From the NCBI RefSeq assembly GCF_001467695.1, contig NZ_LNYE01000001.1, forward strand, positions 30,168 to 94,167: a stretch of 64,000 nucleotides of DNA. Reading direction: 5' to 3'. The notes under the pieces were generated by a model. The model was not told the DNA's origin and made no database searches. It was given only the letters and a program-made list of their open reading frames with translations. Source of the stretch: Legionella gratiana (lineage in GTDB: Bacteria > Pseudomonadota > Gammaproteobacteria > Legionellales > Legionellaceae). Positions 1 to 64,000 of this stretch are shown one piece after another; position 1 is the first letter of the stretch; each line of letters begins with the position of its first letter. The position numbers and the translations under genes are program-made.

Positions 1-476
1 TGTTTTTTAAGTGTTTCTGATGGGACTAAACTAGCCCCTCGTATAAATTGGTTTTGTGTTTGTACCTTTCCTCGATAAATGAAATATCGGCTCACCAAAA
101 GTGCCACAATCAACGATAGGGGAAAACTCCATAGAGTTGACTGTAACAGGAGTGTCAGTAAACGATCGGAGGTAGCAGAAAAATAGTGATTGTGGAGAAG
201 CTGTTCGACAGTTTGTGATGCATACCCCCCTTTAACAGGGATAGAAAATACATGTGGCACCCCTGCCAGGTGATAAAAATGAGCCGCATGATAGGACACA
301 GTCTGTCTTATCATTCCATGTGGCGCAAAGATACAGGTCATTACAATGCTTAACCCTGCCCAAATGAATAAGTAAACATGAAAGAGCGCTTTGTTAATCT
401 GAAACCACATCCGCAGATTATGGAATGAGATCTGGCCGCCCCGTGTATAATGTTTGTAATTGGATTCATGGCGCAT
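1..476 (-). CDS. traD: TraD-like coupling protein, N-terminal part (cut by window edge)
   Basis: The start codon is at 476 with a GGAGGA ribosome site just upstream, and the frame stays open to base 1, so only the first ~158 residues are visible. They contain two hydrophobic segments (about residues 28-50 and 112-130) on either side of a ~60-residue loop, then the start of the cytoplasmic part with an RGASLV stretch. This is the N-terminal architecture of F-type TraD coupling ATPases, which anchor in the inner membrane and feed the relaxosome to the secretion channel. The Walker motifs would lie outside the window. Position directly after traG in the operon is the F-plasmid order. The call rests on topology and context, since the ATPase domain is not seen. 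Confidence 0.78.
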   Translation of the reverse strand, partial: MRHESNYKHYTRGGQISFHNLRMWFQINKALFHVYLFIWAGLSIVMTCIFAPHGMIRQTVSYHAAHFYHLAGVPHVFSIPVKGGYASQTVEQLLHNHYFSATSDRLLTLLLQSTLWSFPLSLIVALLVSRYFIYRGKVQTQNQFIRGASLVPSETLKK

Positions 477-565
477 TATATCTTCCTCCAGCTTGTTTTG
501 GGCAAAGCAGCGGCTTCCACTGCTTGTATTTGTGGTTAAAAATTATTCTTTTTGATGTGTTTTGT

Positions 566-1189
566 TTATTTTAAGGGTATTGCCGCACTGGCATTTTTGT
601 CCTTATCAAAATAATTCTTTATGAGAGTAAACAGCACGCTGATGCCTATCCTATTGAGCTCCATTTCAACAAGGATGCTCGTTAAAATCCCGCTGATGAA
701 AAACGCGCCAAAGGATATGAAGAAGGCAGCACTGGGAAACAAGAACAGTGAAGGAATCAAAACAATCCCCGCAAATATTCGATAGGCTATAGTTCCAGCC
801 CTTCTTATTTGTTTTACAATCAATGAGCCTGTTCTTAGTTTGTGTTTCAATTGATAGTCAATCAAAATGTATTGATTTAATGTGCTGTAAATGAATAGAA
901 AAACAAAAAGGCATAGTCCTAGAGCCATTAATGGCAGCCAGAAAAACATGTAGATGAGCTCGTGCGTTGAAATCTCCACCATCAATACGTTCCAATAAAA
1001 AGGGAGTGGAAGTAAAAATCCTAGAAGTATTGTTCCATATAGTTTAAAAAAAACATGCAAAAACAAACGCCTGTTCGCCTGGTAATACTCCTTGGCCGGC
1101 ATAATATCCACGTCCAATGTTTTTAATGTTTCTATATCCAAGGCGATGGCCTCTTTTAATTCTTGTGAATTCATTTCTTCATTATTCAT
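566..1189 (-). CDS. Uncharacterised four-helix membrane protein between traG and traD
   Basis: I set the start at 1189 because AAGGAG lies seven bases upstream; an upstream in-frame ATG at 1231 has no such site. The 207-residue product has an acidic N-terminal cytoplasmic stretch, then two hydrophobic pairs around residues 65-110 and 135-185, and a short charged tail. It sits 47 bases after traG and 89 bases before traD in the same operon. I do not recognise the family. In F the same slot holds traS/traT-type exclusion genes, so an entry-exclusion or accessory membrane role is possible, but that is only positional inference. Confidence 0.7.
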   Translation of the reverse strand: MNNEEMNSQELKEAIALDIETLKTLDVDIMPAKEYYQANRRLFLHVFFKLYGTILLGFLLPLPFYWNVLMVEISTHELIYMFFWLPLMALGLCLFVFLFIYSTLNQYILIDYQLKHKLRTGSLIVKQIRRAGTIAYRIFAGIVLIPSLFLFPSAAFFISFGAFFISGILTSILVEMELNRIGISVLFTLIKNYFDKDKNASAAIPLK

Positions 1190-1236
1190 GGATAAGCTCC
1201 TTCTTTGGGGCTGATTTATCATGATGATCAACCCAT

Positions 1237-4074
1237 TTAGTAAAATAGGCGAGGTATAACTGCGTTGACGTTACTTTGCCCCAGTTTTTTCCCCTCGCCT
1301 ACATCGTTGTTCGTTGTTTCAACCGCTTGCTGGTATTGACTCTTTAAACGCCCTCCTCCACTGCTTGTTTTATTTACCGCCGCATCGACCTGATTATTAA
1401 TTTTTTGCTGCATGCTTTCGGCTCTTGATGCATCCATGCCAACTCCCAGAGTCCTTCCAGAATCCTCCAATGCATTACTGTTTTTGTGGTAGTCCGCTCT
1501 CATTTGTGACTCTTTGGTACTTAATGGATTTGCTGCATCCTGATAAAAGGAGTCAATCCGAGCATTTTTAGAAGCATTGCCGTATCGTGCGATTAAACCT
1601 TCTCGTTGTTCACTGATAAACTCATTAGCTAGCATTTGTAATTGTTTTAATGAAGCCAGATCTGAAGGATTAGAATACAATTCATCTCGTGCCTTTTCTC
1701 CAATGCGGTGTGCCACAAAGCCAGGAAATGCCTGATTAAGATCGGTTGTAATCTGATCGGAGTTTGATTCCACATAACTCCTGGCCGTGCTAATGCGAGC
1801 GGCTTTAGACATCGAGGCATCGTAGTTTTGACTTGCCGTTTGTGCTTCCCGCAAGTCAGTACCCATTTGATTCGAAAGGCTTGCCCCTTCCGAATGGCTG
1901 TTATCAAAATGATGGTTTTGTGCAAACTGGCTCACGTAATTAAGCGCCTGATTAAAGTCTTCTGCTTCCTTCGCTGACATGCTGCTGTCCGTACCCTCAT
2001 GGTAACGATCACTACTCGTTGATGACCTATCGAACTTGGCATGACTATCAGCACCTCCTGTTGCTCCAAAAGCAAATCGCCCAATACTTCCCAGCATACT
2101 TTTTTCACTTGCGACTCCGACGTGGGCATTTAATCCAGCTGAGGTCATATGAGCCAGCGCATCCTCTTGGCTTATCCCTTCGCGCTTAGCTACATCCGAG
2201 GCAATATGCGTCATGGTCGATAAGGCCTGGCTGTATTGACCGGATTCGCTTTCAGATACTCCATCGCCTAAACGCATATCATGTCCCTGCATTTTCGATA
2301 ATTGTACGGCACTGTGCGCAAAACTGGATAAGGACGTTTGATAATGCTGGCTTTCATTGGCTGCAGCCTGCCTGGATTCCTCAAAAGCCTGATTTAAAGA
2401 GCCACTTAAGGCCTTTGTATCTGAAATGTGTACGGGTCCTCGTGACATCCCAGGACTTACATCAAAAACAGCATCTCCATGGCCTGTGGTCGTCTTAAGC
2501 ACTCCACTTCCCAATTGTTCCGTGTGCATCCCATGCATGTTCGTCCAATTGGTATCGTGCTTGTTAGCCGAAACATTATTGGCGCTGGTATTTTCATAGT
2601 TCATATTCCAACCGCTGTAACTTGCCATTGAGATGTTACCTGCAGCTGCAGATTGTGCTTCACTGACTGACAAAGATTGTGCCATACCACCAAAATGCTG
2701 GGAGGAGGTACTTAAAATCTGTCCCAATCCTTTCGTGATGTACAGGGCAATAACAGGAACACTTGCCGCCAATGCGCCTGCCGTATAGGCGAAATTACTG
2801 TGCATGCTCGCTAATGAATCGATATTAGAGAAGGTCACACCTCCGGTTTTTTGACCAAACAAAGTAATGGTAGTACTTGAGGCCATAGAAACAAACCAAT
2901 GAAAAATAATAAACATCGGCGGCCATGACCAAAGGTAGATTTGAGATTGTACCCACAAGAAATAAGCGTTACTCAGGGTCGGGAAAAATGAAATTAAAAC
3001 AACTAATGGAAAAATACACAGCGTTAGCATCCACATCACGGTCATATAGTAAGGCAGGCGAAATCCTGCAAGCCAAAAGCTATTGGCTTCGGCAATGTGC
3101 ATTTTTTGAGTGCTGTCCGTATTGGTGTAATTCATGAGTGCCGCATCAGCTCCTGAAAAAGCAAAAGCATCGGCAGCAGCATCTCGGGTCGCATTAATTA
3201 AGATATTCTGCGTAAGTGTTTCAGCCGCATCTTCGGTAATGTTCATGTAATATTTGTGAGCAGCTTGCAGCCGGTCACCAAAAGTCTTTTCGCCTGGTAA
3301 AGAACTGCTGTCCGTGTTGCGTGATCCTAAAGCACCTGTGGTTACCAGATGATTAAGACGCTCCAACTCTAATTTGGCTGCAACGGGCAATCGAGTTTTT
3401 AAATTGGCTGCTGCATCAGCACAACTTAAATTGTCTCCATTGTGCAGAATCACCCGATAAATAGGCGATGGGCTCTCAAAATAGGTTTTAGATAGATGAG
3501 CACTTTGGGTAAGCTCCTGAGGGCTTAATTGGTGACTTGCCAAAAGTTTTGCCGTAAACACGCATTGACGGATATAGGACGATAGGTCTTGTGCCAAATC
3601 AGGCGACATGGAGAGCCTTGTCTGGGTTGCCGCAAGCCAGGTTCTTGCACCAAAAATCATTCCGGTTTTGTTGTACTCCAGGCTATCTGGCATGTGAAAT
3701 ACATCACTAAAAGCAGTTGTTATTCCGTACCCCATGCCACTAATGACTGCTGCAGGTAATGCAACACCTAAAGGCACATGATCAACTGTTAAGGCCTCTC
3801 CTGCTCCTTCGGCTGTCTGCATGTCAATTATAGCCACAGGCACTTTAATGCCTAGCACGCAATACATGACTAAAAAGGTGGTCAGCACAAAGCGAGTTAA
3901 TGATTCGAGCTTTTTCCCCATCACGTACTGATAACCGACCATACCAACGGATAGAATCATGATAATGTCACACGCCGTACTAAAGGTAGATTCAGTAAGC
4001 AAAGCGGCCATACCATCAAGCAACTCTTTTAAATAAATCCCATTTTGTGGGGTGTAGATTAATAATGGGCTCAT
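1237..4074 (-). CDS. traG: TraG, mating-pair stabilisation / inner-membrane protein
   Basis: A 945-residue protein, the usual length for F-type TraG. The N-terminal half (to about residue 440) carries several hydrophobic segments, two of them near residues 30-75 and four or more at 340-445. The C-terminal half is soluble, rich in Ser, Ala, Gln and Asn, and extended, as in TraG/TraG-N family proteins. TraG works in pilus assembly and mating-pair stabilisation, and its C-terminal part is implicated in entry exclusion through TraS in F. The start overlaps the traH stop, with GGAGG upstream. No frameshift is seen. Confidence 0.92.
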   Translation of the reverse strand: MSPLLIYTPQNGIYLKELLDGMAALLTESTFSTACDIIMILSVGMVGYQYVMGKKLESLTRFVLTTFLVMYCVLGIKVPVAIIDMQTAEGAGEALTVDHVPLGVALPAAVISGMGYGITTAFSDVFHMPDSLEYNKTGMIFGARTWLAATQTRLSMSPDLAQDLSSYIRQCVFTAKLLASHQLSPQELTQSAHLSKTYFESPSPIYRVILHNGDNLSCADAAANLKTRLPVAAKLELERLNHLVTTGALGSRNTDSSSLPGEKTFGDRLQAAHKYYMNITEDAAETLTQNILINATRDAAADAFAFSGADAALMNYTNTDSTQKMHIAEANSFWLAGFRLPYYMTVMWMLTLCIFPLVVLISFFPTLSNAYFLWVQSQIYLWSWPPMFIIFHWFVSMASSTTITLFGQKTGGVTFSNIDSLASMHSNFAYTAGALAASVPVIALYITKGLGQILSTSSQHFGGMAQSLSVSEAQSAAAGNISMASYSGWNMNYENTSANNVSANKHDTNWTNMHGMHTEQLGSGVLKTTTGHGDAVFDVSPGMSRGPVHISDTKALSGSLNQAFEESRQAAANESQHYQTSLSSFAHSAVQLSKMQGHDMRLGDGVSESESGQYSQALSTMTHIASDVAKREGISQEDALAHMTSAGLNAHVGVASEKSMLGSIGRFAFGATGGADSHAKFDRSSTSSDRYHEGTDSSMSAKEAEDFNQALNYVSQFAQNHHFDNSHSEGASLSNQMGTDLREAQTASQNYDASMSKAARISTARSYVESNSDQITTDLNQAFPGFVAHRIGEKARDELYSNPSDLASLKQLQMLANEFISEQREGLIARYGNASKNARIDSFYQDAANPLSTKESQMRADYHKNSNALEDSGRTLGVGMDASRAESMQQKINNQVDAAVNKTSSGGGRLKSQYQQAVETTNNDVGEGKKLGQSNVNAVIPRLFY

Positions 4075-5453
4075 TGTGCCCCTCCGGTATATGATTTTCT
4101 TAAGATGGGATTAAGGGCATTAAGCGCCTGCTTCACGTTGTTTTGAACCAATTGATTGGTGGTCAGTGCGGCATTAAAACGTGCTCGTGATTCGCTATTA
4201 AAATTATCTACAAATTGTTGGGCTACCTGCAGGTTTTTAAATAATTTCTCTTCATGATCACTACCTAAATCACGCCCTGCAAGGGATGCTCGAATCACTT
4301 CAAGTGAATTTGCAAGATACTGGGCAAGCAAATCCGTTGCTACACTCTGAGCAAGTTCATAACTGCTTTGTATGCCGATATTCTGTTGTGCACTGGCTGA
4401 AATGAGCTGAAATACAGACGGCTGGGTTAGTTCAATTAACCCTTTTTGTTGTGGCGTTAAGGCCGTCCCTGATTTGATATTCTCATAAACTCCCTGCAGG
4501 ATGGCTTGTACCTGAGAAACCAGAGCATCTTTGCTGCTGATCTCCTGGCTTCCTTTCACATTGATGGCAACACATTTTATGGGTTTGTTTGAATCAGTGC
4601 ACTTATAGCTGGGTAATTTGCCTCCATAGAGCAAGGCTTTTACAAAATCCTGATTAGTCGCTAAAGAGGGATACGTTTGCATCCCTCCTTTGGCATCAAA
4701 TACCAGTGTTCCTGAAATCGACATATAGACTTCTGAAATTTCTGTATCTGATTTGATGAATTCATTCAGTTGTAATGCATCCCAAACTACGTTGGTATTC
4801 AAAAGAGCCCTGTCTTTATATTCTGAATCGTTTTTTGCCTGTTCCAATCGCTTTTCAATCTCCCCTCCTGTCGAACATTTATGTCGGGCTTCTGCCCAAT
4901 CGGTGTATACATTACGATTACGCCCGATGTCCTCACACAAACGCTGATGTGCCGCTCTATTTTTGGGATAAAGCGCTGCAGTCAGGTTTTCTCCCATCTC
5001 ACACGAATTAAAATTTGTCCCATTAATGTCATTTGCCAGCTTTTGCATGTATTGCATGGCATGAGCAATTTCAGGCAGCTCGGTCTCCAGTGCAAGGTTC
5101 ATTGCATAGCCTGCCCCGTTACTTAAAATATTCTGCATGAAGGAAACAATCTGCTCTGATTTAATAAAGGAAAAACCACCTGCAAAAATATCAATTCCGC
5201 CACATCCTGAGCGAAACCCAGGTACATCAACGTGAGCTATCTGAATGGAACGCACCTGATTTCTGGCATAGACAGAGCCTAATGATGCAAATCCTGCTGC
5301 CTGTGATTCATAGGAATGGCTACCCGTGACATTCGCAGAATAACCAAGATTATTAAAAAAATGATTTAAATCGGCACTGGCTGATGCATGAACACCATTT
5401 CCTGTCACGCAAGTAAAAGACGCAACAACGGTTAGCACAAGAGCTCTAATCAT
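4071..5453 (-). CDS. traH: TraH, conjugal pilus assembly protein
   Basis: About 460 residues with an N-terminal signal peptide, then a periplasmic body. The start at 5453 is preferred because AGGAG sits seven bases upstream; the longer ATG at 5468 reads through that site. Features shared with F TraH are length, a conserved CGGIDIFAGGFSF stretch near residue 70, paired cysteines and a helical C-terminal third. TraH is an outer-membrane-associated pilus assembly factor working with TraF, TraU, TraW and TrbB. The gene overlaps the trbB-like stop and the traG start, so translation is probably coupled. Confidence 0.93.
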   Translation of the reverse strand: MIRALVLTVVASFTCVTGNGVHASASADLNHFFNNLGYSANVTGSHSYESQAAGFASLGSVYARNQVRSIQIAHVDVPGFRSGCGGIDIFAGGFSFIKSEQIVSFMQNILSNGAGYAMNLALETELPEIAHAMQYMQKLANDINGTNFNSCEMGENLTAALYPKNRAAHQRLCEDIGRNRNVYTDWAEARHKCSTGGEIEKRLEQAKNDSEYKDRALLNTNVVWDALQLNEFIKSDTEISEVYMSISGTLVFDAKGGMQTYPSLATNQDFVKALLYGGKLPSYKCTDSNKPIKCVAINVKGSQEISSKDALVSQVQAILQGVYENIKSGTALTPQQKGLIELTQPSVFQLISASAQQNIGIQSSYELAQSVATDLLAQYLANSLEVIRASLAGRDLGSDHEEKLFKNLQVAQQFVDNFNSESRARFNAALTTNQLVQNNVKQALNALNPILRKSYTGGAQ

Positions 5454-5940
5454 TAAATTTCTCCTCAATGTGTTGCTTTAATTCATGTACTCTTTGTGCC
5501 AGCTGATAAGGAGTTGCTTCTCCAAACAAGACAGCGTAGGCCTCCAGGGTATGTCGATTGACTAAAAACAAGGCGGGAACCGTAGGCTTATACCCTCCTG
5601 ATACATAGAATGTTTGAAAAAGCTCAGGTGTTAATGGTGTGGTATCGAGTCCATCCAGGGACTCTCCATCCAGGCTAAAAGCACGAACCTTAATATGGAA
5701 TGTTTCTGAAAAATCCTTTAAAACAGGGGAGAATTTTTTACAATGTGGGCAGGTGCTTCGATAAATAAATGCAAAATAATAATTTTGGGATAAATCTTTA
5801 GCTTCAGCTGATTCCTTCTGTGCAAAAGCTTTAGGGGCTTGCTTTTTCAATAACAGTGCATTGAGTTCTTCAACTGCCACATTGGCGTGCAATGGATTAA
5901 TTACAGAACAAAGCAGTAAAAAAATGATGCGGACAATCAT
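5446..5940 (-). CDS. trbB: Thioredoxin-fold disulfide protein of the transfer operon (TrbB-like)
   Basis: A 164-residue exported protein with a hydrophobic leader and the CPHC active-site motif in a thioredoxin-like context (IYRSTCPHCKKFSPV), followed by a cis-proline region (PTVPALFLV). This is the periplasmic disulfide isomerase/oxidoreductase that helps fold cysteine-rich transfer proteins such as TraN, TraU and TraH. It overlaps traF by 4 bases and traH by 8. The active site is intact, unlike the neighbouring TraF, which has lost both cysteines. Confidence 0.88.
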   Translation of the reverse strand: MIVRIIFLLLCSVINPLHANVAVEELNALLLKKQAPKAFAQKESAEAKDLSQNYYFAFIYRSTCPHCKKFSPVLKDFSETFHIKVRAFSLDGESLDGLDTTPLTPELFQTFYVSGGYKPTVPALFLVNRHTLEAYAVLFGEATPYQLAQRVHELKQHIEEKFND

Positions 5941-6719
5941 GCTTCAAACCCCTCATAGCTGTATCGTTTGTAATGAGTCGCCACATCCAGCAGGCGTTCT
6001 TTTAACTCGGTTGTGGAGACGAAACCATAAGATAAAGGCGACATTTTTTGTGTTTTTAAATCAACAAGAAACAGTGCGGGCATGTAGCGTGACTGTAAAT
6101 TCATTGTTTTTTGTATTTCATGAAGAGGTATGTTTTTAGGATTAGGCAAACCTTCAATGGGTTGTCCATCTGTTGTGACCGAAATCATTGAAAAGTGGGT
6201 CTGATTGACGAATGGCACAAGATGAGTGATGAATTTTTGCGAAATGGAACTGTTCCCTTTGTAAAAAAGGATTAATCCATAACGTTTAGCCCCTTCTCGG
6301 ACTACCCTCTCCATTAAAAGATTCATTGAATCATTGCGAATGGCCACAGCCGTATTGTCAGTTGGAAAATTTAAGGAATGATCCAGCTCAGGATGAGACA
6401 ACAGCACCTGTTGCCAGTACTGGACAAATTTCTGATTGTTTTTGGCATACACCTGCTGGGCTTTCATGTACTCATAGGTTGCATCAAATGATGGGGCAAT
6501 TAATGCCGTTGCGAGCTTATTCATGGTGGCTTTGCGGACTTCCATGAGCTCTTCATATGGAGTCAGCGCAGGCTTTGACACCTTTGGAATTTGAACAGGT
6601 TTCATCTGAGGTTCTTTGTTTTCTGTACTGTACCAATGAAACCCATGAGCAGGTGGACTTACTAAATCAGCCATGGCCGGCATGGAAAGTAACATTAAAA
6701 TAATAGTAAATAATCTCAT
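5937..6719 (-). CDS. traF: TraF, thioredoxin-fold pilus assembly protein without CXXC
   Basis: A 260-residue protein with a cleavable signal peptide (MRLFTIILMLLSMPAMA) and a C-terminal thioredoxin-like domain. The position of the active-site cysteines reads FYKGNSSISQKF, so the catalytic pair is absent. Loss of CXXC is known for F TraF, which is structural rather than redox-active. Its partner TrbB directly downstream keeps CPHC. The start overlaps the traN stop. The length matches F TraF (about 247 residues). Confidence 0.92.
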   Translation of the reverse strand: MRLFTIILMLLSMPAMADLVSPPAHGFHWYSTENKEPQMKPVQIPKVSKPALTPYEELMEVRKATMNKLATALIAPSFDATYEYMKAQQVYAKNNQKFVQYWQQVLLSHPELDHSLNFPTDNTAVAIRNDSMNLLMERVVREGAKRYGLILFYKGNSSISQKFITHLVPFVNQTHFSMISVTTDGQPIEGLPNPKNIPLHEIQKTMNLQSRYMPALFLVDLKTQKMSPLSYGFVSTTELKERLLDVATHYKRYSYEGFEA

Positions 6720-8527
6720 TTTTGTTCTGCCTTTTTCTGGACTCGCCGTTTGATTTCATCCATTGCTTTTGAAGCGTCGGGGCTATTTAAAACGACATCG
6801 CCTACAATTCCTGCTTCTTTTGTTGGTTGTCCTTGGGGAAATGGATAGACAGGGTTTAAAAAATCGATGCGCCCCATGTCAAGGCTTTGTAATTCATTCA
6901 CACTGAGCCCCGCGCAGCGTGTATGCTCCGCATCTCCTAAAGCATTGGGATTTAATTGTCTTAAACGTCCTTCGGCCTGGATAATGCGCGCCATTTTGCT
7001 GTCAAAGACACAATAGGTGCGTTTGTGCTCCAGACAGGTGCCAAAAATGGGATCTTTCTGACTGCAGAATTCGCCTACGTAATGAGCCAGATAATTGAGT
7101 TTGGCTTTGCCTAAAGCCTTATCTTCTTCACGACACAAATCGATATGGAGTTTGTCAGCCCAGCCTTCATTCGAACAACAATCAATAATGTCCCAAACCC
7201 AGATTTTGCACTGAACGGGATGGCCTGAAAATAAGGTGGCCTGCGTTTTACCAAACTCAGCGCCAGCAGCTCCTGCAACGGCCATGGGTGCCATGGCCTC
7301 TCCAAAACCATCATTCTGAGTCGCAGCATGTTCCGTGCAGTCTCCATCGGCACAAAAGAGATCACGCACACAAGCCACAGGCTGTGGGCAGACTGTCTCA
7401 TCGCAACGATATACCTGCTCATAGAGTGAACAGGCATTATTGTTCATTAATGTACAGCGCGAGCTTGCCTGTAAGCATCCTTTTTCACGTTGCGTTTTAC
7501 ATTCATCAGCTGCAGCGGATGCGCATTGATATCGTGCATTAAGCTCCCAGCAATCGCGGGTGACGGGCAGGCCATTAATGACACGGGTTGGATTGGAATC
7601 AGTACACTGCTCTTGTGTTTTTTGACATAGGTTGTTTGTCTCAAGAGCAGCGCATTCATTATCCCAGTGCTCTTCTTCCACATAGGATTTAGAATGAGCA
7701 TTAATCGTCAATGCCACTTGAATTGGGTAACAGCGACTGAACTTATCTGAAATATACAGGGTGATTACTCCTCCATTCTGGCAGGTTGGAAGTCCCACAA
7801 CACGCACCCAATGAGCAGAACCACCATTATTTAGAATGGAGTGTACTGTGGCTTTCATCTCCTCGCAGGGATGATTTAATTTAACAGGATTGGTTAAATG
7901 TCCTCCTGCGCTATTGGTCATCGCACCCGTTATAAGATTAACCGCTATGAGTCCAGTCCATTTTTTATGAACCCATACCTCAAAGTCAGCTCTTTGACTC
8001 CATCGTTCTGTGTTCACGGTTACTTTGCGTTTTTTTAAACACTGTTGTTCTGGTAATTGCCTTGATGTATGACAGATTTCCTCATGCGACTTAATCTCAC
8101 AAGCCTGTGGCTTTTCATCGCATTTAATCCGCTCATTAGATTGTCCATGGGTAATCGCATAACTTTCTTCTTCAATTAATTTGGCGTTTTTAATCGCTTC
8201 ATTTTTAGTATTGATTTCAAACTGGCGCTGACCAAAATGCTCGGTCACAGTATGTCCACCGGCATCATTTTTTAAGGCATTCGCAGCCAAGGTACTTAAA
8301 TCCGTTTTTTCAGTTTCAACCCCCTGATAATGAAGCGATTGCGAGGGATTTTCCGTATAGTCTTTGAAGGTATTCTGGGGCTTAAATTCATTCATGGCGC
8401 TCAGTGGCTGATTCCCCAAAGATTTTGCGTATTCTTTTAATTTCTGAAAGTCCTGCGCTGTTGTATTGGCAGCTGAGAACGTGCCAAATCCAAAAATACA
8501 GACGATGGCCAACATGCATCTAAACAT
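6716..8527 (-). CDS. traN: TraN, outer-membrane mating-pair stabilisation protein
   Basis: A 603-residue protein with a signal peptide and very high cysteine content, including clusters in the middle (CDEKPQACEIKSHEEIC) and the C-terminal half. This cysteine-rich design is diagnostic of TraN, the outer-membrane adhesin that contacts the recipient and stabilises mating pairs. The start at 8527 has GGAGAAAGG upstream and overlaps the trbC stop by 8 bases. Many disulfides are expected, consistent with the TrbB-like isomerase in the same operon. Host-range-determining tip residues cannot be assigned from sequence alone. Confidence 0.93.
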   Translation of the reverse strand: MFRCMLAIVCIFGFGTFSAANTTAQDFQKLKEYAKSLGNQPLSAMNEFKPQNTFKDYTENPSQSLHYQGVETEKTDLSTLAANALKNDAGGHTVTEHFGQRQFEINTKNEAIKNAKLIEEESYAITHGQSNERIKCDEKPQACEIKSHEEICHTSRQLPEQQCLKKRKVTVNTERWSQRADFEVWVHKKWTGLIAVNLITGAMTNSAGGHLTNPVKLNHPCEEMKATVHSILNNGGSAHWVRVVGLPTCQNGGVITLYISDKFSRCYPIQVALTINAHSKSYVEEEHWDNECAALETNNLCQKTQEQCTDSNPTRVINGLPVTRDCWELNARYQCASAAADECKTQREKGCLQASSRCTLMNNNACSLYEQVYRCDETVCPQPVACVRDLFCADGDCTEHAATQNDGFGEAMAPMAVAGAAGAEFGKTQATLFSGHPVQCKIWVWDIIDCCSNEGWADKLHIDLCREEDKALGKAKLNYLAHYVGEFCSQKDPIFGTCLEHKRTYCVFDSKMARIIQAEGRLRQLNPNALGDAEHTRCAGLSVNELQSLDMGRIDFLNPVYPFPQGQPTKEAGIVGDVVLNSPDASKAMDEIKRRVQKKAEQK

Positions 8528-9185
8528 GGCCTTTCTCCAATATGGTGGCCGCTAATGTGGCTCCTGCATCTCCTTTCTGGGCGATGAGCTCCAGTCCTTT
8601 TTTTATGCTTGCATTGCCATAGACTACATCAAAGGGTTGATTGGCACAGAACTGCCCTGAACCGCAAGACTTGGAGGGCTCTGTGACTACAAGCGCTGGA
8701 ACCGTTGTAATGTGGAATTGACTAAACCAGACCGGATCAATAGAAATTCCCTTAAAGTTTAAATGCTGCTTTTGAGCTTCGCTATTAAGGCGTTTAAATG
8801 TTTCTATGGTTTGTTTAAAATCACCATCCACTAAGCCATTAATGACCACGGGAATATGAAACCGTGCTGCTTCATCGCTCAATGCAAATAGAAGTGAGTC
8901 GGGCATGGAAAAGGATACAAATAAAATGGCACCTTCTACTCTCTGCGGTTTTTGATTGCTTTGTAAACCGTCCGCGCTGCGTTGCATGAGTGTATCAATC
9001 AATGATTGGTGCTCTGATTGATTCCGTGAGGACGTACGATTTAGCATTTCGATTGTCTTACTCGAAATGGTTGATACTTGGTGAGCCCCCTCCTCTTGAT
9101 ACTGCCTTAATTCATCATTAGTGTTTGCAAAACATCCGCCAATCCCGGTCAGAAACAGGATAATGATTTTAATGTAGTGCGCCAT
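8520..9185 (-). CDS. trbC: TrbC, periplasmic pilus assembly protein (F-type)
   Basis: About 221 residues with a signal sequence and a thioredoxin-like type-F TrbC domain (VEGAILFVSFSMPDSLLFALSDEA at about residues 85-108 is typical). The start at 9185 follows GGAGG by six bases and avoids overlap with traU; a longer frame opens at 9227. A late cysteine pair (SCGSGQFC) is present. TrbC partners with TraW in F, and in some plasmids the two are fused. Here they are separate and flank traU, the usual F order traW-traU-trbC. Confidence 0.9.
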   Translation of the reverse strand: MAHYIKIIILFLTGIGGCFANTNDELRQYQEEGAHQVSTISSKTIEMLNRTSSRNQSEHQSLIDTLMQRSADGLQSNQKPQRVEGAILFVSFSMPDSLLFALSDEAARFHIPVVINGLVDGDFKQTIETFKRLNSEAQKQHLNFKGISIDPVWFSQFHITTVPALVVTEPSKSCGSGQFCANQPFDVVYGNASIKKGLELIAQKGDAGATLAATILEKGHV

Positions 9186-9196
9186 TAAAGGCCTCC

Positions 9197-10174
9197 TTAT
9201 AAAAAACAACAATTTCTCTTGCGCCAAATCATGAAGCCAAAATTATCCCCATCTCCAGGGTAGGTATGTCCGGCCTCCCAGGTAATGACTGAACGGCCAA
9301 AGGGCTGGCAGCGTTTCGCATCAGGTAATGTATTGACTAACTGGTAGCGATACCGGCTTTTAGGCAAAATGGAAGAGTGATAGGTGCGACAAAGTGCAGG
9401 CCAATCTTTACCGACCGAATCTTTAATTGCTCCAAGGCGATGAAGCTTAAAGTCGGTGCGTTCTGCCAGGAGCGTTGCGGCACTGATGGGACTTGCCTGA
9501 TTTGCCACAAAACCATTGAGCGGATAGGTAGATCCTTGAGCGCCCTGGCACCAGAATAGAGAATCCATGGCCGTTCCTGCCAATGCTTTGGTTGCATCTG
9601 CTGCACAAGACGCCCGTACTGGCGATGTGGTAAATAAGGTGGCCTCTGGATTAAGAACAAAAGCAAACTCAGAGTCATTCCATGTTGGATCAAGTTCACT
9701 CAAATACATCACATCAAAATCTTCTGTCTCCATACAGCCGATGGATGTAAGTACCTGCAGCCAATACATCAGAGGGTATTTGTACCAATGCACGTAATAA
9801 AATGCGCCTCGCCCATCCGTATCGGGCATTTGTGAACCACCAAGACCCTGGTCTTTAATATGTAGTTGCACCCCAAGATTCACCATGCAATATGGCTTTC
9901 GTGTCACATCGACTAACGCAAAGGGTTCCCAATAACCTATAGTAACTCCTAAAAGTTGTAATTTGTTTGGGCAGGAACAGATAGGGTTCCCAGGATTTTT
10001 AGTATCAGGATACTGGCTTTTTACTACTTCGGAGGAACCAATGGTTAAAGGGAACAAACAATCCCAGCAAATGTCGGTAATAGGATTGACAAAATGCCCT
10101 TTACACTGCGATGCGTGCAATGAACAGATGAAGAATAAGCCTGCAGCAATTGAACAGAAAAGTCGTTTATTCAT
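9197..10174 (-). CDS. traU: TraU, conjugal transfer protein
   Basis: About 325 residues with a signal peptide ending near HASQC, and a cysteine-containing periplasmic body. Stretches such as GHFVNPITDICWDCLFPLTIG and the late ITWEAGHTYPGDGDNFG match the strongly conserved TraU family. TraU is required for DNA transfer more than for pilus extension in F. Two adjacent ATGs (10177 and 10174) follow GGAG; the second has the better spacing. The gene overlaps the end of traW by 8 bases. Confidence 0.94.
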   Translation of the reverse strand: MNKRLFCSIAAGLFFICSLHASQCKGHFVNPITDICWDCLFPLTIGSSEVVKSQYPDTKNPGNPICSCPNKLQLLGVTIGYWEPFALVDVTRKPYCMVNLGVQLHIKDQGLGGSQMPDTDGRGAFYYVHWYKYPLMYWLQVLTSIGCMETEDFDVMYLSELDPTWNDSEFAFVLNPEATLFTTSPVRASCAADATKALAGTAMDSLFWCQGAQGSTYPLNGFVANQASPISAATLLAERTDFKLHRLGAIKDSVGKDWPALCRTYHSSILPKSRYRYQLVNTLPDAKRCQPFGRSVITWEAGHTYPGDGDNFGFMIWRKRNCCFL

Positions 10175-10802
10175 CATTCACTCCAATTTCTTTAATTTGC
10201 CAATCAAGACCTACCTGACTGACTATGCTTGGAACGTGTTGAAGCTGCAGCCGAGATGAAATGATGCCGTTCACATCAAAATAAATTCGACCAAAAAGCT
10301 CTGCAGCAACTCGAACATCACCACCGGTTAAAATGAACTTAACGTGCTTAAAATCGGTGTAATGGTTCTTAACCCAGGCAACCTGTCTTGCATCATCCGC
10401 ATTAAAGAAAATCAGGGTTTTGAGGAAGTGAACGCGCTCAAATGGGTTTATCCGCGTTCCTGCTTTTGCAATTAAATACCCATCAGGAGTCCAGATATCA
10501 TGAGATACAGTCACTGCCGGTGAGATGCGAAACGTCTTAGGCGTGCGAGTCGTGCTCAATGCCAAAGGGTGTGGTCTCATCGCCTGACGCGCTGCTTTCT
10601 GCTCTAAATCACGCTGAACATGCTCTAAATCACCACTTTGCTGTAATGCATTGAGTTTGTTCATAATGACTTTTCTTATATCCTCTTCTCTAACAGGGAA
10701 TGTCTGGCCATACTGACCAATATTTTTTGCATGACTTACAGGCTCTAATAAGAAGGCCAGACCAAGAATCAGGGCTAAAAACCGTTTGTTAGTGCGCTTC
10801 AT
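10167..10802 (-). CDS. traW: TraW, pilus assembly protein
   Basis: A 211-residue protein with a signal peptide followed by the family's N-terminal GQYGQTFPVREEDI stretch (about residues 29-42) and a C-terminal domain that includes VHFLKTLIFFNADDARQVAW. TraW is periplasmic and acts with TrbC and TraU in pilus extension and retraction. It overlaps trbI upstream and traU downstream, so the block trbI-traW-traU is tightly packed. The length equals that of F TraW. Confidence 0.92.
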   Translation of the reverse strand: MKRTNKRFLALILGLAFLLEPVSHAKNIGQYGQTFPVREEDIRKVIMNKLNALQQSGDLEHVQRDLEQKAARQAMRPHPLALSTTRTPKTFRISPAVTVSHDIWTPDGYLIAKAGTRINPFERVHFLKTLIFFNADDARQVAWVKNHYTDFKHVKFILTGGDVRVAAELFGRIYFDVNGIISSRLQLQHVPSIVSQVGLDWQIKEIGVNDE

Positions 10803-11154
10803 GCTTTATCCTTGCTATGGTCAAAGCAATGAGCTCGTCTGTTACATCCACTTGGGAGGGTTTGTAACCAGTCAATACAGGTGCACTGACTAAGGTTACC
10901 CGGTGAGACCTTCCATAGTCCTTGATGACTTCTGGAAGGGCTCGTGAAAAGCGATCCATAATGTTTAATTGTTCTTCATGAGTCAGTTTAGAACGGGCAA
11001 GCAGCACCGAAGGTGCCTCTATGGCACGATTCATATCAACCACCAAAAGAGGTAACGGCTTAGGCCACATCATAAACATACCCGCCAGGACTCCAATGAA
11101 CCCACAAACTCCTGCAATGACCCAATATGTGGTGTTTAAGCGATTAAATGGCAT
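10789..11154 (-). CDS. trbI: TrbI, small inner-membrane pilus protein (F-type)
   Basis: I choose 11154 as the start (GGGAGGGG upstream), giving 121 residues, close to F TrbI at 128. A longer frame opens at 11286 but lies inside traC. One transmembrane helix (about residues 11-30) is followed by a periplasmic domain with the motif PLLVVDMNRAI. TrbI affects pilus retraction in F. The start overlaps the traC end by 11 bases and the stop overlaps traW, the F order traC-trbI-traW. Confidence 0.88.
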   Translation of the reverse strand: MPFNRLNTTYWVIAGVCGFIGVLAGMFMMWPKPLPLLVVDMNRAIEAPSVLLARSKLTHEEQLNIMDRFSRALPEVIKDYGRSHRVTLVSAPVLTGYKPSQVDVTDELIALTIARIKHEAH

Positions 11155-13693
11155 AACCCCTCCCATAATGCAGTTCTGCGACATGCGATACCGCATCAAG
11201 AAATGCAATCCCTTGTGCCACATAATTAATGACCGCCTGATAATCATCTCCATCAGAAGATAAAAGCACGCGAGTAAATGGATCAACGAACAAGCGATGA
11301 AAGGAGGAAATACCGTTGGCGCGCAACAAAACTTGCGAAAAACCAGCTTCTTTCGCTATTGGGAATGATTTCAGAATAGTCATCTCGTAGTCCGAAAAAG
11401 TCTCATGCTTTTTTTGATGCTCTAAAAGCGGTGATTCTTCTTGTAAAAAAACAAGCTTTAAAGCGGAGTTCTCCCATGCGGCACGAGCTTCTGAAAATTC
11501 AAAATAATCCTCAATCCCCTGAGTAATCGTGACAAATGATGCTTTATGCCGCCGACCAGTACGAAAGCCTTTGGTAATAAAGTTCACTGCAATTAAATCC
11601 CCTGTAAAAAAAGACCAGGCTTCATCAATGATGCACATCTTTTGTTTGTTCCTGTCCGAGTTGAACATACGTCTTTGAAACTGAGAAATAACGGACAGGA
11701 GAACCGGTGCGCGAATGCTTTGATTGTCTTCAATTTCCTTCAAATCAACTACAATTATGCGGGCATCAGGCGATAACTGGGATGGTTCATTAAACGCCTT
11801 TCCATGCTCTGAGGCAGAACAGTAACGCTGAAGGTTTTTAGACAAAATGCGCGCTGTAGGATAGGTTTCGCGGTCGTGCTCGTACAATGACAATAAGACT
11901 CCTGCAACCTCATCAATGCGCGTTTGATTCTGAGTTGTTCCAAAAGCGGTTAAAATGGCTTCTCTTAAAGTGCCTCTGTCGTCATCTGTAGCACCGCTGG
12001 TCGGGCAAGTTAATAATTCAAACAAGGCAATAATGTCATCAATCTCTCGTAAAATGTCCGTAACATGGGTAAAGGGATTCATCGCCAAATTGCTGTATTC
12101 AAGATAAGTCCCACCAAGCGCCTCACACAGTTTTCTGTAGCTTCCACCTACATCAATAATAAAAATATCCCCGCCATTAAATAAAATATTGAGCATCAGC
12201 ATCTGAATGAAAAAACTTTTACCACCGCCCGATGTTCCGGTTACAGCCATATTGTAATTGCTGCCAAATGCACCCGAGAAAGGATCGATGCAGGCAAACT
12301 GATCGCGCATGGTGGGCAACAAAATACCCTTGCCCACCCCGCGCCAGTCAGAAAGAATTGGCATGTATTGGGTTGCATTCCATGAAGAAATTGGCCACAT
12401 CATGGTTGGAAGAGAAAAATCCTTAGCCAGATTTCCTGTGAAAAAAAACGGCATCGAGACTAAAAAATACGGACATTGCATACGTTTACACAATGCCAAT
12501 TTAATGTCATTGAACGCAAATACCGTGCGAGCAGCCTCCACATCACGCTCTTTTTCATGAGGTCTTGAAAAAAGAACCACGTTATAAAGCATCTTTACAG
12601 AACGAGTCTTCTGTGAGGATAAATCATCTCGAAAAGTACGCCATACTCTTGCCTGCTCCTCAGTTCCCGCTACATTCAAGGCATAATCACTTTTAGATTT
12701 TTTATCCAAATCACGGGTCTTGCGGTTCGCTCTACCCTGAGCACGTCCCTGCTCTTCAACCAGATAGATGACCGAGATGATGTGATTACAGGATATTCTT
12801 TTATCAGGATGAAAAATGTTGCTGGTATTATTGATGTTCTCCCATAAACAATACTGACGAGGGAGGCGATCAATGGTCAGAACAGATACAGCTGTTTCAT
12901 AAGCATGTCCAGTTTCATTAGCCCCTTGAATTACTACTTCATTGTTTTTAATTTCAATATCAAAGTCATGAGACAGTGCCTGCTCTTTAAGTAATTTGGT
13001 TTTGTCGTATATAACAGGGCGTGGGGTAATTGCATCAGGGCAATTATCCAGATAAAACTGAAGCAAATGCAAAAAATCAGTCGCATCTGCTTGCTTAAAT
13101 CCAATTTTTGCAGCACTTAAGGATGCTTCAAATGAAACGCGAAACTGGCCAAAACAGGCTTTTAAATCGTTCTCAGATTCTTTTTTGATTTTATCAATGA
13201 CGATATAGCAATCCGTATGCGTTAATCGAGGTGCAAGCATCGTGTTGGTTTTAAAACCGTGTATGGCGGCTTTTTGATAAAATGCCTTAAGGTTCTCTCC
13301 TAACAGGCTTAAATTTTCAAATTCGCTTTTTGTGAACTGCGAAGTAAATGCCTCAATATCTTTCCCTACCTGATTGTGTTTGACGCAAATCAACTGCAAG
13401 GTGAACTCATGAGACACTTTAGATTGAAGCAGCGCATCCAGCTGCTCTGCTATGTGTTCATTCGCACCCGTTAAAGGGACAATGCGATAAATTAAACCCG
13501 CATTGTGTTCATTAAAAAACAGCTTCGATTCCTCATCAAAATATTGATAAGGTAATAGCTCCTCAGTAAAAGAAGGATATTGATGCGCCTTGAGGTCAAA
13601 AGCGGCTCCGTTATCGGCTAGCCCTTTGTCATTCCAGGTCTCCTTTAGCAACTGATAAGTATCTTGAACCCATTCTATAGCGTTTGTAAGCAT
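11144..13693 (-). CDS. traC: TraC, VirB4-family assembly ATPase
   Basis: The start at 13693 follows GGAGAG; the open frame extends to 13777 but that part overlaps traV and has no ribosome site. The product is about 849 residues. Walker A is GTSGGGKS (about residues 486-493) and Walker B lies in KMCIIDEAWSFF, followed by the conserved ITQG segment. This cytoplasmic/inner-membrane ATPase energises pilin assembly. All ATPase motifs look intact and the length fits the family. Confidence 0.95.
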   Translation of the reverse strand: MLTNAIEWVQDTYQLLKETWNDKGLADNGAAFDLKAHQYPSFTEELLPYQYFDEESKLFFNEHNAGLIYRIVPLTGANEHIAEQLDALLQSKVSHEFTLQLICVKHNQVGKDIEAFTSQFTKSEFENLSLLGENLKAFYQKAAIHGFKTNTMLAPRLTHTDCYIVIDKIKKESENDLKACFGQFRVSFEASLSAAKIGFKQADATDFLHLLQFYLDNCPDAITPRPVIYDKTKLLKEQALSHDFDIEIKNNEVVIQGANETGHAYETAVSVLTIDRLPRQYCLWENINNTSNIFHPDKRISCNHIISVIYLVEEQGRAQGRANRKTRDLDKKSKSDYALNVAGTEEQARVWRTFRDDLSSQKTRSVKMLYNVVLFSRPHEKERDVEAARTVFAFNDIKLALCKRMQCPYFLVSMPFFFTGNLAKDFSLPTMMWPISSWNATQYMPILSDWRGVGKGILLPTMRDQFACIDPFSGAFGSNYNMAVTGTSGGGKSFFIQMLMLNILFNGGDIFIIDVGGSYRKLCEALGGTYLEYSNLAMNPFTHVTDILREIDDIIALFELLTCPTSGATDDDRGTLREAILTAFGTTQNQTRIDEVAGVLLSLYEHDRETYPTARILSKNLQRYCSASEHGKAFNEPSQLSPDARIIVVDLKEIEDNQSIRAPVLLSVISQFQRRMFNSDRNKQKMCIIDEAWSFFTGDLIAVNFITKGFRTGRRHKASFVTITQGIEDYFEFSEARAAWENSALKLVFLQEESPLLEHQKKHETFSDYEMTILKSFPIAKEAGFSQVLLRANGISSFHRLFVDPFTRVLLSSDGDDYQAVINYVAQGIAFLDAVSHVAELHYGRGYAI

Positions 13694-13721
13694 TGCTTCT
13701 CTCCTGTATTCGTGCCAGCGC

Positions 13722-13949
13722 CTATTTATAATCTGAATACAGATCTTGAATTCTTGCCTGCTGCACGAATTGACCATCGGGTGTATAGCGTTTTTCCTGC
13801 ACCATACGATTCACCATTTCCATACTTTGACAACCACCCCTGTCAGAAAAAGGACATCTTGCATCCTGATTGTCGAGGATGGATTTCGAGCAGGCACATA
13901 ACTGCGACACTAAGAAAAGGGTACTCAATAAAAATAGAGGTTTAGTCAT
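13722..13949 (-). CDS. traV: TraV, short outer-membrane lipoprotein
   Basis: The start at 13949 has AGGAG eight bases upstream; the frame opens at 13964. The product is only 75 residues, against about 171 in F. It has a lipoprotein signal with SQLCAC (lipobox cysteine) and the CPFSDRGGC pair that recalls the TraV cysteine motif. TraV forms the outer-membrane part of the channel core with TraK and TraB. The short form lacks most of the C-terminal region of F TraV. It overlaps the traB stop and lies 28 bases before traC, the canonical B-V-C order, so the call is mainly lipobox plus context. Confidence 0.8.
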   Translation of the reverse strand: MTKPLFLLSTLFLVSQLCACSKSILDNQDARCPFSDRGGCQSMEMVNRMVQEKRYTPDGQFVQQARIQDLYSDYK

Positions 13950-15408
13950 GAAGTGGCTCCTCATTTTGTACGGTTGAAAATAATGGGGTAGAGGGTTGTC
14001 CTGGTTGATTTAAGAGGGGATTCTCAACAGGATTAACGGTTTGAACCATGGGCTCTTGATTATTGGACTGCATCAATGAAGCGCCATTCACAGGGTGTGT
14101 ATTTAATTCATAGGCACGGCTTACAGTGGTTGTAACCCCAGACTCGTTTTGGGCATGTCCTTCATTGATAGCGCGTCCTGACTCGTACACCTGATGTTCT
14201 TTGTCTATCCAAAAGCCTTTAGTAAATAAAACGGACACACGACGACCAGCACGTGCCACAACCAGTGGATGATAAATATCAGCAATGCGCATTACATAGT
14301 CTGAAATACGATTGGCAGGATTACTAAGCGCACCACCAGCAGCCGATTGAGCAAGGGTTGATGCCTGCCCGTAGGTCGTAATGGTGCCAGCCCCCGGATT
14401 GATTGTTTGAGCGGTATTTAAATTCTTTAAGCCATCACCAAATCCTGCCAGCATGCCTGCCGCTGCCGAATAGGTTAAGAGCGGCTTTGTTTTTAGAATG
14501 GATGTTCCGCGTAAATCCTGCATGGCATCCAAATCAAATACAGAGCCGTAGGCCTTTTGTTCAAAATTGATGTTGTTTCCTGCGCAAGACAGTGTTTCTA
14601 AATGCATCACCACGGAACTTCCTGATAAATCACCATAAGTGGATACCAGGGCGACACAGTCTTCCAGATGAGAACGCTGATTGTTGGGCATGATTCCTCC
14701 GCTGGTAAGGCGGATTAAAGCAGTTCCCATGTTTTTTGAGCCGTTTATTCCTGCATCACCTAAAACCCCAGTCAGCAACACCCCTTCAACAAAGGTTCCC
14801 GCCCAAACATAATTTTTAGAGGTTCGCACTTCCTTGTTTTTTTTCTTCCGGTTGTTAAATTGCACTGTTTCCAGTCCTGATTTTGCGAGCAGTTCGCGCT
14901 CTGCCTGATGCTTTTTCTTTTGCTGTGCTTCCATTTCTTCACGAGTTGGCGGCCTAACGGTGACCAGGCTTGCCTGACGGGTAGAAACCAGTGCAACCTG
15001 TAATTGTTCGTTCATTTTTTTATTTTCTTCTTCAAGGTGTGAAAGCTGTTCTTTCATGGCCTGGATCAAAGCTTTTGTTTCCGAATTTTCTGTTTTCACA
15101 GGTGCTGCTTCCTGCTGTTTTTTATGATGTTCTGCCACTAACTCTTTTAAAGAATCAATTTGTTGCTGCTGTTGCAGAAGGAGTGCTTCGTCACTGCCCT
15201 GATTAAAAGTACTTTCAAAAATACTCTCGAACGGAGCTTCTTCCTGGTGGACTGGTTTTTTTTTCTCAGCTGATGAGTAACAATAAAATCCATAGGATGC
15301 CCCACCCACCAGTAATAAAATGGCTGCGTGCTTCAATTGTTCCTTTTTGGCCAGTTTATTGGCGTTTTGAGGTTTTAGCGTCAACCATTGTTTTATTTTT
15401 TTAAACAT
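13942..15408 (-). CDS. traB: TraB, VirB10-like channel scaffold
   Basis: A 488-residue protein with a cytoplasmic N-terminus, one transmembrane helix near residues 28-45, a glutamine-rich coiled coil (about residues 65-140) and a C-terminal VirB10/TraB domain (YVWAGTFVEGVLLTGVLGDAG; GMLAGFGDGL). TraB spans both membranes and links TraC/TraD energy to the TraK/TraV outer ring. The start follows GGAGAG. The proline-rich segment seen in some homologues is weak here; the coiled coil is the main spacer. Confidence 0.95.
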   Translation of the reverse strand: MFKKIKQWLTLKPQNANKLAKKEQLKHAAILLLVGGASYGFYCYSSAEKKKPVHQEEAPFESIFESTFNQGSDEALLLQQQQQIDSLKELVAEHHKKQQEAAPVKTENSETKALIQAMKEQLSHLEEENKKMNEQLQVALVSTRQASLVTVRPPTREEMEAQQKKKHQAERELLAKSGLETVQFNNRKKKNKEVRTSKNYVWAGTFVEGVLLTGVLGDAGINGSKNMGTALIRLTSGGIMPNNQRSHLEDCVALVSTYGDLSGSSVVMHLETLSCAGNNINFEQKAYGSVFDLDAMQDLRGTSILKTKPLLTYSAAAGMLAGFGDGLKNLNTAQTINPGAGTITTYGQASTLAQSAAGGALSNPANRISDYVMRIADIYHPLVVARAGRRVSVLFTKGFWIDKEHQVYESGRAINEGHAQNESGVTTTVSRAYELNTHPVNGASLMQSNNQEPMVQTVNPVENPLLNQPGQPSTPLFSTVQNEEPLHD

Positions 15409-15448
15409 TACCTACTCTCCTTCCAACTCATTTTAAGCAGCTTCTGGT

Positions 15449-16183
15449 TTATCCCTGATTGCTGTATAACCCATATAAATAAGCGATTTTTTTAGGTGGG
15501 AGCGCCTCATCACTTAATGACAGGGATTCTGCGTCCTTATGGGCAAATAAGGCGGTTGTAAGCGCCAGCTCATGATTTGATGTATTTTCTAACCGATAGA
15601 TAAAGCCGGTGAAACGCTTCCCCTGATATTGTTTTTCAAGAGTTACCTTAATGTTTTTTTTAATGTAAAAAGAACGTGGAGTAATTCGTTTCTCATTAAA
15701 TTCTTTGGGGGTCTCCCCTGCTTTCATGGCAGCGATTGCCTCATCTACTTCACTGGCATCAGGGGTATCCAGTTTCACAAATTTCAATTTTGTTTGAGCG
15801 CGCGGCACAAGCCTTAAGGTTTTTCCAACCGATTCATCAGGTGTCAGGGTAAGTGATACGTGATGTCCTTTATCTGTAGTTAGGAACAGGGTAATGGGAA
15901 CTTGAAAATTGGGCTTTATATACACCGAAGAATCCGTGCTTTCAGGGTTATCCATCTCACTTTTATCTACTGTAATAGCATGCTCTGGGTAACTTAATTT
16001 AGTGATCGATTCCCCTTCAACAAACACACGATTAAAGTTAATACTCGATAAGGTCAGATTAAACTGCTCTCCTTCTTCAAAAGCGATGACCGAAGGAGCT
16101 GTGCTTGCACAAACAATTCCTGAGCACAAACAACTTATAAGAAGAATGTTTTTTTTAACTTGATCATAAATTGAGTTAGTCAT
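15449..16183 (-). CDS. traK: TraK, secretin-like channel component
   Basis: About 244 residues with the start at 16183 (AGGAG upstream). A signal peptide is followed by a beta-rich periplasmic protein of the TraK/VirB9-like family. Motifs include NFQVPITLFLTTDKGHHVSLTLTPD and a C-terminal LYGL region. TraK forms the outer-membrane ring with lipoprotein TraV and contacts TraB. It overlaps the traE end by 8 bases and is followed 41 bases later by traB. Confidence 0.93.
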   Translation of the reverse strand: MTNSIYDQVKKNILLISCLCSGIVCASTAPSVIAFEEGEQFNLTLSSINFNRVFVEGESITKLSYPEHAITVDKSEMDNPESTDSSVYIKPNFQVPITLFLTTDKGHHVSLTLTPDESVGKTLRLVPRAQTKLKFVKLDTPDASEVDEAIAAMKAGETPKEFNEKRITPRSFYIKKNIKVTLEKQYQGKRFTGFIYRLENTSNHELALTTALFAHKDAESLSLSDEALPPKKIAYLYGLYSNQG

Positions 16184-16736
16184 GGTGTATCTCCTGAATG
16201 GACACAAGATTTAAAAGGCCTGATTGATGTGAAAACTGCACTCGATACATTTTGTGTTGTGGCTTTAATTGAAGCCCATGGCTTGTGCGATACAATTGCC
16301 CTTCGATTTGACCTTGATTTTTAGAGACATCCACGGATACTTTTTCAACATAAAAAACTGAGCTTACATTTTTTTCATGTACTGTTTTTCGCTCGGCATC
16401 CAATAGTTTGGAAAACGATTCCTGGTATTTCGCTGGAATCAGATGAGACAGCATGGTGTAGCGTGCATCAATGGTCTCAGGATTGTAGGTCAGGCGTAAG
16501 TCAGCAGCTTTCTGCGTCATTTCTTTCAGGTATTCGGGTGAATAGCCTTTATCACCAATGCTAAACTCTAGACCAGTACACACTGGAAGCCAGTGAACCT
16601 GCTTATGCAGTAAGGTATAAAAATTTAAGGCGCAAAGGACAATAATTGCAAACGTACTCGATAGCGCCCAAATCAGTGTCAGCTTGAATAACAGTCTGTT
16701 TTTTGCAATCGCATTATCACGAAATGAAGTATCCAT
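16176..16736 (-). CDS. traE: TraE, VirB8-like inner-membrane protein
   Basis: The start at 16736 (AGGTGA upstream) gives 186 residues, the F TraE length of 188. One N-terminal transmembrane helix at about residues 18-40 precedes a periplasmic domain with the family stretch LTYNPETIDARYTMLSHLI. TraE is an inner-membrane assembly component of the channel. The longer frame from 16790 overlaps traL and lacks a ribosome site. Confidence 0.92.
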   Translation of the reverse strand: MDTSFRDNAIAKNRLLFKLTLIWALSSTFAIIVLCALNFYTLLHKQVHWLPVCTGLEFSIGDKGYSPEYLKEMTQKAADLRLTYNPETIDARYTMLSHLIPAKYQESFSKLLDAERKTVHEKNVSSVFYVEKVSVDVSKNQGQIEGQLYRTSHGLQLKPQHKMYRVQFSHQSGLLNLVSIQEIHHD

Positions 16737-16740
16737 TAAA

Positions 16741-17031
16741 TCACCTGATATAAATTCGGTTGGCAGAATCGGGAAAAGCTCGAAATACAAGGGACGTTAA
16801 CCTGTGAGGCAGCGACCAGTATACGATGGCAAACAGACTCCGCAGAGGCAGTCCTCCATACTTGATATGCATCGCAACGCTTAGGGCTGCGCCTATCATA
16901 AAAAGCTGATAGGCAAGTCCTGTTAAAAGCCCAATTCCCGTGAGTAAAAAAATGGGCAGGCCTGTGGTAACAGGAATACCCGCAATTTTAGGCTCATCAG
17001 AGAGCATAAAGGTTTGGTAGTTGCGAGCCAT
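16741..17031 (-). CDS. traL: TraL, VirB3-like membrane protein
   Basis: A 96-residue protein with two adjacent hydrophobic segments (about residues 20-58) and the RTL-type tail SLPHRLTSLVFRAFPDSANRIYIR, typical of F TraL, a VirB3-like inner-membrane subunit that supports pilus assembly. It overlaps the stop of the pilin-like gene by 1 base and lies 4 bases before traE: the L-E-K-B order. Confidence 0.92.
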   Translation of the reverse strand: MARNYQTFMLSDEPKIAGIPVTTGLPIFLLTGIGLLTGLAYQLFMIGAALSVAMHIKYGGLPLRSLFAIVYWSLPHRLTSLVFRAFPDSANRIYIR

Positions 17032-17342
17032 TATTTCAATGCCCAGTGAGTAAACACCATCAATACAGGAACACCCGCAAGGACTGCGATATTTTTGGTT
17101 TTGATGTAGGCATAAGCCCCTGCAAGCCCTTCTGCTAACAAAAGAAAATAAGGGAGATCTGAATCCGCTCCAAAGGTTGCCTTTACTTCCTCTTTTAATC
17201 CAGAAAGCCGATTCTCAGCAGCAAAACAGGAGTCTGGCATCAAACACAACAGTGCCAAACCAATCATTAAAAAAGGGAGCAGCTGCCTGGCATACAGATA
17301 TCCTTTAATGCTCAAATCGTTCATTGCTGTTCTATAGTTCAT
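17031..17342 (-). CDS. traA: Candidate conjugative pilin (TraA-like)
   Basis: A 103-residue protein. The start at 17342 follows AGGAG by six bases. It has a long leader with a hydrophobic stretch and a possible signal-peptidase site after SCFA, then a short hydrophilic part and two hydrophobic helices (about residues 60-78 and 81-100). Prepilin leader, two helices and location directly before traL are the marks of TraA propilin. Sequence conservation in pilins is low, so identification is by architecture and position. Confidence 0.75.
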   Translation of the reverse strand: MNYRTAMNDLSIKGYLYARQLLPFLMIGLALLCLMPDSCFAAENRLSGLKEEVKATFGADSDLPYFLLLAEGLAGAYAYIKTKNIAVLAGVPVLMVFTHWALK

Positions 17343-17449
17343 CACATTCTCCTTTTTTGGTTAAAAAAATCCCCCTGAGCCCCAATTTGTGCTCATTTTT
17401 TATTCTTTTTATTTAATGAATCGTGTTTTTGTGGTTTTATAAAGAGCGC

Positions 17450-17821
17450 TTATCCATCCATGGTTACTCCTTTATCAAGCATGCTTTGACTTAATAGGTG
17501 GTTGTTCTTTTTAAGTTCAACTAAAATTTGCGTCAGTAGGTGATTTGCAGAATCCAGTTTTTTGAACAAAGCCACATACTCAACTGCTTTTGCTATGTCA
17601 GGAACCTCCTTATCCATTGCTAGCAAAAGCGTAAAAAGCGCTCCACTGGAAAGAATGTGTTTAAAATATTCGACATCCTGTTCATCATTTTCAGTTGAAA
17701 CGGCAGTCAGATTCTGATTAATCTTAAAATTGTTTTCAGGCAGTGTTGTGGGCTCTGCATGAATAACTCCACTCACAACGATGAGGGTCATCGACAGCAT
17801 GAGTGTTTTAATTGGGTTCAT
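17450..17821 (-). CDS. Uncharacterised exported protein of the transfer operon
   Basis: A 123-residue protein with GGAG before the start and a clear signal peptide ending near VIHAEP. The mature part is a short mainly helical protein with hydrophobic heptads (LLAMDKEVPDIAKAVEYVALFKKLDSANHLLTQILVELKKN). I do not recognise the family. It lies upstream of the pilin-like gene in the same direction, so it probably enters the periplasm and may assist the transfer apparatus; this is inference from position. Confidence 0.75.
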   Translation of the reverse strand: MNPIKTLMLSMTLIVVSGVIHAEPTTLPENNFKINQNLTAVSTENDEQDVEYFKHILSSGALFTLLLAMDKEVPDIAKAVEYVALFKKLDSANHLLTQILVELKKNNHLLSQSMLDKGVTMDG

Positions 17822-17864
17822 TGAGCGCTCCTTTTATTTTTGTTATGAACTTAAGCTTTTAAAA

Positions 17865-18266
17865 TTAGTCCGATGTTTGGTCTGTTTCTGGTATGTTGAT
17901 GTTCTCAAGTTCACTTTTCATCACAATAACTCGTGCAAGATAGGGTTTTACCTTCGGTGATAAATGTGTACAGTAGCTTCTTACATTGCTGATTGCTTTT
18001 AATTCATTGTATCCATAAGCCATAGAAACAACTGCACTGTCTTTTTTATGATGCTGCAATTGGGCTCCTGCTGATTCCAGGTAGGCTGCAGCAATTGCGA
18101 CATCTCCAGAACATAAATCGGAATTGTTTTCTTTGGCAATCTGGTTGAGTTGATAAGACGTATCAAAAATTGGTCTTTCTAAATCGTAGTGATTCGAACT
18201 GGTTGCAACAGCACAGGGTGAACCCAGTGCGGTGATGATAAGTCCTGCTATTACATTGATTCTCAT
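17865..18266 (-). CDS. Uncharacterised exported protein of the transfer operon
   Basis: A 133-residue protein with a signal peptide (cleavage near AVATSS) and two cysteines in the mature part (DLCSGDVAIAAAYLES and RSYCTHLSPKV) that could form a disulfide. The start has GAGGGA upstream. The body is predicted helical. It lies between traT and the next small exported gene. No family is recognised. A periplasmic accessory role in conjugation is the simplest reading but is not shown by sequence. Confidence 0.75.
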   Translation of the reverse strand: MRINVIAGLIITALGSPCAVATSSNHYDLERPIFDTSYQLNQIAKENNSDLCSGDVAIAAAYLESAGAQLQHHKKDSAVVSMAYGYNELKAISNVRSYCTHLSPKVKPYLARVIVMKSELENINIPETDQTSD

Positions 18267-18341
18267 TACTATTCCCTCTTTAACTCATTATTGTTTTTTA
18301 AATCCTATGCACTTTTTTCATGAAGCTCTAATCAGGCTGCA

Positions 18342-19094
18342 TCAAAAAATGCCCGCTAATGTTTTTACCAGACCTTGTTCCAATGCGGGTCGTGCTTCTG
18401 CAAAACTCAGATTGACTTTATCGGCATTGGATACCACCCGCGTTCTATAGCGTTGGTAATCACTGTGTTTGCTCAATGTCTGTGTGGTTCCAGATGCAGT
18501 GCCATTTTGAAGGTTGGAATTAAACTGCTCATGAACAGTACCTTTTCCAACGCGCTCAGAAATTTGTACATCGGTAATCATCGTGTAATTCACTGCCTTG
18601 ACTAGAGAATCTGCAGCCAAACCAATAATTCCCCCACCAATACCTGCACCAATCATGGTGCTTGAATGACCGCTTAATGCACCCAGTGCAGTTCCTGTTG
18701 CTGCCCCTGCCAATGCACTGCCATACCCGCCACCTAGCGCGGATTGGCTTGCAGACGCGCTCATTTTTCCCACCTTAAGAATATTGGCCTGCAGCAGGTA
18801 ATGGGCTTTGGATGGATTTCCAACCACTTTATAGCCATGTTCTTCTAATGCCTGCTTTAGTGACTTATCAATGGATAATGACTCTTGAGAAGTATTCTTA
18901 ATTGTGATGTAAATCGTTTTTTGACTTTGAGCCACAGGATCAAGAAAAATCGTTTGGCTGAGTTTTGTATCTGTTTCTAAGTTACGATGTTCGATCACTG
19001 TTGATGTTGCAGCACAGCTCACCAACAGGGCAAAAGATCCAGTTAAAGCTAAAGTGGTAATTGCCTTTTGTATCTGGTTAATGCATGGTTTCAT
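18342..19094 (-). CDS. traT: TraT-type surface-exclusion lipoprotein
   Basis: A 250-residue lipoprotein: signal peptide ending at the lipobox LVSC (Cys about residue 27), a domain with FLDPV and TIYITIKNTSQ, two glycine-rich hydrophobic segments (residues about 122-160) and the conserved C-terminal domain with YRTRVVSNADKVNLSF. This is the TraT family, an outer-membrane protein that reduces mating between donors and is linked to complement resistance in enterobacteria. Here it is the first gene of the tra block, unlike F where it is late. Confidence 0.93.
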   Translation of the reverse strand: MKPCINQIQKAITTLALTGSFALLVSCAATSTVIEHRNLETDTKLSQTIFLDPVAQSQKTIYITIKNTSQESLSIDKSLKQALEEHGYKVVGNPSKAHYLLQANILKVGKMSASASQSALGGGYGSALAGAATGTALGALSGHSSTMIGAGIGGGIIGLAADSLVKAVNYTMITDVQISERVGKGTVHEQFNSNLQNGTASGTTQTLSKHSDYQRYRTRVVSNADKVNLSFAEARPALEQGLVKTLAGIF

Positions 19095-19132
19095 ATTATT
19101 CCCTTAACTCGTTAGTATGGTGATTTGAATGG

Positions 19133-19357
19133 TTAATGAGTCTGTACGCCCCGTGCTTCCTTCCACTGACCAGGCTTATTTAAAAACAGAGATTGTTCTT
19201 TTTTAATTTTTTGATGTATTTCCTGACGATGAATAATTACATCTTGTGGTGCATCGAACCCTAAGCGGACTTGATTACCCTTAACACCGAGCACGGTGAT
19301 ATAAATGTCATCATTGATTAGTACGGTTTCGCCTATTCTACGTGTAAGTATTAACAT
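19133..19357 (-). CDS. csrT: CsrA-family RNA-binding regulator (LvrC/CsrT type)
   Basis: A 74-residue protein with the full CsrA fold: [12 protein letters not shown] at the N-terminus, VRLGFDAP in the middle, and VIIHRQEI carrying the arginine that contacts GGA motifs in RNA. CsrA proteins repress or activate translation by binding 5' leaders. Legionella conjugative elements are known to carry such paralogues beside lvrA and lvrB. It lies between the lvr genes and traT in the same direction, so tra mRNA leaders are plausible targets. GGA-containing ribosome sites are frequent in this operon. Confidence 0.93.
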
Positions 19358-19376
19358 GCTGTGTTCCTTTTATTGG

Positions 19377-19580
19377 TTAGTGAATTGAATATTCTTTTTT
19401 TTGTGAATCAATCTCGAATCGAAGCGCTTCGCATGCCAATCGTGCCTCCATTGCAATGTGCCAGAAATCGCATTCAGGGATTTCCTGATAGGCCAGAGCT
19501 AATGACTCAGAGCAGGCGTTTAAAAGACAGTACAGCTCTTCCTTTGTAAACAGTTTTAAACATGGAATTTGTTTCATCAT
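19377..19580 (-). CDS. Small protein of the lvr cluster, function unknown
   Basis: A 67-residue product if it starts at 19580, where ATGATG overlaps the stop of the lvrB-like gene; an upstream start at 19652 would lie inside that gene. The product is rich in leucine, cysteine and glutamate and predicted to be helical (FTKEELYCLLNACSESLALAYQ). I recognise no domain. Coupling to lvrB and 19 bases of spacing to the csrA-type gene place it within the regulatory operon. Confidence 0.68.
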   Translation of the reverse strand: MMKQIPCLKLFTKEELYCLLNACSESLALAYQEIPECDFWHIAMEARLACEALRFEIDSQKKEYSIH

Positions 19581-20251
19581 GCAACTCCCAATAACTGGCG
19601 AATTTTCGCAAGGTGTGTTGTTGCAATGTCTTTTGATTGAGGCAAAGTGCACAGCACCTTCTCTTTAATTTCCGGGATCTGGTGTCCTTGTCTCATTAAA
19701 TGACATACCCGTTCATATGCCTCTTTAAATACTGCAAAAGAATGGCCTTCATTATCAATTTCCAGAAATTTAAGCCCCAGTCTTTTGGCAGTAAATTTAA
19801 CCACTGCATGACTCCAGTTTGGGTTCGTTGAATAAGCGCTGTTTAAAACCTCCCTATGCGCCTCGGCAGCAGAAGGCAGGCGCAAATCACTATAAAAGCC
19901 AAGACACAAAGCTCGAAACTGCAGGCAATTGGGTGGAAATTCACAAAACTTGTCGCCTTTACTCAATGTCATTAATCGCTCCACACCACTGTCTAATGCT
20001 TTTGGAGTTAAATCTTTAAGTGCAGCAAACCAAACTCCTGTATCATTCACTCCATGCTTACTGATAAAAAGTTGCCCGTATATTGCAGTCAGCTTCATCC
20101 AGAGGCTGGACAAGTGTTCCTTCGATAAATGAACCGGAGTTGAGTTCATTGCCTGAGGTGTCCCAGAGTGAGTCGATTGAAATGCCATGATGTTCGCTGA
20201 CTCGCTCAAGTGCTGTTTGGTTAAGAGTGCTTTGATTTGTACCACGCTCAT
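19577..20251 (-). CDS. lvrB: LvrB-like protein (replication-P-like domain)
   Basis: A 224-residue protein. The stretch LWMKLTAIYGQLF...WFAALKDLTPKALDSGVERL resembles the lambda replication protein P family found in LvrB-like proteins of Legionella elements. The start at 20251 has the best ribosome site (AAGGAG, eight bases away), but it implies a 194-base overlap with the end of the lvrA-like gene. ATGs at 20149 and 20098 would shorten the overlap but have weaker sites. Function is unproven; the lvr genes are associated with control and mobility of conjugative elements. Confidence 0.75.
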   Translation of the reverse strand: MSVVQIKALLTKQHLSESANIMAFQSTHSGTPQAMNSTPVHLSKEHLSSLWMKLTAIYGQLFISKHGVNDTGVWFAALKDLTPKALDSGVERLMTLSKGDKFCEFPPNCLQFRALCLGFYSDLRLPSAAEAHREVLNSAYSTNPNWSHAVVKFTAKRLGLKFLEIDNEGHSFAVFKEAYERVCHLMRQGHQIPEIKEKVLCTLPQSKDIATTHLAKIRQLLGVA

Positions 20252-21041
20252 TGTGATGACTCCTTAATTGTCCTTGTGCCTTTTGTAGTTGTTTTTGCAT
20301 GTATTGGGCATCTCGCTCAAGCCAGTTAATGAATACTGGATTAAAGTCAGCCCATAGAGTGTTTTGTTTTTTGTTGTGCTTGATAAACGCCTGAATTTCT
20401 TCTTTGTCAGTTACTTTGGTTAGTCCCATGGAAAATGCCATTTCGATGGTTTTTGTGTTTGGGTAAAAGTCATCGCAAATTGGTTTTTTGCTGCAACAAA
20501 AATCATTGCTCGCAATTTCAGTTTGTTTGTTTGAGTTAGTTATATTAAATATATTAATATTCTTTGCAGAGCTCTTTAGTGTGTTAGCTTCTCTGTTAAC
20601 TTCTATGTTAGATTTTCCCTCTGAATCTCCTTCTCTATCAGAATCTATAAGGGATTTAGGTGAATTAAGATCTGTGTTAACTTCTTTCTTTATAATCAAT
20701 TGATTATAGATCTTAGGGACCTCTGGGAATATAAATTTTAAATTTTGCCCTTCAGTTATAACTTGAAAGTATTCGCTACACTCATGTTCTATAGACTTTA
20801 TGAAATTTCTGATGGTTTGCTTAGATGGAACACCACTGTTGATTCGACCTGGAGCGGTTTTAATCTCTAAGGATCTTGATAGATCACGATAACTAATGTC
20901 AGATACAATTCCCGTAAGAGGATTTGCAAGATTTAATAGTTCATAAATAATTAATCTAGGACCATAGGGTAATAATTGAAACTTTTTTTCTATTTGTTTC
21001 CTAGCATTAATGTATAACTCAACATCAAACTTCATCAACAA
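20058..21041 (-). CDS. lvrA: LvrA-like regulatory protein
   Basis: A 327-residue protein with a winged-helix-like N-terminal region (LPYGPRLIIYELLNLANPLTG...SYRDLSRSLEI...SKQTIRNFIKSIE), a low-complexity linker rich in Ser/Asn, and a C-terminal helical part with FINWLERDAQYMQKQ. It fits the LvrA type found first in the lvr operon of Legionella elements, divergent from a repressor gene. The 230 bases between them hold palindromic sites. A start two codons later (21035) is equally possible. The function is inferred from position: control of the downstream tra genes. Confidence 0.75.
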   Translation of the reverse strand: MLMKFDVELYINARKQIEKKFQLLPYGPRLIIYELLNLANPLTGIVSDISYRDLSRSLEIKTAPGRINSGVPSKQTIRNFIKSIEHECSEYFQVITEGQNLKFIFPEVPKIYNQLIIKKEVNTDLNSPKSLIDSDREGDSEGKSNIEVNREANTLKSSAKNINIFNITNSNKQTEIASNDFCCSKKPICDDFYPNTKTIEMAFSMGLTKVTDKEEIQAFIKHNKKQNTLWADFNPVFINWLERDAQYMQKQLQKAQGQLRSHHNERGTNQSTLNQTALERVSEHHGISIDSLWDTSGNELNSGSFIEGTLVQPLDEADCNIRATFYQ

Positions 21042-21106
21042 ATCCTTTTATTTATCTAATTTATTAGATAAGACTATCAGCCAATGGTAAAAATTACAAT
21101 AATTTT

Positions 21107-21231
21107 TTTACCATTAAGGTAAATTTATAATGATTTGTCATACCTAATATGCTATAACGCATTGTATTTTGATGTTTTTTATACTATTTTTTTGGTAAAT
21201 TCTTACGAAGATTTATTAACCATTTTGGTAT
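21107..21231. promoter_or_regulatory. Divergent promoter region with repeated ACC-N5-GGT palindromes
   Basis: Between the lvrA-like gene (minus) and the repressor gene (plus) lie two palindromes of one type: TTTACC-ATTAA-GGTAAA at 21107-21123, with perfect six-base arms, and AACC-ATTTT-GGT around 21219-21229. Further related half sites are AATGGTAAAAA at 21083-21093, which pairs with the inverted TTTTTACCATT at 21105-21115, and GGTAAAT at 21194-21200. This layout suits a dimeric XRE repressor controlling both directions. The link to the adjacent repressor is inferred from location. Confidence 0.62.
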
Positions 21232-21270
21232 ATCATAGAATAAACATGCACCTGACTGAATTATTTAAAT

Positions 21271-21921
21271 ATGAGCAATCCTGTAATAGACAATGTTTCA
21301 TCCCCCGAGTCTCGGGGCAAGAGAATAAGATTCATACGCGAGCATCTCCTGTCTTTTACACGAGAAGATTTTTGTCGCGATTCTAATTTTACTGCTCAAT
21401 CATTAAAAGGATGGGAATTAGCATGGGGAGGAGGTTTATCCCAGCAGGGGGCTGTAAAAATCGTTAAACGAGCTAAAGAGTTAAATATTTATTGCACAGA
21501 ATCATGGTTAATGCATGGCATTGGTAAAAATGCCACAAAAATCACAAAAGATTTAGATATCCAAGAGGGTGACGAAAGCCACATAGCTAAAGAATTACTA
21601 CTATTCAGAGAACTACAACACTCTATTGACACCGTTATAAAAGATGATGGCATGATCCCTCTCTTATACCCTGGGAATTATGTTGGCGGTATAATAGTCA
21701 ACAACATTGAGAGTGCCATTGGCAAAGATTGTATTATTATTGCGGACAATGATGAAGTATTTGTCAGGATCTTAAGGCATGGACAAGAACCAGCTCGCTA
21801 TGACTTAGTTTGTTTAAATGAAAAAACTACATTAGTGAAAAAAGAAATAAAAAATACCGCCATTAAATTTGCAGCCCCAATTGTATGGATCCGCAGAATA
21901 TTTCGAGAAAATAATTACTAA
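21271..21921 (+). CDS. XRE/S24-like repressor lacking the self-cleavage residues (LvrR position)
   Basis: A 216-residue protein with an N-terminal helix-turn-helix (about residues 14-72) and a C-terminal LexA/cI-type domain (DDGMIPLLYPGNYVGG from residue 125). In active family members the DSM motif holds the catalytic serine and VK the catalytic lysine. Here these positions read DGM (Gly127) and VR (Arg166), so autoproteolysis looks impossible and SOS-type induction unlikely. No good ribosome site precedes the ATG. The stop shares one base with the next gene's start (TAATG). Position opposite lvrA suggests it represses the lvr-tra block. Confidence 0.85.
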   Translation: MSNPVIDNVSSPESRGKRIRFIREHLLSFTREDFCRDSNFTAQSLKGWELAWGGGLSQQGAVKIVKRAKELNIYCTESWLMHGIGKNATKITKDLDIQEGDESHIAKELLLFRELQHSIDTVIKDDGMIPLLYPGNYVGGIIVNNIESAIGKDCIIIADNDEVFVRILRHGQEPARYDLVCLNEKTTLVKKEIKNTAIKFAAPIVWIRRIFRENNY

Positions 21922-22814
21922 TGAAAGCTTACAAAAAAGATATTTTGCCACATCAAGAATTTTATATAATCAGATTTACTAAAAGCTCGAGTCTACCTTA
22001 TGCTCTTTTCATTCATGGTGGCCCTGGTCTCAATTGTGGAACCATAGAGTATCTTATTGATCATCATAATTTATTTAATTCTCTCCAGTGCAATATTATT
22101 CTGTATGATCAACGAAATTGCGGTAAATCTAATAAAATTAAAAAGTTAGTATTACAGCAAGATAATATAAATGATTTGCAAAAAATAATTCTATACCTTG
22201 ATGACCATTTTAATCTTAACATCCATGCTTTGATTGGACATAGTTATGGTGCAAAACTTCTTTTTGATTACTACAAAAATTATGAGTCGACCATCCCTGG
22301 TGTTTTTGTTTCTACCGCTCAATCAATACTAACACCTCGTTTGAATAATTTAATGCTAGACCTATCCTATCTGAAAAAAAGTAATTTAGAGTTATATAAC
22401 AAAATATTAAATGAAATTAATAATCTTGACCTTAATAAAATCTGGGAACTATCAGAACAATTAACTCCAGTTTTCCAAGAAAATAAAGACAGACCTTATT
22501 TATATTGGGCCAATTTAGAATATTATAATTTGGTTCAAAATGCACAGAAAAAGATCAATCTACCATTGGATATGAACACGTTTATCAGTGTAAGAAAAGA
22601 TCTTTATTCAAAAGAAGCCAATTTTTCTGTTAATATTAATGAGCTTAAAATACGTAAATTATGGATAAATGGTTTTCACGATTTTGTCATGAACGGACAC
22701 CAAATAGCATTGTCGAACATTCATGAAATTATAACTTTCAATAAATCGTCTCACTACCCACATCTAGAAGAGAATGATCGTTTTAGTGAGCTTTTAAATG
22801 AATTTATTAAATAG
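21921..22814 (+). CDS. Alpha/beta hydrolase of the proline iminopeptidase type
   Basis: A 297-residue cytosolic protein without a signal peptide. It has the oxyanion motif HGGPG (residues 32-36) and the nucleophile elbow GHSYG with Ser108. The late acidic residue is in WINGFHDFVMNGH and the catalytic histidine in KSSHYPHLEE near the C-terminus. HGGPG is characteristic of proline iminopeptidases and related hydrolases that act on peptides, amides or esters. It overlaps the repressor by 1 base and the binding-protein gene by 17. In this setting it may make, modify or remove the signal sensed by the downstream proteins; that is inference. Confidence 0.85.
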   Translation: MKAYKKDILPHQEFYIIRFTKSSSLPYALFIHGGPGLNCGTIEYLIDHHNLFNSLQCNIILYDQRNCGKSNKIKKLVLQQDNINDLQKIILYLDDHFNLNIHALIGHSYGAKLLFDYYKNYESTIPGVFVSTAQSILTPRLNNLMLDLSYLKKSNLELYNKILNEINNLDLNKIWELSEQLTPVFQENKDRPYLYWANLEYYNLVQNAQKKINLPLDMNTFISVRKDLYSKEANFSVNINELKIRKLWINGFHDFVMNGHQIALSNIHEIITFNKSSHYPHLEENDRFSELLNEFIK

Positions 22815-23889
22815 CTCTAAGGCAATCATCTTATTGTTTTCTATACTAATATCCCCTGTTGTTCACGCACAATCTAAAATTAAAATATGTTTGACCGGTA
22901 GGATTGTAGAAAATTTAAAATCATATGGTCAGTCTTTTTTAAATGCAGCATATCTTGCCAAAGAAGAAAATGATCTCTCTAACAAAGTTGTGATTAAGAG
23001 TTATTTTTATAATAACAGACCATTGGAGCCAATGCATATTTATAATCAAATGGTAAATGACTCTTGCTCTGCAATTATTGGGTTTGAATATCTATCAGAC
23101 TTGTTATTAGCTGTAAAAGAACAGAAAAATGACACCATTCCTATTTTTACTTCCTACGCTAGCACCACCAACTCTGATCAATTACCTAAGAATATTTTTA
23201 TCTTTATGCCAAGCTATAATTACCAAGCTGAAAAAATGATGAGCTACTTACATGAGCGCTATAAAAATATAAACAACGTGTTGCTTATAACGGAAATTAA
23301 CCGTGATGAGATGCTAAAGTATAAGGAAGTGTATTCCAGCATTCTAAAAAAGGAACACGTACAATATTCTACATTTGATTTTCTAGAAAATGACAGCGAT
23401 ATAGAGGGAAAATTGAGCATTTTTTTGAATGAACGAAAATATCAATATGTTTTTTTATTGTCAGGTGCAATAGCATCAGCAAAAATTGCCAATATTATGA
23501 ATAACCATAGCACTGTTTTTATTGGCACAGAAAACTTTGGTTCTTCAGTTAGTCAAACATTTTTTATGCGACTAAATGATAAAGTAATTCACTCTCATTT
23601 TATCCGCAATTTAGATTTTATACAGCCCTATGATGCTTTAACTAAATTTGAAAATATTTATATTCAAAAATTCCATGAAAAACCCACTGTATTGGCAGCA
23701 TACACTTATGATTCGATGAAGATTATTTTGAAAGCATTGAATAGAACCGGTATCGTCAATACAAACAGCATATTAAGTACTGATTATATTGGCATTACCG
23801 GGGCTTATTTAAATAATGGTCAATTTTATCGATCGACCAATTACGTTATTTTATCAGTTAATAGCAATGGATATGCTTATGAAAAATAA
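22798..23889 (+). CDS. Periplasmic ligand-binding protein (type I fold, Leu/Ile/Val-binding-like)
   Basis: A 363-residue protein with a signal peptide cleaved near VVHA-QS, then a two-lobed type I periplasmic-binding fold (KIKICLTGRI...SFLNAAYLAKEEN; AIIGFEYLSDLLLAV; VLAAYTYDSMKIILKAL). Such proteins deliver small ligands either to ABC importers or, as with LuxP, to a membrane kinase. No permease or ATPase gene is present, and the next gene, overlapping by 11 bases, is a histidine kinase. So it probably serves as the sensory subunit. The ligand is unknown. Confidence 0.85.
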   Translation: MNLLNSSKAIILLFSILISPVVHAQSKIKICLTGRIVENLKSYGQSFLNAAYLAKEENDLSNKVVIKSYFYNNRPLEPMHIYNQMVNDSCSAIIGFEYLSDLLLAVKEQKNDTIPIFTSYASTTNSDQLPKNIFIFMPSYNYQAEKMMSYLHERYKNINNVLLITEINRDEMLKYKEVYSSILKKEHVQYSTFDFLENDSDIEGKLSIFLNERKYQYVFLLSGAIASAKIANIMNNHSTVFIGTENFGSSVSQTFFMRLNDKVIHSHFIRNLDFIQPYDALTKFENIYIQKFHEKPTVLAAYTYDSMKIILKALNRTGIVNTNSILSTDYIGITGAYLNNGQFYRSTNYVILSVNSNGYAYEK

Positions 23890-25984
23890 AAGCTCTTCAA
23901 TCAAAGCAATTTTTATCAAGAAAATGGCATATTCTGCTCTAATCCAATTTATTATTTTTGGATTTATACTCATGCTTGCAAAAGATTATTTTCATAATCA
24001 GATGAGTGTCTTTTCCAGAAATTTAATTATTAATGACTCATTTACCACTGATGAAATTGGTAGATATCAGCTTCTTAATAATAAGGATGCTCTTGATTTA
24101 GTCCTATACAATTTAGGTAATGAACGCAAACTAGACTCAATAAAATTTGTTCCTTTAAAAAATAAAATTGAAGATGTAGGTACTTGCGAAGAAAACAGCA
24201 AAAATAATTACCTTCTATGCAAAAAAGATAATGGGCAAATTTCCGGTATAACATTAATTAAAAATGATGAAAAGATATTGGGCTCGGTGGTTGCAAGTAA
24301 GCAATATAATTCTATCTATACTTTGCCAGTGTCCTATGGGCTTTTGTTAATTTTATTGATCGTACTTGGAATATTTCTTTTTAATTTCTTATTTCTATTC
24401 CTTTCTATGAGAAAAAAAATAGCAAACAATACCGAATACTTGCTTGATTTTATTTCATCACATCAAAGTAATAATGCTGTTGATTTTGCAAAAGTTGAAA
24501 TTAATGAATATAGACAAATTGCTAATAAATTTATTGATGAACATCGAGAAATAATCAATTTACAGAAAGAAAAAGCCTATTACGAGGTAAGAAAAAATAT
24601 TGCTGAGCTTGTTGCTCACGATATCCGATCACCATTAGCGGCAATAAACACCGCACTATCAGATGTAACATCGATTCCTGAAAATAAACGCATTATGATC
24701 AGAAATGCAGCTAAAAGAATCAATGATATTGCTAATAACCTACTCTTACAATCTAAAAATAATTTGCTTGACTGTAAAAGTAGTGAAATATATATGAATA
24801 ATTCTCCAGAATTAATATTTGTAGTTTTAGATAATATCGTTGCAGAAAAAAGATATGAATATTACGCAACCAAAATCCAAATCAACTTACTTGGGTCCGA
24901 CCACTCATATAATTGTTTTTCTAAGATACACCCTGATTCTTTTAAGCGCGTTCTATCTAATCTCATTAATAATGGTATTGAGGCAGTTAATTCTAATGGC
25001 TCTATTATTATCTCTCTAACATGCAATACTACGCATGTCGAAATTATTATTGAAGATAATGGCTGCGGCATTCCTCCCGATATCTTGCCAAAGGTTACAG
25101 AGCAAGGATTTAGCTTTAATAAGAAAACTGGTGCTGGTTTTGGTTTATCTTATGCTAAACAATATTTAGAGCAGATCAATGGTTCAATGCATATTCACTC
25201 TGAAGAAAAAGTTGGGACAAAAATTCATATCACTCTAATTAGGTCTAACCCCCCTAGTTGGTTCTGTGACTCAATGAATATTAGGTATGGTACTAATATT
25301 GTCGTATTAGATGACGATATATCCATCCATGACGCATGGAATGAACGGTTTTCAAATATTTCACACGTTAAAATGTTTCATTTTTATAACGCGATCGACT
25401 TAGTTCAGTATAAAGTTGATCCAAAAACTCCAATATTATATTTAGTGGATTATGAGTTGCTCGCTGATATTAAAAATGGTTTAGATGTGATTGAAGAGCT
25501 TAATTTAAATGGTAAAGCTATTTTAGTTACCAGTTGCTTTGAAGATATTGCTATACGAAATCGATGTGAAAATATTGGCGTTAAAATCATACCAAAATCT
25601 TATGTACCTTATATTAAAATTATTGAGACTCCAGAGAAAGAACTTATAAATACGGTGGTTTTTATTGATGATGATGAAATGATGCGAATGACTTGGATCT
25701 TTGCGGCTGAAGAGGCTGGACAAAGTATTTCAACCTATTCGTCATTTGATGAGTTCGTAAATGAAATAAATAATTATTGTAAGAATACTCTTATTTATAT
25801 TGACTCAGATCTAGGAAACAATGTTAGAGGCGAGGATTGCGCAAAACTCCTTTTTGATAAGGGGTTTATTGACGTTCATCTTGCCACTGGCCATTCGCGA
25901 GATCGATTTCGCCAAGTGCCATGGATTAAAACAATTGTTGGTAAAGAGCCACCTTTTCAATTTGCACACGGGAATTCAACATGA
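23879..25984 (+). CDS. Membrane hybrid histidine kinase with two C-terminal receiver domains
   Basis: About 701 residues from the ATG at 23879; other in-frame ATGs lie at 23873, 23867 and 23816. Two transmembrane helices (about 15-34 and 151-176) enclose a ~115-residue periplasmic domain. Next come the H-box AHDIRSPL (His247), the N-box LINNGIEAV, DNGCGIP and GAGFGLSYAK, so the kinase core is complete. Two receivers follow: VVLDDD...LVDYE (Asp524) and VFIDDDE...YIDSD (Asp642 or 644). There is no DNA-binding domain. The overlap with the binding-protein gene suggests a LuxPQ-like receptor pair feeding a phosphorelay. Confidence 0.9.
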   Translation: MKNKSSSIKAIFIKKMAYSALIQFIIFGFILMLAKDYFHNQMSVFSRNLIINDSFTTDEIGRYQLLNNKDALDLVLYNLGNERKLDSIKFVPLKNKIEDVGTCEENSKNNYLLCKKDNGQISGITLIKNDEKILGSVVASKQYNSIYTLPVSYGLLLILLIVLGIFLFNFLFLFLSMRKKIANNTEYLLDFISSHQSNNAVDFAKVEINEYRQIANKFIDEHREIINLQKEKAYYEVRKNIAELVAHDIRSPLAAINTALSDVTSIPENKRIMIRNAAKRINDIANNLLLQSKNNLLDCKSSEIYMNNSPELIFVVLDNIVAEKRYEYYATKIQINLLGSDHSYNCFSKIHPDSFKRVLSNLINNGIEAVNSNGSIIISLTCNTTHVEIIIEDNGCGIPPDILPKVTEQGFSFNKKTGAGFGLSYAKQYLEQINGSMHIHSEEKVGTKIHITLIRSNPPSWFCDSMNIRYGTNIVVLDDDISIHDAWNERFSNISHVKMFHFYNAIDLVQYKVDPKTPILYLVDYELLADIKNGLDVIEELNLNGKAILVTSCFEDIAIRNRCENIGVKIIPKSYVPYIKIIETPEKELINTVVFIDDDEMMRMTWIFAAEEAGQSISTYSSFDEFVNEINNYCKNTLIYIDSDLGNNVRGEDCAKLLFDKGFIDVHLATGHSRDRFRQVPWIKTIVGKEPPFQFAHGNST

Positions 25985-26208
25985 ACTCTACGGATAAAGA
26001 TAAATTAAAACACGATTTTTTAAACTCAATTGTTATCATCAACAGCATGACAAAATCTGCTTCGAGTTTCATGAATACAATTTCACAGTCAATGGATACC
26101 GTCGATATTAACCAAAAGCAGATGGAAAAATTTTTATATTCTATGAGCGCTATACGTGAGCAAACTTCAAAGATTGAAAATTATTTTTTATCTCTTTTTA
26201 ATGAATAA
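25981..26208 (+). CDS. 75-residue helical HDxxN protein, candidate phosphotransfer protein
   Basis: This small gene overlaps the kinase stop (ATGA). The product has KHDFLNSI at residues 10-17 (His11, Asp12, Asn15), followed by amphipathic helix to the end. HDxxN at the start of a helical hairpin recalls the Spo0B-type and other dimerisation/phosphotransfer helices, where the histidine is phosphorylated. There is no ATP-binding domain. In an operon with a kinase that has two receivers, and beside a separate response regulator, it could carry phosphate from receiver to regulator. The homology is not proven: 75 residues and one motif are thin evidence. Confidence 0.7.
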   Translation: MNSTDKDKLKHDFLNSIVIINSMTKSASSFMNTISQSMDTVDINQKQMEKFLYSMSAIREQTSKIENYFLSLFNE

Positions 26209-26218
26209 TTGTGACAAA

Positions 26219-27211
26219 TTATCTCTCTGCTAGATATGAGGAATATGAAACCACCCTTCCCCAATCTATAGAATCAGTTAAATGATCTTTGGTAATACTG
26301 TAGTAGTAATTGTTATCTAGCTTTTGCGCATCAAATAAATAGTTAATCCACTCAGCTATTGGTTTTTTATATTCTTTTTCTGATAACAAGAATAATATTT
26401 TCTCTTTTTTTGTAACAGCGGCCATGGTCTGTTCGGGTAGCTCATATCCCCGCATTAAATCTAATTGATCTGACAGCTCTTTTACGTGTCTAAGGATAAG
26501 CCATGTAGGTTTGGCGTCTTTGTCAAGAAATAAAAAACTACCTGAGTTATCAACTAGATAATACTCAACAGCCTGTGCTTGTATTAGAACACTAGCAAAT
26601 AATTTTTGATATAATTCATTATCAAATAAATTATTAATGGAGTTTTCATACGCATTAACTATATTTTTTGTTAACTCTCTGAAATAGCGCTGAGTTAGGT
26701 CATCCACAGCTAATGTAATTTCTGGATATAGATTTTCACTTGTCTTGAGTATAAATTTATCAATTAAACCGTGATTGAAAGCTTTTATCGCAGTATCTTT
26801 ATCTGCTTCAGCCGTTAGCATAATTTTAAAGATTTTTTTCTCTTTAATTTTTTTGCAAAATTCAATTCCGTTAATACCGGGCATTTGATAGTCCACAACT
26901 AACAATGGTGCATTCTCAAACCTTGCTTTATGATAAAGCTGATTTAACATGTTACTAACATCAAAGCCAATAACTCGATCATTAGTAGTATCTAAATTCA
27001 CATCATTCATTAATTTGAAAATTGATTGGGTGATATCTTGACAATCGTTATCAATAAGATGAAAAGCCATATCTGAGCTTGTAAGTGTTAGTATATTAAA
27101 CTTTTGGCCAAATTCTAAATCTAACGCATCCAAAAATGCTCTGTTATCATCTAAAAAAATGACTTTTATCGGATGATAAAAACAGGTAGGTCTTGCATCA
27201 ATAATAGTCAT
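26219..27211 (-). CDS. Response regulator with extended receiver and unknown output domain
   Basis: A 330-residue protein convergent with the kinase operon, 10 bases from its end. The receiver shows FLDDN (Asp21/22), VVDYQMPG (Asp107), MLTAEA and the lysine in FILKTSE. Asp107 lies 85 residues after the acidic pair, about 40 more than in CheY, so there is an insertion between the second beta strand and the phosphorylation site. The C-terminal 180 residues contain YLVDNSGSFLFLDKDAKPTWLIL and no helix-turn-helix that I can see. A ribosome site (AGAGGAA) precedes the ATG. It is the likely final acceptor of the neighbouring relay. Confidence 0.85.
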   Translation of the reverse strand: MTIIDARPTCFYHPIKVIFLDDNRAFLDALDLEFGQKFNILTLTSSDMAFHLIDNDCQDITQSIFKLMNDVNLDTTNDRVIGFDVSNMLNQLYHKARFENAPLLVVDYQMPGINGIEFCKKIKEKKIFKIMLTAEADKDTAIKAFNHGLIDKFILKTSENLYPEITLAVDDLTQRYFRELTKNIVNAYENSINNLFDNELYQKLFASVLIQAQAVEYYLVDNSGSFLFLDKDAKPTWLILRHVKELSDQLDLMRGYELPEQTMAAVTKKEKILFLLSEKEYKKPIAEWINYLFDAQKLDNNYYYSITKDHLTDSIDWGRVVSYSSYLAER

Positions 27212-28537
27212 ATAGTAATTCCTCTACGTTACAGCCACAATTGCATCACCCATGATAAGTTGCCAATATTTCAGACCTTTAATTATAATGTATTGCTGTT
27301 AAGAAAAAATAATTAACATGGATGTCGCCCTGTATAATAAATGATTCTTCAAGTTTTTTCCTCCCAAATTTTATATTTAATCACTTAAGTTATTGAGATT
27401 TATGTTTTTCCGATTAAGTTAGAATCCTTTCTTGTTAATCTTCTTCAATTTACTCTAGAATTTTCTTTCTCATAAATCTACACCATTCCACAACCGTTAA
27501 TTAAAGAATTAATTATATTTTTATTATTTATAATCAATGAGTTAACGATATTATCCCCCGGGGACAATTTATTAAATCGATAATCCATAACAGTGGTCCC
27601 GTGAAATTTAAAGTGCCATTAAAACAGATCCAGGATTAAATTTAATAAAATTCAAACGGCCCAAAACAAAAAAATATCAAAGACAATTAAGAGCATCACA
27701 AACCCTTTAAAATTTAGCACACTAAAGCCTCACGTTACGATTGAACTGCTTTTTCTAGGATTAATGTAATAGCCATTGCTTCAACATTAAAAAGCCTGAT
27801 TAAATTAGGAGAATAAATTTAGTAGAGAAATCCATCTATTCCATCAAAATAAAAGATTTAATATAATGCCCTGAGAGATATAGGACTATTGTTAAATAGG
27901 TTATTGAAAAATAACAAACGACACAACCATTTATCTTGATAATAAGCGCATAGCTATAAAAAAGATTTGTCCACTTAATCAAAAACACAAATCTCAGCCA
28001 AACAATATATTCTTCGCCATGGGTAAAGATAGATAAAACAGATAACTCTATACGAAGACTAATATTACCAACATATATTGCTTAACAATCAATATTCTAA
28101 ATATGAATTAATCATATACACTGGCGCAGATGGGAAAACAGTTCTTTTATTTTTGACATTTAGCTTACTAAAGGAGCCGTCATTCATCAGATAATGAGAT
28201 GCTCTATTTATAGAAAGTAATTTATTACAATTAAAAATGATATCTAAAACATGAAAATAACATTATCTTATATCCATTCTCGAATTTAGGATATTATCAA
28301 AATAAGTCAATAACTTACTCGTAAAAATGCAAAAAGTATAATTTAATGTAACTTTTGCAATATTACTCTGTCTTCAAGATAAACACATCTATTTGATAGT
28401 TGGGCGGTTAGTATAAACGCGCACAAAACGCTGGAATAATTATTTTACAAAAATTCACAATGCGAGATACTAATCAAAATTTTAAAGGTACTAGAGTAAA
28501 AATCCAGTATCTGTCAGAAGTTTCCGACATTAGAAAA

Positions 28538-28546
28538 TGTGGATAA
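28538..28546 (-). promoter_or_regulatory. DnaA box
   Basis: TGTGGATAA, the exact complement of the consensus TTATCCACA, lies 15 bases before the first clustered iteron-like repeat. Plasmid origins with Rep_3-type initiators commonly pair DnaA boxes with iterons. A nine-base match alone is weak; the neighbourhood raises its value. Confidence 0.55.
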
Positions 28547-28560
28547 AAGCTAAAAACACC

Positions 28561-28703
28561 CCATAAAGCTACACCATTACCATATACCTACACCATGACC
28601 TCCCATAAAGCCACACATGAAATTTTAAGTCCCATTAATCCCCATATTACTACACACAAAAACTCATAAACCTACACTATCAATCCCAAATAAATACACA
28701 ATA
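28561..28703 (+). repeat. Iteron-like direct repeats, consensus CCATAAANCTACACCAT
   Basis: Six degenerate direct repeats start at 28561, 28580, 28603, 28642, 28664 and 28686, with starts 19, 23, 39, 22 and 22 bases apart, so mostly about two helical turns. The first, second and fifth are the closest to consensus (CCATAAAGCTACAC, CCATATACCTACAC, TCATAAACCTACAC). A seventh copy (TCATAAATCTACACCATT) is isolated at 27470. Spacing and location before par/rep genes fit binding sites for the Rep_3 initiator at 31233-32414. Degeneracy and short unit length argue against CRISPR. Confidence 0.65.
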
Positions 28704-28897
28704 GCTCTTATATAAATCATTTAAAATCATATGGTTATGATGTTTTTATTTGATGAACTTATGAATAGAAGAAAAAAGATATATATTTTCCTTTTTTTAG
28801 AATTAAGATGAATAGTACAAATTACCGCTTGCAAATTTGTTTCAATAAAGTTAGTCTAAAAAAATAGTACAAAGCACCTTATTGCAAAGGGGGATGG

Positions 28898-29812
28898 ATG
28901 AAAGTAATTACAACAGCCGGAAACAAAGGAGGGATTGGCAAATCAACTATTGCTCTCACTCTTGCACAATATCTAGCTAAATGTAAAAACATGAAAGGGG
29001 CCTTTATCGATTTAGACCCACAAGGCAACTCTTCATCTAGCTTAATTCCGACTACAAGAGATCCAGCTCACCCAACTGGTTACATGCCTAAAGCACATCC
29101 AGAGTGGGATCCAAACAACTTACCAGAAGATGATCCTCATTGGGATGGAGTTAGTAGTATTGCAGATATATTCATAGGTAAATCTATTTATCCATATCCA
29201 ACATGGGTTGACAATTTACATTGTTTTCCTTCTTTTGCTTCATTATTGGAAGATGCACAACGTGTTCTAAAAGTTGATGTAAAAGAAAAGGTTATAAATC
29301 GTCTTAAAGAATTTACCGAAATGCTATCAACCCACAGTGATTACCAATTTGTTATTATTGATACGAATCCACAGTTTGGCCCACTAACAATGGCAGGGTT
29401 GCGAGCAGCAACTCATGGACTATTGCCAACTGAACTTGAACAATATGGTATTAATGGAACCATAGGCATGATCCAAGCAATTTCACAAGAGCAACTTAGA
29501 AGAGTGAAAGACGATACTATTAAAATAGCGGGAATTTTACCTAACCAAGTTCGTAAAACAGCAGTACATACTAAGTTCCTTAATGATTTGCGTTCAATAG
29601 AAAAATCAGAAGAATGGTTATTACCTCCTATAGCCCAAAGAACCATTTATTCAGAATTGGTAGTAGAGGATGCAAAACCTAATTGTGTATTTAACTTACC
29701 ACAAACACATCTCGCTAGAATTGAAAGTGAGAAATGGTGCTCTTATGTATATGACAGGGTATTTCATAATGTATACAACAAAATAGAAGAAAAGGAGGCT
29801 TCCTATGGTTAG
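28898..29812 (+). CDS. parA: ParA partition ATPase
   Basis: A 304-residue protein beginning KVITTAGNKGGIGKST, the deviant Walker A motif of ParA/MinD ATPases (residues 9-16), with FIDLDPQGNSSSS (A' motif) and IIDTNPQFGPLTMAGLRAA (Walker B region). There is no N-terminal helix-turn-helix, so it is a type Ib-like or short ParA in which the partner does the DNA binding. It segregates the replicon over the nucleoid with ParB. The gene overlaps the downstream parB by 8 bases. Confidence 0.93.
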   Translation: MKVITTAGNKGGIGKSTIALTLAQYLAKCKNMKGAFIDLDPQGNSSSSLIPTTRDPAHPTGYMPKAHPEWDPNNLPEDDPHWDGVSSIADIFIGKSIYPYPTWVDNLHCFPSFASLLEDAQRVLKVDVKEKVINRLKEFTEMLSTHSDYQFVIIDTNPQFGPLTMAGLRAATHGLLPTELEQYGINGTIGMIQAISQEQLRRVKDDTIKIAGILPNQVRKTAVHTKFLNDLRSIEKSEEWLLPPIAQRTIYSELVVEDAKPNCVFNLPQTHLARIESEKWCSYVYDRVFHNVYNKIEEKEASYG

Positions 29813-30830
29813 TAAATTCAAACTGAATTCAGTTAAAACTGGAGAGACAAAGGATGCCATATCAAGAACACTGGCAATTGCCAATGATTATGCTGGGGAA
29901 CTGTCAATAGAAGTATTGTCCTTAGATAAAATAGAACTTGATCCGGAAAACAATCGTGAACTAGCACTAACACTTCATGATGCAATAAATGGAATAGATC
30001 CCTCTGATCCTGAATATACAAAAAAGAAAAATGATTGGAAATCGCTTGAGTCATTAGCAAAAACTATACTAGATGATCAGTTAATTAACCCCATATTTGT
30101 ATACAGATTTGGGAACAAATGTCGTTTAATCGCTGGTGAACGTAGAACCTTGGCCTCAGCGATTGCCGGTAAAAAGGAAATTATAGCAAGAATTGCAAGT
30201 CAACGACCTGTTGGTTCAAAGTTAAGAGTTCTACAGTGGATTGAGAATAATGAGCGTGTAGACTTATCTCTGGCTGAAAGAGTTGCGAGTATTGAGGCTA
30301 TTGTTAAAGAGTATTTAAACGAAAATAAAGAAAAAAGTGATAGCGAGAAAATAACATCAAAAGTATTAAGTGATTTAACGGGAATGTCTATAACACAATC
30401 TCGAAGATATATTCTGATTTTGCAAGCTAGTCCAGAGATAAAGCAGGCGATTGCTGAAGGAAAAATAGAGAATGTAAAATTAATTGAATTAATTATTTCA
30501 GTTGAAAACGCAGAACATCAACAAGTTCTCTTAAAGGCAGCCATAGAAAATCTATCCTTTGATGCAATTGTAAAGCTAAAAAAAGAACTTGAATTTTCGT
30601 TAGTTACAAAAAAAGAAATAAGAGGACGTAAACAATTAAATGTTAGTTTAGGTAAGGTAAAACCCAATATTGCCAAAATTATCTTTGATGCCTTAGTTTC
30701 AAGCAACATTCTACACGAGAGCATCGTCGAGCAAATGAATATGTTAAGCAATAATGTCCAATGGAATAATGGTAAGTCAGTTGAGGAGTGCTTTAAAAAA
30801 ATAATTCCTCTAATTGCTCAGGAAGTGTGA
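29805..30830 (+). CDS. parB: ParB-family partition protein (first copy)
   Basis: A 341-residue protein with the ParB/Srx nuclease-fold motif CRLIAGERRTLASAIAGKKEI (about residues 106-126), NNERVDLSLAERVASIEAI, and a helix-turn-helix region (SKVLSDLTGMSITQSRRYILILQAS). An acidic N-terminal segment of about 40 residues may contact ParA. It is translationally coupled to parA. The motif is GERRT rather than the usual GERRxRA, and the gene is clearly different from the second parB at 32416, so it may bind a separate centromere site. Confidence 0.9.
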   Translation: MVSKFKLNSVKTGETKDAISRTLAIANDYAGELSIEVLSLDKIELDPENNRELALTLHDAINGIDPSDPEYTKKKNDWKSLESLAKTILDDQLINPIFVYRFGNKCRLIAGERRTLASAIAGKKEIIARIASQRPVGSKLRVLQWIENNERVDLSLAERVASIEAIVKEYLNENKEKSDSEKITSKVLSDLTGMSITQSRRYILILQASPEIKQAIAEGKIENVKLIELIISVENAEHQQVLLKAAIENLSFDAIVKLKKELEFSLVTKKEIRGRKQLNVSLGKVKPNIAKIIFDALVSSNILHESIVEQMNMLSNNVQWNNGKSVEECFKKIIPLIAQEV

Positions 30831-30835
30831 TTAAA

Positions 30836-31207
30836 ATGAATAAGCTGAAACTCAATAATAATGAAGACGATAAGAAAATTATTACATTTACTATTAATAA
30901 AGAAATTAAAGAGTCACTCAGAGAAATTCTGTTAAATTCTGAAAAATATAATTTAAAAAAGAAAACTGATTGGGTAAACGAAGCCATCATAATGTTAAAG
31001 GAAAATCCTGATTACAAAGAAATGGTACTCAATGCAGAAGGGAATAGTGAAAATTTCGTATTTGATAAAATTTATATGACATTTAAGCAACGATGTTTTT
31101 TTTCTGATATGAGAAATGAAGTTGTAAAGGAATATCCTGATATAAGAGGCCCTCAAACTGCCATAATACGCGCTGCTATTTTGAGTAGAATGATGAGGAA
31201 AAAATAA
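30836..31207 (+). CDS. Small basic protein of the par-rep operon, possible ribbon-helix-helix protein
   Basis: A 123-residue protein starting at ATG 30836, with AGGAAG ten bases upstream; a GTG at 30827 is an alternative. It is very lysine-rich. The segment KIITFTINKEIKESLREIL...KKKTDWVNEAIIML has the strand-helix-helix pattern of ribbon-helix-helix DNA-binding proteins. It sits between parB and rep. A copy-number or partition regulator is plausible. I do not recognise a named family. Confidence 0.7.
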   Translation: MNKLKLNNNEDDKKIITFTINKEIKESLREILLNSEKYNLKKKTDWVNEAIIMLKENPDYKEMVLNAEGNSENFVFDKIYMTFKQRCFFSDMRNEVVKEYPDIRGPQTAIIRAAILSRMMRKK

Positions 31208-31232
31208 GAAAAAAGGCCAAACGGAATGGGTA

Positions 31233-32414
31233 ATGTTCGCTGAAAAAACAATACGTAAACATGTAACAATTATTCATGCATACTCTTTAATGAGTGTATT
31301 GCAACGGAAAATTGTCAATGTGCTTTTGTATGAAGCAATAAAAGGAGATGGTCGCATAAATAACCATCAAAATTCGGTCGCTGTCGAATGTAATATGCCT
31401 TTTTCTAAGCTGTTAAAAGCAGTCAAGTTTAATAGTAATAATACCCAATATCTAAAAGAGTCCATTGATGGGTTGGCATCATTAAAAATAGAATGGAATT
31501 TATTGAAAGATAAGGTACCTACAGATATCTCGTTTTTAAATTTACGAGTTTTACATGGTGCGCCTACGTTCTATCAAGATAATACCATCAATTTTTCTTT
31601 TCATAAAATCATGCTTGATTTACTAGTTAATCCATCTATATACGGTACAATCGACGTTGATCTGCAATCTGAATTTGAATCGAAATATGGTCATGCTCTT
31701 TATGAAAATAGTACACGGTTTATTAACTTACAAAAAAATAAAATTATTTCATTAGATACATTTAGAAAAATTTTAGGAGTTCCTGAAGATAAATATCCAA
31801 GTATGCGGGAACTTACAAGAAATGTCATTTCGCCCTCATTAGAAGAGGTTAATGATCGAGCTAATTTTGCTGTTAGCTTGGATCCAATAAGAGTTGGTAG
31901 AAAAATTACTGGATTTGAGGTTCTAGTTAAGAACAAAAAAAATACAATAATATCAGAAGTCAGCTGTATTGATCGTGAAAATGAGCAGATACATAAAGAA
32001 ATAAAATCAACTTTTGGCATATTAAATGAGTCAATATTAGAAAATATTATAAATAACTACTCAGAAGAGTATATTCAAGAGAAGATTAACTATACCAAGA
32101 AATATGCAAAAAAAGAGCGGACAGGTTTTTATCCTATCCCATATTTTATTAGCGCCTTAAAACACGATTATAAATTTAAGGAAGAACCTAAGCCAGAAGT
32201 TTCTCAAGAAAAAGCATCTAATGATGAAGCTGAGTGGGAAAAGAAATTATTCGCTTTACAGGCAGAACTCAATCATTGGGAAAAACTATCAGGATATACT
32301 AAAGCTGGAGATAACCAAGAGCATGTTAAAAACATGCAGAAATTTGTTCTAGAAGCCCAAGAAAAATTAAAGCAACATTATTTAGAGAAGCCAATTAAAA
32401 TGGAGGCGGTTTAA
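31233..32414 (+). CDS. rep: Rep_3-family plasmid replication initiator
   Basis: A 393-residue protein with the Rep_3 pattern: an N-terminal winged helix (IHAYSLMSVLQRKIVNVLLYEAI) and second winged helix (ESKYGHALYENSTRFINLQ...LDTFRKILGVPEDKYPSMRELTRNVISPSLEEVN). The second part, with KYxSxxELxxxVIxPxxxEI, is diagnostic of iteron-binding initiators such as RepE and pi. A charged coiled C-terminal tail adds about 80 residues. It follows the par genes in the same direction. Iteron-like repeats lie 2.5 kb upstream, farther than the usual adjacent arrangement. Confidence 0.9.
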   Translation: MFAEKTIRKHVTIIHAYSLMSVLQRKIVNVLLYEAIKGDGRINNHQNSVAVECNMPFSKLLKAVKFNSNNTQYLKESIDGLASLKIEWNLLKDKVPTDISFLNLRVLHGAPTFYQDNTINFSFHKIMLDLLVNPSIYGTIDVDLQSEFESKYGHALYENSTRFINLQKNKIISLDTFRKILGVPEDKYPSMRELTRNVISPSLEEVNDRANFAVSLDPIRVGRKITGFEVLVKNKKNTIISEVSCIDRENEQIHKEIKSTFGILNESILENIINNYSEEYIQEKINYTKKYAKKERTGFYPIPYFISALKHDYKFKEEPKPEVSQEKASNDEAEWEKKLFALQAELNHWEKLSGYTKAGDNQEHVKNMQKFVLEAQEKLKQHYLEKPIKMEAV

Positions 32415-32415
32415 T

Positions 32416-33261
32416 ATGAAATTTCCGGCCTTTGAACCAATCAATCTAAAGAATGAGCTCCAGTCCTTGGAAGCAATTGATCTGTGTTTATCAAAAATTT
32501 ATCCAGATCAAAATCAGGCTAGAAAGTTTTTTAGCGATGCTTCACTAGAAGAATTGGCTTCATCAATTCGGCAGCATGGGATTATACAGCCTATTCTTGT
32601 CAAAGAAATAGATCATAATAGGAATGAATATCAAATTATTGCAGGTGAACGGCGTTGGCGCGCAGCTAAAATAGTTGGATTAGAAAAAATCCCTGCAATC
32701 ATTAGAAAATACAATAAAGCAAATGGGATGGCAGTATCTTTAATTGAAAATATTCAAAGAGAAGATTTAAACCCATTGGAAGAAGCGCAAGCTATACAGC
32801 GATTAATAGAAGAGTGTTACATGACGCATGGTGAAGTTGCTGAAACTTTAGGTAGATCTCGAACAACGGTTACTAATCTTCTTAGATTGCTTACTCTCAC
32901 AGATGAAGTAAAAGAAATGTTAAAAACGGGATTATTAGAAATGGGACATGCTAGAGCTTTATTAAGTTTGTCGAATGTACAACAAGTAGAAACAGCAAAA
33001 ATAATTACTAGTAAGTCTTTATCTGTTAGGGAAACTGAAAAATTGGTTCAGCGCTTAAATAGGCCAGAAGATAAACAGGAGTTTTTTCTAAATCATCAAT
33101 TTGAACAAAAAACGAAAGATTGGATGGCACAATTGTCGAAAAAACTTTCATCAAAAGTTAACATGCATTTTAATGATGGAGGAAAAGGTAGGGTGGTGAT
33201 AAGTTTTGACTCTTTAGAGGAAGCAGATTGGTTAATGGCCCATCTTAAGGTGGAAGGGTAG
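32416..33261 (+). CDS. parB: ParB-family protein (second copy, chromosomal type)
   Basis: A 281-residue protein with a complete ParB/Spo0J domain: PDQNQARKFF, LASSIRQHGIIQPILVKE, IIAGERRWRAAKIVGLEKIPAII, SLIENIQREDLNPLEEAQA, then a helix-turn-helix (GEVAETLGRSRTTVTNLLRLL). This is the CTP-dependent ParB-clamp type. The start follows GGAGG and lies 1 base after the rep stop. Two different ParB proteins with one visible ParA is unusual; it may assist the parA system, act on a second site, or work as a regulator. Confidence 0.9.
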   Translation: MKFPAFEPINLKNELQSLEAIDLCLSKIYPDQNQARKFFSDASLEELASSIRQHGIIQPILVKEIDHNRNEYQIIAGERRWRAAKIVGLEKIPAIIRKYNKANGMAVSLIENIQREDLNPLEEAQAIQRLIEECYMTHGEVAETLGRSRTTVTNLLRLLTLTDEVKEMLKTGLLEMGHARALLSLSNVQQVETAKIITSKSLSVRETEKLVQRLNRPEDKQEFFLNHQFEQKTKDWMAQLSKKLSSKVNMHFNDGGKGRVVISFDSLEEADWLMAHLKVEG

Positions 33262-33497
33262 GGCTATTTTTTATTCACAAAATTAGTGGATAACTATGTG
33301 GAAAAATTGGAAGTTGTTTGCCTTGAGCCTGTAGTTATAATTTTACTGGTATACCGGAAAAAAACGACCTCCAAATTTTACTTTCAAGAGACGATTGGAC
33401 TACGTCGAATGGTAAAGTGTGGCAAAAGATCATCTTCTTTCTAATCACTATTAAAGCGTGCTTAAATCGATCTGATTATTTAATAACCACTTTTCTT

Positions 33498-33971
33498 TTA
33501 GAAATTAAAAAGTAAGTCAAGTTGGAATGCTGTTGTATGAGATAAGTTGTTGTGAACAGTCGTGGAGCAATTATTTTGACTCAATTCGGACCTTGGTTTT
33601 TTCTTCCTTTTGGTATTGGTTTTATTAGTATATTTTTGTGATATTAAAAGAAACAGCATATTGTGAAGGGAAAAAATATTTTCACTATACAAAGTTTTAA
33701 GTCGATAATTATGCTGATAACGGATTTTTATCATGCTTAAGAATTGAGCAAACGCATTTGTGTACGTTGAAAAAGCTAATGTTCTTCTTTGTCCCAACTT
33801 AGATTTTATTCTTCCATTAATGGCGGTGATTGTCCAATCATCCAGTAAATCTTTCTCTAGACGAAGCACATAATAGCGTTTGTCTTTCTCAAAGCGTGCC
33901 TCATGGTAGACTTCTTTGTAGGTAAAATCCAAATAGTGTAACCAGGGTAAAGTAATAAACCAGAGCGTCAT
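33498..33971 (-). CDS. WGR-domain protein
   Basis: A 157-residue protein. Residues about 20-95 (EVYHEARFEKDKRYYVLRLEKDLLDDWTI...NGRIKSKLGQRRTLAFSTYTNAFAQFLSMI) match the WGR domain, a nucleic-acid-associated module first known in PARP proteins and also found in bacterial proteins. Tryptophan and the Gly-Arg turn are displaced (DWT...NGRI). The C-terminal ~50 residues are basic and unstructured. It starts directly at the stop of the recombinase gene, so the two are co-expressed and may act together at DNA. Confidence 0.72.
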   Translation of the reverse strand: MTLWFITLPWLHYLDFTYKEVYHEARFEKDKRYYVLRLEKDLLDDWTITAINGRIKSKLGQRRTLAFSTYTNAFAQFLSMIKIRYQHNYRLKTLYSENIFSLHNMLFLLISQKYTNKTNTKRKKKPRSELSQNNCSTTVHNNLSHTTAFQLDLLFNF

Positions 33972-34556
33972 TTAGAAAATAGCCAAATTAGCAATGCGTT
34001 TTAGGCGATCAGGATTGTCTTCAACATAAATTGCGGTAGTCACAATGTTAGCATGACCTGCAAGACGTGAGACTGCTTTAATATCCGCGCCTTGTTCAAT
34101 TAATCGGGTAATGAAAGTACGTCGACCAGAATGGGAGCTTGCCCCAATGATTCCTGCTTTATCATAAAGTGACTTGAACCATTTTTGCAAACTATTGGGT
34201 GTAAAGCGACTTTTACGTTGGGTCTGAAATAAGGGTTTGTCTCGTGCAACATGTTTTAGGGTATCGAGATGTGCTTGGAGTGCTTTGCGGATTTTTTCAT
34301 TGGCAAGATAAGCGTAACGTTGCTTTTCACCTTTGGTCATTGAGCGCTTCAAACAAATCTCTTCAAGTAATTGATAGTTGTAATCGGCTACATCTGCAAT
34401 AGTGAGAGAGGCGATTTCTTTCACTCGCAATCCAAGACCAAAAGAACAATACACAAGGGCGCTATTTCTTATAGCGAATTGCCCATCTTTGGCAACAATA
34501 AGCAGTCGCTTAAACTCCGCTTCACTTAAGACTCTGGCCTTTCCTTCTTTTGGCAT
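33972..34556 (-). CDS. Tyrosine recombinase, catalytic domain only
   Basis: A 194-residue protein consisting of the catalytic domain: the first arginine in GLGLRVKEIASL, HSGRRTF (His-x-x-Arg), LAGHANI and the nucleophile tyrosine in IYVEDNP. The N-terminal core-binding domain of ~100 residues found in XerC/D and integrases is missing. Known short recombinases of this kind exist on plasmids. A role in multimer resolution is more likely than phage-type integration, given the replication genes beside it. A GGTATACC palindrome lies in the intergenic stretch downstream at 33348-33355 but no core site can be claimed. Confidence 0.85.
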   Translation of the reverse strand: MPKEGKARVLSEAEFKRLLIVAKDGQFAIRNSALVYCSFGLGLRVKEIASLTIADVADYNYQLLEEICLKRSMTKGEKQRYAYLANEKIRKALQAHLDTLKHVARDKPLFQTQRKSRFTPNSLQKWFKSLYDKAGIIGASSHSGRRTFITRLIEQGADIKAVSRLAGHANIVTTAIYVEDNPDRLKRIANLAIF

Positions 34557-34655
34557 AAAAGACTCAATATTTTCCTGTTATAATGGTATTCTAAATAAAT
34601 CAGGCTGTCTTGGCAAAAGCAAAAATAAAATTGTGGTTTATAGTAGAACTTTAGT

Positions 34656-35114
34656 ATGAATACACTCATCGATGCAGCAATAAAATATCTTTCGAATCAT
34701 TATTGCAGTGAAATAGAACTCATAAGGCAATTGGAGAGGGATTTTTCGCATGTGCCCGAGTTAGATGCTCAGATTCATGCAACCCTAGCTCGCCTTCGGG
34801 AATTACATTTAATTAATGATAATCGTTTGGCTGAATCATTAAGTGCCCGTTATATCCATAAAGGAAACCGTTTTATTCAAGAAATATTAAAACAGAAGGG
34901 CGTTAAAGAAGAAGTGATTGAGCAAGTCTTAGAACATATTGAACTGGAAGATGTTCGCGCCCTGGATGAAGCTCGGAAAAAAATGCGTGGATTTAAGAAT
35001 GAGACAGATGAGGCAATAAATACAAAATTGGCTCGTTTCTTAAGTGGTCGAGGTTTTTCTCATGCCACGATAAAAACTGTACTTAAACAGTTAAGTGAAG
35101 AACAGACTACTTAA
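34656..35114 (+). CDS. recX: RecX-family regulator of RecA
   Basis: A 152-residue protein with the three tandem helical repeats of RecX: AIKYLSNHYCSEIELIRQLERDF, LRELHLINDNRLAESLSARYIHKGNRFIQEILKQKGV, and KLARFLSGRGFSHATIKTVLKQL. RecX binds the RecA filament and blocks strand exchange. In many bacteria recX lies next to recA; here recA is not in the window and the gene sits beside a recombinase, so it looks like a plasmid-borne copy that could dampen RecA activity during transfer. Confidence 0.9.
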   Translation: MNTLIDAAIKYLSNHYCSEIELIRQLERDFSHVPELDAQIHATLARLRELHLINDNRLAESLSARYIHKGNRFIQEILKQKGVKEEVIEQVLEHIELEDVRALDEARKKMRGFKNETDEAINTKLARFLSGRGFSHATIKTVLKQLSEEQTT

Positions 35115-35196
35115 CGTTTTAGATAGTGTAGCGGATGAATACAACAATCATTTGCATCTATAAGAAAAGAAAACTGTAAATTAAACTCTGAATGAA

Positions 35197-35718
35197 ATGA
35201 TAAAGTTACAACGTATCATGATTATTGGTAGACCAGGAAGTGGCAAGTCCACTTTTTCTGTTATGTTGCAAAAGAGTCTAAATATTCCATTGTTCCATTT
35301 AGATAAATATTTTTTTATTGCCGATTGGGTGCCACGAGAATATGAGAATTTTTTGTCACTCCAAAAAGAATTAGCTGCTAAGCCTTGCTGGATTATTGAT
35401 GGTAATTCCAGCAAATCATTTGAGATACGTTATCGCGAAGCCGATATGTGCTTGTACTTTAATTTACCCAAGTGGCTATGTTATTGGCGGGTATTTAAGC
35501 GCTTGTTTTATAAGGCTTCAGAAATTGATGATAGAGCCGCTGGTTGCAATGAAACGGTCCGATGGTCGCTATTAAGTTATATGTGGAACTATGAACAACG
35601 GATTAACCCTTTATTAAATGTCTTAAAGAACCAATATCCAAAAGTGAAATTCATTGAACTCCGTAGCCCATATGATGTGGCGCACTTGATGCGTGTGCTT
35701 AAACATAAAGAAGAGTAA
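35197..35718 (+). CDS. P-loop nucleotide kinase-like protein (FlaR/topology-modulation type)
   Basis: A 173-residue adenylate-kinase-like protein with Walker A GRPGSGKST (residues 10-18), LDKYFF, and WIIDGN, the pattern of proteins annotated as DNA topology modulation protein FlaR-like. No lid domain is seen. The substrate is unknown. It is the first gene of the long accessory block that runs to 58849. The P-loop is intact. Confidence 0.82.
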   Translation: MIKLQRIMIIGRPGSGKSTFSVMLQKSLNIPLFHLDKYFFIADWVPREYENFLSLQKELAAKPCWIIDGNSSKSFEIRYREADMCLYFNLPKWLCYWRVFKRLFYKASEIDDRAAGCNETVRWSLLSYMWNYEQRINPLLNVLKNQYPKVKFIELRSPYDVAHLMRVLKHKEE

Positions 35719-35742
35719 AGTATTGTGACAGGATTTTAATAA

Positions 35743-36879
35743 ATGATGCCGACGAATATGATAATACTCTTGATGGGTATTGCAGGTACCGGTAAAAAAA
35801 CCATAGGCGAGGCAATTACAACGCTGGCCCCTCAGTTTCGATTAGCGCATCACCATGCTTGGATCGATCCGGTTCTAAAACTTTTAGGTAACGATGCTCA
35901 AGTATTTTGGTCTCTTGATGATAAAGGATGGGCAGCGCTTAACAAAGCTCGTGATGTGATTTTTGATACGATGACTGCGGTTTGCTCTAAAGAAGCGAGC
36001 TTTGTTATTACCTATGAGCTCTTAGCGAATAATTCTTGGCATCAGGAATTTTTTAATCAAGTACAAACCGTTGCTCAAAAACGGGGAGCTGTGTTTGTTC
36101 CTATCCGACTGATTTGTAATGGTGCAGAGCTTGTTAAACGCTTAAAAGACTCAGATAGAAAAGGCTATTTTAAAACACAAGATGAGGCGCTTATTACAAA
36201 AAGATTGTTTGAAGAAGACGTTTATTTTAGCAAAGAGCCGTATGAAATGACTCTAGATGTGAGCCTCCTTTCAGCAGAGGAGTCAGCGCGTTGTATTTTG
36301 GATTGGACTTCCTTAGTTTATGGGAGTAAAAATCAGAATCTGGAATTTAAACCATTGAGTCAAAAAGATTTGAACTTAATGACCCAATGGTTTGCAGAGC
36401 CTACAGTGAAACAAGGGTATGCACGAAATCAACAGTTTTCTTTGGAAGATATTAGGGCAAAGTACTTACCCCGCATTGAAGGCATGGATCCAGTCCCGAG
36501 TTTTATTATTTATTTGGATCAAAAACCAATTGGTTTTATTCAATATTACTGTCTTGCCGACCATTTACCCGAAGGAATTTCAGGACATAATGCTTCCTTG
36601 TTTGACAAGGCTACACCTGAACAATTGGCTGGTATCGACCTTTTTATTGCAGAGCCATCGTGTCGTGGAGTAGGGTTGGGTAGACAAATTATAAGGCATT
36701 TTATTGCAAAACAACTCTACAGATTTAAAGCCGTTGTCGTTGATCCTCAAATTGGAAACGAACAAGCCATAGCGTGCTATCAAAAGGCTGGTTTTGTTCC
36801 CACGCAATACAGTGAAGATCCCAATTACCTACTCATGATAAACATGCTTACTTATAGAGGGTCCCATGAATATTCTTGA
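35743..36879 (+). CDS. P-loop kinase-like domain fused to a GNAT acetyltransferase
   Basis: A 378-residue two-domain protein. Residues 1-185 are a P-loop phosphotransferase-like domain (MGIAGTGKKT). Residues about 200-378 are a GNAT domain of the aminoglycoside 6'-N-acetyltransferase-like type (FKPLSQKDLNLMTQWFAEPTVKQGY; LFIAEPSCRGVGLGRQIIRHFI holds the acetyl-CoA site). The combination suggests acetylation and phosphorylation of related small molecules. Resistance to a particular drug cannot be claimed. The end overlaps the next GNAT gene by 14 bases. Confidence 0.82.
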   Translation: MMPTNMIILLMGIAGTGKKTIGEAITTLAPQFRLAHHHAWIDPVLKLLGNDAQVFWSLDDKGWAALNKARDVIFDTMTAVCSKEASFVITYELLANNSWHQEFFNQVQTVAQKRGAVFVPIRLICNGAELVKRLKDSDRKGYFKTQDEALITKRLFEEDVYFSKEPYEMTLDVSLLSAEESARCILDWTSLVYGSKNQNLEFKPLSQKDLNLMTQWFAEPTVKQGYARNQQFSLEDIRAKYLPRIEGMDPVPSFIIYLDQKPIGFIQYYCLADHLPEGISGHNASLFDKATPEQLAGIDLFIAEPSCRGVGLGRQIIRHFIAKQLYRFKAVVVDPQIGNEQAIACYQKAGFVPTQYSEDPNYLLMINMLTYRGSHEYS

Positions 36880-37432
36880 AACTCCCCGTCTGATTTTACG
36901 AACATGGCAGGAAGCTGATCTTGATCCTATGGCACTTATTGATCAAGACAAAAAAGTATGCCAATTTTTACCAGGAATAGGGAGTAAGAGTGCTACAAAA
37001 GCAGGCATTGAGCGGATTATTGCACATTATAAAGAGAAGGGATTTTCTTTGTATGCTGTTGAACTGAAAAGTACAGGGGAAATGATAGGATTTTTAGGGT
37101 TAATGACCCCTTCTTTTGAAGCGGACTTTACTCCCTCTGTTGAAATCGGCTGGAGACTTTCCTCAACACATTGGAATCAGGGTTATGCTACGGAAGGAGC
37201 AAAAGCAGTTTTGCATTATGCCTTTACCTCTTTAAATATTCCCGAAGTAGTTTCATTTACAACAGTGAATAATCTAGCTTCAAGACGTGTTATGGAAAAA
37301 ATTGGTTTACATCACAATACCAAGGATGATTTTGACCATCCCAAATTGGAGCCTAATAGTCCCTTGAGACGACATGTGCTTTATCGATTATCCAGGGCTG
37401 ATTATCTAAACAACAAAGGTATTCAAGCATGA
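36866..37432 (+). CDS. GNAT acetyltransferase, RimJ/RimL type
   Basis: A 188-residue protein beginning with LETPRLILRTWQEADLDPM and containing VEIGWRLSSTHWNQGYATEGAKAVLHYAFTSL, the hallmark of the RimJ/RimL N-acetyltransferase family. Substrates in the family range from ribosomal protein N-termini to antibiotics. It overlaps the genes on both sides (14 and 4 bases), so the three form one translation unit. Confidence 0.88.
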   Translation: MNILETPRLILRTWQEADLDPMALIDQDKKVCQFLPGIGSKSATKAGIERIIAHYKEKGFSLYAVELKSTGEMIGFLGLMTPSFEADFTPSVEIGWRLSSTHWNQGYATEGAKAVLHYAFTSLNIPEVVSFTTVNNLASRRVMEKIGLHHNTKDDFDHPKLEPNSPLRRHVLYRLSRADYLNNKGIQA

Positions 37433-38382
37433 TTTGGGAGATCACGTTAAAAAAAATTACGGATACAACAGCGAACCATGCGGCGCAAAAATGGGTAAAA
37501 AACCCTACCCATCTTAAGCTTATCAATAATCAAATTAACTGTGTTTATCGATTTGAATCTAATGGACAAGGATTTTACCTACGCATGACGCATGAAAAAA
37601 TACGAAAAGCTCGCGAACTTTTGAGTGCCATTGATTTTCAGAAGTATTTATTTTTGTGTGGTACGCCTATTTGTGAACCGGTGGTATCTCAAGAAGGAAA
37701 TGATGTTGAAACTGTGCACCAAGAGGATTTGGAATTTTTTGTTCATGTTTGCCGGGAGGTACCAGGGCAAATCATGCATTTTGATTATTCAGATAAAAAA
37801 GCTTATCTAACATGGGGAAGGGCTCTAGGGCTATTGCATCAAGCCTCGCAAAGTTATGTTGCAGAGAAACATCACTTTTTAACTTGGGAAGATTTGTGGC
37901 GTGAGACTTTGGATTATGCGCGTCAAGAAGAGTCCTTGATTCAGGATTTATATGAAACGATTACGACACGCTTCAAAACTTTTTCAATCGACTCATCTAA
38001 TTTTGGCCTAACCCATGGGGACCATCGTCCTGGAAATGTGCTTTATGATGGTGAGAGCGTTCATCTGATTGATTTTGATGAGCCAGTATATCATTGGTAT
38101 CTTGCCGATATTGCCAAACCTTTTTTGGACTTATGCAATAAACCATGGCCTCTCTGGCAACCACTGTTTGAATGGTTTATAGAAGGATATAGGCAAATCC
38201 GGCCATTGAGCTCAGAAGAATTAAAAGAAGTGAATCATTTTTCGCAAATGAAAAGCTTAGATATCTACCTCTGGTGTAAATACAACTGGTTTGAAGAAAC
38301 AGCTCCAGGAGGAAAGCCAGGGGATGAATGGCTTCATGACTTAAAAACTATGGCATTAACCCCTTTGTTTTATGTGCCATAA
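37429..38382 (+). CDS. APH-like phosphotransferase
   Basis: A 317-residue protein of the aminoglycoside phosphotransferase / choline kinase-like superfamily. The catalytic loop is THGDHRPGN and the metal-binding aspartate is in LIDFDEP. A C-terminal helical substrate lobe follows. The family phosphorylates small hydroxylated substrates, including aminoglycosides, homoserine and macrolides. The specific substrate is unknown. It is coupled to the upstream GNAT gene and convergent with the XRE-cupin gene. Confidence 0.87.
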   Translation: MIWEITLKKITDTTANHAAQKWVKNPTHLKLINNQINCVYRFESNGQGFYLRMTHEKIRKARELLSAIDFQKYLFLCGTPICEPVVSQEGNDVETVHQEDLEFFVHVCREVPGQIMHFDYSDKKAYLTWGRALGLLHQASQSYVAEKHHFLTWEDLWRETLDYARQEESLIQDLYETITTRFKTFSIDSSNFGLTHGDHRPGNVLYDGESVHLIDFDEPVYHWYLADIAKPFLDLCNKPWPLWQPLFEWFIEGYRQIRPLSSEELKEVNHFSQMKSLDIYLWCKYNWFEETAPGGKPGDEWLHDLKTMALTPLFYVP

Positions 38383-38398
38383 CCGATTAAGGGAACTC

Positions 38399-38962
38399 CT
38401 ATTGAGGTGGGTAATGAATAATATCATGGATGCGCGATAGCTCATTGGTTGGATTTCGGTAGCCATGCGGTTGATTGGCATTAAAACGCAGTCCTTCTCC
38501 TTTGGAAAGTGATTTCCAGAACCTACCTAACAAAATTTCAATGGTTCCATCCACAACAATGACATGCTCAATGACTCCATGTTTATGAGGAGGTGAAAGA
38601 TGTTCGCATCCGGGCAATAACTCAATAACAAACAATTCAAAATGTAGCTGTTCATCAAAAGGAAACAGAGGAAGTACTCGTATTTTTTCATCATCTGGAT
38701 GCAAAGTTTCAGCATGCCCTGTTCTATAAATAGGATTGGTTGAATCATCCAGACTGTCTTCAATAAACGATGAAAAGGAGGTTTGAAAGCCGCTCGCAAT
38801 TTTCCATAGGGTAGAAATCGTTGGGCTTGACTCTTCGCGTTCAATTTGCCCAAGCATCGCTTTAGAAACGCCCGTTTCAAGCGCTGTTTTATCTAAGCTC
38901 CAACCTCGATCTTGTCTTAATGATTTTAGTATTTTTGCAATGCGGTTTGAAATTTCTTGCAT
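38399..38962 (-). CDS. XRE-cupin transcriptional regulator
   Basis: The start at 38962 follows AAGGGA, giving 187 residues; the frame opens at 39004 but that part covers an operator. Residues 1-65 form an XRE helix-turn-helix (LDKTALETGVSKAMLGQIEREESSPTISTLWKIASGF); residues about 105-187 are a cupin (HLSPPHKHGVIEHVIVVDGTIEILLGR), with histidines that could bind a metal or ligand. Proteins of this design (PuuR/SutR type) are usually ligand-responsive repressors. It is divergent from the DUF2000-YbaK-AlaX genes with two palindromes between. Confidence 0.9.
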   Translation of the reverse strand: MQEISNRIAKILKSLRQDRGWSLDKTALETGVSKAMLGQIEREESSPTISTLWKIASGFQTSFSSFIEDSLDDSTNPIYRTGHAETLHPDDEKIRVLPLFPFDEQLHFELFVIELLPGCEHLSPPHKHGVIEHVIVVDGTIEILLGRFWKSLSKGEGLRFNANQPHGYRNPTNELSRIHDIIHYPPQ

Positions 38963-38983
38963 TATGTCCCTTATTAAAAAAAG

Positions 38984-39005
38984 CTTGTGCGTTTTAGCGC
39001 ACAAG
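38984..39005. promoter_or_regulatory. Operator 1, CTTGTGCG-N6-CGCACAAG
   Basis: A perfect inverted repeat with eight-base arms and a six-base centre. Its core TGCGTTTTAGCGCA differs from operator 2 (39023-39036) at only two positions, and the two centres are 35 bases apart. It covers the -35 element of the rightward promoter, so binding would block transcription. The XRE-cupin protein encoded immediately to the left is the obvious ligand. Confidence 0.75.
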
Positions 39006-39013
39006 TATATACT
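38985..39013 (+). promoter_or_regulatory. Sigma-70-type promoter for the DUF2000-YbaK-AlaX genes
   Basis: TTGTGC at 38985-38990 and TATACT at 39008-39013 are separated by 17 bases, a good vegetative promoter. The predicted start of transcription is near 39020, just before operator 2. The gene at 39067 follows with a GGAGG ribosome site. Confidence 0.65.
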
Positions 39014-39022
39014 GGTTTATTA

Positions 39023-39036
39023 TGCGTTATAACGCA
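39023..39036. promoter_or_regulatory. Operator 2, TGCGTTATAACGCA
   Basis: A perfect 14-base palindrome that shares its arms with operator 1. It lies immediately after the predicted transcription start, so together the two sites bracket the -10 region. Such paired sites support cooperative repression by a dimeric XRE protein. Confidence 0.75.
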
Positions 39037-39066
39037 CGAATTGTGAAGTAGATTGTGGAGGATTGT

Positions 39067-39489
39067 ATGGTTGAACACCCTTTTAAAAACAAACTGGTTG
39101 CAGTGCTTAACAAACGTATCGAGCCTGGCAAAGTAATGAATGCACTTGCTCATATGTGTATTGGTTTAGGCGCTGTGATTGGTACAGAAGAACTGCGTTT
39201 AACCGATTATCGAGATGCAGACGGAGGCTCTCACCCGTATATTTCAGAAATCCCTTTTATAATTCTTTGTGAGAATTCCAACAAAATTAGAACATTACGC
39301 CAGAATGCTTTAGCAAAAAATGTTCTCTTTAATGATTTTACCGATACGATGACTGTTGGGTCCTATCAAGAGCAAATTGAAAGAACGGCACAGGTTAAAG
39401 AGAACGATCTGATTTATTATGGCATTGTCTTGTTTGGGGATTGGGACGTAGTGACAGAGCTCACTAGAAAGTGTTCTTTGTGGCGATGA
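39067..39489 (+). CDS. DUF2000 protein, peptidyl-tRNA-hydrolase-2-like fold
   Basis: A 140-residue protein starting at ATG 39067 after GGAGG. The sequence (NKLVAVLNKRIEPGKVMNALAHMCIGLGAVIG...DADGGSHPYISEIPFIILCENSNKIRTLRQNAL) is characteristic of DUF2000, a family related in fold to Pth2 peptidyl-tRNA hydrolases. The biochemical role of DUF2000 is not established. It leads a row of proteins connected to aminoacyl-tRNA editing and is controlled by the divergent XRE-cupin operator region. Confidence 0.82.
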   Translation: MVEHPFKNKLVAVLNKRIEPGKVMNALAHMCIGLGAVIGTEELRLTDYRDADGGSHPYISEIPFIILCENSNKIRTLRQNALAKNVLFNDFTDTMTVGSYQEQIERTAQVKENDLIYYGIVLFGDWDVVTELTRKCSLWR

Positions 39490-39506
39490 TGGGATGGTGA
39501 TAAGCG

Positions 39507-39998
39507 ATGAATAAAGAGAAAAAGTTAAGTAAACGCGCGCAAATCATACAAGATTTTTTATCTCAAAAAGGGATATCGTGTGAGGTCAAAGAACTTGATT
39601 CGAGCACTCGCACGGCAAAAGATGCTGCTGATACTTTAAGATGTGGTGTTGCTCAAATTGTGAAGTCATTACTATTTTGCACAGAAAAAACCAACAAGCC
39701 AGTATTAGTATTAGCAAGTGGTGTTAATCGTGTGAATGAGAGCTTGATTGTTAGTCTCATCAATGAACCTATTGGGAAAGCTGATGCAGATTTTACACGA
39801 GAAATCACTGGTTTTGCGATTGGTGGAGTTCCTCCCGTTGGCCATAAAAACGTTATTGATACGGTTCTTATTGATGAAGATTTGTTATGCCATGAAGTTC
39901 TTTGGGCTGCAGCAGGAACGCCCAATGCAGTGTTTTCATTATCTCCTGAAACATTGAAACAGCTAACAAATGGGATGGTGGTAAAGATTAGAGAGTAA
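39507..39998 (+). CDS. YbaK/ProX-type aminoacyl-tRNA deacylase
   Basis: A 163-residue YbaK/EbsC-family protein with AQIVKSLLFCTEKTNKPVLVLASGVNRVNE (the lysine in VKS is the family's catalytic position) and GFAIGGVPPVGHK, VLIDEDLL, WAAAGTPNAVFSLSPETL. Such proteins remove mischarged amino acids from tRNA, for example Cys or Ala from tRNA-Pro. It lies 17 bases after the DUF2000 gene and 3 before the AlaX gene, in the same direction. Confidence 0.88.
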   Translation: MNKEKKLSKRAQIIQDFLSQKGISCEVKELDSSTRTAKDAADTLRCGVAQIVKSLLFCTEKTNKPVLVLASGVNRVNESLIVSLINEPIGKADADFTREITGFAIGGVPPVGHKNVIDTVLIDEDLLCHEVLWAAAGTPNAVFSLSPETLKQLTNGMVVKIRE

Positions 39999-40001
39999 GT
40001 C

Positions 40002-40637
40002 ATGCAAAAAATATTCTGGGATAATCCCTATCAACGCCAATTAATGACTAAAGTGGTGTCAGTCAATGAGAATCGACTACTTTTTGCAGAGACTATTGGT
40101 TTTTCGTTTTCCGGTGGTCAGGAAAGTGATACAGTCCGCGTGAACGGCCTGATAGTCACTCATTCTGAAATAGAAGATCACTTGATTTATTATACATTAC
40201 CTGCGGAGCATGGACTTTCTAAAGGCGATGTTGTCCTTATGGAAATTGACTTTGTTCGTCGTTATAAATTGATGCGCCTTCATTTTGCTGCTGAATTAAT
40301 CTTAGAGCTTGTCCAAAGAATGCTGCCCGTTGAAAAAATAGGTGCTCATATTGCTGAGCATAAGGCTAGAATTGATTTTAGCTATCAGCACAATATTTCG
40401 GATATCTTTGACTCTCTTTTGTTTGAATACAATCAAATTATTGCAAAAGATATGCTTATTCACACTGGATTTTCTGATGAGAAGAGTCAAATGCGTTATT
40501 GGGAAATCGAAGGATTTTCTAAGGTTTCTTGTGGTGGAACACATGTAAAATCAACCGCTGAAGTGGGTTATATTACGTTAAAAAGGTCGAATGTGGGTAA
40601 AGGTAAAGAACGAATTGAAATTTATCTGGTACAATAA
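40002..40637 (+). CDS. AlaX-type alanyl-tRNA editing protein with altered metal motif
   Basis: A 211-residue stand-alone editing domain related to the C-terminal editing part of AlaRS. It has FSFSGGQESDTVRVNG at the N-terminus and SCGGTHVKSTAEVG near the C-terminus (the Cys-x3-His zinc ligands). The first metal motif, normally HxxxH, reads LHFAAE, so the second histidine is a glutamate. AlaX proteins hydrolyse Ser- or Gly-tRNA-Ala. Activity with this ligand set is uncertain. It closes a three-gene tRNA-editing-like operon. Confidence 0.85.
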   Translation: MQKIFWDNPYQRQLMTKVVSVNENRLLFAETIGFSFSGGQESDTVRVNGLIVTHSEIEDHLIYYTLPAEHGLSKGDVVLMEIDFVRRYKLMRLHFAAELILELVQRMLPVEKIGAHIAEHKARIDFSYQHNISDIFDSLLFEYNQIIAKDMLIHTGFSDEKSQMRYWEIEGFSKVSCGGTHVKSTAEVGYITLKRSNVGKGKERIEIYLVQ

Positions 40638-40698
40638 ATTCAGCTTAAACATAAAGTGTCTTAATCAAAAAAGTAGCTTAATACTACGGGAGTTATGA

Positions 40699-41142
40699 GT
40701 GAATGCAGAAGAAATTACAGTTTTAAATGATTTAAAAAACGATATAAATCAATTGCTGGGATTTCATGAAGAAACACCAAGGATTAATTATGGTCCTTGT
40801 GGCGCGTTTGCTAAATTATTTTTTGATGCTTGGAATGACCGCTTTCAGGATAAAGTGCATATTGTTTTTGTGATGATGAAATCCCATGAAGAGTGCTGGC
40901 ACATTGCATTGCGCATGCCTTCAGGAGAACTTTATGATGGAGGAGTTGGCCTTCATTGTGAAGAAACTTATGGAGAAGATTACTTGTTTGAAGACATGAT
41001 CGAATATGATCATGAACGTTTGGAAAAATGGTCTTATGGTCTTGAACGTGATTATCCACGTTTTTGTCCTGATTTTAATAAACAAGTGGTGAATTCATTG
41101 ATTATTCATCATCTAGATCGATTGCGATCTCAAGAAAGTTGA
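40699..41142 (+). CDS. Uncharacterised small protein with possible Cys-His-Asp triad
   Basis: A 147-residue protein, probably GTG start at 40699 (GGGAG upstream). Three well-spaced segments stand out: YGPCGAFAKLFFDAWNDRF, CWHIALRMPSGELYDGG, and an acidic C-terminal half. Cys, His and Asp in this order recall papain/NlpC-like or transglutaminase-like folds, but that is pattern reading only. The family is not recognised. It lies 61 bases after the AlaX gene. Confidence 0.68.
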   Translation: MNAEEITVLNDLKNDINQLLGFHEETPRINYGPCGAFAKLFFDAWNDRFQDKVHIVFVMMKSHEECWHIALRMPSGELYDGGVGLHCEETYGEDYLFEDMIEYDHERLEKWSYGLERDYPRFCPDFNKQVVNSLIIHHLDRLRSQES

Positions 41143-41282
41143 CTTAATGCGTTATTTACCTCAATAAGCAATTCAAAAATTAAGTAAAGAGCATTACTCA
41201 AAACCGCGTTTTGTTTTTTTGGACTGGCTCTGTTTCTCGATGGTGAATAACACAAGCCCAGATATTTGATGAGGATATCGCT

Positions 41283-41633
41283 ATGAAACAAGAACACCAA
41301 CTGATTTATGAGCTAGAGACTTCTCTTTTAAATCCGAAAACGAGAAAATCGATTACCCAACTGAAGCTACTGATTGCTGATAAATTTATCGAGTATGGGG
41401 CCTCTGGTTCAATTTACAATAAGAACGACCTACTTGATTCTCTTCCAGAAGAAGAGTCACGAAGTTATATGGTTAATGACTTTTCAGTATTAGAGGTGTC
41501 GCCCGAAGTCATGTTGGCAACTTATAAGGTTACTGTTGCCTCAAAAAGTTCCTTACGTTCTTCGCTCTGGCAATACAAACACAACCGTTGGCAAATGGTG
41601 TTTCATCAAGGCACGCCTTGCCAAGAGGAATAA
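41283..41633 (+). CDS. DUF4440 / NTF2-like protein
   Basis: A 116-residue protein with the cone-like NTF2 pattern: an N-terminal helix (IYELETSLLNPKTRKSITQLKLLIADKFIEYGASGSIYNKNDLL) and strands ending SLWQYKHNRWQMVFHQGTP. This is the DUF4440 family. The biochemical role is unknown; related domains bind or isomerise small ligands. The protein is complete for the family. Confidence 0.8.
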   Translation: MKQEHQLIYELETSLLNPKTRKSITQLKLLIADKFIEYGASGSIYNKNDLLDSLPEEESRSYMVNDFSVLEVSPEVMLATYKVTVASKSSLRSSLWQYKHNRWQMVFHQGTPCQEE

Positions 41634-41654
41634 TTCATTTTTACAGGTATTAAG

Positions 41655-42122
41655 ATGATAACGATAGCCTATCTAAAACATCACTCCGATTGCATTCCAG
41701 AGCTTGCTAAGATTTGGCATGAAGTATTAGGAAAAATTTGGGTTCCTGATGTGCCCACTTCGCGTGTAGAAGAAAATTTACGAAATCATTTAAACATCGA
41801 GCAGTTACCGCTCACTGTTGTTGCTTTTGATGAAGATAAACCTGTTGGGATGTGCTCTTTACGCGTGAATGATGGGATCCGTCCTGAACTAACTCCCTGG
41901 CTAGGCTCGTTAGTGGTAGCGCCAGGCCATCAAAAACAAGGTATTGCAAGACAGCTTATTCTTCGAGTAAAAGAAGAAGCCCAAACATTAGGGTTTAAAA
42001 ATCTTTATCTTTTTGCTTTTGATCCTACCATTCCAGAATATTACAGTCGTCTTGGTTGGCGCACGATTGGCATGGATGAATTTAAAGGACATCCTGTCAC
42101 CGTCATGGAGATAATATTGTGA
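41655..42122 (+). CDS. GNAT acetyltransferase
   Basis: A 155-residue single-domain GNAT. The acetyl-CoA loop is LGSLVVAPGHQKQGIARQLILRVKEEA (about residues 85-112), followed by LYLFAFDPTIPEYYSRLGWRTIG. The substrate is unknown. It is coupled to the next gene, whose GTG start overlaps its stop. Confidence 0.87.
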   Translation: MITIAYLKHHSDCIPELAKIWHEVLGKIWVPDVPTSRVEENLRNHLNIEQLPLTVVAFDEDKPVGMCSLRVNDGIRPELTPWLGSLVVAPGHQKQGIARQLILRVKEEAQTLGFKNLYLFAFDPTIPEYYSRLGWRTIGMDEFKGHPVTVMEIIL

Positions 42123-43369
42123 AGATTAGACAATTGTTTGATGCGGATTGGAATATATGGAAAGAAATACGTTTAGAGGCTCTGGCCAACTCACCAGAAA
42201 GCTTTGGCTCTTCTTATGACGAGGAAGCGTTAATGTCCGATACTGATTTTCAAAATGGATTAAGTAAAGGATACGTATTAGGTGCCTTTGTTGATGATTT
42301 ATTAGTGTCTTGTGCTGGATTCTATAAGCTTAATTCACTTAAAACCAAACACCGTGGTGTACTTTGGGGTATGTATACTCGTCTTGAATACAGAGGGAAA
42401 GGTATTGCAACAGCATTAATTCAGACCCTGATACAACATGCAAAAACCTGCGTTACTCAATTGCACTTAACCTGTGTTACGAGCAATTTTGTGGCCCGCG
42501 CTTTTTATCAAAAGCAAGGGTTTCGAATTTATGGTACTGAACCTAAAGCACTTAAAATTAATGATACCTTCTATGATGAATATTTAATGGTATTGGATTT
42601 TAAAGAGGAACCCATGAAAAAACTAGATACCTATCAGAGCCTGTGTACTGAAGTATATGATTTAAGTAAACCCAATGTGCCACAAGATGCGTACTCTTTT
42701 TACCGAAGCTATGCTGTAGAGGCTAAAGGCACCATTTTAGAGCCTATGTGTGGTACGGGTCGATTTTTATTGCCTTTGGCTGAAGAAGGATTTGATGTTC
42801 AGGGCTTTGATGCAAGTCAACCGATGCTTGAGCGACTGCATGCAAAAGCAAGGAGCAAAAATCTTAATCCAAAAGTCTGGTATGGTTTTATTGAAGATTT
42901 AAATCAATCTGAGAAGTACTCTTTGATTTTTATACCCAGTGGTTCATTTTGTCTCATTACTGAAAAGGCGGATATCCAAAAAGCCTTAAAAATCATTTAT
43001 GAGCACCTAGAAGATAAAGGACTTTTTGTATTTGAAGTAGAAACACGCTATGCAGTTCCTAATGAATTAGGTATATGGAGAGGCTCAAGATGGCCCAAAG
43101 AAGATGGAACTCTCATCGTATTAAGTCAATTAGCCATGCTCAATGAAGAGGTTTGTTACTCTATCGGCAAATACGAGTTGATTGAAAACAACCGTGTGAT
43201 TCAAACAGAGGTAGAGGAATATAAAATTCGCATTTATCAAAACTCTTCTTTCTTGCACAATTTGCTTACTGAGGTTGGTTTTAGCAATGTACGGATGGTT
43301 AAAGGATTTGACCGAAACGCGCCACCTGATGAAAAAGACGAAAGTATTGTTTTTGAATGCAGAAAATAA
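42119..43369 (+). CDS. GNAT acetyltransferase fused to a SAM-dependent methyltransferase
   Basis: A 416-residue two-domain protein. Residues 1-160 are a GNAT (GMYTRLEYRGKGIATALIQTLI). Residues 166-416 are a class I methyltransferase with ILEPMCGTGRFLLPLAEEGFDVQGFD as the SAM-binding motif. An internal ATG at 42614 (residue 166) follows AAAGAGGA, so the methyltransferase may also be made alone. The junction reads as a former gene boundary that lost its stop codon. Substrates are unknown. Confidence 0.85.
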   Translation: MKIRQLFDADWNIWKEIRLEALANSPESFGSSYDEEALMSDTDFQNGLSKGYVLGAFVDDLLVSCAGFYKLNSLKTKHRGVLWGMYTRLEYRGKGIATALIQTLIQHAKTCVTQLHLTCVTSNFVARAFYQKQGFRIYGTEPKALKINDTFYDEYLMVLDFKEEPMKKLDTYQSLCTEVYDLSKPNVPQDAYSFYRSYAVEAKGTILEPMCGTGRFLLPLAEEGFDVQGFDASQPMLERLHAKARSKNLNPKVWYGFIEDLNQSEKYSLIFIPSGSFCLITEKADIQKALKIIYEHLEDKGLFVFEVETRYAVPNELGIWRGSRWPKEDGTLIVLSQLAMLNEEVCYSIGKYELIENNRVIQTEVEEYKIRIYQNSSFLHNLLTEVGFSNVRMVKGFDRNAPPDEKDESIVFECRK

Positions 43370-43381
43370 TTGAGGTAATAA

Positions 43382-44275
43382 ATGAAGATTCTATGTCCAG
43401 CACCACTGCAAAAAGGAGATATCGTAGGGCTTATTTCACCGTCGAGCCCTATTATGGAACAGGATATAGAAGCGGGAGTTCATTTATTAAAGTTGAATGG
43501 ATTTAAGGTAAAGTATGCAAAGCATATGTTTGCATCAGAACGATTTTTAGCGGGAAAAGACAGTGAACGTGCCAATGATGTGATGGATTTCTTTAAAGAT
43601 TCTGAAGTGAAAGCAATTATTGCAACCCGAGGCGGACAAGGTTCACAACGTATTTTACCTTTTTTAGACTATGAATTAATTAAGAGAAACCCAAAACAAT
43701 TATTCGGGTTTAGTGATACCACCGCGTTGCAATTAGGCCTATTTAAAAACAGTGGCTTAGTAAGTTATACAGGATTTACTTTGACTATTCATTTGAGTAC
43801 CCAGGTTAAAAAAACATTACTTTCTTCTTTATTAGGCCAAGAATACATAATTTCCAAAGGAATAAAGGTTCATGCAGGTGTTAGTCGAGGCCCTTTACTT
43901 GGTGGAAATTTAACTCTGATGACTAATTTAATGGGCACACCTTATCTGCCTAGTTTTAAAGAAAGTATTTTGTTGGTAGAAGACGTTGGTGTCGAGCCCT
44001 ATAATATTGATGGCATGCTCTCCCAACTAGATTTAGCAGGAATTTTTGATGAAGTTTCTGGCGTTATTTTTGGTACATTTGAACACTGTAAAAGTAAGAA
44101 CTCGCATCAGCATGATGGTACGGTAGAAGATGTAATCAATGAATGGGCTTCAAAATTAAAAGTACCTTGCATTAAAGAGTTTCCCTATGGGCACGGTAAG
44201 CAAAATTGCATTCTTCCAATTGGCAAAGTGGTTACTTTAGATGCAGATAATGCTTGCGTTACAATTCAAATTTAA
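43382..44275 (+). CDS. LD-carboxypeptidase / MccF-like serine peptidase (S66)
   Basis: A 297-residue S66-family protein. The nucleophile is in FGFSDTTAL (Ser111), the glutamate in LLVEDVGVEPYNIDGMLSQL and the histidine in FPYGHGKQNC. RGGQGSQR is also conserved. The family includes LD-carboxypeptidases of murein recycling and MccF, which inactivates microcin C and related aminoacyl-nucleotides. No signal peptide is seen, so it acts in the cytosol. Neighbouring GNATs would fit a MccE/MccF-like immunity pair, which is inference. Confidence 0.88.
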   Translation: MKILCPAPLQKGDIVGLISPSSPIMEQDIEAGVHLLKLNGFKVKYAKHMFASERFLAGKDSERANDVMDFFKDSEVKAIIATRGGQGSQRILPFLDYELIKRNPKQLFGFSDTTALQLGLFKNSGLVSYTGFTLTIHLSTQVKKTLLSSLLGQEYIISKGIKVHAGVSRGPLLGGNLTLMTNLMGTPYLPSFKESILLVEDVGVEPYNIDGMLSQLDLAGIFDEVSGVIFGTFEHCKSKNSHQHDGTVEDVINEWASKLKVPCIKEFPYGHGKQNCILPIGKVVTLDADNACVTIQI

Positions 44276-44325
44276 AAAAAGAAATAACCACTACTGATGA
44301 GAACATTGTTTTAATAGAGGCATAA

Positions 44326-44712
44326 ATGAATACACAAGAAATACCCAAAGAGTATCAACATATCTCTCCAGCAGGTGCTGAAGTTCGATTGCTGATGAAT
44401 AATCATTTAGGTGGAATGGCTCACTGTACTTTGAAAGCAGGAACAATTTCCAAAGCAGTTCGTCATAAAACTGTATCTGAATTTTGGCATGTCCTTTCTG
44501 GTGACGGTGCAATTTGGCGTAAATTGAACGATGAAGAGAGTATTACGCCTTTAACACCTGGAGTCAGCATCGATATTCCCTTGGGAACACATTTTCAATA
44601 TCGAAGTGATGCAGCAGATTTAGTGTTTATTTGCGTTACTATGCCACCTTGGTCAGGCAGTGATGAGGCAAGTTATGTGGAGCATGGTGCCTGGTCTCCT
44701 ACAGTGGGATAA
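44326..44712 (+). CDS. Small cupin protein
   Basis: A 128-residue single-domain cupin: KAGTISKAVRHKTVSEFWHVLSGDGAIWRKL (first motif, with His and Glu ligands) and GVSIDIPLGTHFQYRSDAADLVFICVTMPPW (second). Such proteins often bind a metal and a small ligand. The substrate is unknown. It lies 5 bases before a GNAT-cupin fusion gene, which carries a second cupin. Confidence 0.82.
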   Translation: MNTQEIPKEYQHISPAGAEVRLLMNNHLGGMAHCTLKAGTISKAVRHKTVSEFWHVLSGDGAIWRKLNDEESITPLTPGVSIDIPLGTHFQYRSDAADLVFICVTMPPWSGSDEASYVEHGAWSPTVG

Positions 44713-44717
44713 ATTAA

Positions 44718-45575
44718 ATGACTTTAAAGTTATCGTTTTTAGAAAATCCAAACCCTGATGATGTTCAAATATTAACAAATGGGATTAAGGCGTATGCCAA
44801 ACAACAAAGAGGCTTCGAATCTTTAGATTTCTTTGCATGCTTTATTCGTGATGCAGACAATAGCATTGTGGGTGGTTGTAGTGGCGGAACACTCTATGGA
44901 GGTCTTCATGTCGATAATCTTTGGGTGAGTGAATCCATCAGACATCAAGGATGGGGAACAAAACTCATGCAAAAGGCATTGAAGTATGGTAGTGAGAAAG
45001 GCTGCGCTTTTGCAACAGTTAACACTATGGATTGGGAGGCAATAGAATTTTATAAAAAATTAGGGTTCAAACTTGAATTTGAGCGGCATGGATTTCAAAA
45101 AAATTCTATTTTTTATTTTTTGCGTAAAGAATTTCAAGAAACAACAGACATCGGGCTCTTAAATGGTGATTCAGTCTCCGGCTTAAGTCAAAGCCTAAAA
45201 TCGCATGTATTAGAATCTGTAGTGAGAGAAGAGGCTGTCTCAATAAACAATGCACTCCATTTTAAATGGGGACAAGGTTGCGATGGATGGTGGTTAAAAA
45301 ATGAGGGGCAGTTTAGTGTTATTTATGAAACGATGCCTGCTGGAAGTTGTGAGATAAAGCATTATCATCAGAAAACAGAACAATTTTTTTATTGTTTACA
45401 AGGACAATTGGTTATTGAGTTTGAAAATTATGAACAGGTGTTGCAGGAACAGGAAGGAATAACTATTAAAGCATGGGCAGCTCATAAAGTGAAAAACAGT
45501 TCCGGAAATTTGGTTTCTTTTTTGGTGATTTCATCTCCTAATCTATCCGGGGATAGAGTGAATCTGGAGTCCTAA
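44718..45575 (+). CDS. GNAT acetyltransferase fused to a cupin
   Basis: A 285-residue protein. Residues 1-140 are a GNAT (LHVDNLWVSESIRHQGWGTKLMQKAL). Residues about 165-275 are a cupin (CEIKHYHQKTEQFFYCLQGQLVIEF, with HYH and Glu as likely metal ligands). The two domains normally occur as separate proteins. Coupling to neighbours (1 base to the next gene) suggests one operon. The substrate is unknown. Confidence 0.83.
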   Translation: MTLKLSFLENPNPDDVQILTNGIKAYAKQQRGFESLDFFACFIRDADNSIVGGCSGGTLYGGLHVDNLWVSESIRHQGWGTKLMQKALKYGSEKGCAFATVNTMDWEAIEFYKKLGFKLEFERHGFQKNSIFYFLRKEFQETTDIGLLNGDSVSGLSQSLKSHVLESVVREEAVSINNALHFKWGQGCDGWWLKNEGQFSVIYETMPAGSCEIKHYHQKTEQFFYCLQGQLVIEFENYEQVLQEQEGITIKAWAAHKVKNSSGNLVSFLVISSPNLSGDRVNLES

Positions 45576-45576
45576 A

Positions 45577-46029
45577 ATGTCTGTTGAATTGATTATCCGC
45601 AAAGCAGTAATTGATGATGCTCAACATCTTCACCCTTTAATGGAGCAATTGGGCTATCCGCAATCGCCTGATGAGTTGCAAAGAAGACTTGAGCTATTTA
45701 CTAATGAACTGCATTACGGTGTTCTTCTTGCGGAAATTGCTGGAAAAGTTGTTGGTTGGATTGCTTGGTCTAAGAGCTATCTTTTTGTTTCAGAAACAAC
45801 AAGATTTCATATTGAAGGCCTTGTGGTCGACCAAGGATATCGTAATCAAGGAATAGGTAAAAAGCTTATGATTACTGTTGAGGAATTTGCCAGGCAGTTT
45901 AGTCCCTGTATCATTGATTTGACATCGGGACTTAGGCGAGCCAAAGAGGGCTCTCATGATTTTTACAAATCGCTTGGTTATCAGAATGAAGGTCATATGG
46001 CAAAACTGTATTTAAGGAAAGTGCTGTGA
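45577..46029 (+). CDS. GNAT acetyltransferase
   Basis: A 150-residue GNAT with IRKAVIDDAQHLHPLMEQLGYPQSPDEL at the N-terminus and FHIEGLVVDQGYRNQGIGKKLMITVEEFA as the acetyl-CoA loop, ending SHDFYKSLGYQNEGHMAKLYLRKVL. It is the type often annotated as aminoglycoside-like N-acetyltransferase, without evidence for drug activity. It overlaps the next gene by 4 bases. Confidence 0.88.
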   Translation: MSVELIIRKAVIDDAQHLHPLMEQLGYPQSPDELQRRLELFTNELHYGVLLAEIAGKVVGWIAWSKSYLFVSETTRFHIEGLVVDQGYRNQGIGKKLMITVEEFARQFSPCIIDLTSGLRRAKEGSHDFYKSLGYQNEGHMAKLYLRKVL

Positions 46030-47063
46030 ACATCAAAGAATTACAATCTGCTTTAAAAATTGAGACAGCAACATTAGATGATTATCCTATCATCCAAAAT
46101 ATGGCACGATTTTATGTATATGAACTCTCTCGTGACTGCGGTTTTATTTCAGAGGATTGGGCTTTGCCTCCCGATGGCCTTTATGAAAGCTTCGATTTTA
46201 AAAAATACTTTGAAGAGCCGACAAGAAAAGCCTTTCTGATTAAAGTAGGTAATGAATTAGCAGGTTTTGCCCTATTAAATCAAGAAGGAATTTACCCAGA
46301 TACTATGTGGAATATGGGCGAGTTTTTCATTACTGCAAAGTTTCAAGGCAAAGGTTTAGGTTTTTTGGTTTCCTCTGAACTTTGGAACATGCATCCAGGC
46401 TTATGGGAAATTTCTGTGATTCCGGAAAATAAGCCAGCGCTTAACTTTTGGCGCAAAACTATTGCAAAAATTACAATGGGTAATTTCCAGGAAGAAATTA
46501 AAACAGTCAATTATGATCCACATCAGCCTCAGCGAGTTATTTTTCGTTTTGATAGTAATGTACAGAATGTAGGGGAACCTTTAGAAAGCAAGAAAGAATA
46601 TCAAATCCAATTTGTTGATGAGCTTGATGAGACAACAGAAAACCGAATGACAAAGGGATTTGTTGCCTATGAGGCTCAGCATGGTATCGACGTCAATTAT
46701 CGATGTTTTTCAGTGACTATTTCTTCTGCCCAAGGAGAAGTTTTTGGGGTGATTAATGCCTATACAGCATTTTCTGAAATTTATGTGGATGATATTTGGG
46801 TAGATAGCGCTTATCGTGGTAAAGGGTATGGTAAGCAGTTATTGCTTGCTCTAGAACATCATTTCAAAGGTCAGGGCTTTAATAATATCAATTTAGTGAC
46901 TAGTGCATTTCAAGCGCCAGAATTTTATAAGAAATGCGGTTTTACAGCAGAATTTACGAGAATCAATAAAAAAAATCCCAAGTTAAGCAAAACATTTTTT
47001 GTTAAATTTTTTAATGAAGAGTTAGAAACACAAGGCATTCTTAAGGCGGTTCATAGTGAATAG
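46026..47063 (+). CDS. Tandem GNAT protein (two acetyltransferase domains)
   Basis: A 345-residue protein with two GNAT domains. The first (residues about 10-185) has GEFFITAKFQGKGLGFLVSSELW; the second (about 190-335) has IYVDDIWVDSAYRGKGYGKQLLLALEHHF. The second keeps the full acetyl-CoA loop. The start is GTG at 46026 and overlaps the preceding stop. The two halves differ in sequence, so this is a fusion of different GNATs and not a recent duplication. Confidence 0.84.
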   Translation: MNIKELQSALKIETATLDDYPIIQNMARFYVYELSRDCGFISEDWALPPDGLYESFDFKKYFEEPTRKAFLIKVGNELAGFALLNQEGIYPDTMWNMGEFFITAKFQGKGLGFLVSSELWNMHPGLWEISVIPENKPALNFWRKTIAKITMGNFQEEIKTVNYDPHQPQRVIFRFDSNVQNVGEPLESKKEYQIQFVDELDETTENRMTKGFVAYEAQHGIDVNYRCFSVTISSAQGEVFGVINAYTAFSEIYVDDIWVDSAYRGKGYGKQLLLALEHHFKGQGFNNINLVTSAFQAPEFYKKCGFTAEFTRINKKNPKLSKTFFVKFFNEELETQGILKAVHSE

Positions 47064-48069
47064 AAGTCAGCTAGAAACAATCTGTAAAAAATTAAAGATA
47101 AACCAACCTTGTGACTTGCCTCAAAGAGTCTATGGCGGTCTTTTACATAAAATGTGGTATCTGGAGTGCAATGGCTCGCAGTTTGCTGTAAAACAACTCA
47201 ATAGCAGGATCCAATTGACTGAAGAAGTTAAATCCCAATATGAATTGACAGAAGAGATAGCCTTCCTATTTTCCAAGCATACGATACCTGCAATCCATGC
47301 TCTAAAAATAGAAAATAATTATTTAATCCTTTCGGAAGATGAAGCTTTTCTTGTTTATCCTTGGATAGCAGCAAAAGCATTAAATAAAGACGCTATATCT
47401 GAGGTGCATGCACTTAAAATAGCTGCCTTTTTGGCAAAAATTCATTGTATTAATCTTAATGTCCCTGAACTAAGCACTCAAGAATTTGATATTCATACCA
47501 ATGAAAAAATTAGTGTGTTAATAGACCAGTCAGCAAGCCAAAATTTGGTGTTTAAAGAGCAATTAAAAAGTAATCAACGAATTATAATTGAGCTTAATGA
47601 GCTCTATCAAAAAGTAATACCTATTTTACAAAGTAGTAGTGTAGTAACCCATGGCGATCTGGATCAAAAAAATGTTTTATGGGATAAAAATGATACTCCA
47701 TTTCTCATCGATTGGGAGTCTGCGCGAAAACTTAATCCTACCTATGAAATAGTCAATTGTGCTCTTGATTGGAGTGGAATTACTACCCCATTTTTTCATA
47801 AATCTTTATTTATAAAAATGCTAAAAATATATGCATCATCTGGATTAACTATAAATCAGGATCATTTAGAGGCCGCCTTTTATGGTGTTCTTGGTAATTG
47901 GATCAATTGGCTGGTGTATAATATAGAGCGTTCTTTTAGCTCTGATAGCGAGCAGCAGAATATTGGTGTTGAACAGGTTCTTCAGGTTTTGCCTACTATT
48001 ATTCAAGTCAAGGCGAGTATTACAGAATTAACTCAATTAGTAACACGTGAATTAAGAATAAACTGTTAA
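47056..48069 (+). CDS. APH-like phosphotransferase
   Basis: A 337-residue kinase of the aminoglycoside phosphotransferase / homoserine kinase II-like superfamily, with GTG start overlapping the tandem-GNAT stop. The N-lobe has LECNGSQFAVKQL (lysine for ATP), the catalytic loop is VTHGDLDQKN, and the metal aspartate is in FLIDWESA. It is complete. The substrate is unknown. Confidence 0.86.
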   Translation: MNRSQLETICKKLKINQPCDLPQRVYGGLLHKMWYLECNGSQFAVKQLNSRIQLTEEVKSQYELTEEIAFLFSKHTIPAIHALKIENNYLILSEDEAFLVYPWIAAKALNKDAISEVHALKIAAFLAKIHCINLNVPELSTQEFDIHTNEKISVLIDQSASQNLVFKEQLKSNQRIIIELNELYQKVIPILQSSSVVTHGDLDQKNVLWDKNDTPFLIDWESARKLNPTYEIVNCALDWSGITTPFFHKSLFIKMLKIYASSGLTINQDHLEAAFYGVLGNWINWLVYNIERSFSSDSEQQNIGVEQVLQVLPTIIQVKASITELTQLVTRELRINC

Positions 48070-48129
48070 CTTTATTCAACTTTGATTACCATATCGCACG
48101 AAATTAACTTAAGTTTCAAGGAATGCTTC

Positions 48130-48798
48130 ATGATGAATACTAAAGCGCTATTTCCTCGTTTTGTTCCCATTCAATCGGATTTTACCCGCAATAGTGATAT
48201 TGAACAGGTTGCAAAAATTATTAATGAATCTGATATACCGCTTCATCTTTTAGTTCATAATGCAGGAATGAAAAGCCCTCCACGTCCGTTAACTGAATAT
48301 GATTGTGACAGTATTGACGCAGTGTTCCAGGTTAATTTATTAGCTCCCATGAAACTAACAGCACTTCTCGCGGTAGGGATGCCTGAGAAGTCTCGGATTT
48401 TATTTGTTACATCAAGGGCAGCCACTTTGAAACTTAAAGAAAGTTCAACATACTGTGCCAGTAAAGCAGGTTTGGATGAAGTAACGGCTATTGTGAGAAA
48501 AGAGTTAGCCGAGAAAAATATCGGTGTGTTTTGTGTTATTCCAGGGGAAGTGGATACAAGAATTCAAAAAATTTTAAGAGAAACAACTTCATTTCATTTG
48601 CATAAAATGTTTGATGAGGCTTATCAGTCCGGTCACTTAATAAGTCCAGAAACTTGCGGGGAATTCCTTAAATGGATTCTTTGCGGCTTATCTTTTGATG
48701 AATTTAAGCAAAGCAATATGCCAGTTTCTATCTATGAAGAATGGCATCATCCATTCTGGCTTAGAGATAAGAGTCAGCTACCTCCCTTTCCTTTCTAA
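48130..48798 (+). CDS. Short-chain dehydrogenase lacking its N-terminal nucleotide-binding motif
   Basis: The start at 48130 follows AAGGA by seven bases; the frame opens at 48082. The product (about 222 residues) keeps the SDR pieces VHNAG, the catalytic serine region (FVTSRAA), YCASK (Tyr-x3-Lys) and IPGEVDT. The N-terminal Rossmann element TGxxxGIG is absent because NAG lies only ~45 residues from the start, not ~85. The first beta-alpha-beta unit seems deleted, so NAD(P) binding is doubtful. Likely a decayed gene. Confidence 0.75.
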   Translation: MMNTKALFPRFVPIQSDFTRNSDIEQVAKIINESDIPLHLLVHNAGMKSPPRPLTEYDCDSIDAVFQVNLLAPMKLTALLAVGMPEKSRILFVTSRAATLKLKESSTYCASKAGLDEVTAIVRKELAEKNIGVFCVIPGEVDTRIQKILRETTSFHLHKMFDEAYQSGHLISPETCGEFLKWILCGLSFDEFKQSNMPVSIYEEWHHPFWLRDKSQLPPFPF

Positions 48799-48910
48799 TT
48801 CATTTATGAATTTTTACGATCAGTTCCAATAAAAGATCAACTTCGGAAAATAGATGCTTCGTTTGTTCTGTTCTTTTTCAAGGTATATTTCTTTTATGGG
48901 GGATATGCCT

Positions 48911-49354
48911 TTACTCTTTCTTCAATTGTTTTCTCAAATAGATCCGATCATGTCCTTCTAGGTATTTGTTAATTGTTCCTAAATGCTGATAGCCTTGTTT
49001 TAAATAAAACCCTTCTGCCTGAAAAGAAAAAGTATCTAATGTTGATGCTGGAATCCCTCGTTTAATTGCTTCGACTTCAACGTTGCGTAATATCTCAGCA
49101 CCAATACCAAGACCACGGTATTCTTCATTAACCCAGAGGACATCAACGTATATTGAGCTTTTATGAGCATATACAATAGCACCGCCAATAATAGTACCTT
49201 CGTTATCTTTCACATAGATTGAGTAACGCTCTGGTTTGGTTCCCGTAAAAGGAGCATTAAAATTTACTATCCCATCACGAATAATTTTATCTTGCTGTTC
49301 TAGTAGCTTGGGGTCTATAACAAGCTCTAGTTGGTAATTTGCGGCTTGATTCAT
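48911..49354 (-). CDS. GNAT acetyltransferase
   Basis: A 147-residue GNAT with IYVDVLWVNEEYRGLGIGAEILRNVEVEAIKRGI as the acetyl-CoA loop and DTFSFQAEGFYLKQGYQHLGTI following. The pattern (Asp-Thr-Phe-Ser-Phe-Gln-Ala) is common in GNATs annotated as streptothricin- or kanamycin-like acetyltransferases, though substrate is unproven. It is the first minus-strand gene after the plus-strand block and lies 18 bases before the methylase. Confidence 0.87.
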   Translation of the reverse strand: MNQAANYQLELVIDPKLLEQQDKIIRDGIVNFNAPFTGTKPERYSIYVKDNEGTIIGGAIVYAHKSSIYVDVLWVNEEYRGLGIGAEILRNVEVEAIKRGIPASTLDTFSFQAEGFYLKQGYQHLGTINKYLEGHDRIYLRKQLKKE

Positions 49355-49372
49355 GAGTTATATCTTCTAAAA

Positions 49373-50785
49373 TTAGTTTGAATACAATAAATCATCGATA
49401 ACTTCCATAGTAATTTCGGGTAGTTTTTGCGTTTGATCAATACTCTCTTGAATGGTTATAAGCGCTTTTTTAATGTCATCAGGTAACATCTCAGATGGTG
49501 CATTGTCGCCTGGCCAAGAAGCATCTCGAGTCGCTTTATCTGGCCAACGAGAATAGGCAAGCCACATACCATCGTTAGTTTTATGCAGGCAAGAACCTAA
49601 CGCTCCGCGATATTGCACAAAATAGGAAGCGACCTGATGCCAGGCCTTTTGATACTCCATCTCAAGCCCAGGCTTAATAAAGGCTCGGTAAATAACAGCA
49701 AAACATTTTTTTGAAAGTCGTTTAAATTGTTCTAGTGCTTCTTCAGGTGTTAAATCTTGGTTCCCTAAAACCTCTTCTGCTTTGAATATGTTTATCCTTT
49801 TGGGAATTGAAAACTGGGAAGTAAAGTACATCTGATCAAGGCCTATTCCAAAAGCACAATGCTTATAACCGAGAACACGAAAGTAATTAATTGGTTGCTG
49901 GTTCTTATTAGCTAAGACGTAGTTTCTGAATTTGGGATTATAAAACCCATAAGTCATGTAATAATGAATACCTTGGCTTTCAAGATAGTGAACGATGTGA
50001 ACCAAATTTTGGTGCAGTTTTTCAGGTGAATAAAGTTCAGTATACATCCCAGCTTTTTCAAACGTTGAGTGCTCATTCTCTGGATAAGGAGGATTCAGCG
50101 CCACAAAATCACCAGGTGTCGCGATCGAAATCACGTCCATAAAATCACCACTTCTGAATGAAACTTGATTTACATTAAGAAGGTTAGATACTCGGTCAAT
50201 CTCACACAAGAACATTTCCAACGACAAATTTGCATGTTCAAGAAATCGATTGGCGTTTTTTCCTTCAAATAATTCACCTTCGCGATAGATAATATTCAGT
50301 TCTTTATCATAAAAAAGAATTCCTCCCCATGAATGATTGATGATAAAGGGGAGCAATAATGGTTTTTCCTCATCAGTTGTCTGGTTGTAATTCTCAATCA
50401 CTTTAAGGAAAAAATCTTTCTTCGATAGGGAAACATCATATTTTTCTATTAACGCAGCATAAGAGGTTTTAACAAGCGTAGGATTGTCTCTAATTAATTG
50501 AAGTATATTAATCAGAACTTTATTGCTGTCATTGACAATATATTCTTCTGCAAGGCCAACCTCCATTGCAGCCAAGCTCCAAGAAGCAGAACCTGAAAAA
50601 GGCTCAATAGCTTTCTTGTATTTTTGGCCTTTATTATTCGCCAATAATACAGAGAAATGTTCATTCAACCAGCTGGTATCAGGGGACATATGTCCTGTTA
50701 AATCTGGAAGAGTGAGGTACCTATTTCCGAGGTAGTGGAGTGGTCCCCCATGATTTTGATTTAATTGAATAGTATTTGGGCTCAT
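49373..50785 (-). CDS. D12-class DNA adenine methylase fused to a monooxygenase-like (ABM) domain
   Basis: The start is set at 50785; the frame opens at 50824. About 470 residues. Residues 1-345 are a D12 (Dam-like) N6-adenine methyltransferase: HYLGNRYLTLPDL, IEPFSGSASWSLAAME (SAM motif) and VALNPPYPE (catalytic NPPY). Residues ~360-465 resemble the antibiotic-biosynthesis-monooxygenase fold (VIYRAFIKPGLEMEYQKAWHQVA...LHKTNDGMWLAYSRWPD). This pairing is unusual. No restriction gene is adjacent. The target is unknown. Confidence 0.82.
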   Translation of the reverse strand: MSPNTIQLNQNHGGPLHYLGNRYLTLPDLTGHMSPDTSWLNEHFSVLLANNKGQKYKKAIEPFSGSASWSLAAMEVGLAEEYIVNDSNKVLINILQLIRDNPTLVKTSYAALIEKYDVSLSKKDFFLKVIENYNQTTDEEKPLLLPFIINHSWGGILFYDKELNIIYREGELFEGKNANRFLEHANLSLEMFLCEIDRVSNLLNVNQVSFRSGDFMDVISIATPGDFVALNPPYPENEHSTFEKAGMYTELYSPEKLHQNLVHIVHYLESQGIHYYMTYGFYNPKFRNYVLANKNQQPINYFRVLGYKHCAFGIGLDQMYFTSQFSIPKRINIFKAEEVLGNQDLTPEEALEQFKRLSKKCFAVIYRAFIKPGLEMEYQKAWHQVASYFVQYRGALGSCLHKTNDGMWLAYSRWPDKATRDASWPGDNAPSEMLPDDIKKALITIQESIDQTQKLPEITMEVIDDLLYSN

Positions 50786-50874
50786 AATAACCACTATGCA
50801 GTAAATATAACTATGAAGCGGCACATCTTAACATGAAACAAACAATTTTTTTATTCTCTTGAATAAAATGACTA

Positions 50875-50905
50875 TTGACCCTCACGTTGCGTGATAGCTT
50901 AGAAT
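50875..50905 (+). promoter_or_regulatory. MerR-type promoter with 19-bp spacer and dyad operator
   Basis: TTGACC (50875-50880) and TAGAAT (50900-50905) are separated by 19 bases, the over-long spacer typical of MerR-controlled promoters. The spacer begins CTCACG-TTG-CGTGAT, a near-perfect dyad. It lies directly in front of the merR-like gene, so autoregulation is expected. The ribosome site of merR starts only a few bases after the predicted transcription start. Confidence 0.72.
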
Positions 50906-50928
50906 CATCAATTAAGGAGATGATGCTT

Positions 50929-51609
50929 ATGAAATATTATCAAATTAAAGAAATCAGCCAAATGACCTCTCTTTCAATTCGGTCATTGCAATACTATGAT
51001 GAAGTAGGTTTGTTAAAACCAACAAAGCGCTCTGATTCTGGCTATCGTTTGTATTCTGAAACTGATTTACTTATTTTACAACAAATTATCACCTTAAAAT
51101 TCCTTGGATTCTCTTTATCTACTATTAAAGAAATCCTTGCGAATCCAAACTTTAATCTGGCCGCATCAATGAGCCTTCAAGCCCGCGAATTGAGTGAAAA
51201 GGCTAATAAAATAAATGAAGCAGCCTCTTTGTTAACGTATATTGCCAGTCAACTGGAAATAAACCAGCCAATCAATTGGCAAAGTAGTGCAAAAATTATT
51301 GAAATATTGGAGTTAAATACTATGAGCGATGCTGTATTAAAAAAATATCAATCCGTTAATGAATCAGAGTTAGGTAAAAAATCAGACTATGATTCCACCT
51401 ATAATCCCAATCGACTCTATCCTATTCCCAGAGCAGGTAAGCGACAAGAAATTGGCATTGATCCTGCCCCCATCCTCCTTTTGTGGGTTTTGACTGCTGG
51501 AATCATTATGAAGTCTCTTGGCTCAACGAAAAAGGTAAACCGATGGTTGGGATTGGTGAAATTTTTTATGATTGTAACTCGCCCAAACTCATCGAATCCA
51601 AGTCATTAA
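50929..51609 (+). CDS. MerR-family regulator read through into QueF N-terminus (fusion)
   Basis: The start at 50929 has AAGGAG nine bases upstream. Residues 1-70 are a MerR winged helix (YYQIKEISQMTSLSIRSLQYYDEVGLLKPTKR...SGYRLYSETD), followed by a helical dimerisation region. No stop separates this from the next segment: from residue ~132 (ATG at 51322) the frame encodes the start of QueF (ELGKKSDYDSTYNPNRLYPIPR). After 51465 the frame leaves QueF because of a frameshift and ends at 51609 with unrelated residues. The MerR C-terminal effector region looks shortened. Confidence 0.78.
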   Translation: MKYYQIKEISQMTSLSIRSLQYYDEVGLLKPTKRSDSGYRLYSETDLLILQQIITLKFLGFSLSTIKEILANPNFNLAASMSLQARELSEKANKINEAASLLTYIASQLEINQPINWQSSAKIIEILELNTMSDAVLKKYQSVNESELGKKSDYDSTYNPNRLYPIPRAGKRQEIGIDPAPILLLWVLTAGIIMKSLGSTKKVNRWLGLVKFFMIVTRPNSSNPSH

Positions 51610-52178
51610 AACTTTATTTTAATTCATTCAATAATACCAAAATAAAAAGTATTAGTGAGTTAGAAAATACAATAAAAAATGATTTAGAAGCACGTATAGA
51701 AGCTCCAGTTTCAGTTAAAATTTATCTTTTGGAACAAGCAAAACACTACGCTGTATCACAAATACCGAAAGGTGAGTGCATTGACCATCTCGATGTTGAA
51801 TGCTCTGTCTATTTGGTTGAGCCATCATTTCTTAGTGTTCAAAACGAGTTAGTGGAAGAAAGATTGTATTCTAACCTATTAAAATCAAATTGCTTGGTGA
51901 CTAATCAACCCGATTGGGGAAGCATACAAATTGCGTATAAAGGAAAAAAGATTAATCAAGAAGGCTTATTAAAATACCTTGTTTCCTTTAGAAATCATAA
52001 CGAGTTTCATGAACAATGTATTGAACGGATTTTTGTGGATATTATGAACTGTTGCAAACCGGAAATATTATCAATCTATGGACGTTATACTCGGCGAGGA
52101 GGATTGGATATTAACCCCTATCGCTCCACAGAAAATAGTCCTTTTGGTAGAGAAAATATCCGGTTGGTCCGTCAATAA
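51322..52178 (+). pseudogene. queF: QueF, NADPH-dependent 7-cyano-7-deazaguanine reductase, frameshifted
   Basis: QueF makes preQ1 in queuosine synthesis. The first ~50 residues lie in the frame of the MerR gene (ELGKKSDYDSTYNP...GIDPAP); the rest lies one frame over (PPFVGFDCWNHYEVSWLN to the stop at 52178). The switch falls at a run of five C at about 51470; one more C would restore GIDPAP-HPPFVGFDCW. The catalytic cysteine (LLKSNCLVTNQPDWGS), ESKS and RYTRRGGLDINP motifs are intact. A GGAG site precedes ATG 51322. It is either a real one-base deletion or a homopolymer sequencing error. Confidence 0.85.
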
Positions 52179-52185
52179 TAGCGCT

Positions 52186-53136
52186 TTATTGTTCTATCCA
52201 AGCTCTTAATTTTCCAGCAAATCGGCCTTGTCGACACAGTGTTATTGATGCGATGGGGTCGATGCTTTTAATTAGGCGATACTCGCCCAACACCGCATGT
52301 ATAGCCCAACATTGTTCAATAATTGCAATGATCTCAAGCAAATGCGCAGAGGACTCTATCGAGAGCCAGTTTTTAAAACAATCCTCCTGTAATTTCTTAT
52401 ATTGACTGCTTGGTAGTTTTAAATGTTCTGTTGCACGATACAAACAATTAACGAATGAGAAAAAAGGATGAGTAATAACAACTTCCCCTAAATCAATCAG
52501 CGTGGTTTGATGAGTATTGAGATTCACTAAGATATTTTTATCATGAAAATCGGCATGGCCAAAAGTATCAGGCACTTTGAAACTGGCTAATTGGTCACAA
52601 AGAATTTGTAATTTACTCTCTAAATTTTTTAATTGTTTTAATTCTTTTTGAGTTAATCCATCGCCAATTAATAACTCTTCTTCATTCATTAATTGGTTAT
52701 AAAGTCTTGGCAATTGTTGCAGGCGCCAATCAGGGACGCCTAAATCAAGAAGGAGGTTTATTTTATCTGCTGAGTCTATCTGCAGCTTTGTGTAATGATG
52801 AATGGCATCAATTAAAAGGTTAGGTCTAAATTCCTGTTTAAAGACATCATGTAAAGGAATGCCAGCATCTTGCATTAAAAAACAGTTTAGTTCCTGATTA
52901 TGAGCCAAGATTTGCGGAACAGGAGCATTGAATTGTTGCTGCAATAGCTGAATGACGTTGGTTTCTAATGACAATGCAGAAGGAACCTTCTTCAAATAAA
53001 CCAATCCAAAGTTCGTTTGAAAGCGACACACTTCTGACCAAGCTGTATCGAGAATTATTTCGGGCTTGGTGGGTTCAATTTGAAATCCTAAATTGTTTAA
53101 GGCACTAAGTGCCCATTCTATGTGAGGATTCTTCAT
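52186..53136 (-). CDS. APH-like phosphotransferase
   Basis: A 316-residue kinase with GLVYLKKV (N-lobe lysine), FGHADFHDKNILVN as catalytic loop (HAD in place of HGD) and TLIDLGEV as metal site. The C-terminal domain (HPFFSFVNCLYRA...CFKNWL) is closely similar to the disrupted fragment at 58498-58849, so the two are relatives. It overlaps the upstream GNAT-APH gene by 4 bases and converges on queF. The substrate is unknown. Confidence 0.85.
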   Translation of the reverse strand: MKNPHIEWALSALNNLGFQIEPTKPEIILDTAWSEVCRFQTNFGLVYLKKVPSALSLETNVIQLLQQQFNAPVPQILAHNQELNCFLMQDAGIPLHDVFKQEFRPNLLIDAIHHYTKLQIDSADKINLLLDLGVPDWRLQQLPRLYNQLMNEEELLIGDGLTQKELKQLKNLESKLQILCDQLASFKVPDTFGHADFHDKNILVNLNTHQTTLIDLGEVVITHPFFSFVNCLYRATEHLKLPSSQYKKLQEDCFKNWLSIESSAHLLEIIAIIEQCWAIHAVLGEYRLIKSIDPIASITLCRQGRFAGKLRAWIEQ

Positions 53137-54575
53137 GATAGTTTCCTATGATCCTCGATCACTTCATGAATTGTGCGCAATGCTCTTTTTGCTTCAAAAT
53201 TCATCTCTGTTTGTTGATTCACAAGGTACATCATTGATTTCCATAAAGCCCAGGCACGTCCTCGTTCCCAAGTCTTTGAGTCAAGTTCTAGTGTTTCTAA
53301 AAAAATGCTCCGACTTTTTCCTTCAAATAGTGTCCAGGCAATAGCAAGATCGCAAGCAGGATCGCCGATTGCGAGTTGGCCAAAATCGATAACCGCACTT
53401 AATTTTCCTTGAGAAAGCAATAAATTGCCAACACTCACATCACCATGGACCCATACTGGTGGATTTTGCCATGAGGTGGAGAGTGCTTTTTCCCAAACTT
53501 GTGTTGCAGAATGAAAATCTATATTGTCCTTCAAATTTTCGATGGCTTTGTGTGTCTCTGAATCATAAACTGCTAAATCACCACCACGATAAAAACTCTG
53601 GGGCCCAGCAAGAGGACCGCCTATTGAATTGATGCTCTGGAGCGCTTTAAGAAATAGAGCTAAATCATGTGCAAATTCAGGTAAATCATTAATGGGAGTA
53701 ACCGCTGCTGTTTCTCCAGGAAGCCAATGATTAATGGACCACTTCCAAGGATACAGGGTACTGGGTTTTCCCATCGCAAGCGGTGCGGGTATCGGAAGAG
53801 GAAGATGTGGGGCCAATTGGGGTAACCATGCTTGCTCTTTTTCCACTTGTCCTGCGTATTCGGCGCTGCTTGGCATACGAATGAGCATTTCTGTACCTAG
53901 GTGAAAGGTTCTATTGTCCCAACCGCTATTGTTTACAGCTTGAATAGGCAGATGACTCCACTGTGGAAATTGCTGAGCAATGAGCTCGCGCACTAAGCTT
54001 TCAGTAATATTCATGGGTTGTGTATTTGTCATTGGTACACCATAAAATCGATATTCTACTTCATCAAGCAACTTGCCTGATTCACTTGTTTTGATGTATT
54101 CATCTTGAATGATGCCACCCATTTTTTCGGCAAGTTTGCGACTTGGGATATTATGTCTTACAACTGGATATTTTAGATAATCATAAACAAGATTAGTTTC
54201 AGCCCATGTTTTTAATAAATTAATTGTTTCAAAACCATAGTGAAATCCATGAGCACTTTTCTTTAACCAAATACCTAATTCGGGTGTTTTCGTATTCGCT
54301 TGGTGCAGGCAGGCATATCCTAAAAAAGCTTGGTTTTCTTCGTTTAAAATGACTAATGCGATTTCAGTGCCTTCCTGCATTTTGATTTGTTGTTCAGAAA
54401 TATGCTGGTTAATTTCTTCTTGAGTTTTCGGAGCACTTGGCCACATATGTTCTGTAATTTCAGCGGTAAATTCTTTGCACAACTCTTCGGCATAGTTTAG
54501 TGAAATAGGGATTAACTGAAGTCGTTCGGATTTCAGGGCGAGATGCAGATAGTTGGGCATAGAATATTTACTCAT
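53133..54575 (-). CDS. GNAT acetyltransferase fused to an APH-like kinase
   Basis: About 480 residues from the ATG at 54575 (the frame opens at 54668; the ribosome site is weak for all choices). Residues 1-175 are a RimJ/RimL-type GNAT (SERLQLIPISLNYAEELC; ELGIWLKKSAHGFHYGFETINLL). Residues ~185-480 are an APH-type kinase (VWVHGDVSVGNLLL; AVIDFGQLAIGDPACDLAIAW). A bifunctional acetyltransferase-phosphotransferase recalls the architecture of AAC(6')-APH(2'') drug-modifying enzymes, but sequence similarity to that enzyme is not claimed. Confidence 0.83.
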   Translation of the reverse strand: MSKYSMPNYLHLALKSERLQLIPISLNYAEELCKEFTAEITEHMWPSAPKTQEEINQHISEQQIKMQEGTEIALVILNEENQAFLGYACLHQANTKTPELGIWLKKSAHGFHYGFETINLLKTWAETNLVYDYLKYPVVRHNIPSRKLAEKMGGIIQDEYIKTSESGKLLDEVEYRFYGVPMTNTQPMNITESLVRELIAQQFPQWSHLPIQAVNNSGWDNRTFHLGTEMLIRMPSSAEYAGQVEKEQAWLPQLAPHLPLPIPAPLAMGKPSTLYPWKWSINHWLPGETAAVTPINDLPEFAHDLALFLKALQSINSIGGPLAGPQSFYRGGDLAVYDSETHKAIENLKDNIDFHSATQVWEKALSTSWQNPPVWVHGDVSVGNLLLSQGKLSAVIDFGQLAIGDPACDLAIAWTLFEGKSRSIFLETLELDSKTWERGRAWALWKSMMYLVNQQTEMNFEAKRALRTIHEVIEDHRKLS

Positions 54576-54716
54576 AGAAATTGTTAGCAATGTTTTGCTT
54601 GTTATCTTATCAATCAGTGTACTCTCAAGTGAATGCTTGGAAGAAAAAAATACTGCTATTTTTCCCAAAATTAATTTTTCTGTTAGATTAGAATAATAAT
54701 CCTATACTCAATACTC

Positions 54717-54761
54717 ACGTAGTTCTACGTATTGATGCATCTTATGGTCTATTTGTATAAT
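54717..54761 (+). promoter_or_regulatory. Lux-box-like palindrome and sigma-70 promoter
   Basis: ACGTAG-TT-CTACGT (54717-54730) is a perfect inverted repeat with six-base arms. It abuts a promoter with TTGATG (54732-54737), an 18-base spacer and TATAAT (54756-54761). The palindrome centre is about 44 bases before the predicted transcription start, the position where LuxR-type activators bind. The gene downstream has a LuxR helix-turn-helix, so autoregulation is likely. Confidence 0.65.
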
Positions 54762-54794
54762 TATTACATCATTTAGTTTTAGGAGATAGTAAGA

Positions 54795-55574
54795 ATGAAT
54801 CAACCTCAACGAATTTTTATTGTTGGTCATCATGGTGCGGGTAAAGGATTATTAGCAAAGTCTGTGTCTCAATCATTAGGGTGGCGATTTGTCGATGCGG
54901 ATTTGGGGTTAGAGTTCCATGTTGGACGACATGTGTGGGAAATACTTGGAGGCCCTGGGAGTGATGCTTTTTATGAATGTCAGTTTGATATATTAACTTC
55001 CCTTTGCACCCAAGAGCATATCATTGTGACAACGGATTCCAGCGTTGTTTTGTCATTAAAAAATCGTCAGTTATTGCACGATGAAATGACTGTATTTTTG
55101 GATGTGAGTACTCCGGTCCAAATCGATCGTACTGCACGCAATACTACAAGTTTATTGCCTATACCAAGTTTGAGCGATTTTTTTGAGCAACTACATGATG
55201 AGCGAGATAATTTATATAAAGAGGTTGCTACACTCACTATGCATGGTGATGATGGGAAATTAGAGGAGCATACACGTTGTATTGTGACGGCTGTGGTGGG
55301 GAATGAAGAAATGTTACCCCAAAAAAACCTAACATCAATTTTGGAGAAAAAAGATTTTACTTTATACCATAAGGAATTTCACACGAAAGTTGAGCTAACT
55401 GAACAACAAGCCATATACCTGAAGTTGTTGGCACAAGGAAAAACAGCTAAAGAAATTGCGCGTGAAACTCATGTTTCTTACAGAACAGTTGAAGGAATGA
55501 TTGCTAAATTGATGGAGTCCTTAGGATGTTCTTCCAGTAAAGAACTAATTGCTTTATTTCATGAACAACCATGA
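54795..55574 (+). CDS. Shikimate-kinase-like domain fused to a LuxR-type DNA-binding domain
   Basis: A 259-residue protein with GGAG before the start. Residues 1-165 are a shikimate-kinase-like P-loop fold (VGHHGAGKGLLAKS; WRFVDADLGLE). Residues ~195-259 are a LuxR/GerE helix-turn-helix (LTEQQAIYLKLLAQGKTAKEIARETHVSYRTVEGMIAKLMESLG). The kinase part may sense a ligand or nucleotide and control the HTH. A lux-box-like palindrome lies at its own promoter. Targets elsewhere are unknown. Confidence 0.88.
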   Translation: MNQPQRIFIVGHHGAGKGLLAKSVSQSLGWRFVDADLGLEFHVGRHVWEILGGPGSDAFYECQFDILTSLCTQEHIIVTTDSSVVLSLKNRQLLHDEMTVFLDVSTPVQIDRTARNTTSLLPIPSLSDFFEQLHDERDNLYKEVATLTMHGDDGKLEEHTRCIVTAVVGNEEMLPQKNLTSILEKKDFTLYHKEFHTKVELTEQQAIYLKLLAQGKTAKEIARETHVSYRTVEGMIAKLMESLGCSSSKELIALFHEQP

Positions 55575-55576
55575 TT

Positions 55577-56326
55577 CTAAATGCATTCGATTGGCTTAGC
55601 TAATAAATAACTTTTTCGCGTTATTGGCATCAATCGTTCAATGGCGTAGCGCAGCATGGTTCTTGGCATTCGATAAGCATGGCTATCTAAAAATTCGATG
55701 AGGATAGCTTGGTTACGTTTTCCTACTTCTCGTAACATCCAGCCTACGGCCTTATGAATTAAATCATGATCGTCGCATAGCAGTTTTTCTGCAAGTTTAA
55801 GAGTGCAATCAAAATGATTATTTCGAATAAAATACCAAGTGGCGACAATGGCGATACGTTTTTCCCAAAGGTTAGTGCTTTCTGCAAGGGTGAAGAGGAG
55901 TGTTTTGTCCTTATCTAATAAATGCGCCCCAACAATCCAATGGGCTGAAGCGTCAACCAAATTCCAGTTATTAATCTGATTGATATGAGTTAAATAAAAT
56001 TGAAAAATCGTTTGCTTGAGGTCTATATCTCCTTTTTGATAATGAGTTACTAACATTAATAGCGCTAATAAGCGTTCTTCATTAATAGATGAATACAACA
56101 ACTCTTGTAACAAAGAAAAGGGTAATACGGTTTGATAACGTTTGGCGACTTTTCTTAATTCAGGGACGCTTACACCTATAAATTGGTCATGCTCTGCATA
56201 ATCTCCCGGCCCCGTTTTATAATAGATTGTTTTTGGCTGCGAATAAGGCTTTTTAAGTAACTCGAGCTCGCTTCTAAGTGTTTTGAGTGACTCCATCATT
56301 TCGGTTTTATTTAGAGTTGTTGTCAT
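55577..56326 (-). CDS. AlkD-like DNA alkylation repair protein
   Basis: A 249-residue all-helical HEAT-repeat protein: YYKTGPGDYAEHDQFIGVSVPELRKVAKRY, then NNWNLVDASAHWIVGAHLL, AIVATWYFIR and KAVGWMLREVGKRN, all hallmarks of the AlkD/AlkC family. These glycosylases remove bulky alkylated bases without base flipping. It is convergent with the shikimate-kinase/LuxR gene (2 bases apart). Complete for the family. Confidence 0.88.
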   Translation of the reverse strand: MTTTLNKTEMMESLKTLRSELELLKKPYSQPKTIYYKTGPGDYAEHDQFIGVSVPELRKVAKRYQTVLPFSLLQELLYSSINEERLLALLMLVTHYQKGDIDLKQTIFQFYLTHINQINNWNLVDASAHWIVGAHLLDKDKTLLFTLAESTNLWEKRIAIVATWYFIRNNHFDCTLKLAEKLLCDDHDLIHKAVGWMLREVGKRNQAILIEFLDSHAYRMPRTMLRYAIERLMPITRKSYLLAKPIECI

Positions 56327-56345
56327 AGTTAATATCTTATGTTAG

Positions 56346-56804
56346 TTATTTTATGCCTATGTATACTGCACTTTCATGAGGCGTTTTATAGAGCTCAAAA
56401 TCAGTGAGGTAGATTCTTTCGTATTTTGGCTTTTCATTAAAATAGCTCCAAATAGTTTGCCAGGCATTAATGATTGCTGAGGGATTAGGCCCAATTGCTT
56501 TAAAAACCAGATAGTTGCCCGCGTTTATAGTGACTCTATCCAAGTGCGTAGCTTTGGATTCATTCACAATTCCTATCCCAGCAGTAACTGTATAGTACCC
56601 TGATGAGTCGGACTCATAATGGTGATACACGCCATAAACGGGGCTATCTTGTTGTGTTTTGATTTTTGAATCAAGAAATTGCTCCCAAAGATGAGGTATT
56701 CGTGCAGTTTTGGGATTAAAATCCTCTTCATTTTTTGTTCTTACACTCATTCCAGTTACTTTAAATTCTTGAATCTGGGTCAATTGGGGTATAATAACAG
56801 TCAT
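56346..56804 (-). CDS. GyrI-like effector-binding protein
   Basis: The start at 56804 follows TGGAG by six bases; the frame opens at 56816. About 152 residues of GyrI/SOUL-like fold (IQEFKVTGMSVRTKNEEDFNPKTARIPHLWEQFLDSKI...YGVYHHYESDSSGYYTVTAGI). This domain binds small ligands, is found on AraC/MerR regulators and as stand-alone drug-binding proteins. Here it stands alone and is followed by EVE and VOC genes. Confidence 0.83.
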   Translation of the reverse strand: MTVIIPQLTQIQEFKVTGMSVRTKNEEDFNPKTARIPHLWEQFLDSKIKTQQDSPVYGVYHHYESDSSGYYTVTAGIGIVNESKATHLDRVTINAGNYLVFKAIGPNPSAIINAWQTIWSYFNEKPKYERIYLTDFELYKTPHESAVYIGIK

Positions 56805-56827
56805 ATAAGGCTCCAAAGTAGAAGTTT

Positions 56828-57256
56828 TTAATTAATATAAGCCTGCATGGCATTGGCAATGATGCGTTTATCCGCTTCACTGATTTTTAATAGGCCAAAA
56901 CGAAATGGGTATCCCCAATTCTTGGTATTTTTTGTCAATTCGAGCGATTCAATAAGCGTGTGTATCGAAACATCAATCTTTTTATTGGCCCAAAGTACAT
57001 TTCGTCGAAATGGATGAAAACCATTACCCATATCCACTTGATAGGGCTCACCTGGTAGAACGATTCTAATTGCCGTAAATGCTTGCAGTTTTTCAATGCC
57101 TTTAAAGTGCAGCGTCGGCGAGTAATAAATGATGCAATCGTCCGCTTTTATTCTCTTTAGAGGTGCAAGTTTACCGTAGCAAACTTGCATAAACCCTCCT
57201 TCCACTCCAATTTGCACGTGGGACGCGCAGGCGACAGCCAGCCAGTTTTGGTTCAT
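56828..57256 (-). CDS. EVE-domain protein
   Basis: A 142-residue EVE domain: NWLAVACASHVQIGVEGGFMQVCYGKLAPLKRIKADDCIIYYSP matches the conserved N-terminal half, and NWGYPFRFGLLKISEADKRIIANAM the C-terminal. EVE belongs to the PUA superfamily and has been linked to binding modified DNA or RNA bases. The same block holds a DNA adenine methylase and QueF, which work on modified nucleic acids, but no link is shown. It overlaps the VOC gene by 4 bases. Confidence 0.85.
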   Translation of the reverse strand: MNQNWLAVACASHVQIGVEGGFMQVCYGKLAPLKRIKADDCIIYYSPTLHFKGIEKLQAFTAIRIVLPGEPYQVDMGNGFHPFRRNVLWANKKIDVSIHTLIESLELTKNTKNWGYPFRFGLLKISEADKRIIANAMQAYIN

Positions 57257-57627
57257 GATCCGTTCTTTGAAAAAAAGCGAATTCGATGACCATCTGGGTC
57301 GCAGGTTACAAACGTATAACCAAAATCCATCGGTGTTGGTTCTTGTATCATTTTAAAATTCTTAGTTTGATAATTTCTAAAAAGTTCATCAACGGCTTGC
57401 TCATCGGGAACCAAAATAGCGAGTTCGCTACCGCCACCTAATGCAGTTGGTGCAGGTAACGCAGAATTTTGAGACCATAATCCCAATCGCAAACCGGATT
57501 TTAATAAAAACATGGCGTAATCAGGCTCAGTGTGGATAGGCTGAGCATTGAGCAATTCTGAGTAAAAATGAGTACTGTTTTCTATATTGCTCACATAAAA
57601 TAGAACTAAATTGGGGTCGAATGTCAT
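57253..57627 (-). CDS. VOC-family (glyoxalase/bleomycin-resistance fold) protein
   Basis: A 124-residue VOC protein: LVLFYVSNIENSTHFYSELLNAQPIHTEPDYAMFLLKSGLRLGLWS, then TPMDFGYTFVTCDPDGHRIRFFSKN. His/Glu metal positions are partly kept (H at residue 115). Members are glyoxalases, dioxygenases or drug-binding proteins. It forms a small unit with the EVE and GyrI-like genes. Confidence 0.85.
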   Translation of the reverse strand: MTFDPNLVLFYVSNIENSTHFYSELLNAQPIHTEPDYAMFLLKSGLRLGLWSQNSALPAPTALGGGSELAILVPDEQAVDELFRNYQTKNFKMIQEPTPMDFGYTFVTCDPDGHRIRFFSKNGS

Positions 57628-57704
57628 GATTTTTCCTGTTTTTTATTTCGCTAAATTCATTGGAGAATATAAAACATACGGATGACAGTTTTTGTCAGCA
57701 TCAT

Positions 57705-58397
57705 TCAATAGGATTGGGGAATGTTATGTAGGGTGCGCCACTTCTTTAAAAGGGATTGTCGGCGTTCGGAATATTTTTGTTCTTTAATGGATAATTGAAT
57801 AATTCTATCGGTTCTGAAGTGACGGAAGTCCTGCCTTAGTTCACACCAACCCACCATGAGATGCACTTCATCAAAAAAGCCGAGCGCGATAGGCCAGAGT
57901 ATTCGTGTCGAATGATTGTTTTGGAGATCTTGATATTCTAATTCGATTTTTCGTTCTAAACGTATCGCTTTGCGAATGAGAATAAGATCACTATCTTTAC
58001 TTTCGGCACATTTTCCTGGGGGAACTAAGAGTCCTGAAGTTTCTAGTTGGTGTTTTAATTCAGTAGGAAGGACTGCTGAAATTTTTGCAAGCACATTTTG
58101 AGCTGCGATTTTAAGTTGAGTATCCGCTCGTTGTGCAACCCAACTTGACCCTAGCACCATTGCCTCAATTTCATCATCTGAAAACATCAAAGGAGGCAAC
58201 ATAAAACCAGATTTAAGCACATAACCAACACCGGGCTCACCTTCAATGGGCGCGCCTAAGGATTGTAAGGTTATTATATCTCGGTACAGAGTGCGTAGGC
58301 TTACGCCTAATTCTTCTGAAAGTTTTTTGCCACTCACGGGTAATCGGTGACGTCGTAATAATTGAATTAAATCAAACAAACGTTCAGTTCGGGACAA
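57705..58397 (-). CDS. YafY-type HTH-WYL transcriptional regulator
   Basis: A 230-residue protein: N-terminal HTH_11 (RTERLFDLIQLLRRHRLPVSGKKLSEELGVSLRTLYRDIITLQSLGAPIEGEPGVGYVL), then a WYL domain (about residues 130-225; IALGFFDEVHLMVGWCELRQDFRHFRTDRI, with the motif replaced by MVGW). WYL regulators sense ligands or nucleic acids. The gene is upstream of and parallel to the VOC-EVE-GyrI unit, 77 bases away, and may control it. Confidence 0.88.
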   Translation of the reverse strand: MSRTERLFDLIQLLRRHRLPVSGKKLSEELGVSLRTLYRDIITLQSLGAPIEGEPGVGYVLKSGFMLPPLMFSDDEIEAMVLGSSWVAQRADTQLKIAAQNVLAKISAVLPTELKHQLETSGLLVPPGKCAESKDSDLILIRKAIRLERKIELEYQDLQNNHSTRILWPIALGFFDEVHLMVGWCELRQDFRHFRTDRIIQLSIKEQKYSERRQSLLKKWRTLHNIPQSY

Positions 58398-58497
58398 GAT
58401 ACTGCTGCCAAATTATGCCAGTAGTATATCATGAATACTTATAGAACTAATAAGCTGCTTATTATGATTATTTCTAATAGTAACTTAATTTTTGGGA

Positions 58498-58849
58498 CTA
58501 ATGGATGCCTTCAAGAAGTGCTTTAAAACCACCTGCTATCGGACTAGGTTGATTGGGATAATAGGCCTTGTAGGCCTGGCGATCCACACTGAGCATAAAC
58601 TGGTTAGATGCGAGTATATTCCAAAATAGCCGGATCTGTTTGGCAACAATGAATGCATTTAACAGTTGTTTTTCTGTCGCTAATCCTAGCCAATTTTCGA
58701 AGCAAGCATCTTGAAATTTCAGGTAGGTTGAATCACCTTCTGTTACTCCATGGTGAGTAATCGATTGTTCTAAACAGGTCTGTAACGAAAAAAATGGATG
58801 AAGGATAGCGGTCTCGCCCCAATCAACAAAAGTCATTCTTTTAGTAATT
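58498..58849 (-). pseudogene. APH-like phosphotransferase, C-terminal part, cut by transposon
   Basis: The frame encodes the C-terminal third of an APH-like kinase: ITKRMTFVDWGETAILHPFFSLQTCLEQ (metal-binding Asp in VDWGE), then FQDACFENWLGLATEKQ to the stop at 58498. It parallels the end of the kinase at 52186-53136. The upstream part is replaced at 58849/58850 by the left end of a Tn3-family transposon, so the N-lobe and catalytic HGD motif are missing here and probably lie beyond the right end of the transposon. An internal ATG at 58836 gives a 112-residue frame of no likely function. Confidence 0.85.
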
Positions 58850-58888
58850 GGGGTCGTGTGGAATAACCACCAAAAGTGTTAATTCTGA
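58850..58888 (+). repeat. Left terminal inverted repeat of the Tn3-family element
   Basis: It begins GGGGTCGTG, as Tn3/Tn21-type ends do, and bases 58859-58888 are exactly complementary to 63917-63946. The length fits the usual 38-bp Tn3 repeat. Confidence 0.88.
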
Positions 58889-58949
58889 GTTCTTCTCTTA
58901 CTAATTTCAGGAAAGCCTCTGCTCCTCCTTGAGCTCGCAATGACTATAA

Positions 58950-60044
58950 TTAATTCATATATTCAATGGGTGTGAAACTATCAGTATTATATTGGCTATC
59001 TTCATTGCTGTCATTTTGTGGCAATGGGAAAAAACCGAGACCAGAACACGAATGATTCAGGTTTGTACCTTCTGAATAAGAAAATTCATCATCTTCTTCA
59101 CTATCAGACGTATTTTCATGATACAAATTTAGTTCTTTCATAAAGATTGCAGGATTTGCCAAACTAAAATCTTGATCAAGATTTTTTTCAAGTGCTAATA
59201 ATTGCCATCCCTCATGCCTCTTTTTTAATAATTTTATTAGAGACTCTATGTCATATTCACTAGCTTCTATTTTAGAAAAATTATTCTTCATTGAAAGAAT
59301 TTCCTCTTCATCTTCAACTAGAGCAAGACATTTATCTAACATTTTTTGTTGGTGTGTGTATAAATCCGATGTTATCGTAGTACGAATGATATCTTCAAAA
59401 AATGAAAAGGGAGTGTTTGCAATTAACTTTATCATGGCTATTTTTTCATTTTGAAAACTTTCAGAGCTGACATAGCTTTGAGGTAAAGAACTTTGATCCA
59501 CACCATGATAATGCTGTTCAACTATATAGGGGATTTTTTGTAACGATGATAATGTAAGCGTAGTTCGTAACATTTCATAGTCCAAAGACTCGGCCATATC
59601 TATCCTAAATGCTCTTTTTTCATCTCCTATATCCTGCAAGCCAAAATTACCAGAATGCATATCAGTTTCACAAAGGAAATAGCAAATTATAAACATTGCC
59701 GCTAAACCTTTAATATTTTGAAATTGATTTTGCTCTTTGAGATCTGGACAACCTTCTCTAAAATTTTTTATCCTCCTACTCGCAATATAAAATTCATTGT
59801 TTTCTTTAATAATTTCCAATTCAGGGCCATAATCCATAAGACCTTTAAATATTTTAGAGCAAGCTAATTCAATTTGAGCAGCATATTCACTTCGTCTGAA
59901 TAAAAGAAAATAATCATCATCGAAAGAAGGGCTTTGATCTGGCTGGAGATGTGGAGTACAAGTATAACCATAATTTAAACCTTCTTTGGGACTACCAAAT
60001 AATAGTTTAATGTTATGAAAAGATGAGAAATCTCTATAAGGCAT
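58950..60044 (-). CDS. Kinase-like protein, candidate secreted effector carried by the transposon
   Basis: A 364-residue protein without signal peptide. CETDMHSGNFGL (Asp128, His130, Asn133) and FRIDMAESLDYEM (Asp149) give the D-x-H-x-x-N plus D pattern of atypical protein-kinase-like folds, such as those of several Legionella effectors. An N-terminal YFLLFRRSEYAAQIELACSKIFKGLM and FYIASRRIKNF could form the ATP lobe. The C-terminal ~60 residues are acidic and Ser-rich (SDSEEDDEFSYSEG), the kind of tail seen on Dot/Icm substrates. Neither kinase activity nor secretion is shown. It lies inside the transposon. Confidence 0.72.
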   Translation of the reverse strand: MPYRDFSSFHNIKLLFGSPKEGLNYGYTCTPHLQPDQSPSFDDDYFLLFRRSEYAAQIELACSKIFKGLMDYGPELEIIKENNEFYIASRRIKNFREGCPDLKEQNQFQNIKGLAAMFIICYFLCETDMHSGNFGLQDIGDEKRAFRIDMAESLDYEMLRTTLTLSSLQKIPYIVEQHYHGVDQSSLPQSYVSSESFQNEKIAMIKLIANTPFSFFEDIIRTTITSDLYTHQQKMLDKCLALVEDEEEILSMKNNFSKIEASEYDIESLIKLLKKRHEGWQLLALEKNLDQDFSLANPAIFMKELNLYHENTSDSEEDDEFSYSEGTNLNHSCSGLGFFPLPQNDSNEDSQYNTDSFTPIEYMN

Positions 60045-60134
60045 AGTAAGCTCAATTACAAAAAAAGATTAAATTATACACGAAATGGTTTTTAATTTGC
60101 ACTCAAAATAACTCAATAGAATTGGTTTCAATTT

Positions 60135-60719
60135 TTATGTTTTTTCGCCAATACAAACATTTCGGTGCCGCAGGTATAAATATAGAGTGGTCTTGGAAAT
60201 ATCCAGTTGCTCAGCAATTTTTTTTACAGGAATAGTCCCATTTTTATAAAGTGCTTCTGCAATAGCTGCTTTTTCCATAGCTTCTTTTGACATCCCTTTG
60301 GGTCTACCACCTTTACGTCCACGAGCTCGCGCTGAATTTAATCCGGCTTGGGTCCTTTCACGAATTAATTCGCGCTCAAATTCAGCTAACGTAGCGAAAA
60401 TACCAAAAACCATCCGTCCCTGCGCAGTTGAGGTATCAATTGGATCGTTCAAACTGATTAGGCCAACTTTTTTCTCAATCAATTTATTGGTTAAGTGGAT
60501 AAGATGAGCCAGATTTCTGCCGAGCCTATCTAGCTTCCAAACAAGCAAGACGTCATCTTCGCGAATATTTCGCATAATTTCTTCAAGCATAGGCCTTGCC
60601 GTTTTTGCACCACTAGCAATTTCTTCATAAATTACATTACAACCGGCTTTTTTAAGTGCATCAACTTGCATAGACAAAGATTGATCTTTTGTTGAAACAC
60701 GCGCATATCCAATTTTCAT
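60135..60719 (-). CDS. tnpR: TnpR, serine resolvase
   Basis: A 194-residue small serine recombinase starting at 60719 (six-base alternative at 60725). KIGYARVSTKDQSLSMQVDAL holds the nucleophile Ser9; then KLDRLGRNLAHLIHLTNKL, FGIFATLAEFERELIRERTQAGL, and a C-terminal Hin-type helix-turn-helix (IPVKKIAEQLDISKTTLYLYLRHR). It resolves Tn3 cointegrates at a res site. It is divergent from tnpA. Confidence 0.93.
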   Translation of the reverse strand: MKIGYARVSTKDQSLSMQVDALKKAGCNVIYEEIASGAKTARPMLEEIMRNIREDDVLLVWKLDRLGRNLAHLIHLTNKLIEKKVGLISLNDPIDTSTAQGRMVFGIFATLAEFERELIRERTQAGLNSARARGRKGGRPKGMSKEAMEKAAIAEALYKNGTIPVKKIAEQLDISKTTLYLYLRHRNVCIGEKT

Positions 60720-60867
60720 ATACAATAGTCCACTTTACTACCCGAAAAATTATATTTTGAACTAAGATTTACTGAACCGCTTTATCTTACTAAAAATCAG
60801 CGTACAATGCGATTTTTTTTGACTGGCAAATCAGTCCATCCAAACCTCCGTTTTTTTGAACCCAAAT
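60720..60867. promoter_or_regulatory. Probable res site and divergent promoters between tnpR and tnpA
   Basis: This 148-bp AT-rich gap separates divergent tnpR and tnpA, the standard place for the three-subsite resolution region and both promoters in Tn3-family elements. I cannot assign the subsites by eye. TTGACT at 60829-60834 could be a -35 element for tnpA. Confidence 0.5.
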
Positions 60868-63800
60868 ATGTCCCTGAAAAATCGGTTGCAATTACTTACC
60901 GACGCAGAAATCGAAGATCTTTATGCTCGCCCAGAGTTTAATGCTGGCGAACGTGAGTTGTATTTTTCATTGAGTAACGAAGAGCTCACTGCGTTGAGTC
61001 AATATTCAACAACAAAAACACGGGCTGCCTTTATTCTGCAACTTGCTTATTTTAAGGCCAAACATCAATTTTTTACATTTACCTTTGACGATGTTCGAGC
61101 GGATGTGGATTATGTCCTTGAAAGGTATTACAAAATCAAAAATGCTGTTTTACCAAGCAACATTACCAGGCAAAGTCTCAATCAGCAAAAAAACGTCATT
61201 CTAAACTTTTTTGGTTATCAAGATTGGTCATCAAGGCAAGCTGATTTAGTTGAGGCTCATCTCTGTGAATTGTTACGATATTACCCAAAAGGCCACGATA
61301 CATTTCGGCAATTACTCGTTTACTTTGATAATCAAAAAATACTGTTACCGACTTATCGCAGCTTGCAAGATCTCTTTACGTCAGCATTTTCCAAAGAAAA
61401 TGAACGGATTAGCAAACTAATGCTAGCAATACCTCAGGCGCAACAAGACCAATTATCAAATTTGATTAATCGAGCAGATGGAATCACTAAACTCAACGTC
61501 ATTCGTGCCGATCAGAAAAGTTTTAAATATATCCCCATCAAAGAAGAAGCAGCCAAAGCAGCAGAAATCGCGGAATTATATGAATTTGCAAAGGGATTTA
61601 TACCCTCTCTTCAATTATCCAAAAATGCCATTCGATATTATGCTGATTTGGCAGAACAGTATGCTGCTTCCAGATTGCGACGACTTAATAAACCGCTGCA
61701 ATGGTTGCAAGCATTGTGTTTTGTTTACCACCGTTATCAACAAATCATGGATAATTTGATAACAAGTTTTATGTTTCATACCAGAGCTATACTGGCTGAT
61801 GCTACAAAACATGTCGATAAAGCACTAGCAGAATATAATGCAAGCCTGGTTGTTGATCTACCCAAATTAGCTCGTTTTATGAAATGGTTTCCCAATCGCA
61901 AGTATGGCCTTAGCCATGAAGAATTAAATCATGAAGCCTATAAAATTTTACCGGAAAAGCAGTTTCCCATCATTGCAGAGTATTTAGTAGGTAGTACTTT
62001 TGATAAAAAAGCTGCCAGGCGAGATTTTTATTTGGAATCATCCCGTCTCTTTGCCCTTTATCTGCGCCCTGTATTACTCAACACTTCGTTCGCTTATTAT
62101 AAAGAAGACAGCGACATCATGGACTTTATCACATTATTGAAAAACCATTACAGCCGTAAAAAAGGCCCTGCGTCCTTTAAATTACCCAAAGAGATTGAGG
62201 ATTCTATTTCAAAAACCGCGCTGCCTTATTTGAAAAAGAATGTAGAGGATGAACATGTAGATCCCCATTTGTTTGAGTTTTTTGTGTATCAAAAGATGTA
62301 TCGGCGTTTGGATAAAGGGTTACTCTGCTGCAATGACAGTGTGTCCTACTGTGATATTGATCATGATTTGGTTAGCGAAAACCTGGTGGATGACGCCGAA
62401 AAAATTGCTAATGAGTTTGGATATCTGAAAATTCCAATCTATTGTGACCAGCGATTAGATGATGCAGTAAATGAGCTAAACAGTGCATGGAATAAGACTA
62501 CTGGTCGTATTCATCGTGGTGAGAATTTAGCATTCAACATTAAAGAAACCAAATCGGGAGAACAAGAATGGAGTTTGAGTTATGACAGTGTTGAAAAACT
62601 TGACGACAGTTTTTTCAAGGCACTGCCTCAAGTTGAAATTCCAGATATTATGATGCATATGGGAGATCGTACCGATATGTGGTCTGTATTTACCCACATG
62701 AAAACACGATATAATGTAAAAATAAAACCTGCTAAAACTGCTGTTAATGCATGTATCTTATCGAATGCTTTTGGTATTAGCACTGAAAAAATGGCTGAAA
62801 TGTCCGATCTGAAGTTTAGTCTTTTACGTTCAACTCAAGAAGATTATATTCGTATTGATACGATGTGTCCTGCAAATGATAAGGCAAGCAACCTTGTACA
62901 TTCTCTACCTATTTTTAAGGTATGGGATTTAATCGATAATAAAATATTGGGGGATGCTGATGGACAAAAACTGGCAACTAGCGAAAGCACCATTCAATCA
63001 AGGTATTCAAAAAAATACCTTGGGAAGGCACCCGGCATTTCTGTTTATACATTAATAGCGAATTTTGTTGCGGTTAATGCTAAAAATATTGGGTTAAATG
63101 AGTATGAAGGGCATTCACTTTATGATCTAATCAATGGAAATAAAACAGACATCAATATTGATATGGTAACTGGCGATAATCATTCTCTGAATCAGCTCAA
63201 TTTTGTGATCTTGGATTCCATAGACGTTGATTATGTACCAAGCATCAAAGATATAAAAGAAGCGGCTCGTGATTTGTATTCTGTTAAACCGGTTAGTGAT
63301 TACCCTGGGATTATTCGTCCAAGGGGTGTTATTAACATACCCTTGATCAAATCTCAGAAGCGAGGCATCTTACGGGTTCTTCTATCATTACTGTTACAGG
63401 AAAATACCCAAAGTACCCTTGTTAAAAAGATAAATTCATCTGCGCGTTACTCCAGTCTAAAGAAAGCGCTATTTGAGTATAACAAGCTCTTAAAAAGCAT
63501 CCATGTCCTTAATTTAATTGACAACATGGCGCTAAGAAAAGCTATACGAACGGCAAGAAACCGAACAGAGGCCTATCATCAATTACAGGGACTCATTAGA
63601 AAAATATACCGTGGTGTTTTCAAAGGGAAGAAAATAGTCGCTAATCGCATCAGTGCTCATGCTGTACGGCTTGTTGCAAATTGTATCATTGCGTACAACA
63701 GCGTTATTTTGAACATGGTATATGAACAGATGCTTGCAGATGGTGTGAGTCAAGATATTATTGATCAATTTGCAAGAATATCTCCCATTGCGTGGGCACA

Positions 63801-63915
63801 CATCGCCTTTACTGGTAAGTACAGTTTTAAAAAGAGTAATGGTGAAATTGACATAAAAGCTATGGTAAGTGCGCTTGAAAAGCATTTAAAGGAATATTTT
63901 TGGAAAGAGGATTAA
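60868..63915 (+). CDS. tnpA: TnpA, Tn3-family transposase
   Basis: About 1015 residues from ATG 60868 (a TTG at 60856 is an alternative). The N-terminal DUF4158-type domain (LLTDAEIEDLYARPEFNAGERELYFSLSNEEL) and the C-terminal Tn3 DDE domain are both present: MGDRTDMWS (first Asp), TGDNHSLNQLNFVILDS (second) and ARNRTEAYHQLQGLI (Glu). The length is full for the family. The stop is 1 base from the right inverted repeat. No frameshift is visible, so the enzyme could be active. Confidence 0.94.
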   Translation: MSLKNRLQLLTDAEIEDLYARPEFNAGERELYFSLSNEELTALSQYSTTKTRAAFILQLAYFKAKHQFFTFTFDDVRADVDYVLERYYKIKNAVLPSNITRQSLNQQKNVILNFFGYQDWSSRQADLVEAHLCELLRYYPKGHDTFRQLLVYFDNQKILLPTYRSLQDLFTSAFSKENERISKLMLAIPQAQQDQLSNLINRADGITKLNVIRADQKSFKYIPIKEEAAKAAEIAELYEFAKGFIPSLQLSKNAIRYYADLAEQYAASRLRRLNKPLQWLQALCFVYHRYQQIMDNLITSFMFHTRAILADATKHVDKALAEYNASLVVDLPKLARFMKWFPNRKYGLSHEELNHEAYKILPEKQFPIIAEYLVGSTFDKKAARRDFYLESSRLFALYLRPVLLNTSFAYYKEDSDIMDFITLLKNHYSRKKGPASFKLPKEIEDSISKTALPYLKKNVEDEHVDPHLFEFFVYQKMYRRLDKGLLCCNDSVSYCDIDHDLVSENLVDDAEKIANEFGYLKIPIYCDQRLDDAVNELNSAWNKTTGRIHRGENLAFNIKETKSGEQEWSLSYDSVEKLDDSFFKALPQVEIPDIMMHMGDRTDMWSVFTHMKTRYNVKIKPAKTAVNACILSNAFGISTEKMAEMSDLKFSLLRSTQEDYIRIDTMCPANDKASNLVHSLPIFKVWDLIDNKILGDADGQKLATSESTIQSRYSKKYLGKAPGISVYTLIANFVAVNAKNIGLNEYEGHSLYDLINGNKTDINIDMVTGDNHSLNQLNFVILDSIDVDYVPSIKDIKEAARDLYSVKPVSDYPGIIRPRGVINIPLIKSQKRGILRVLLSLLLQENTQSTLVKKINSSARYSSLKKALFEYNKLLKSIHVLNLIDNMALRKAIRTARNRTEAYHQLQGLIRKIYRGVFKGKKIVANRISAHAVRLVANCIIAYNSVILNMVYEQMLADGVSQDIIDQFARISPIAWAHIAFTGKYSFKKSNGEIDIKAMVSALEKHLKEYFWKED

Positions 63916-63916
63916 T

Positions 63917-63946
63917 TCAGAATTAACACTTTTGGTGGTTATTCCA
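63917..63946 (-). repeat. Right terminal inverted repeat of the Tn3-family element, inner 30 bases
   Basis: Exactly complementary to 58859-58888. The expected outer nine bases (CACGACCCC on the plus strand) do not follow; the match ends at 63946 where the GTGCG of an intron-like sequence begins. Confidence 0.88.
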
Positions 63947-64000
63947 GTGCGCTAGGCAAAGCTGCACATAACTTGCGGGTGAAAGTCCTGTCGCAGAAGA
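63947..64000 (+). mobile_element. 5' end of a probable group II intron
   Basis: The sequence starts GTGCG, the group II intron 5' consensus, and continues with TTGCGGGTGAAAGTCC about 30 bases later. GGTGAAAGTCC is a frequent motif near the start of domain I in bacterial group II introns. Only 54 bases are visible, so the reverse transcriptase gene and domains V/VI cannot be checked. The call is supported by the precise interruption of the transposon inverted repeat. Confidence 0.65.

What the first reader, a model, noticed from the sequence alone, without database searches (positions are those of the whole stretch)
21271..27211. Repressor co-transcribed with a hydrolase, binding protein, hybrid kinase and relay proteins on a conjugative element
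Five plus-strand genes overlap end to start (1, 17, 11 and 4 bases): an XRE/S24-like repressor, a proline-iminopeptidase-type hydrolase, a type I periplasmic binding protein without transporter genes, a two-receiver hybrid kinase, and a 75-residue HDxxN protein. A response regulator converges on them. The set reads as a complete extracellular-signal circuit: signal turnover, LuxP-like reception, phosphorelay and output. It is physically locked to the repressor that faces the lvr-tra genes. A quorum- or peptide-like control of conjugation on a Legionella-type element would be a new arrangement. Gene content and overlaps are seen; the circuit is inferred.
Basis: partly seen in the sequence, partly recalled or inferred. 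Interest (0 to 1): 0.88.

Follow-up and report, generated by a model that had tools for sequence, protein, structure and literature searches.

The report
Plasmid-borne LqsR-type conjugation signalling switch
Legionella conjugative plasmids carry, right beside their DNA-transfer genes, a tightly linked set of genes for a predicted repressor, a binding protein, a sensor kinase, a tiny predicted relay protein and a relative of the quorum-sensing regulator LqsR, which together would likely let the plasmid time its own transfer by a chemical signal; related elements keep the same core but carry different sensors.

Summary
The gene content, order and overlaps are real, on a ~150 kb F-type conjugative Legionella plasmid.

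Three additions. (1) The response regulator is an LqsR homologue over its full length (PDB 6sy9, E 3e-41), in a mobile-element clade apart from chromosomal LqsR. (2) A 31-bp dyad (21084-21114) lies 145-158 bp upstream of this repressor in 16 of 18 related loci scanned and near 0 of 4 distant ones. (3) The core is constant and the sensor exchangeable: three kinases 65-79% identical over DHp and ATPase domains carry unrelated multi-span sensors, with acetyltransferase or cyclase genes in place of hydrolase and binding protein.

The 75-residue protein is a predicted two-helix hairpin with invariant His11 and Asn15, plausibly a minimal relay. 'LuxP-like' is wrong by family. Common transcript, phosphotransfer, ligand, repressor-dyad binding and control of transfer are untested, and several copies are decayed.

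Verdict: a new, modular variant of LqsR-type signalling on conjugative elements; quorum sensing is possible, not shown.

The parts
21271..21921 (+). repressor-like gene (REP), weak S24-like C-terminal match, no Pfam HTH match; PrpA/LvrR position, divergent from lvr genes
   Evidence: alignment: Gly at the S24 Ser position in this copy, position not conserved in the family
21921..22814 (+). alpha/beta hydrolase (HYD), proline-iminopeptidase-like, no signal peptide seen by eye; HGGPG and GHSYG motifs invariant
22798..23889 (+). periplasmic binding protein (SBP), type I, LivJ/AmiC fold class, N-terminal signal-peptide-like stretch
23879..25984 (+). hybrid histidine kinase (HK): 2 TM-like segments, DHp (H247), CA, two receiver domains with acceptor Asp (open frame from 23816)
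25981..26208 (+). 75-aa H[DE]xxN protein (HDN), predicted helical hairpin, candidate free-standing DHp/phosphotransfer protein
26219..27211 (-). LqsR-family response regulator (RR), converging on the operon
21084..21114 (.). 31-bp operator-like dyad ATGGTWAAA-N13-TTTWACCAT between lvr and repressor genes
21219..21229 (.). second conserved block ACCATTTTGGT, same half-sites in opposite arrangement, close upstream of REP
   Evidence: sequence; alignment (CTCCATTGGT in L063-L065, CTCTATTGGT in L038)
20058..21041 (-). first gene of the lvr side (327-aa frame; RefSeq start at window 21035)
19577..20251 (-). lvrA-like gene (RefSeq uses a shorter start)
   Evidence: name by position and from the finding
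19377..19652 (-). lvrB-like small gene (RefSeq frame ends at window 19580)
   Evidence: name by position and from the finding
19133..19357 (-). lvrC-type CsrA paralogue
   Evidence: Pfam CsrA E 9e-24
28898..32414 (+). plasmid backbone: ParA, ParB-like, RepB-type initiator (marks the element as a plasmid)

Best explanation
This is a plasmid-borne signalling cassette that would likely sense a small extracellular or periplasmic molecule and pass the signal through a kinase, a predicted relay protein and an LqsR-family response regulator to time the plasmid's own transfer. Shown: gene content, order, overlaps, the LqsR homology of the regulator, the conserved dyad between repressor and lvr genes, and different sensors on a conserved kinase core. 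Inferred mechanism: the LivJ/AmiC-type protein binds a ligand, perhaps one that the hydrolase makes or destroys. It touches the periplasmic loop of the two-span kinase. Phosphate moves from the kinase His247 through its receiver domains, with the 75-residue His protein as a shuttle, to the LqsR-type regulator. The regulator then relieves, directly or through host physiology and the CsrA-type LvrC, the repressor that would sit at the dyad about 50 bp upstream of the lvr-side start. Because this repressor lacks the S24 serine, it probably cannot clear itself by the SOS-type self-cleavage of ordinary phage-like repressors, so an external input would be needed. Related elements use other front ends (acetyltransferase or cyclase plus multi-span kinase; S9 peptidase plus OppA-class binding protein; ATP-grasp, transporter, hydrolase plus binding protein), which is what element-specific signals would look like.
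For: LqsR homology over 322 residues. Module on a conjugative MOBF/MPF_F plasmid, repressor divergent from lvr-csrA-tra. Linkage across Legionellaceae, kept even where the order is rearranged in L041 and L042. Repressor and LqsR-family regulator within 15 kb: 24 of 30 close homologues, 5 of 10 intermediate, 3 of 44 distant. By distinct lineage this is 10 of 14, my grouping. Dyad at 145-158 bp upstream of REP in 16 of 18 loci of this repressor type, 0 of 4 of the distant type, including loci (L041, L042) where no lvr or tra match was found on the other side; one match in the 64 kb window, 0.09 expected. The W positions are symmetric in 13 of 16, in both forms (A/T in 7, T/A in 6; rows partly near-identical), and L041 has a compensated G/C pair (read). 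Sensor exchange: L038 is 73/79/69% identical over DHp/CA/REC1 but 24% over a forced sensor alignment. Of 15 two-span kinases listed, 13 sit directly beside a binding-protein gene; none of 9 multi-span kinases is seen to have one of its own, and 7 of the 9 have a GNAT gene beside them or in the same gap (L143 is cut by its contig end). HDN: H11 and N15 invariant in 18 rows, hairpin pLDDT 91.6. In the distant type, 93-102-aa proteins near the regulator match the DHp of chromosomal LqsS-like kinases (hhalign 94%, E 1e-7).
Confidence: 0.5

Rival explanations
1. Nutrient or host-environment sensing rather than cell-cell signalling: the LivJ-type protein would bind an amino acid or aromatic acid available in amoebae, the cytoplasmic hydrolase would only process substrates, and the plasmid would tie transfer to the host cell's growth state.
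For: Nearest folds of the binding protein are amino-acid, amide and hydroxybenzoate binders; the hydrolase is iminopeptidase-like and without an evident signal peptide; no synthase is identified.
Against: Front-end enzymes differ between elements and change together with the sensor type, which a common nutrient would not need; the regulator belongs to a quorum-sensing family.
Confidence: 0.35
2. Host-behaviour manipulation: the plasmid supplies an LqsR-type regulator to hosts that lack one and changes host traits (growth phase, competence, stress), with transfer control secondary or absent.
For: The own genome shows no LqsR-family match listed besides the plasmid copy; its other matches are weaker than the list's end at E 3.8e-5. 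It has only 28%-identical relatives of LqsA. PMC2824747 (passages) says LqsS/LqsR are missing in L. longbeachae.
Against: Other carriers of the module do have a chromosomal LqsR, for example G062, G066, G052, G078, G105; linkage and dyad tie the module to the repressor.
Confidence: 0.2
3. Cargo: a two-component cassette carried by chance next to the repressor, under its promoter but without a role in transfer.
For: HYD-SBP-HK trio found elsewhere without the core; decayed copies.
Against: Linkage of repressor, kinase, HDN and LqsR-type regulator persists over 61-100% repressor identity, different front ends and rearrangements; a second, distant set repeats the combination.
Confidence: 0.12

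Closest known systems
Lqs system (LqsR response regulator) of Legionella; PhcX/LqsR of Ralstonia
   Same: Regulator homologous over receiver and output domains. LqsR is reported to have moved to a different quorum system in Ralstonia (PMC10653808, section 17 read).
   Different: Separate supported clade; no LqsA in the cassette; hybrid kinases with binding protein instead of LqsS/LqsT; plus HDN; on conjugative elements.
prpA/lvrR-lvrABC regulatory module of Legionella conjugative elements
   Same: Repressor-like gene divergent from lvr genes and a CsrA paralogue upstream of tra; module described in PMC3864950 and PMC3218107 (passages).
   Different: This repressor lacks the S24 serine in this copy and heads a signalling operon. 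In L132 and L178 an S24/HTH repressor and a relative of this repressor coexist.
LuxPQ-type binding protein / hybrid kinase pairs (recalled)
   Same: Works alike in outline: periplasmic binding protein plus hybrid kinase without transporter.
   Different: LivJ/AmiC-class protein, not the LuxP family; LqsR-type rather than LuxU/LuxO output.
Spo0B/ChpT-like and free DHp phosphotransfer proteins (recalled)
   Same: His in an H[DE]xxN box on a predicted helical hairpin.
   Different: 75 residues, no ATPase-like domain, no significant sequence match.
Pheromone or quorum control of conjugation (TraR; enterococcal PrgZ-type; recalled)
   Same: Idea of signal-timed transfer; some relatives here use an OppA-class binding protein (L128, L130, L131, L133).
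   Different: Phosphorelay with LqsR-family regulator and exchangeable sensors; no signal shown.

Membership tests
LqsR family response regulators | Receiver domain with phospho-acceptor Asp | tested here: met
   Pfam Response_reg E 2.7e-11; VDY acceptor motif aligned with 6sy9
LqsR family response regulators | Homology through the C-terminal output domain | tested here: met
   6sy9 residues 27-352 aligned to 8-329, E 3e-41. That 6sy9 is L. pneumophila LqsR is recalled; its sequence closely resembles the regulator lying beside LqsA- and LqsS-like genes in L187 (compared by eye)
Lqs quorum-sensing system | Linked LqsA synthase and LqsS-type kinase | tested here: not met
   Neither is annotated around the cassette; own genome has only 28% relatives of LqsA
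LuxP-type receptor | Membership in the LuxP/ribose-binding family of type I binding proteins | tested here: not met
   By sequence: Peripla_BP_6 is the only binding-protein model matched at E up to 1, and LivJ/LivK-type chains are the only PDB matches of the profile at E 0.001
PrpA/LvrR repressors | Divergent position in front of lvr genes and a CsrA paralogue | tested here: met
PrpA/LvrR repressors (self-cleaving S24) | Catalytic Ser of the S24 domain | tested here: not met
   Gly in this copy; G, C, A, S or T over the 16 rows. Motif position recalled and set by alignment with the S24 protein L132:6043-6702 (Pfam S24 E 1e-11)
PrpA/LvrR repressors | Recognisable HTH domain | tested here: inconclusive
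   No Pfam HTH match at E up to 1, while L132 and L178 S24 repressors match HTH_3
Proline iminopeptidase (S33) | Curated family score | tested here: not met
   52.8 of 167.65 bits
Proline iminopeptidase (S33) | HGGPG box, Ser-elbow, Asp, His | tested here: met
   H32-G36, G106-G110, D254, H278/H281 invariant in 11 rows; motif roles recalled
DHp/histidine phosphotransfer proteins | Invariant His in an H-box | tested here: met
   H11 and N15 in 18 of 18 rows
DHp/histidine phosphotransfer proteins | Helical hairpin fold related to DHp | tested here: inconclusive
DHp/histidine phosphotransfer proteins | Accepts and donates phosphate | not testable with these tools
   needs biochemistry

The most novel reading that the evidence does not exclude
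Legionella conjugative elements carry 'dialects': each lineage pairs its own signal-making or signal-editing enzyme with a matched receptor, plugged into one shared back end (kinase core, mini-DHp relay, LqsR-type regulator, non-cleavable repressor at a conserved operator), so that each element counts its own carriers and times transfer accordingly.
Probability: 0.25. Interest if true: 0.9.

Novelty: new variant of a known kind. Interest (0 to 1): 0.74.

Why it matters
To my knowledge, what switches conjugation on in Legionella is little known beyond prpA/lvr; this names a concrete candidate path from sensor to repressor and a candidate operator. It would give LqsR-family regulators a second home on mobile elements, and offer a natural series of sensor swaps on one kinase core. 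Free-standing DHp-like proteins of 75-100 residues next to LqsR-type regulators in two distant systems would be a very small type of phosphorelay protein.
Full report
What is there. The six genes are present as described, with overlaps of 1, 17, 11 and 4 bases, and an identical plasmid is annotated with the same starts. The window is part of a 94-kb contig of a 3.9-Mb genome. The 5.9 kb recur at 99.9-100% on four named plasmids of L. sainthelensi, L. longbeachae (two) and L. anisa of 143-150 kb, all four typed conjugative, and at 73% over 37% of the length on an L. lytica plasmid typed non-mobilizable. On the L. sainthelensi plasmid (MOBF, MPF_F) the repressor stands divergent from lvr-like genes, a CsrA paralogue, TraT and an F-type tra operon. 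Papers describe prpA/lvrR-lvrABC in front of Legionella transfer systems (PMC3864950, PMC3218107, PMC4256840, passages only).

Linkage. Close repressor homologues (61% identity or more, 30 places in 143 genomes) have an LqsR-family regulator within 15 kb in 24 cases. Intermediate ones (27-37%) have it in 5 of 10, and the remaining 44 in 3, all three in one genome rich in such genes. Fisher's p is 7e-11 for the first against the last group, but many of the 30 are near-identical copies. Grouped by sequence I count 14 lineages, 10 of them linked. Of the other four, L185 and L184 lie on contigs of 3 and 9 kb, in L061 the regulator is on another contig, and in L183 no regulator was found in the genome. 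In L041 and L042 the genes are inverted or re-ordered yet still together.

Operator. The region between repressor and lvr genes holds ATGGTWAAA-N13-TTTWACCAT at 21084-21114, the only match in the window with up to 2 mismatches (0.09 expected). With up to 3 mismatches it is found 145-158 bp upstream of the repressor start in 16 of 18 loci of this repressor type (window included, near-identical copies left out), and near none of 4 distant-type repressors. Four other hits lie elsewhere in the 383 kb of loci scanned, one of them beside csrA in L137. The inner W pair is symmetric in 13 of the 16, as A/T in 7 and T/A in 6, and L041 shows a compensated change in an outer pair (read). It is kept where no lvr or tra match was found on the other side (L041, L042), which ties it to the repressor. 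It lies about 50 bp from the annotated lvr-side start.

Exchangeable front ends. Between repressor and kinase core, or near them, related elements carry different genes: HYD + LivJ-type protein + two-span kinase (window type; L041 and L042 add a short-chain dehydrogenase by position and resemblance, Pfam-checked in L041); GNAT + multi-span kinase (L038, L137, L138, L139, L129, L184); arylformamidase-like cyclase + multi-span kinase (L141, which also has a GNAT gene; L144 with a kinase remnant), the cyclase being fused to HDN in L042; S9 peptidase + SBP_bac_5 protein + two-span kinase (L128, L131, L133); ATP-grasp + MFS + MetX-like hydrolase + ANF/LivJ-type protein + two-span kinase (L045). Kinase domains show the swap: L038 against the window is 73/79/69% over DHp/CA/REC1 but 24% over a forced sensor alignment, while L063, which has the window's front end, is 71% in the sensor and 65% in the CA. 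The L038 sensor rests on the open frame (841 aa); RefSeq starts that kinase 181 residues later, which would leave about four spans. Of the kinases listed, 13 of 15 with two spans (2-3 by my crude hydropathy count) lie directly by a binding-protein gene, and none of 9 with many spans is seen to have one of its own. I chose these rows from loci already in hand, not at random.

Small DHp proteins. In the distant type, 93-102-aa proteins near the regulator (L045, L129, L132) carry HFIRTP boxes and match the DHp of LqsS-like kinases (hhalign 94%, E 1e-7). HDN of the window does not match them. That two unrelated small His proteins stand beside LqsR-type regulators is indirect support for a relay role. 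In the other distant loci (L128, L131, L133) I saw no such small protein among frames of 60 or more residues (L128) and 70 or more (L131, L133).

Against. Nothing was measured. Some copies are interrupted or in pieces (L043, L049, L060, L142; NZ_CP045305). HYD-SBP-HK also exists without the core (L040, L066, L067). The route from regulator to repressor is unknown. No signal synthase is recognised in the window, so quorum sensing is one reading among others.

Novelty. LqsR-family regulators are reported to have changed partners before (PhcX in Ralstonia, PMC10653808, section 17 read). Other LqsR-family relatives, 20-27% identical, are on Dyella, Rhodanobacter, Burkholderia, Massilia and Polaromonas plasmids, next to a kinase on the Dyella and R. 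thiooxydans plasmids but not on the Massilia one. I found no paper on this module (within one open-access library). I rate it a new variant of a known kind.

Noticed in passing
L042:6309-7184: The 75-aa His protein is fused to an arylformamidase/cyclase-type enzyme (PF04199) in one element, a direct physical link of relay and enzyme.
   Followed up: partly
L195:6719-8975 and L196:6632-8975: LqsR-family regulators directly downstream of a HAMP kinase on Dyella and Rhodanobacter plasmids, near PRTRC-type genes.
   Followed up: partly
L130:827-10784; L178:10358-17511; L179:3991-12179: Distant relatives of the repressor lie beside or opposite what look by eye like small-molecule biosynthesis clusters (ketosynthase, ligase, SDR, aminotransferase-like genes), with or without an LqsR-type regulator.
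   Followed up: no
L040:5378-8781; L066:8502-11905; L067:458-3978: The hydrolase-binding protein-kinase trio occurs without the core, with kinases of 457-498 aa that end before or near the receiver domains.
   Followed up: partly
L132:8431-11686: Two LqsR-type regulators with an LqsS-like 261-aa kinase-like protein and a free-standing LqsS-type DHp protein in one locus.
   Followed up: partly
own genome (G000): No chromosomal LqsR-family match was listed (list ends at E 3.8e-5) and no close LqsA, so the plasmid seems to bring the only LqsR relative.
   Followed up: yes
L144, L145, L146 (one genome): One genome (G132) holds many copies and fragments of the regulator, some beside more distant repressors or a CsrA paralogue.
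   Followed up: no
window 34656-48798: Downstream plasmid region is rich in acetyltransferase, phosphotransferase and tRNA-editing-like cargo genes.
   Followed up: no
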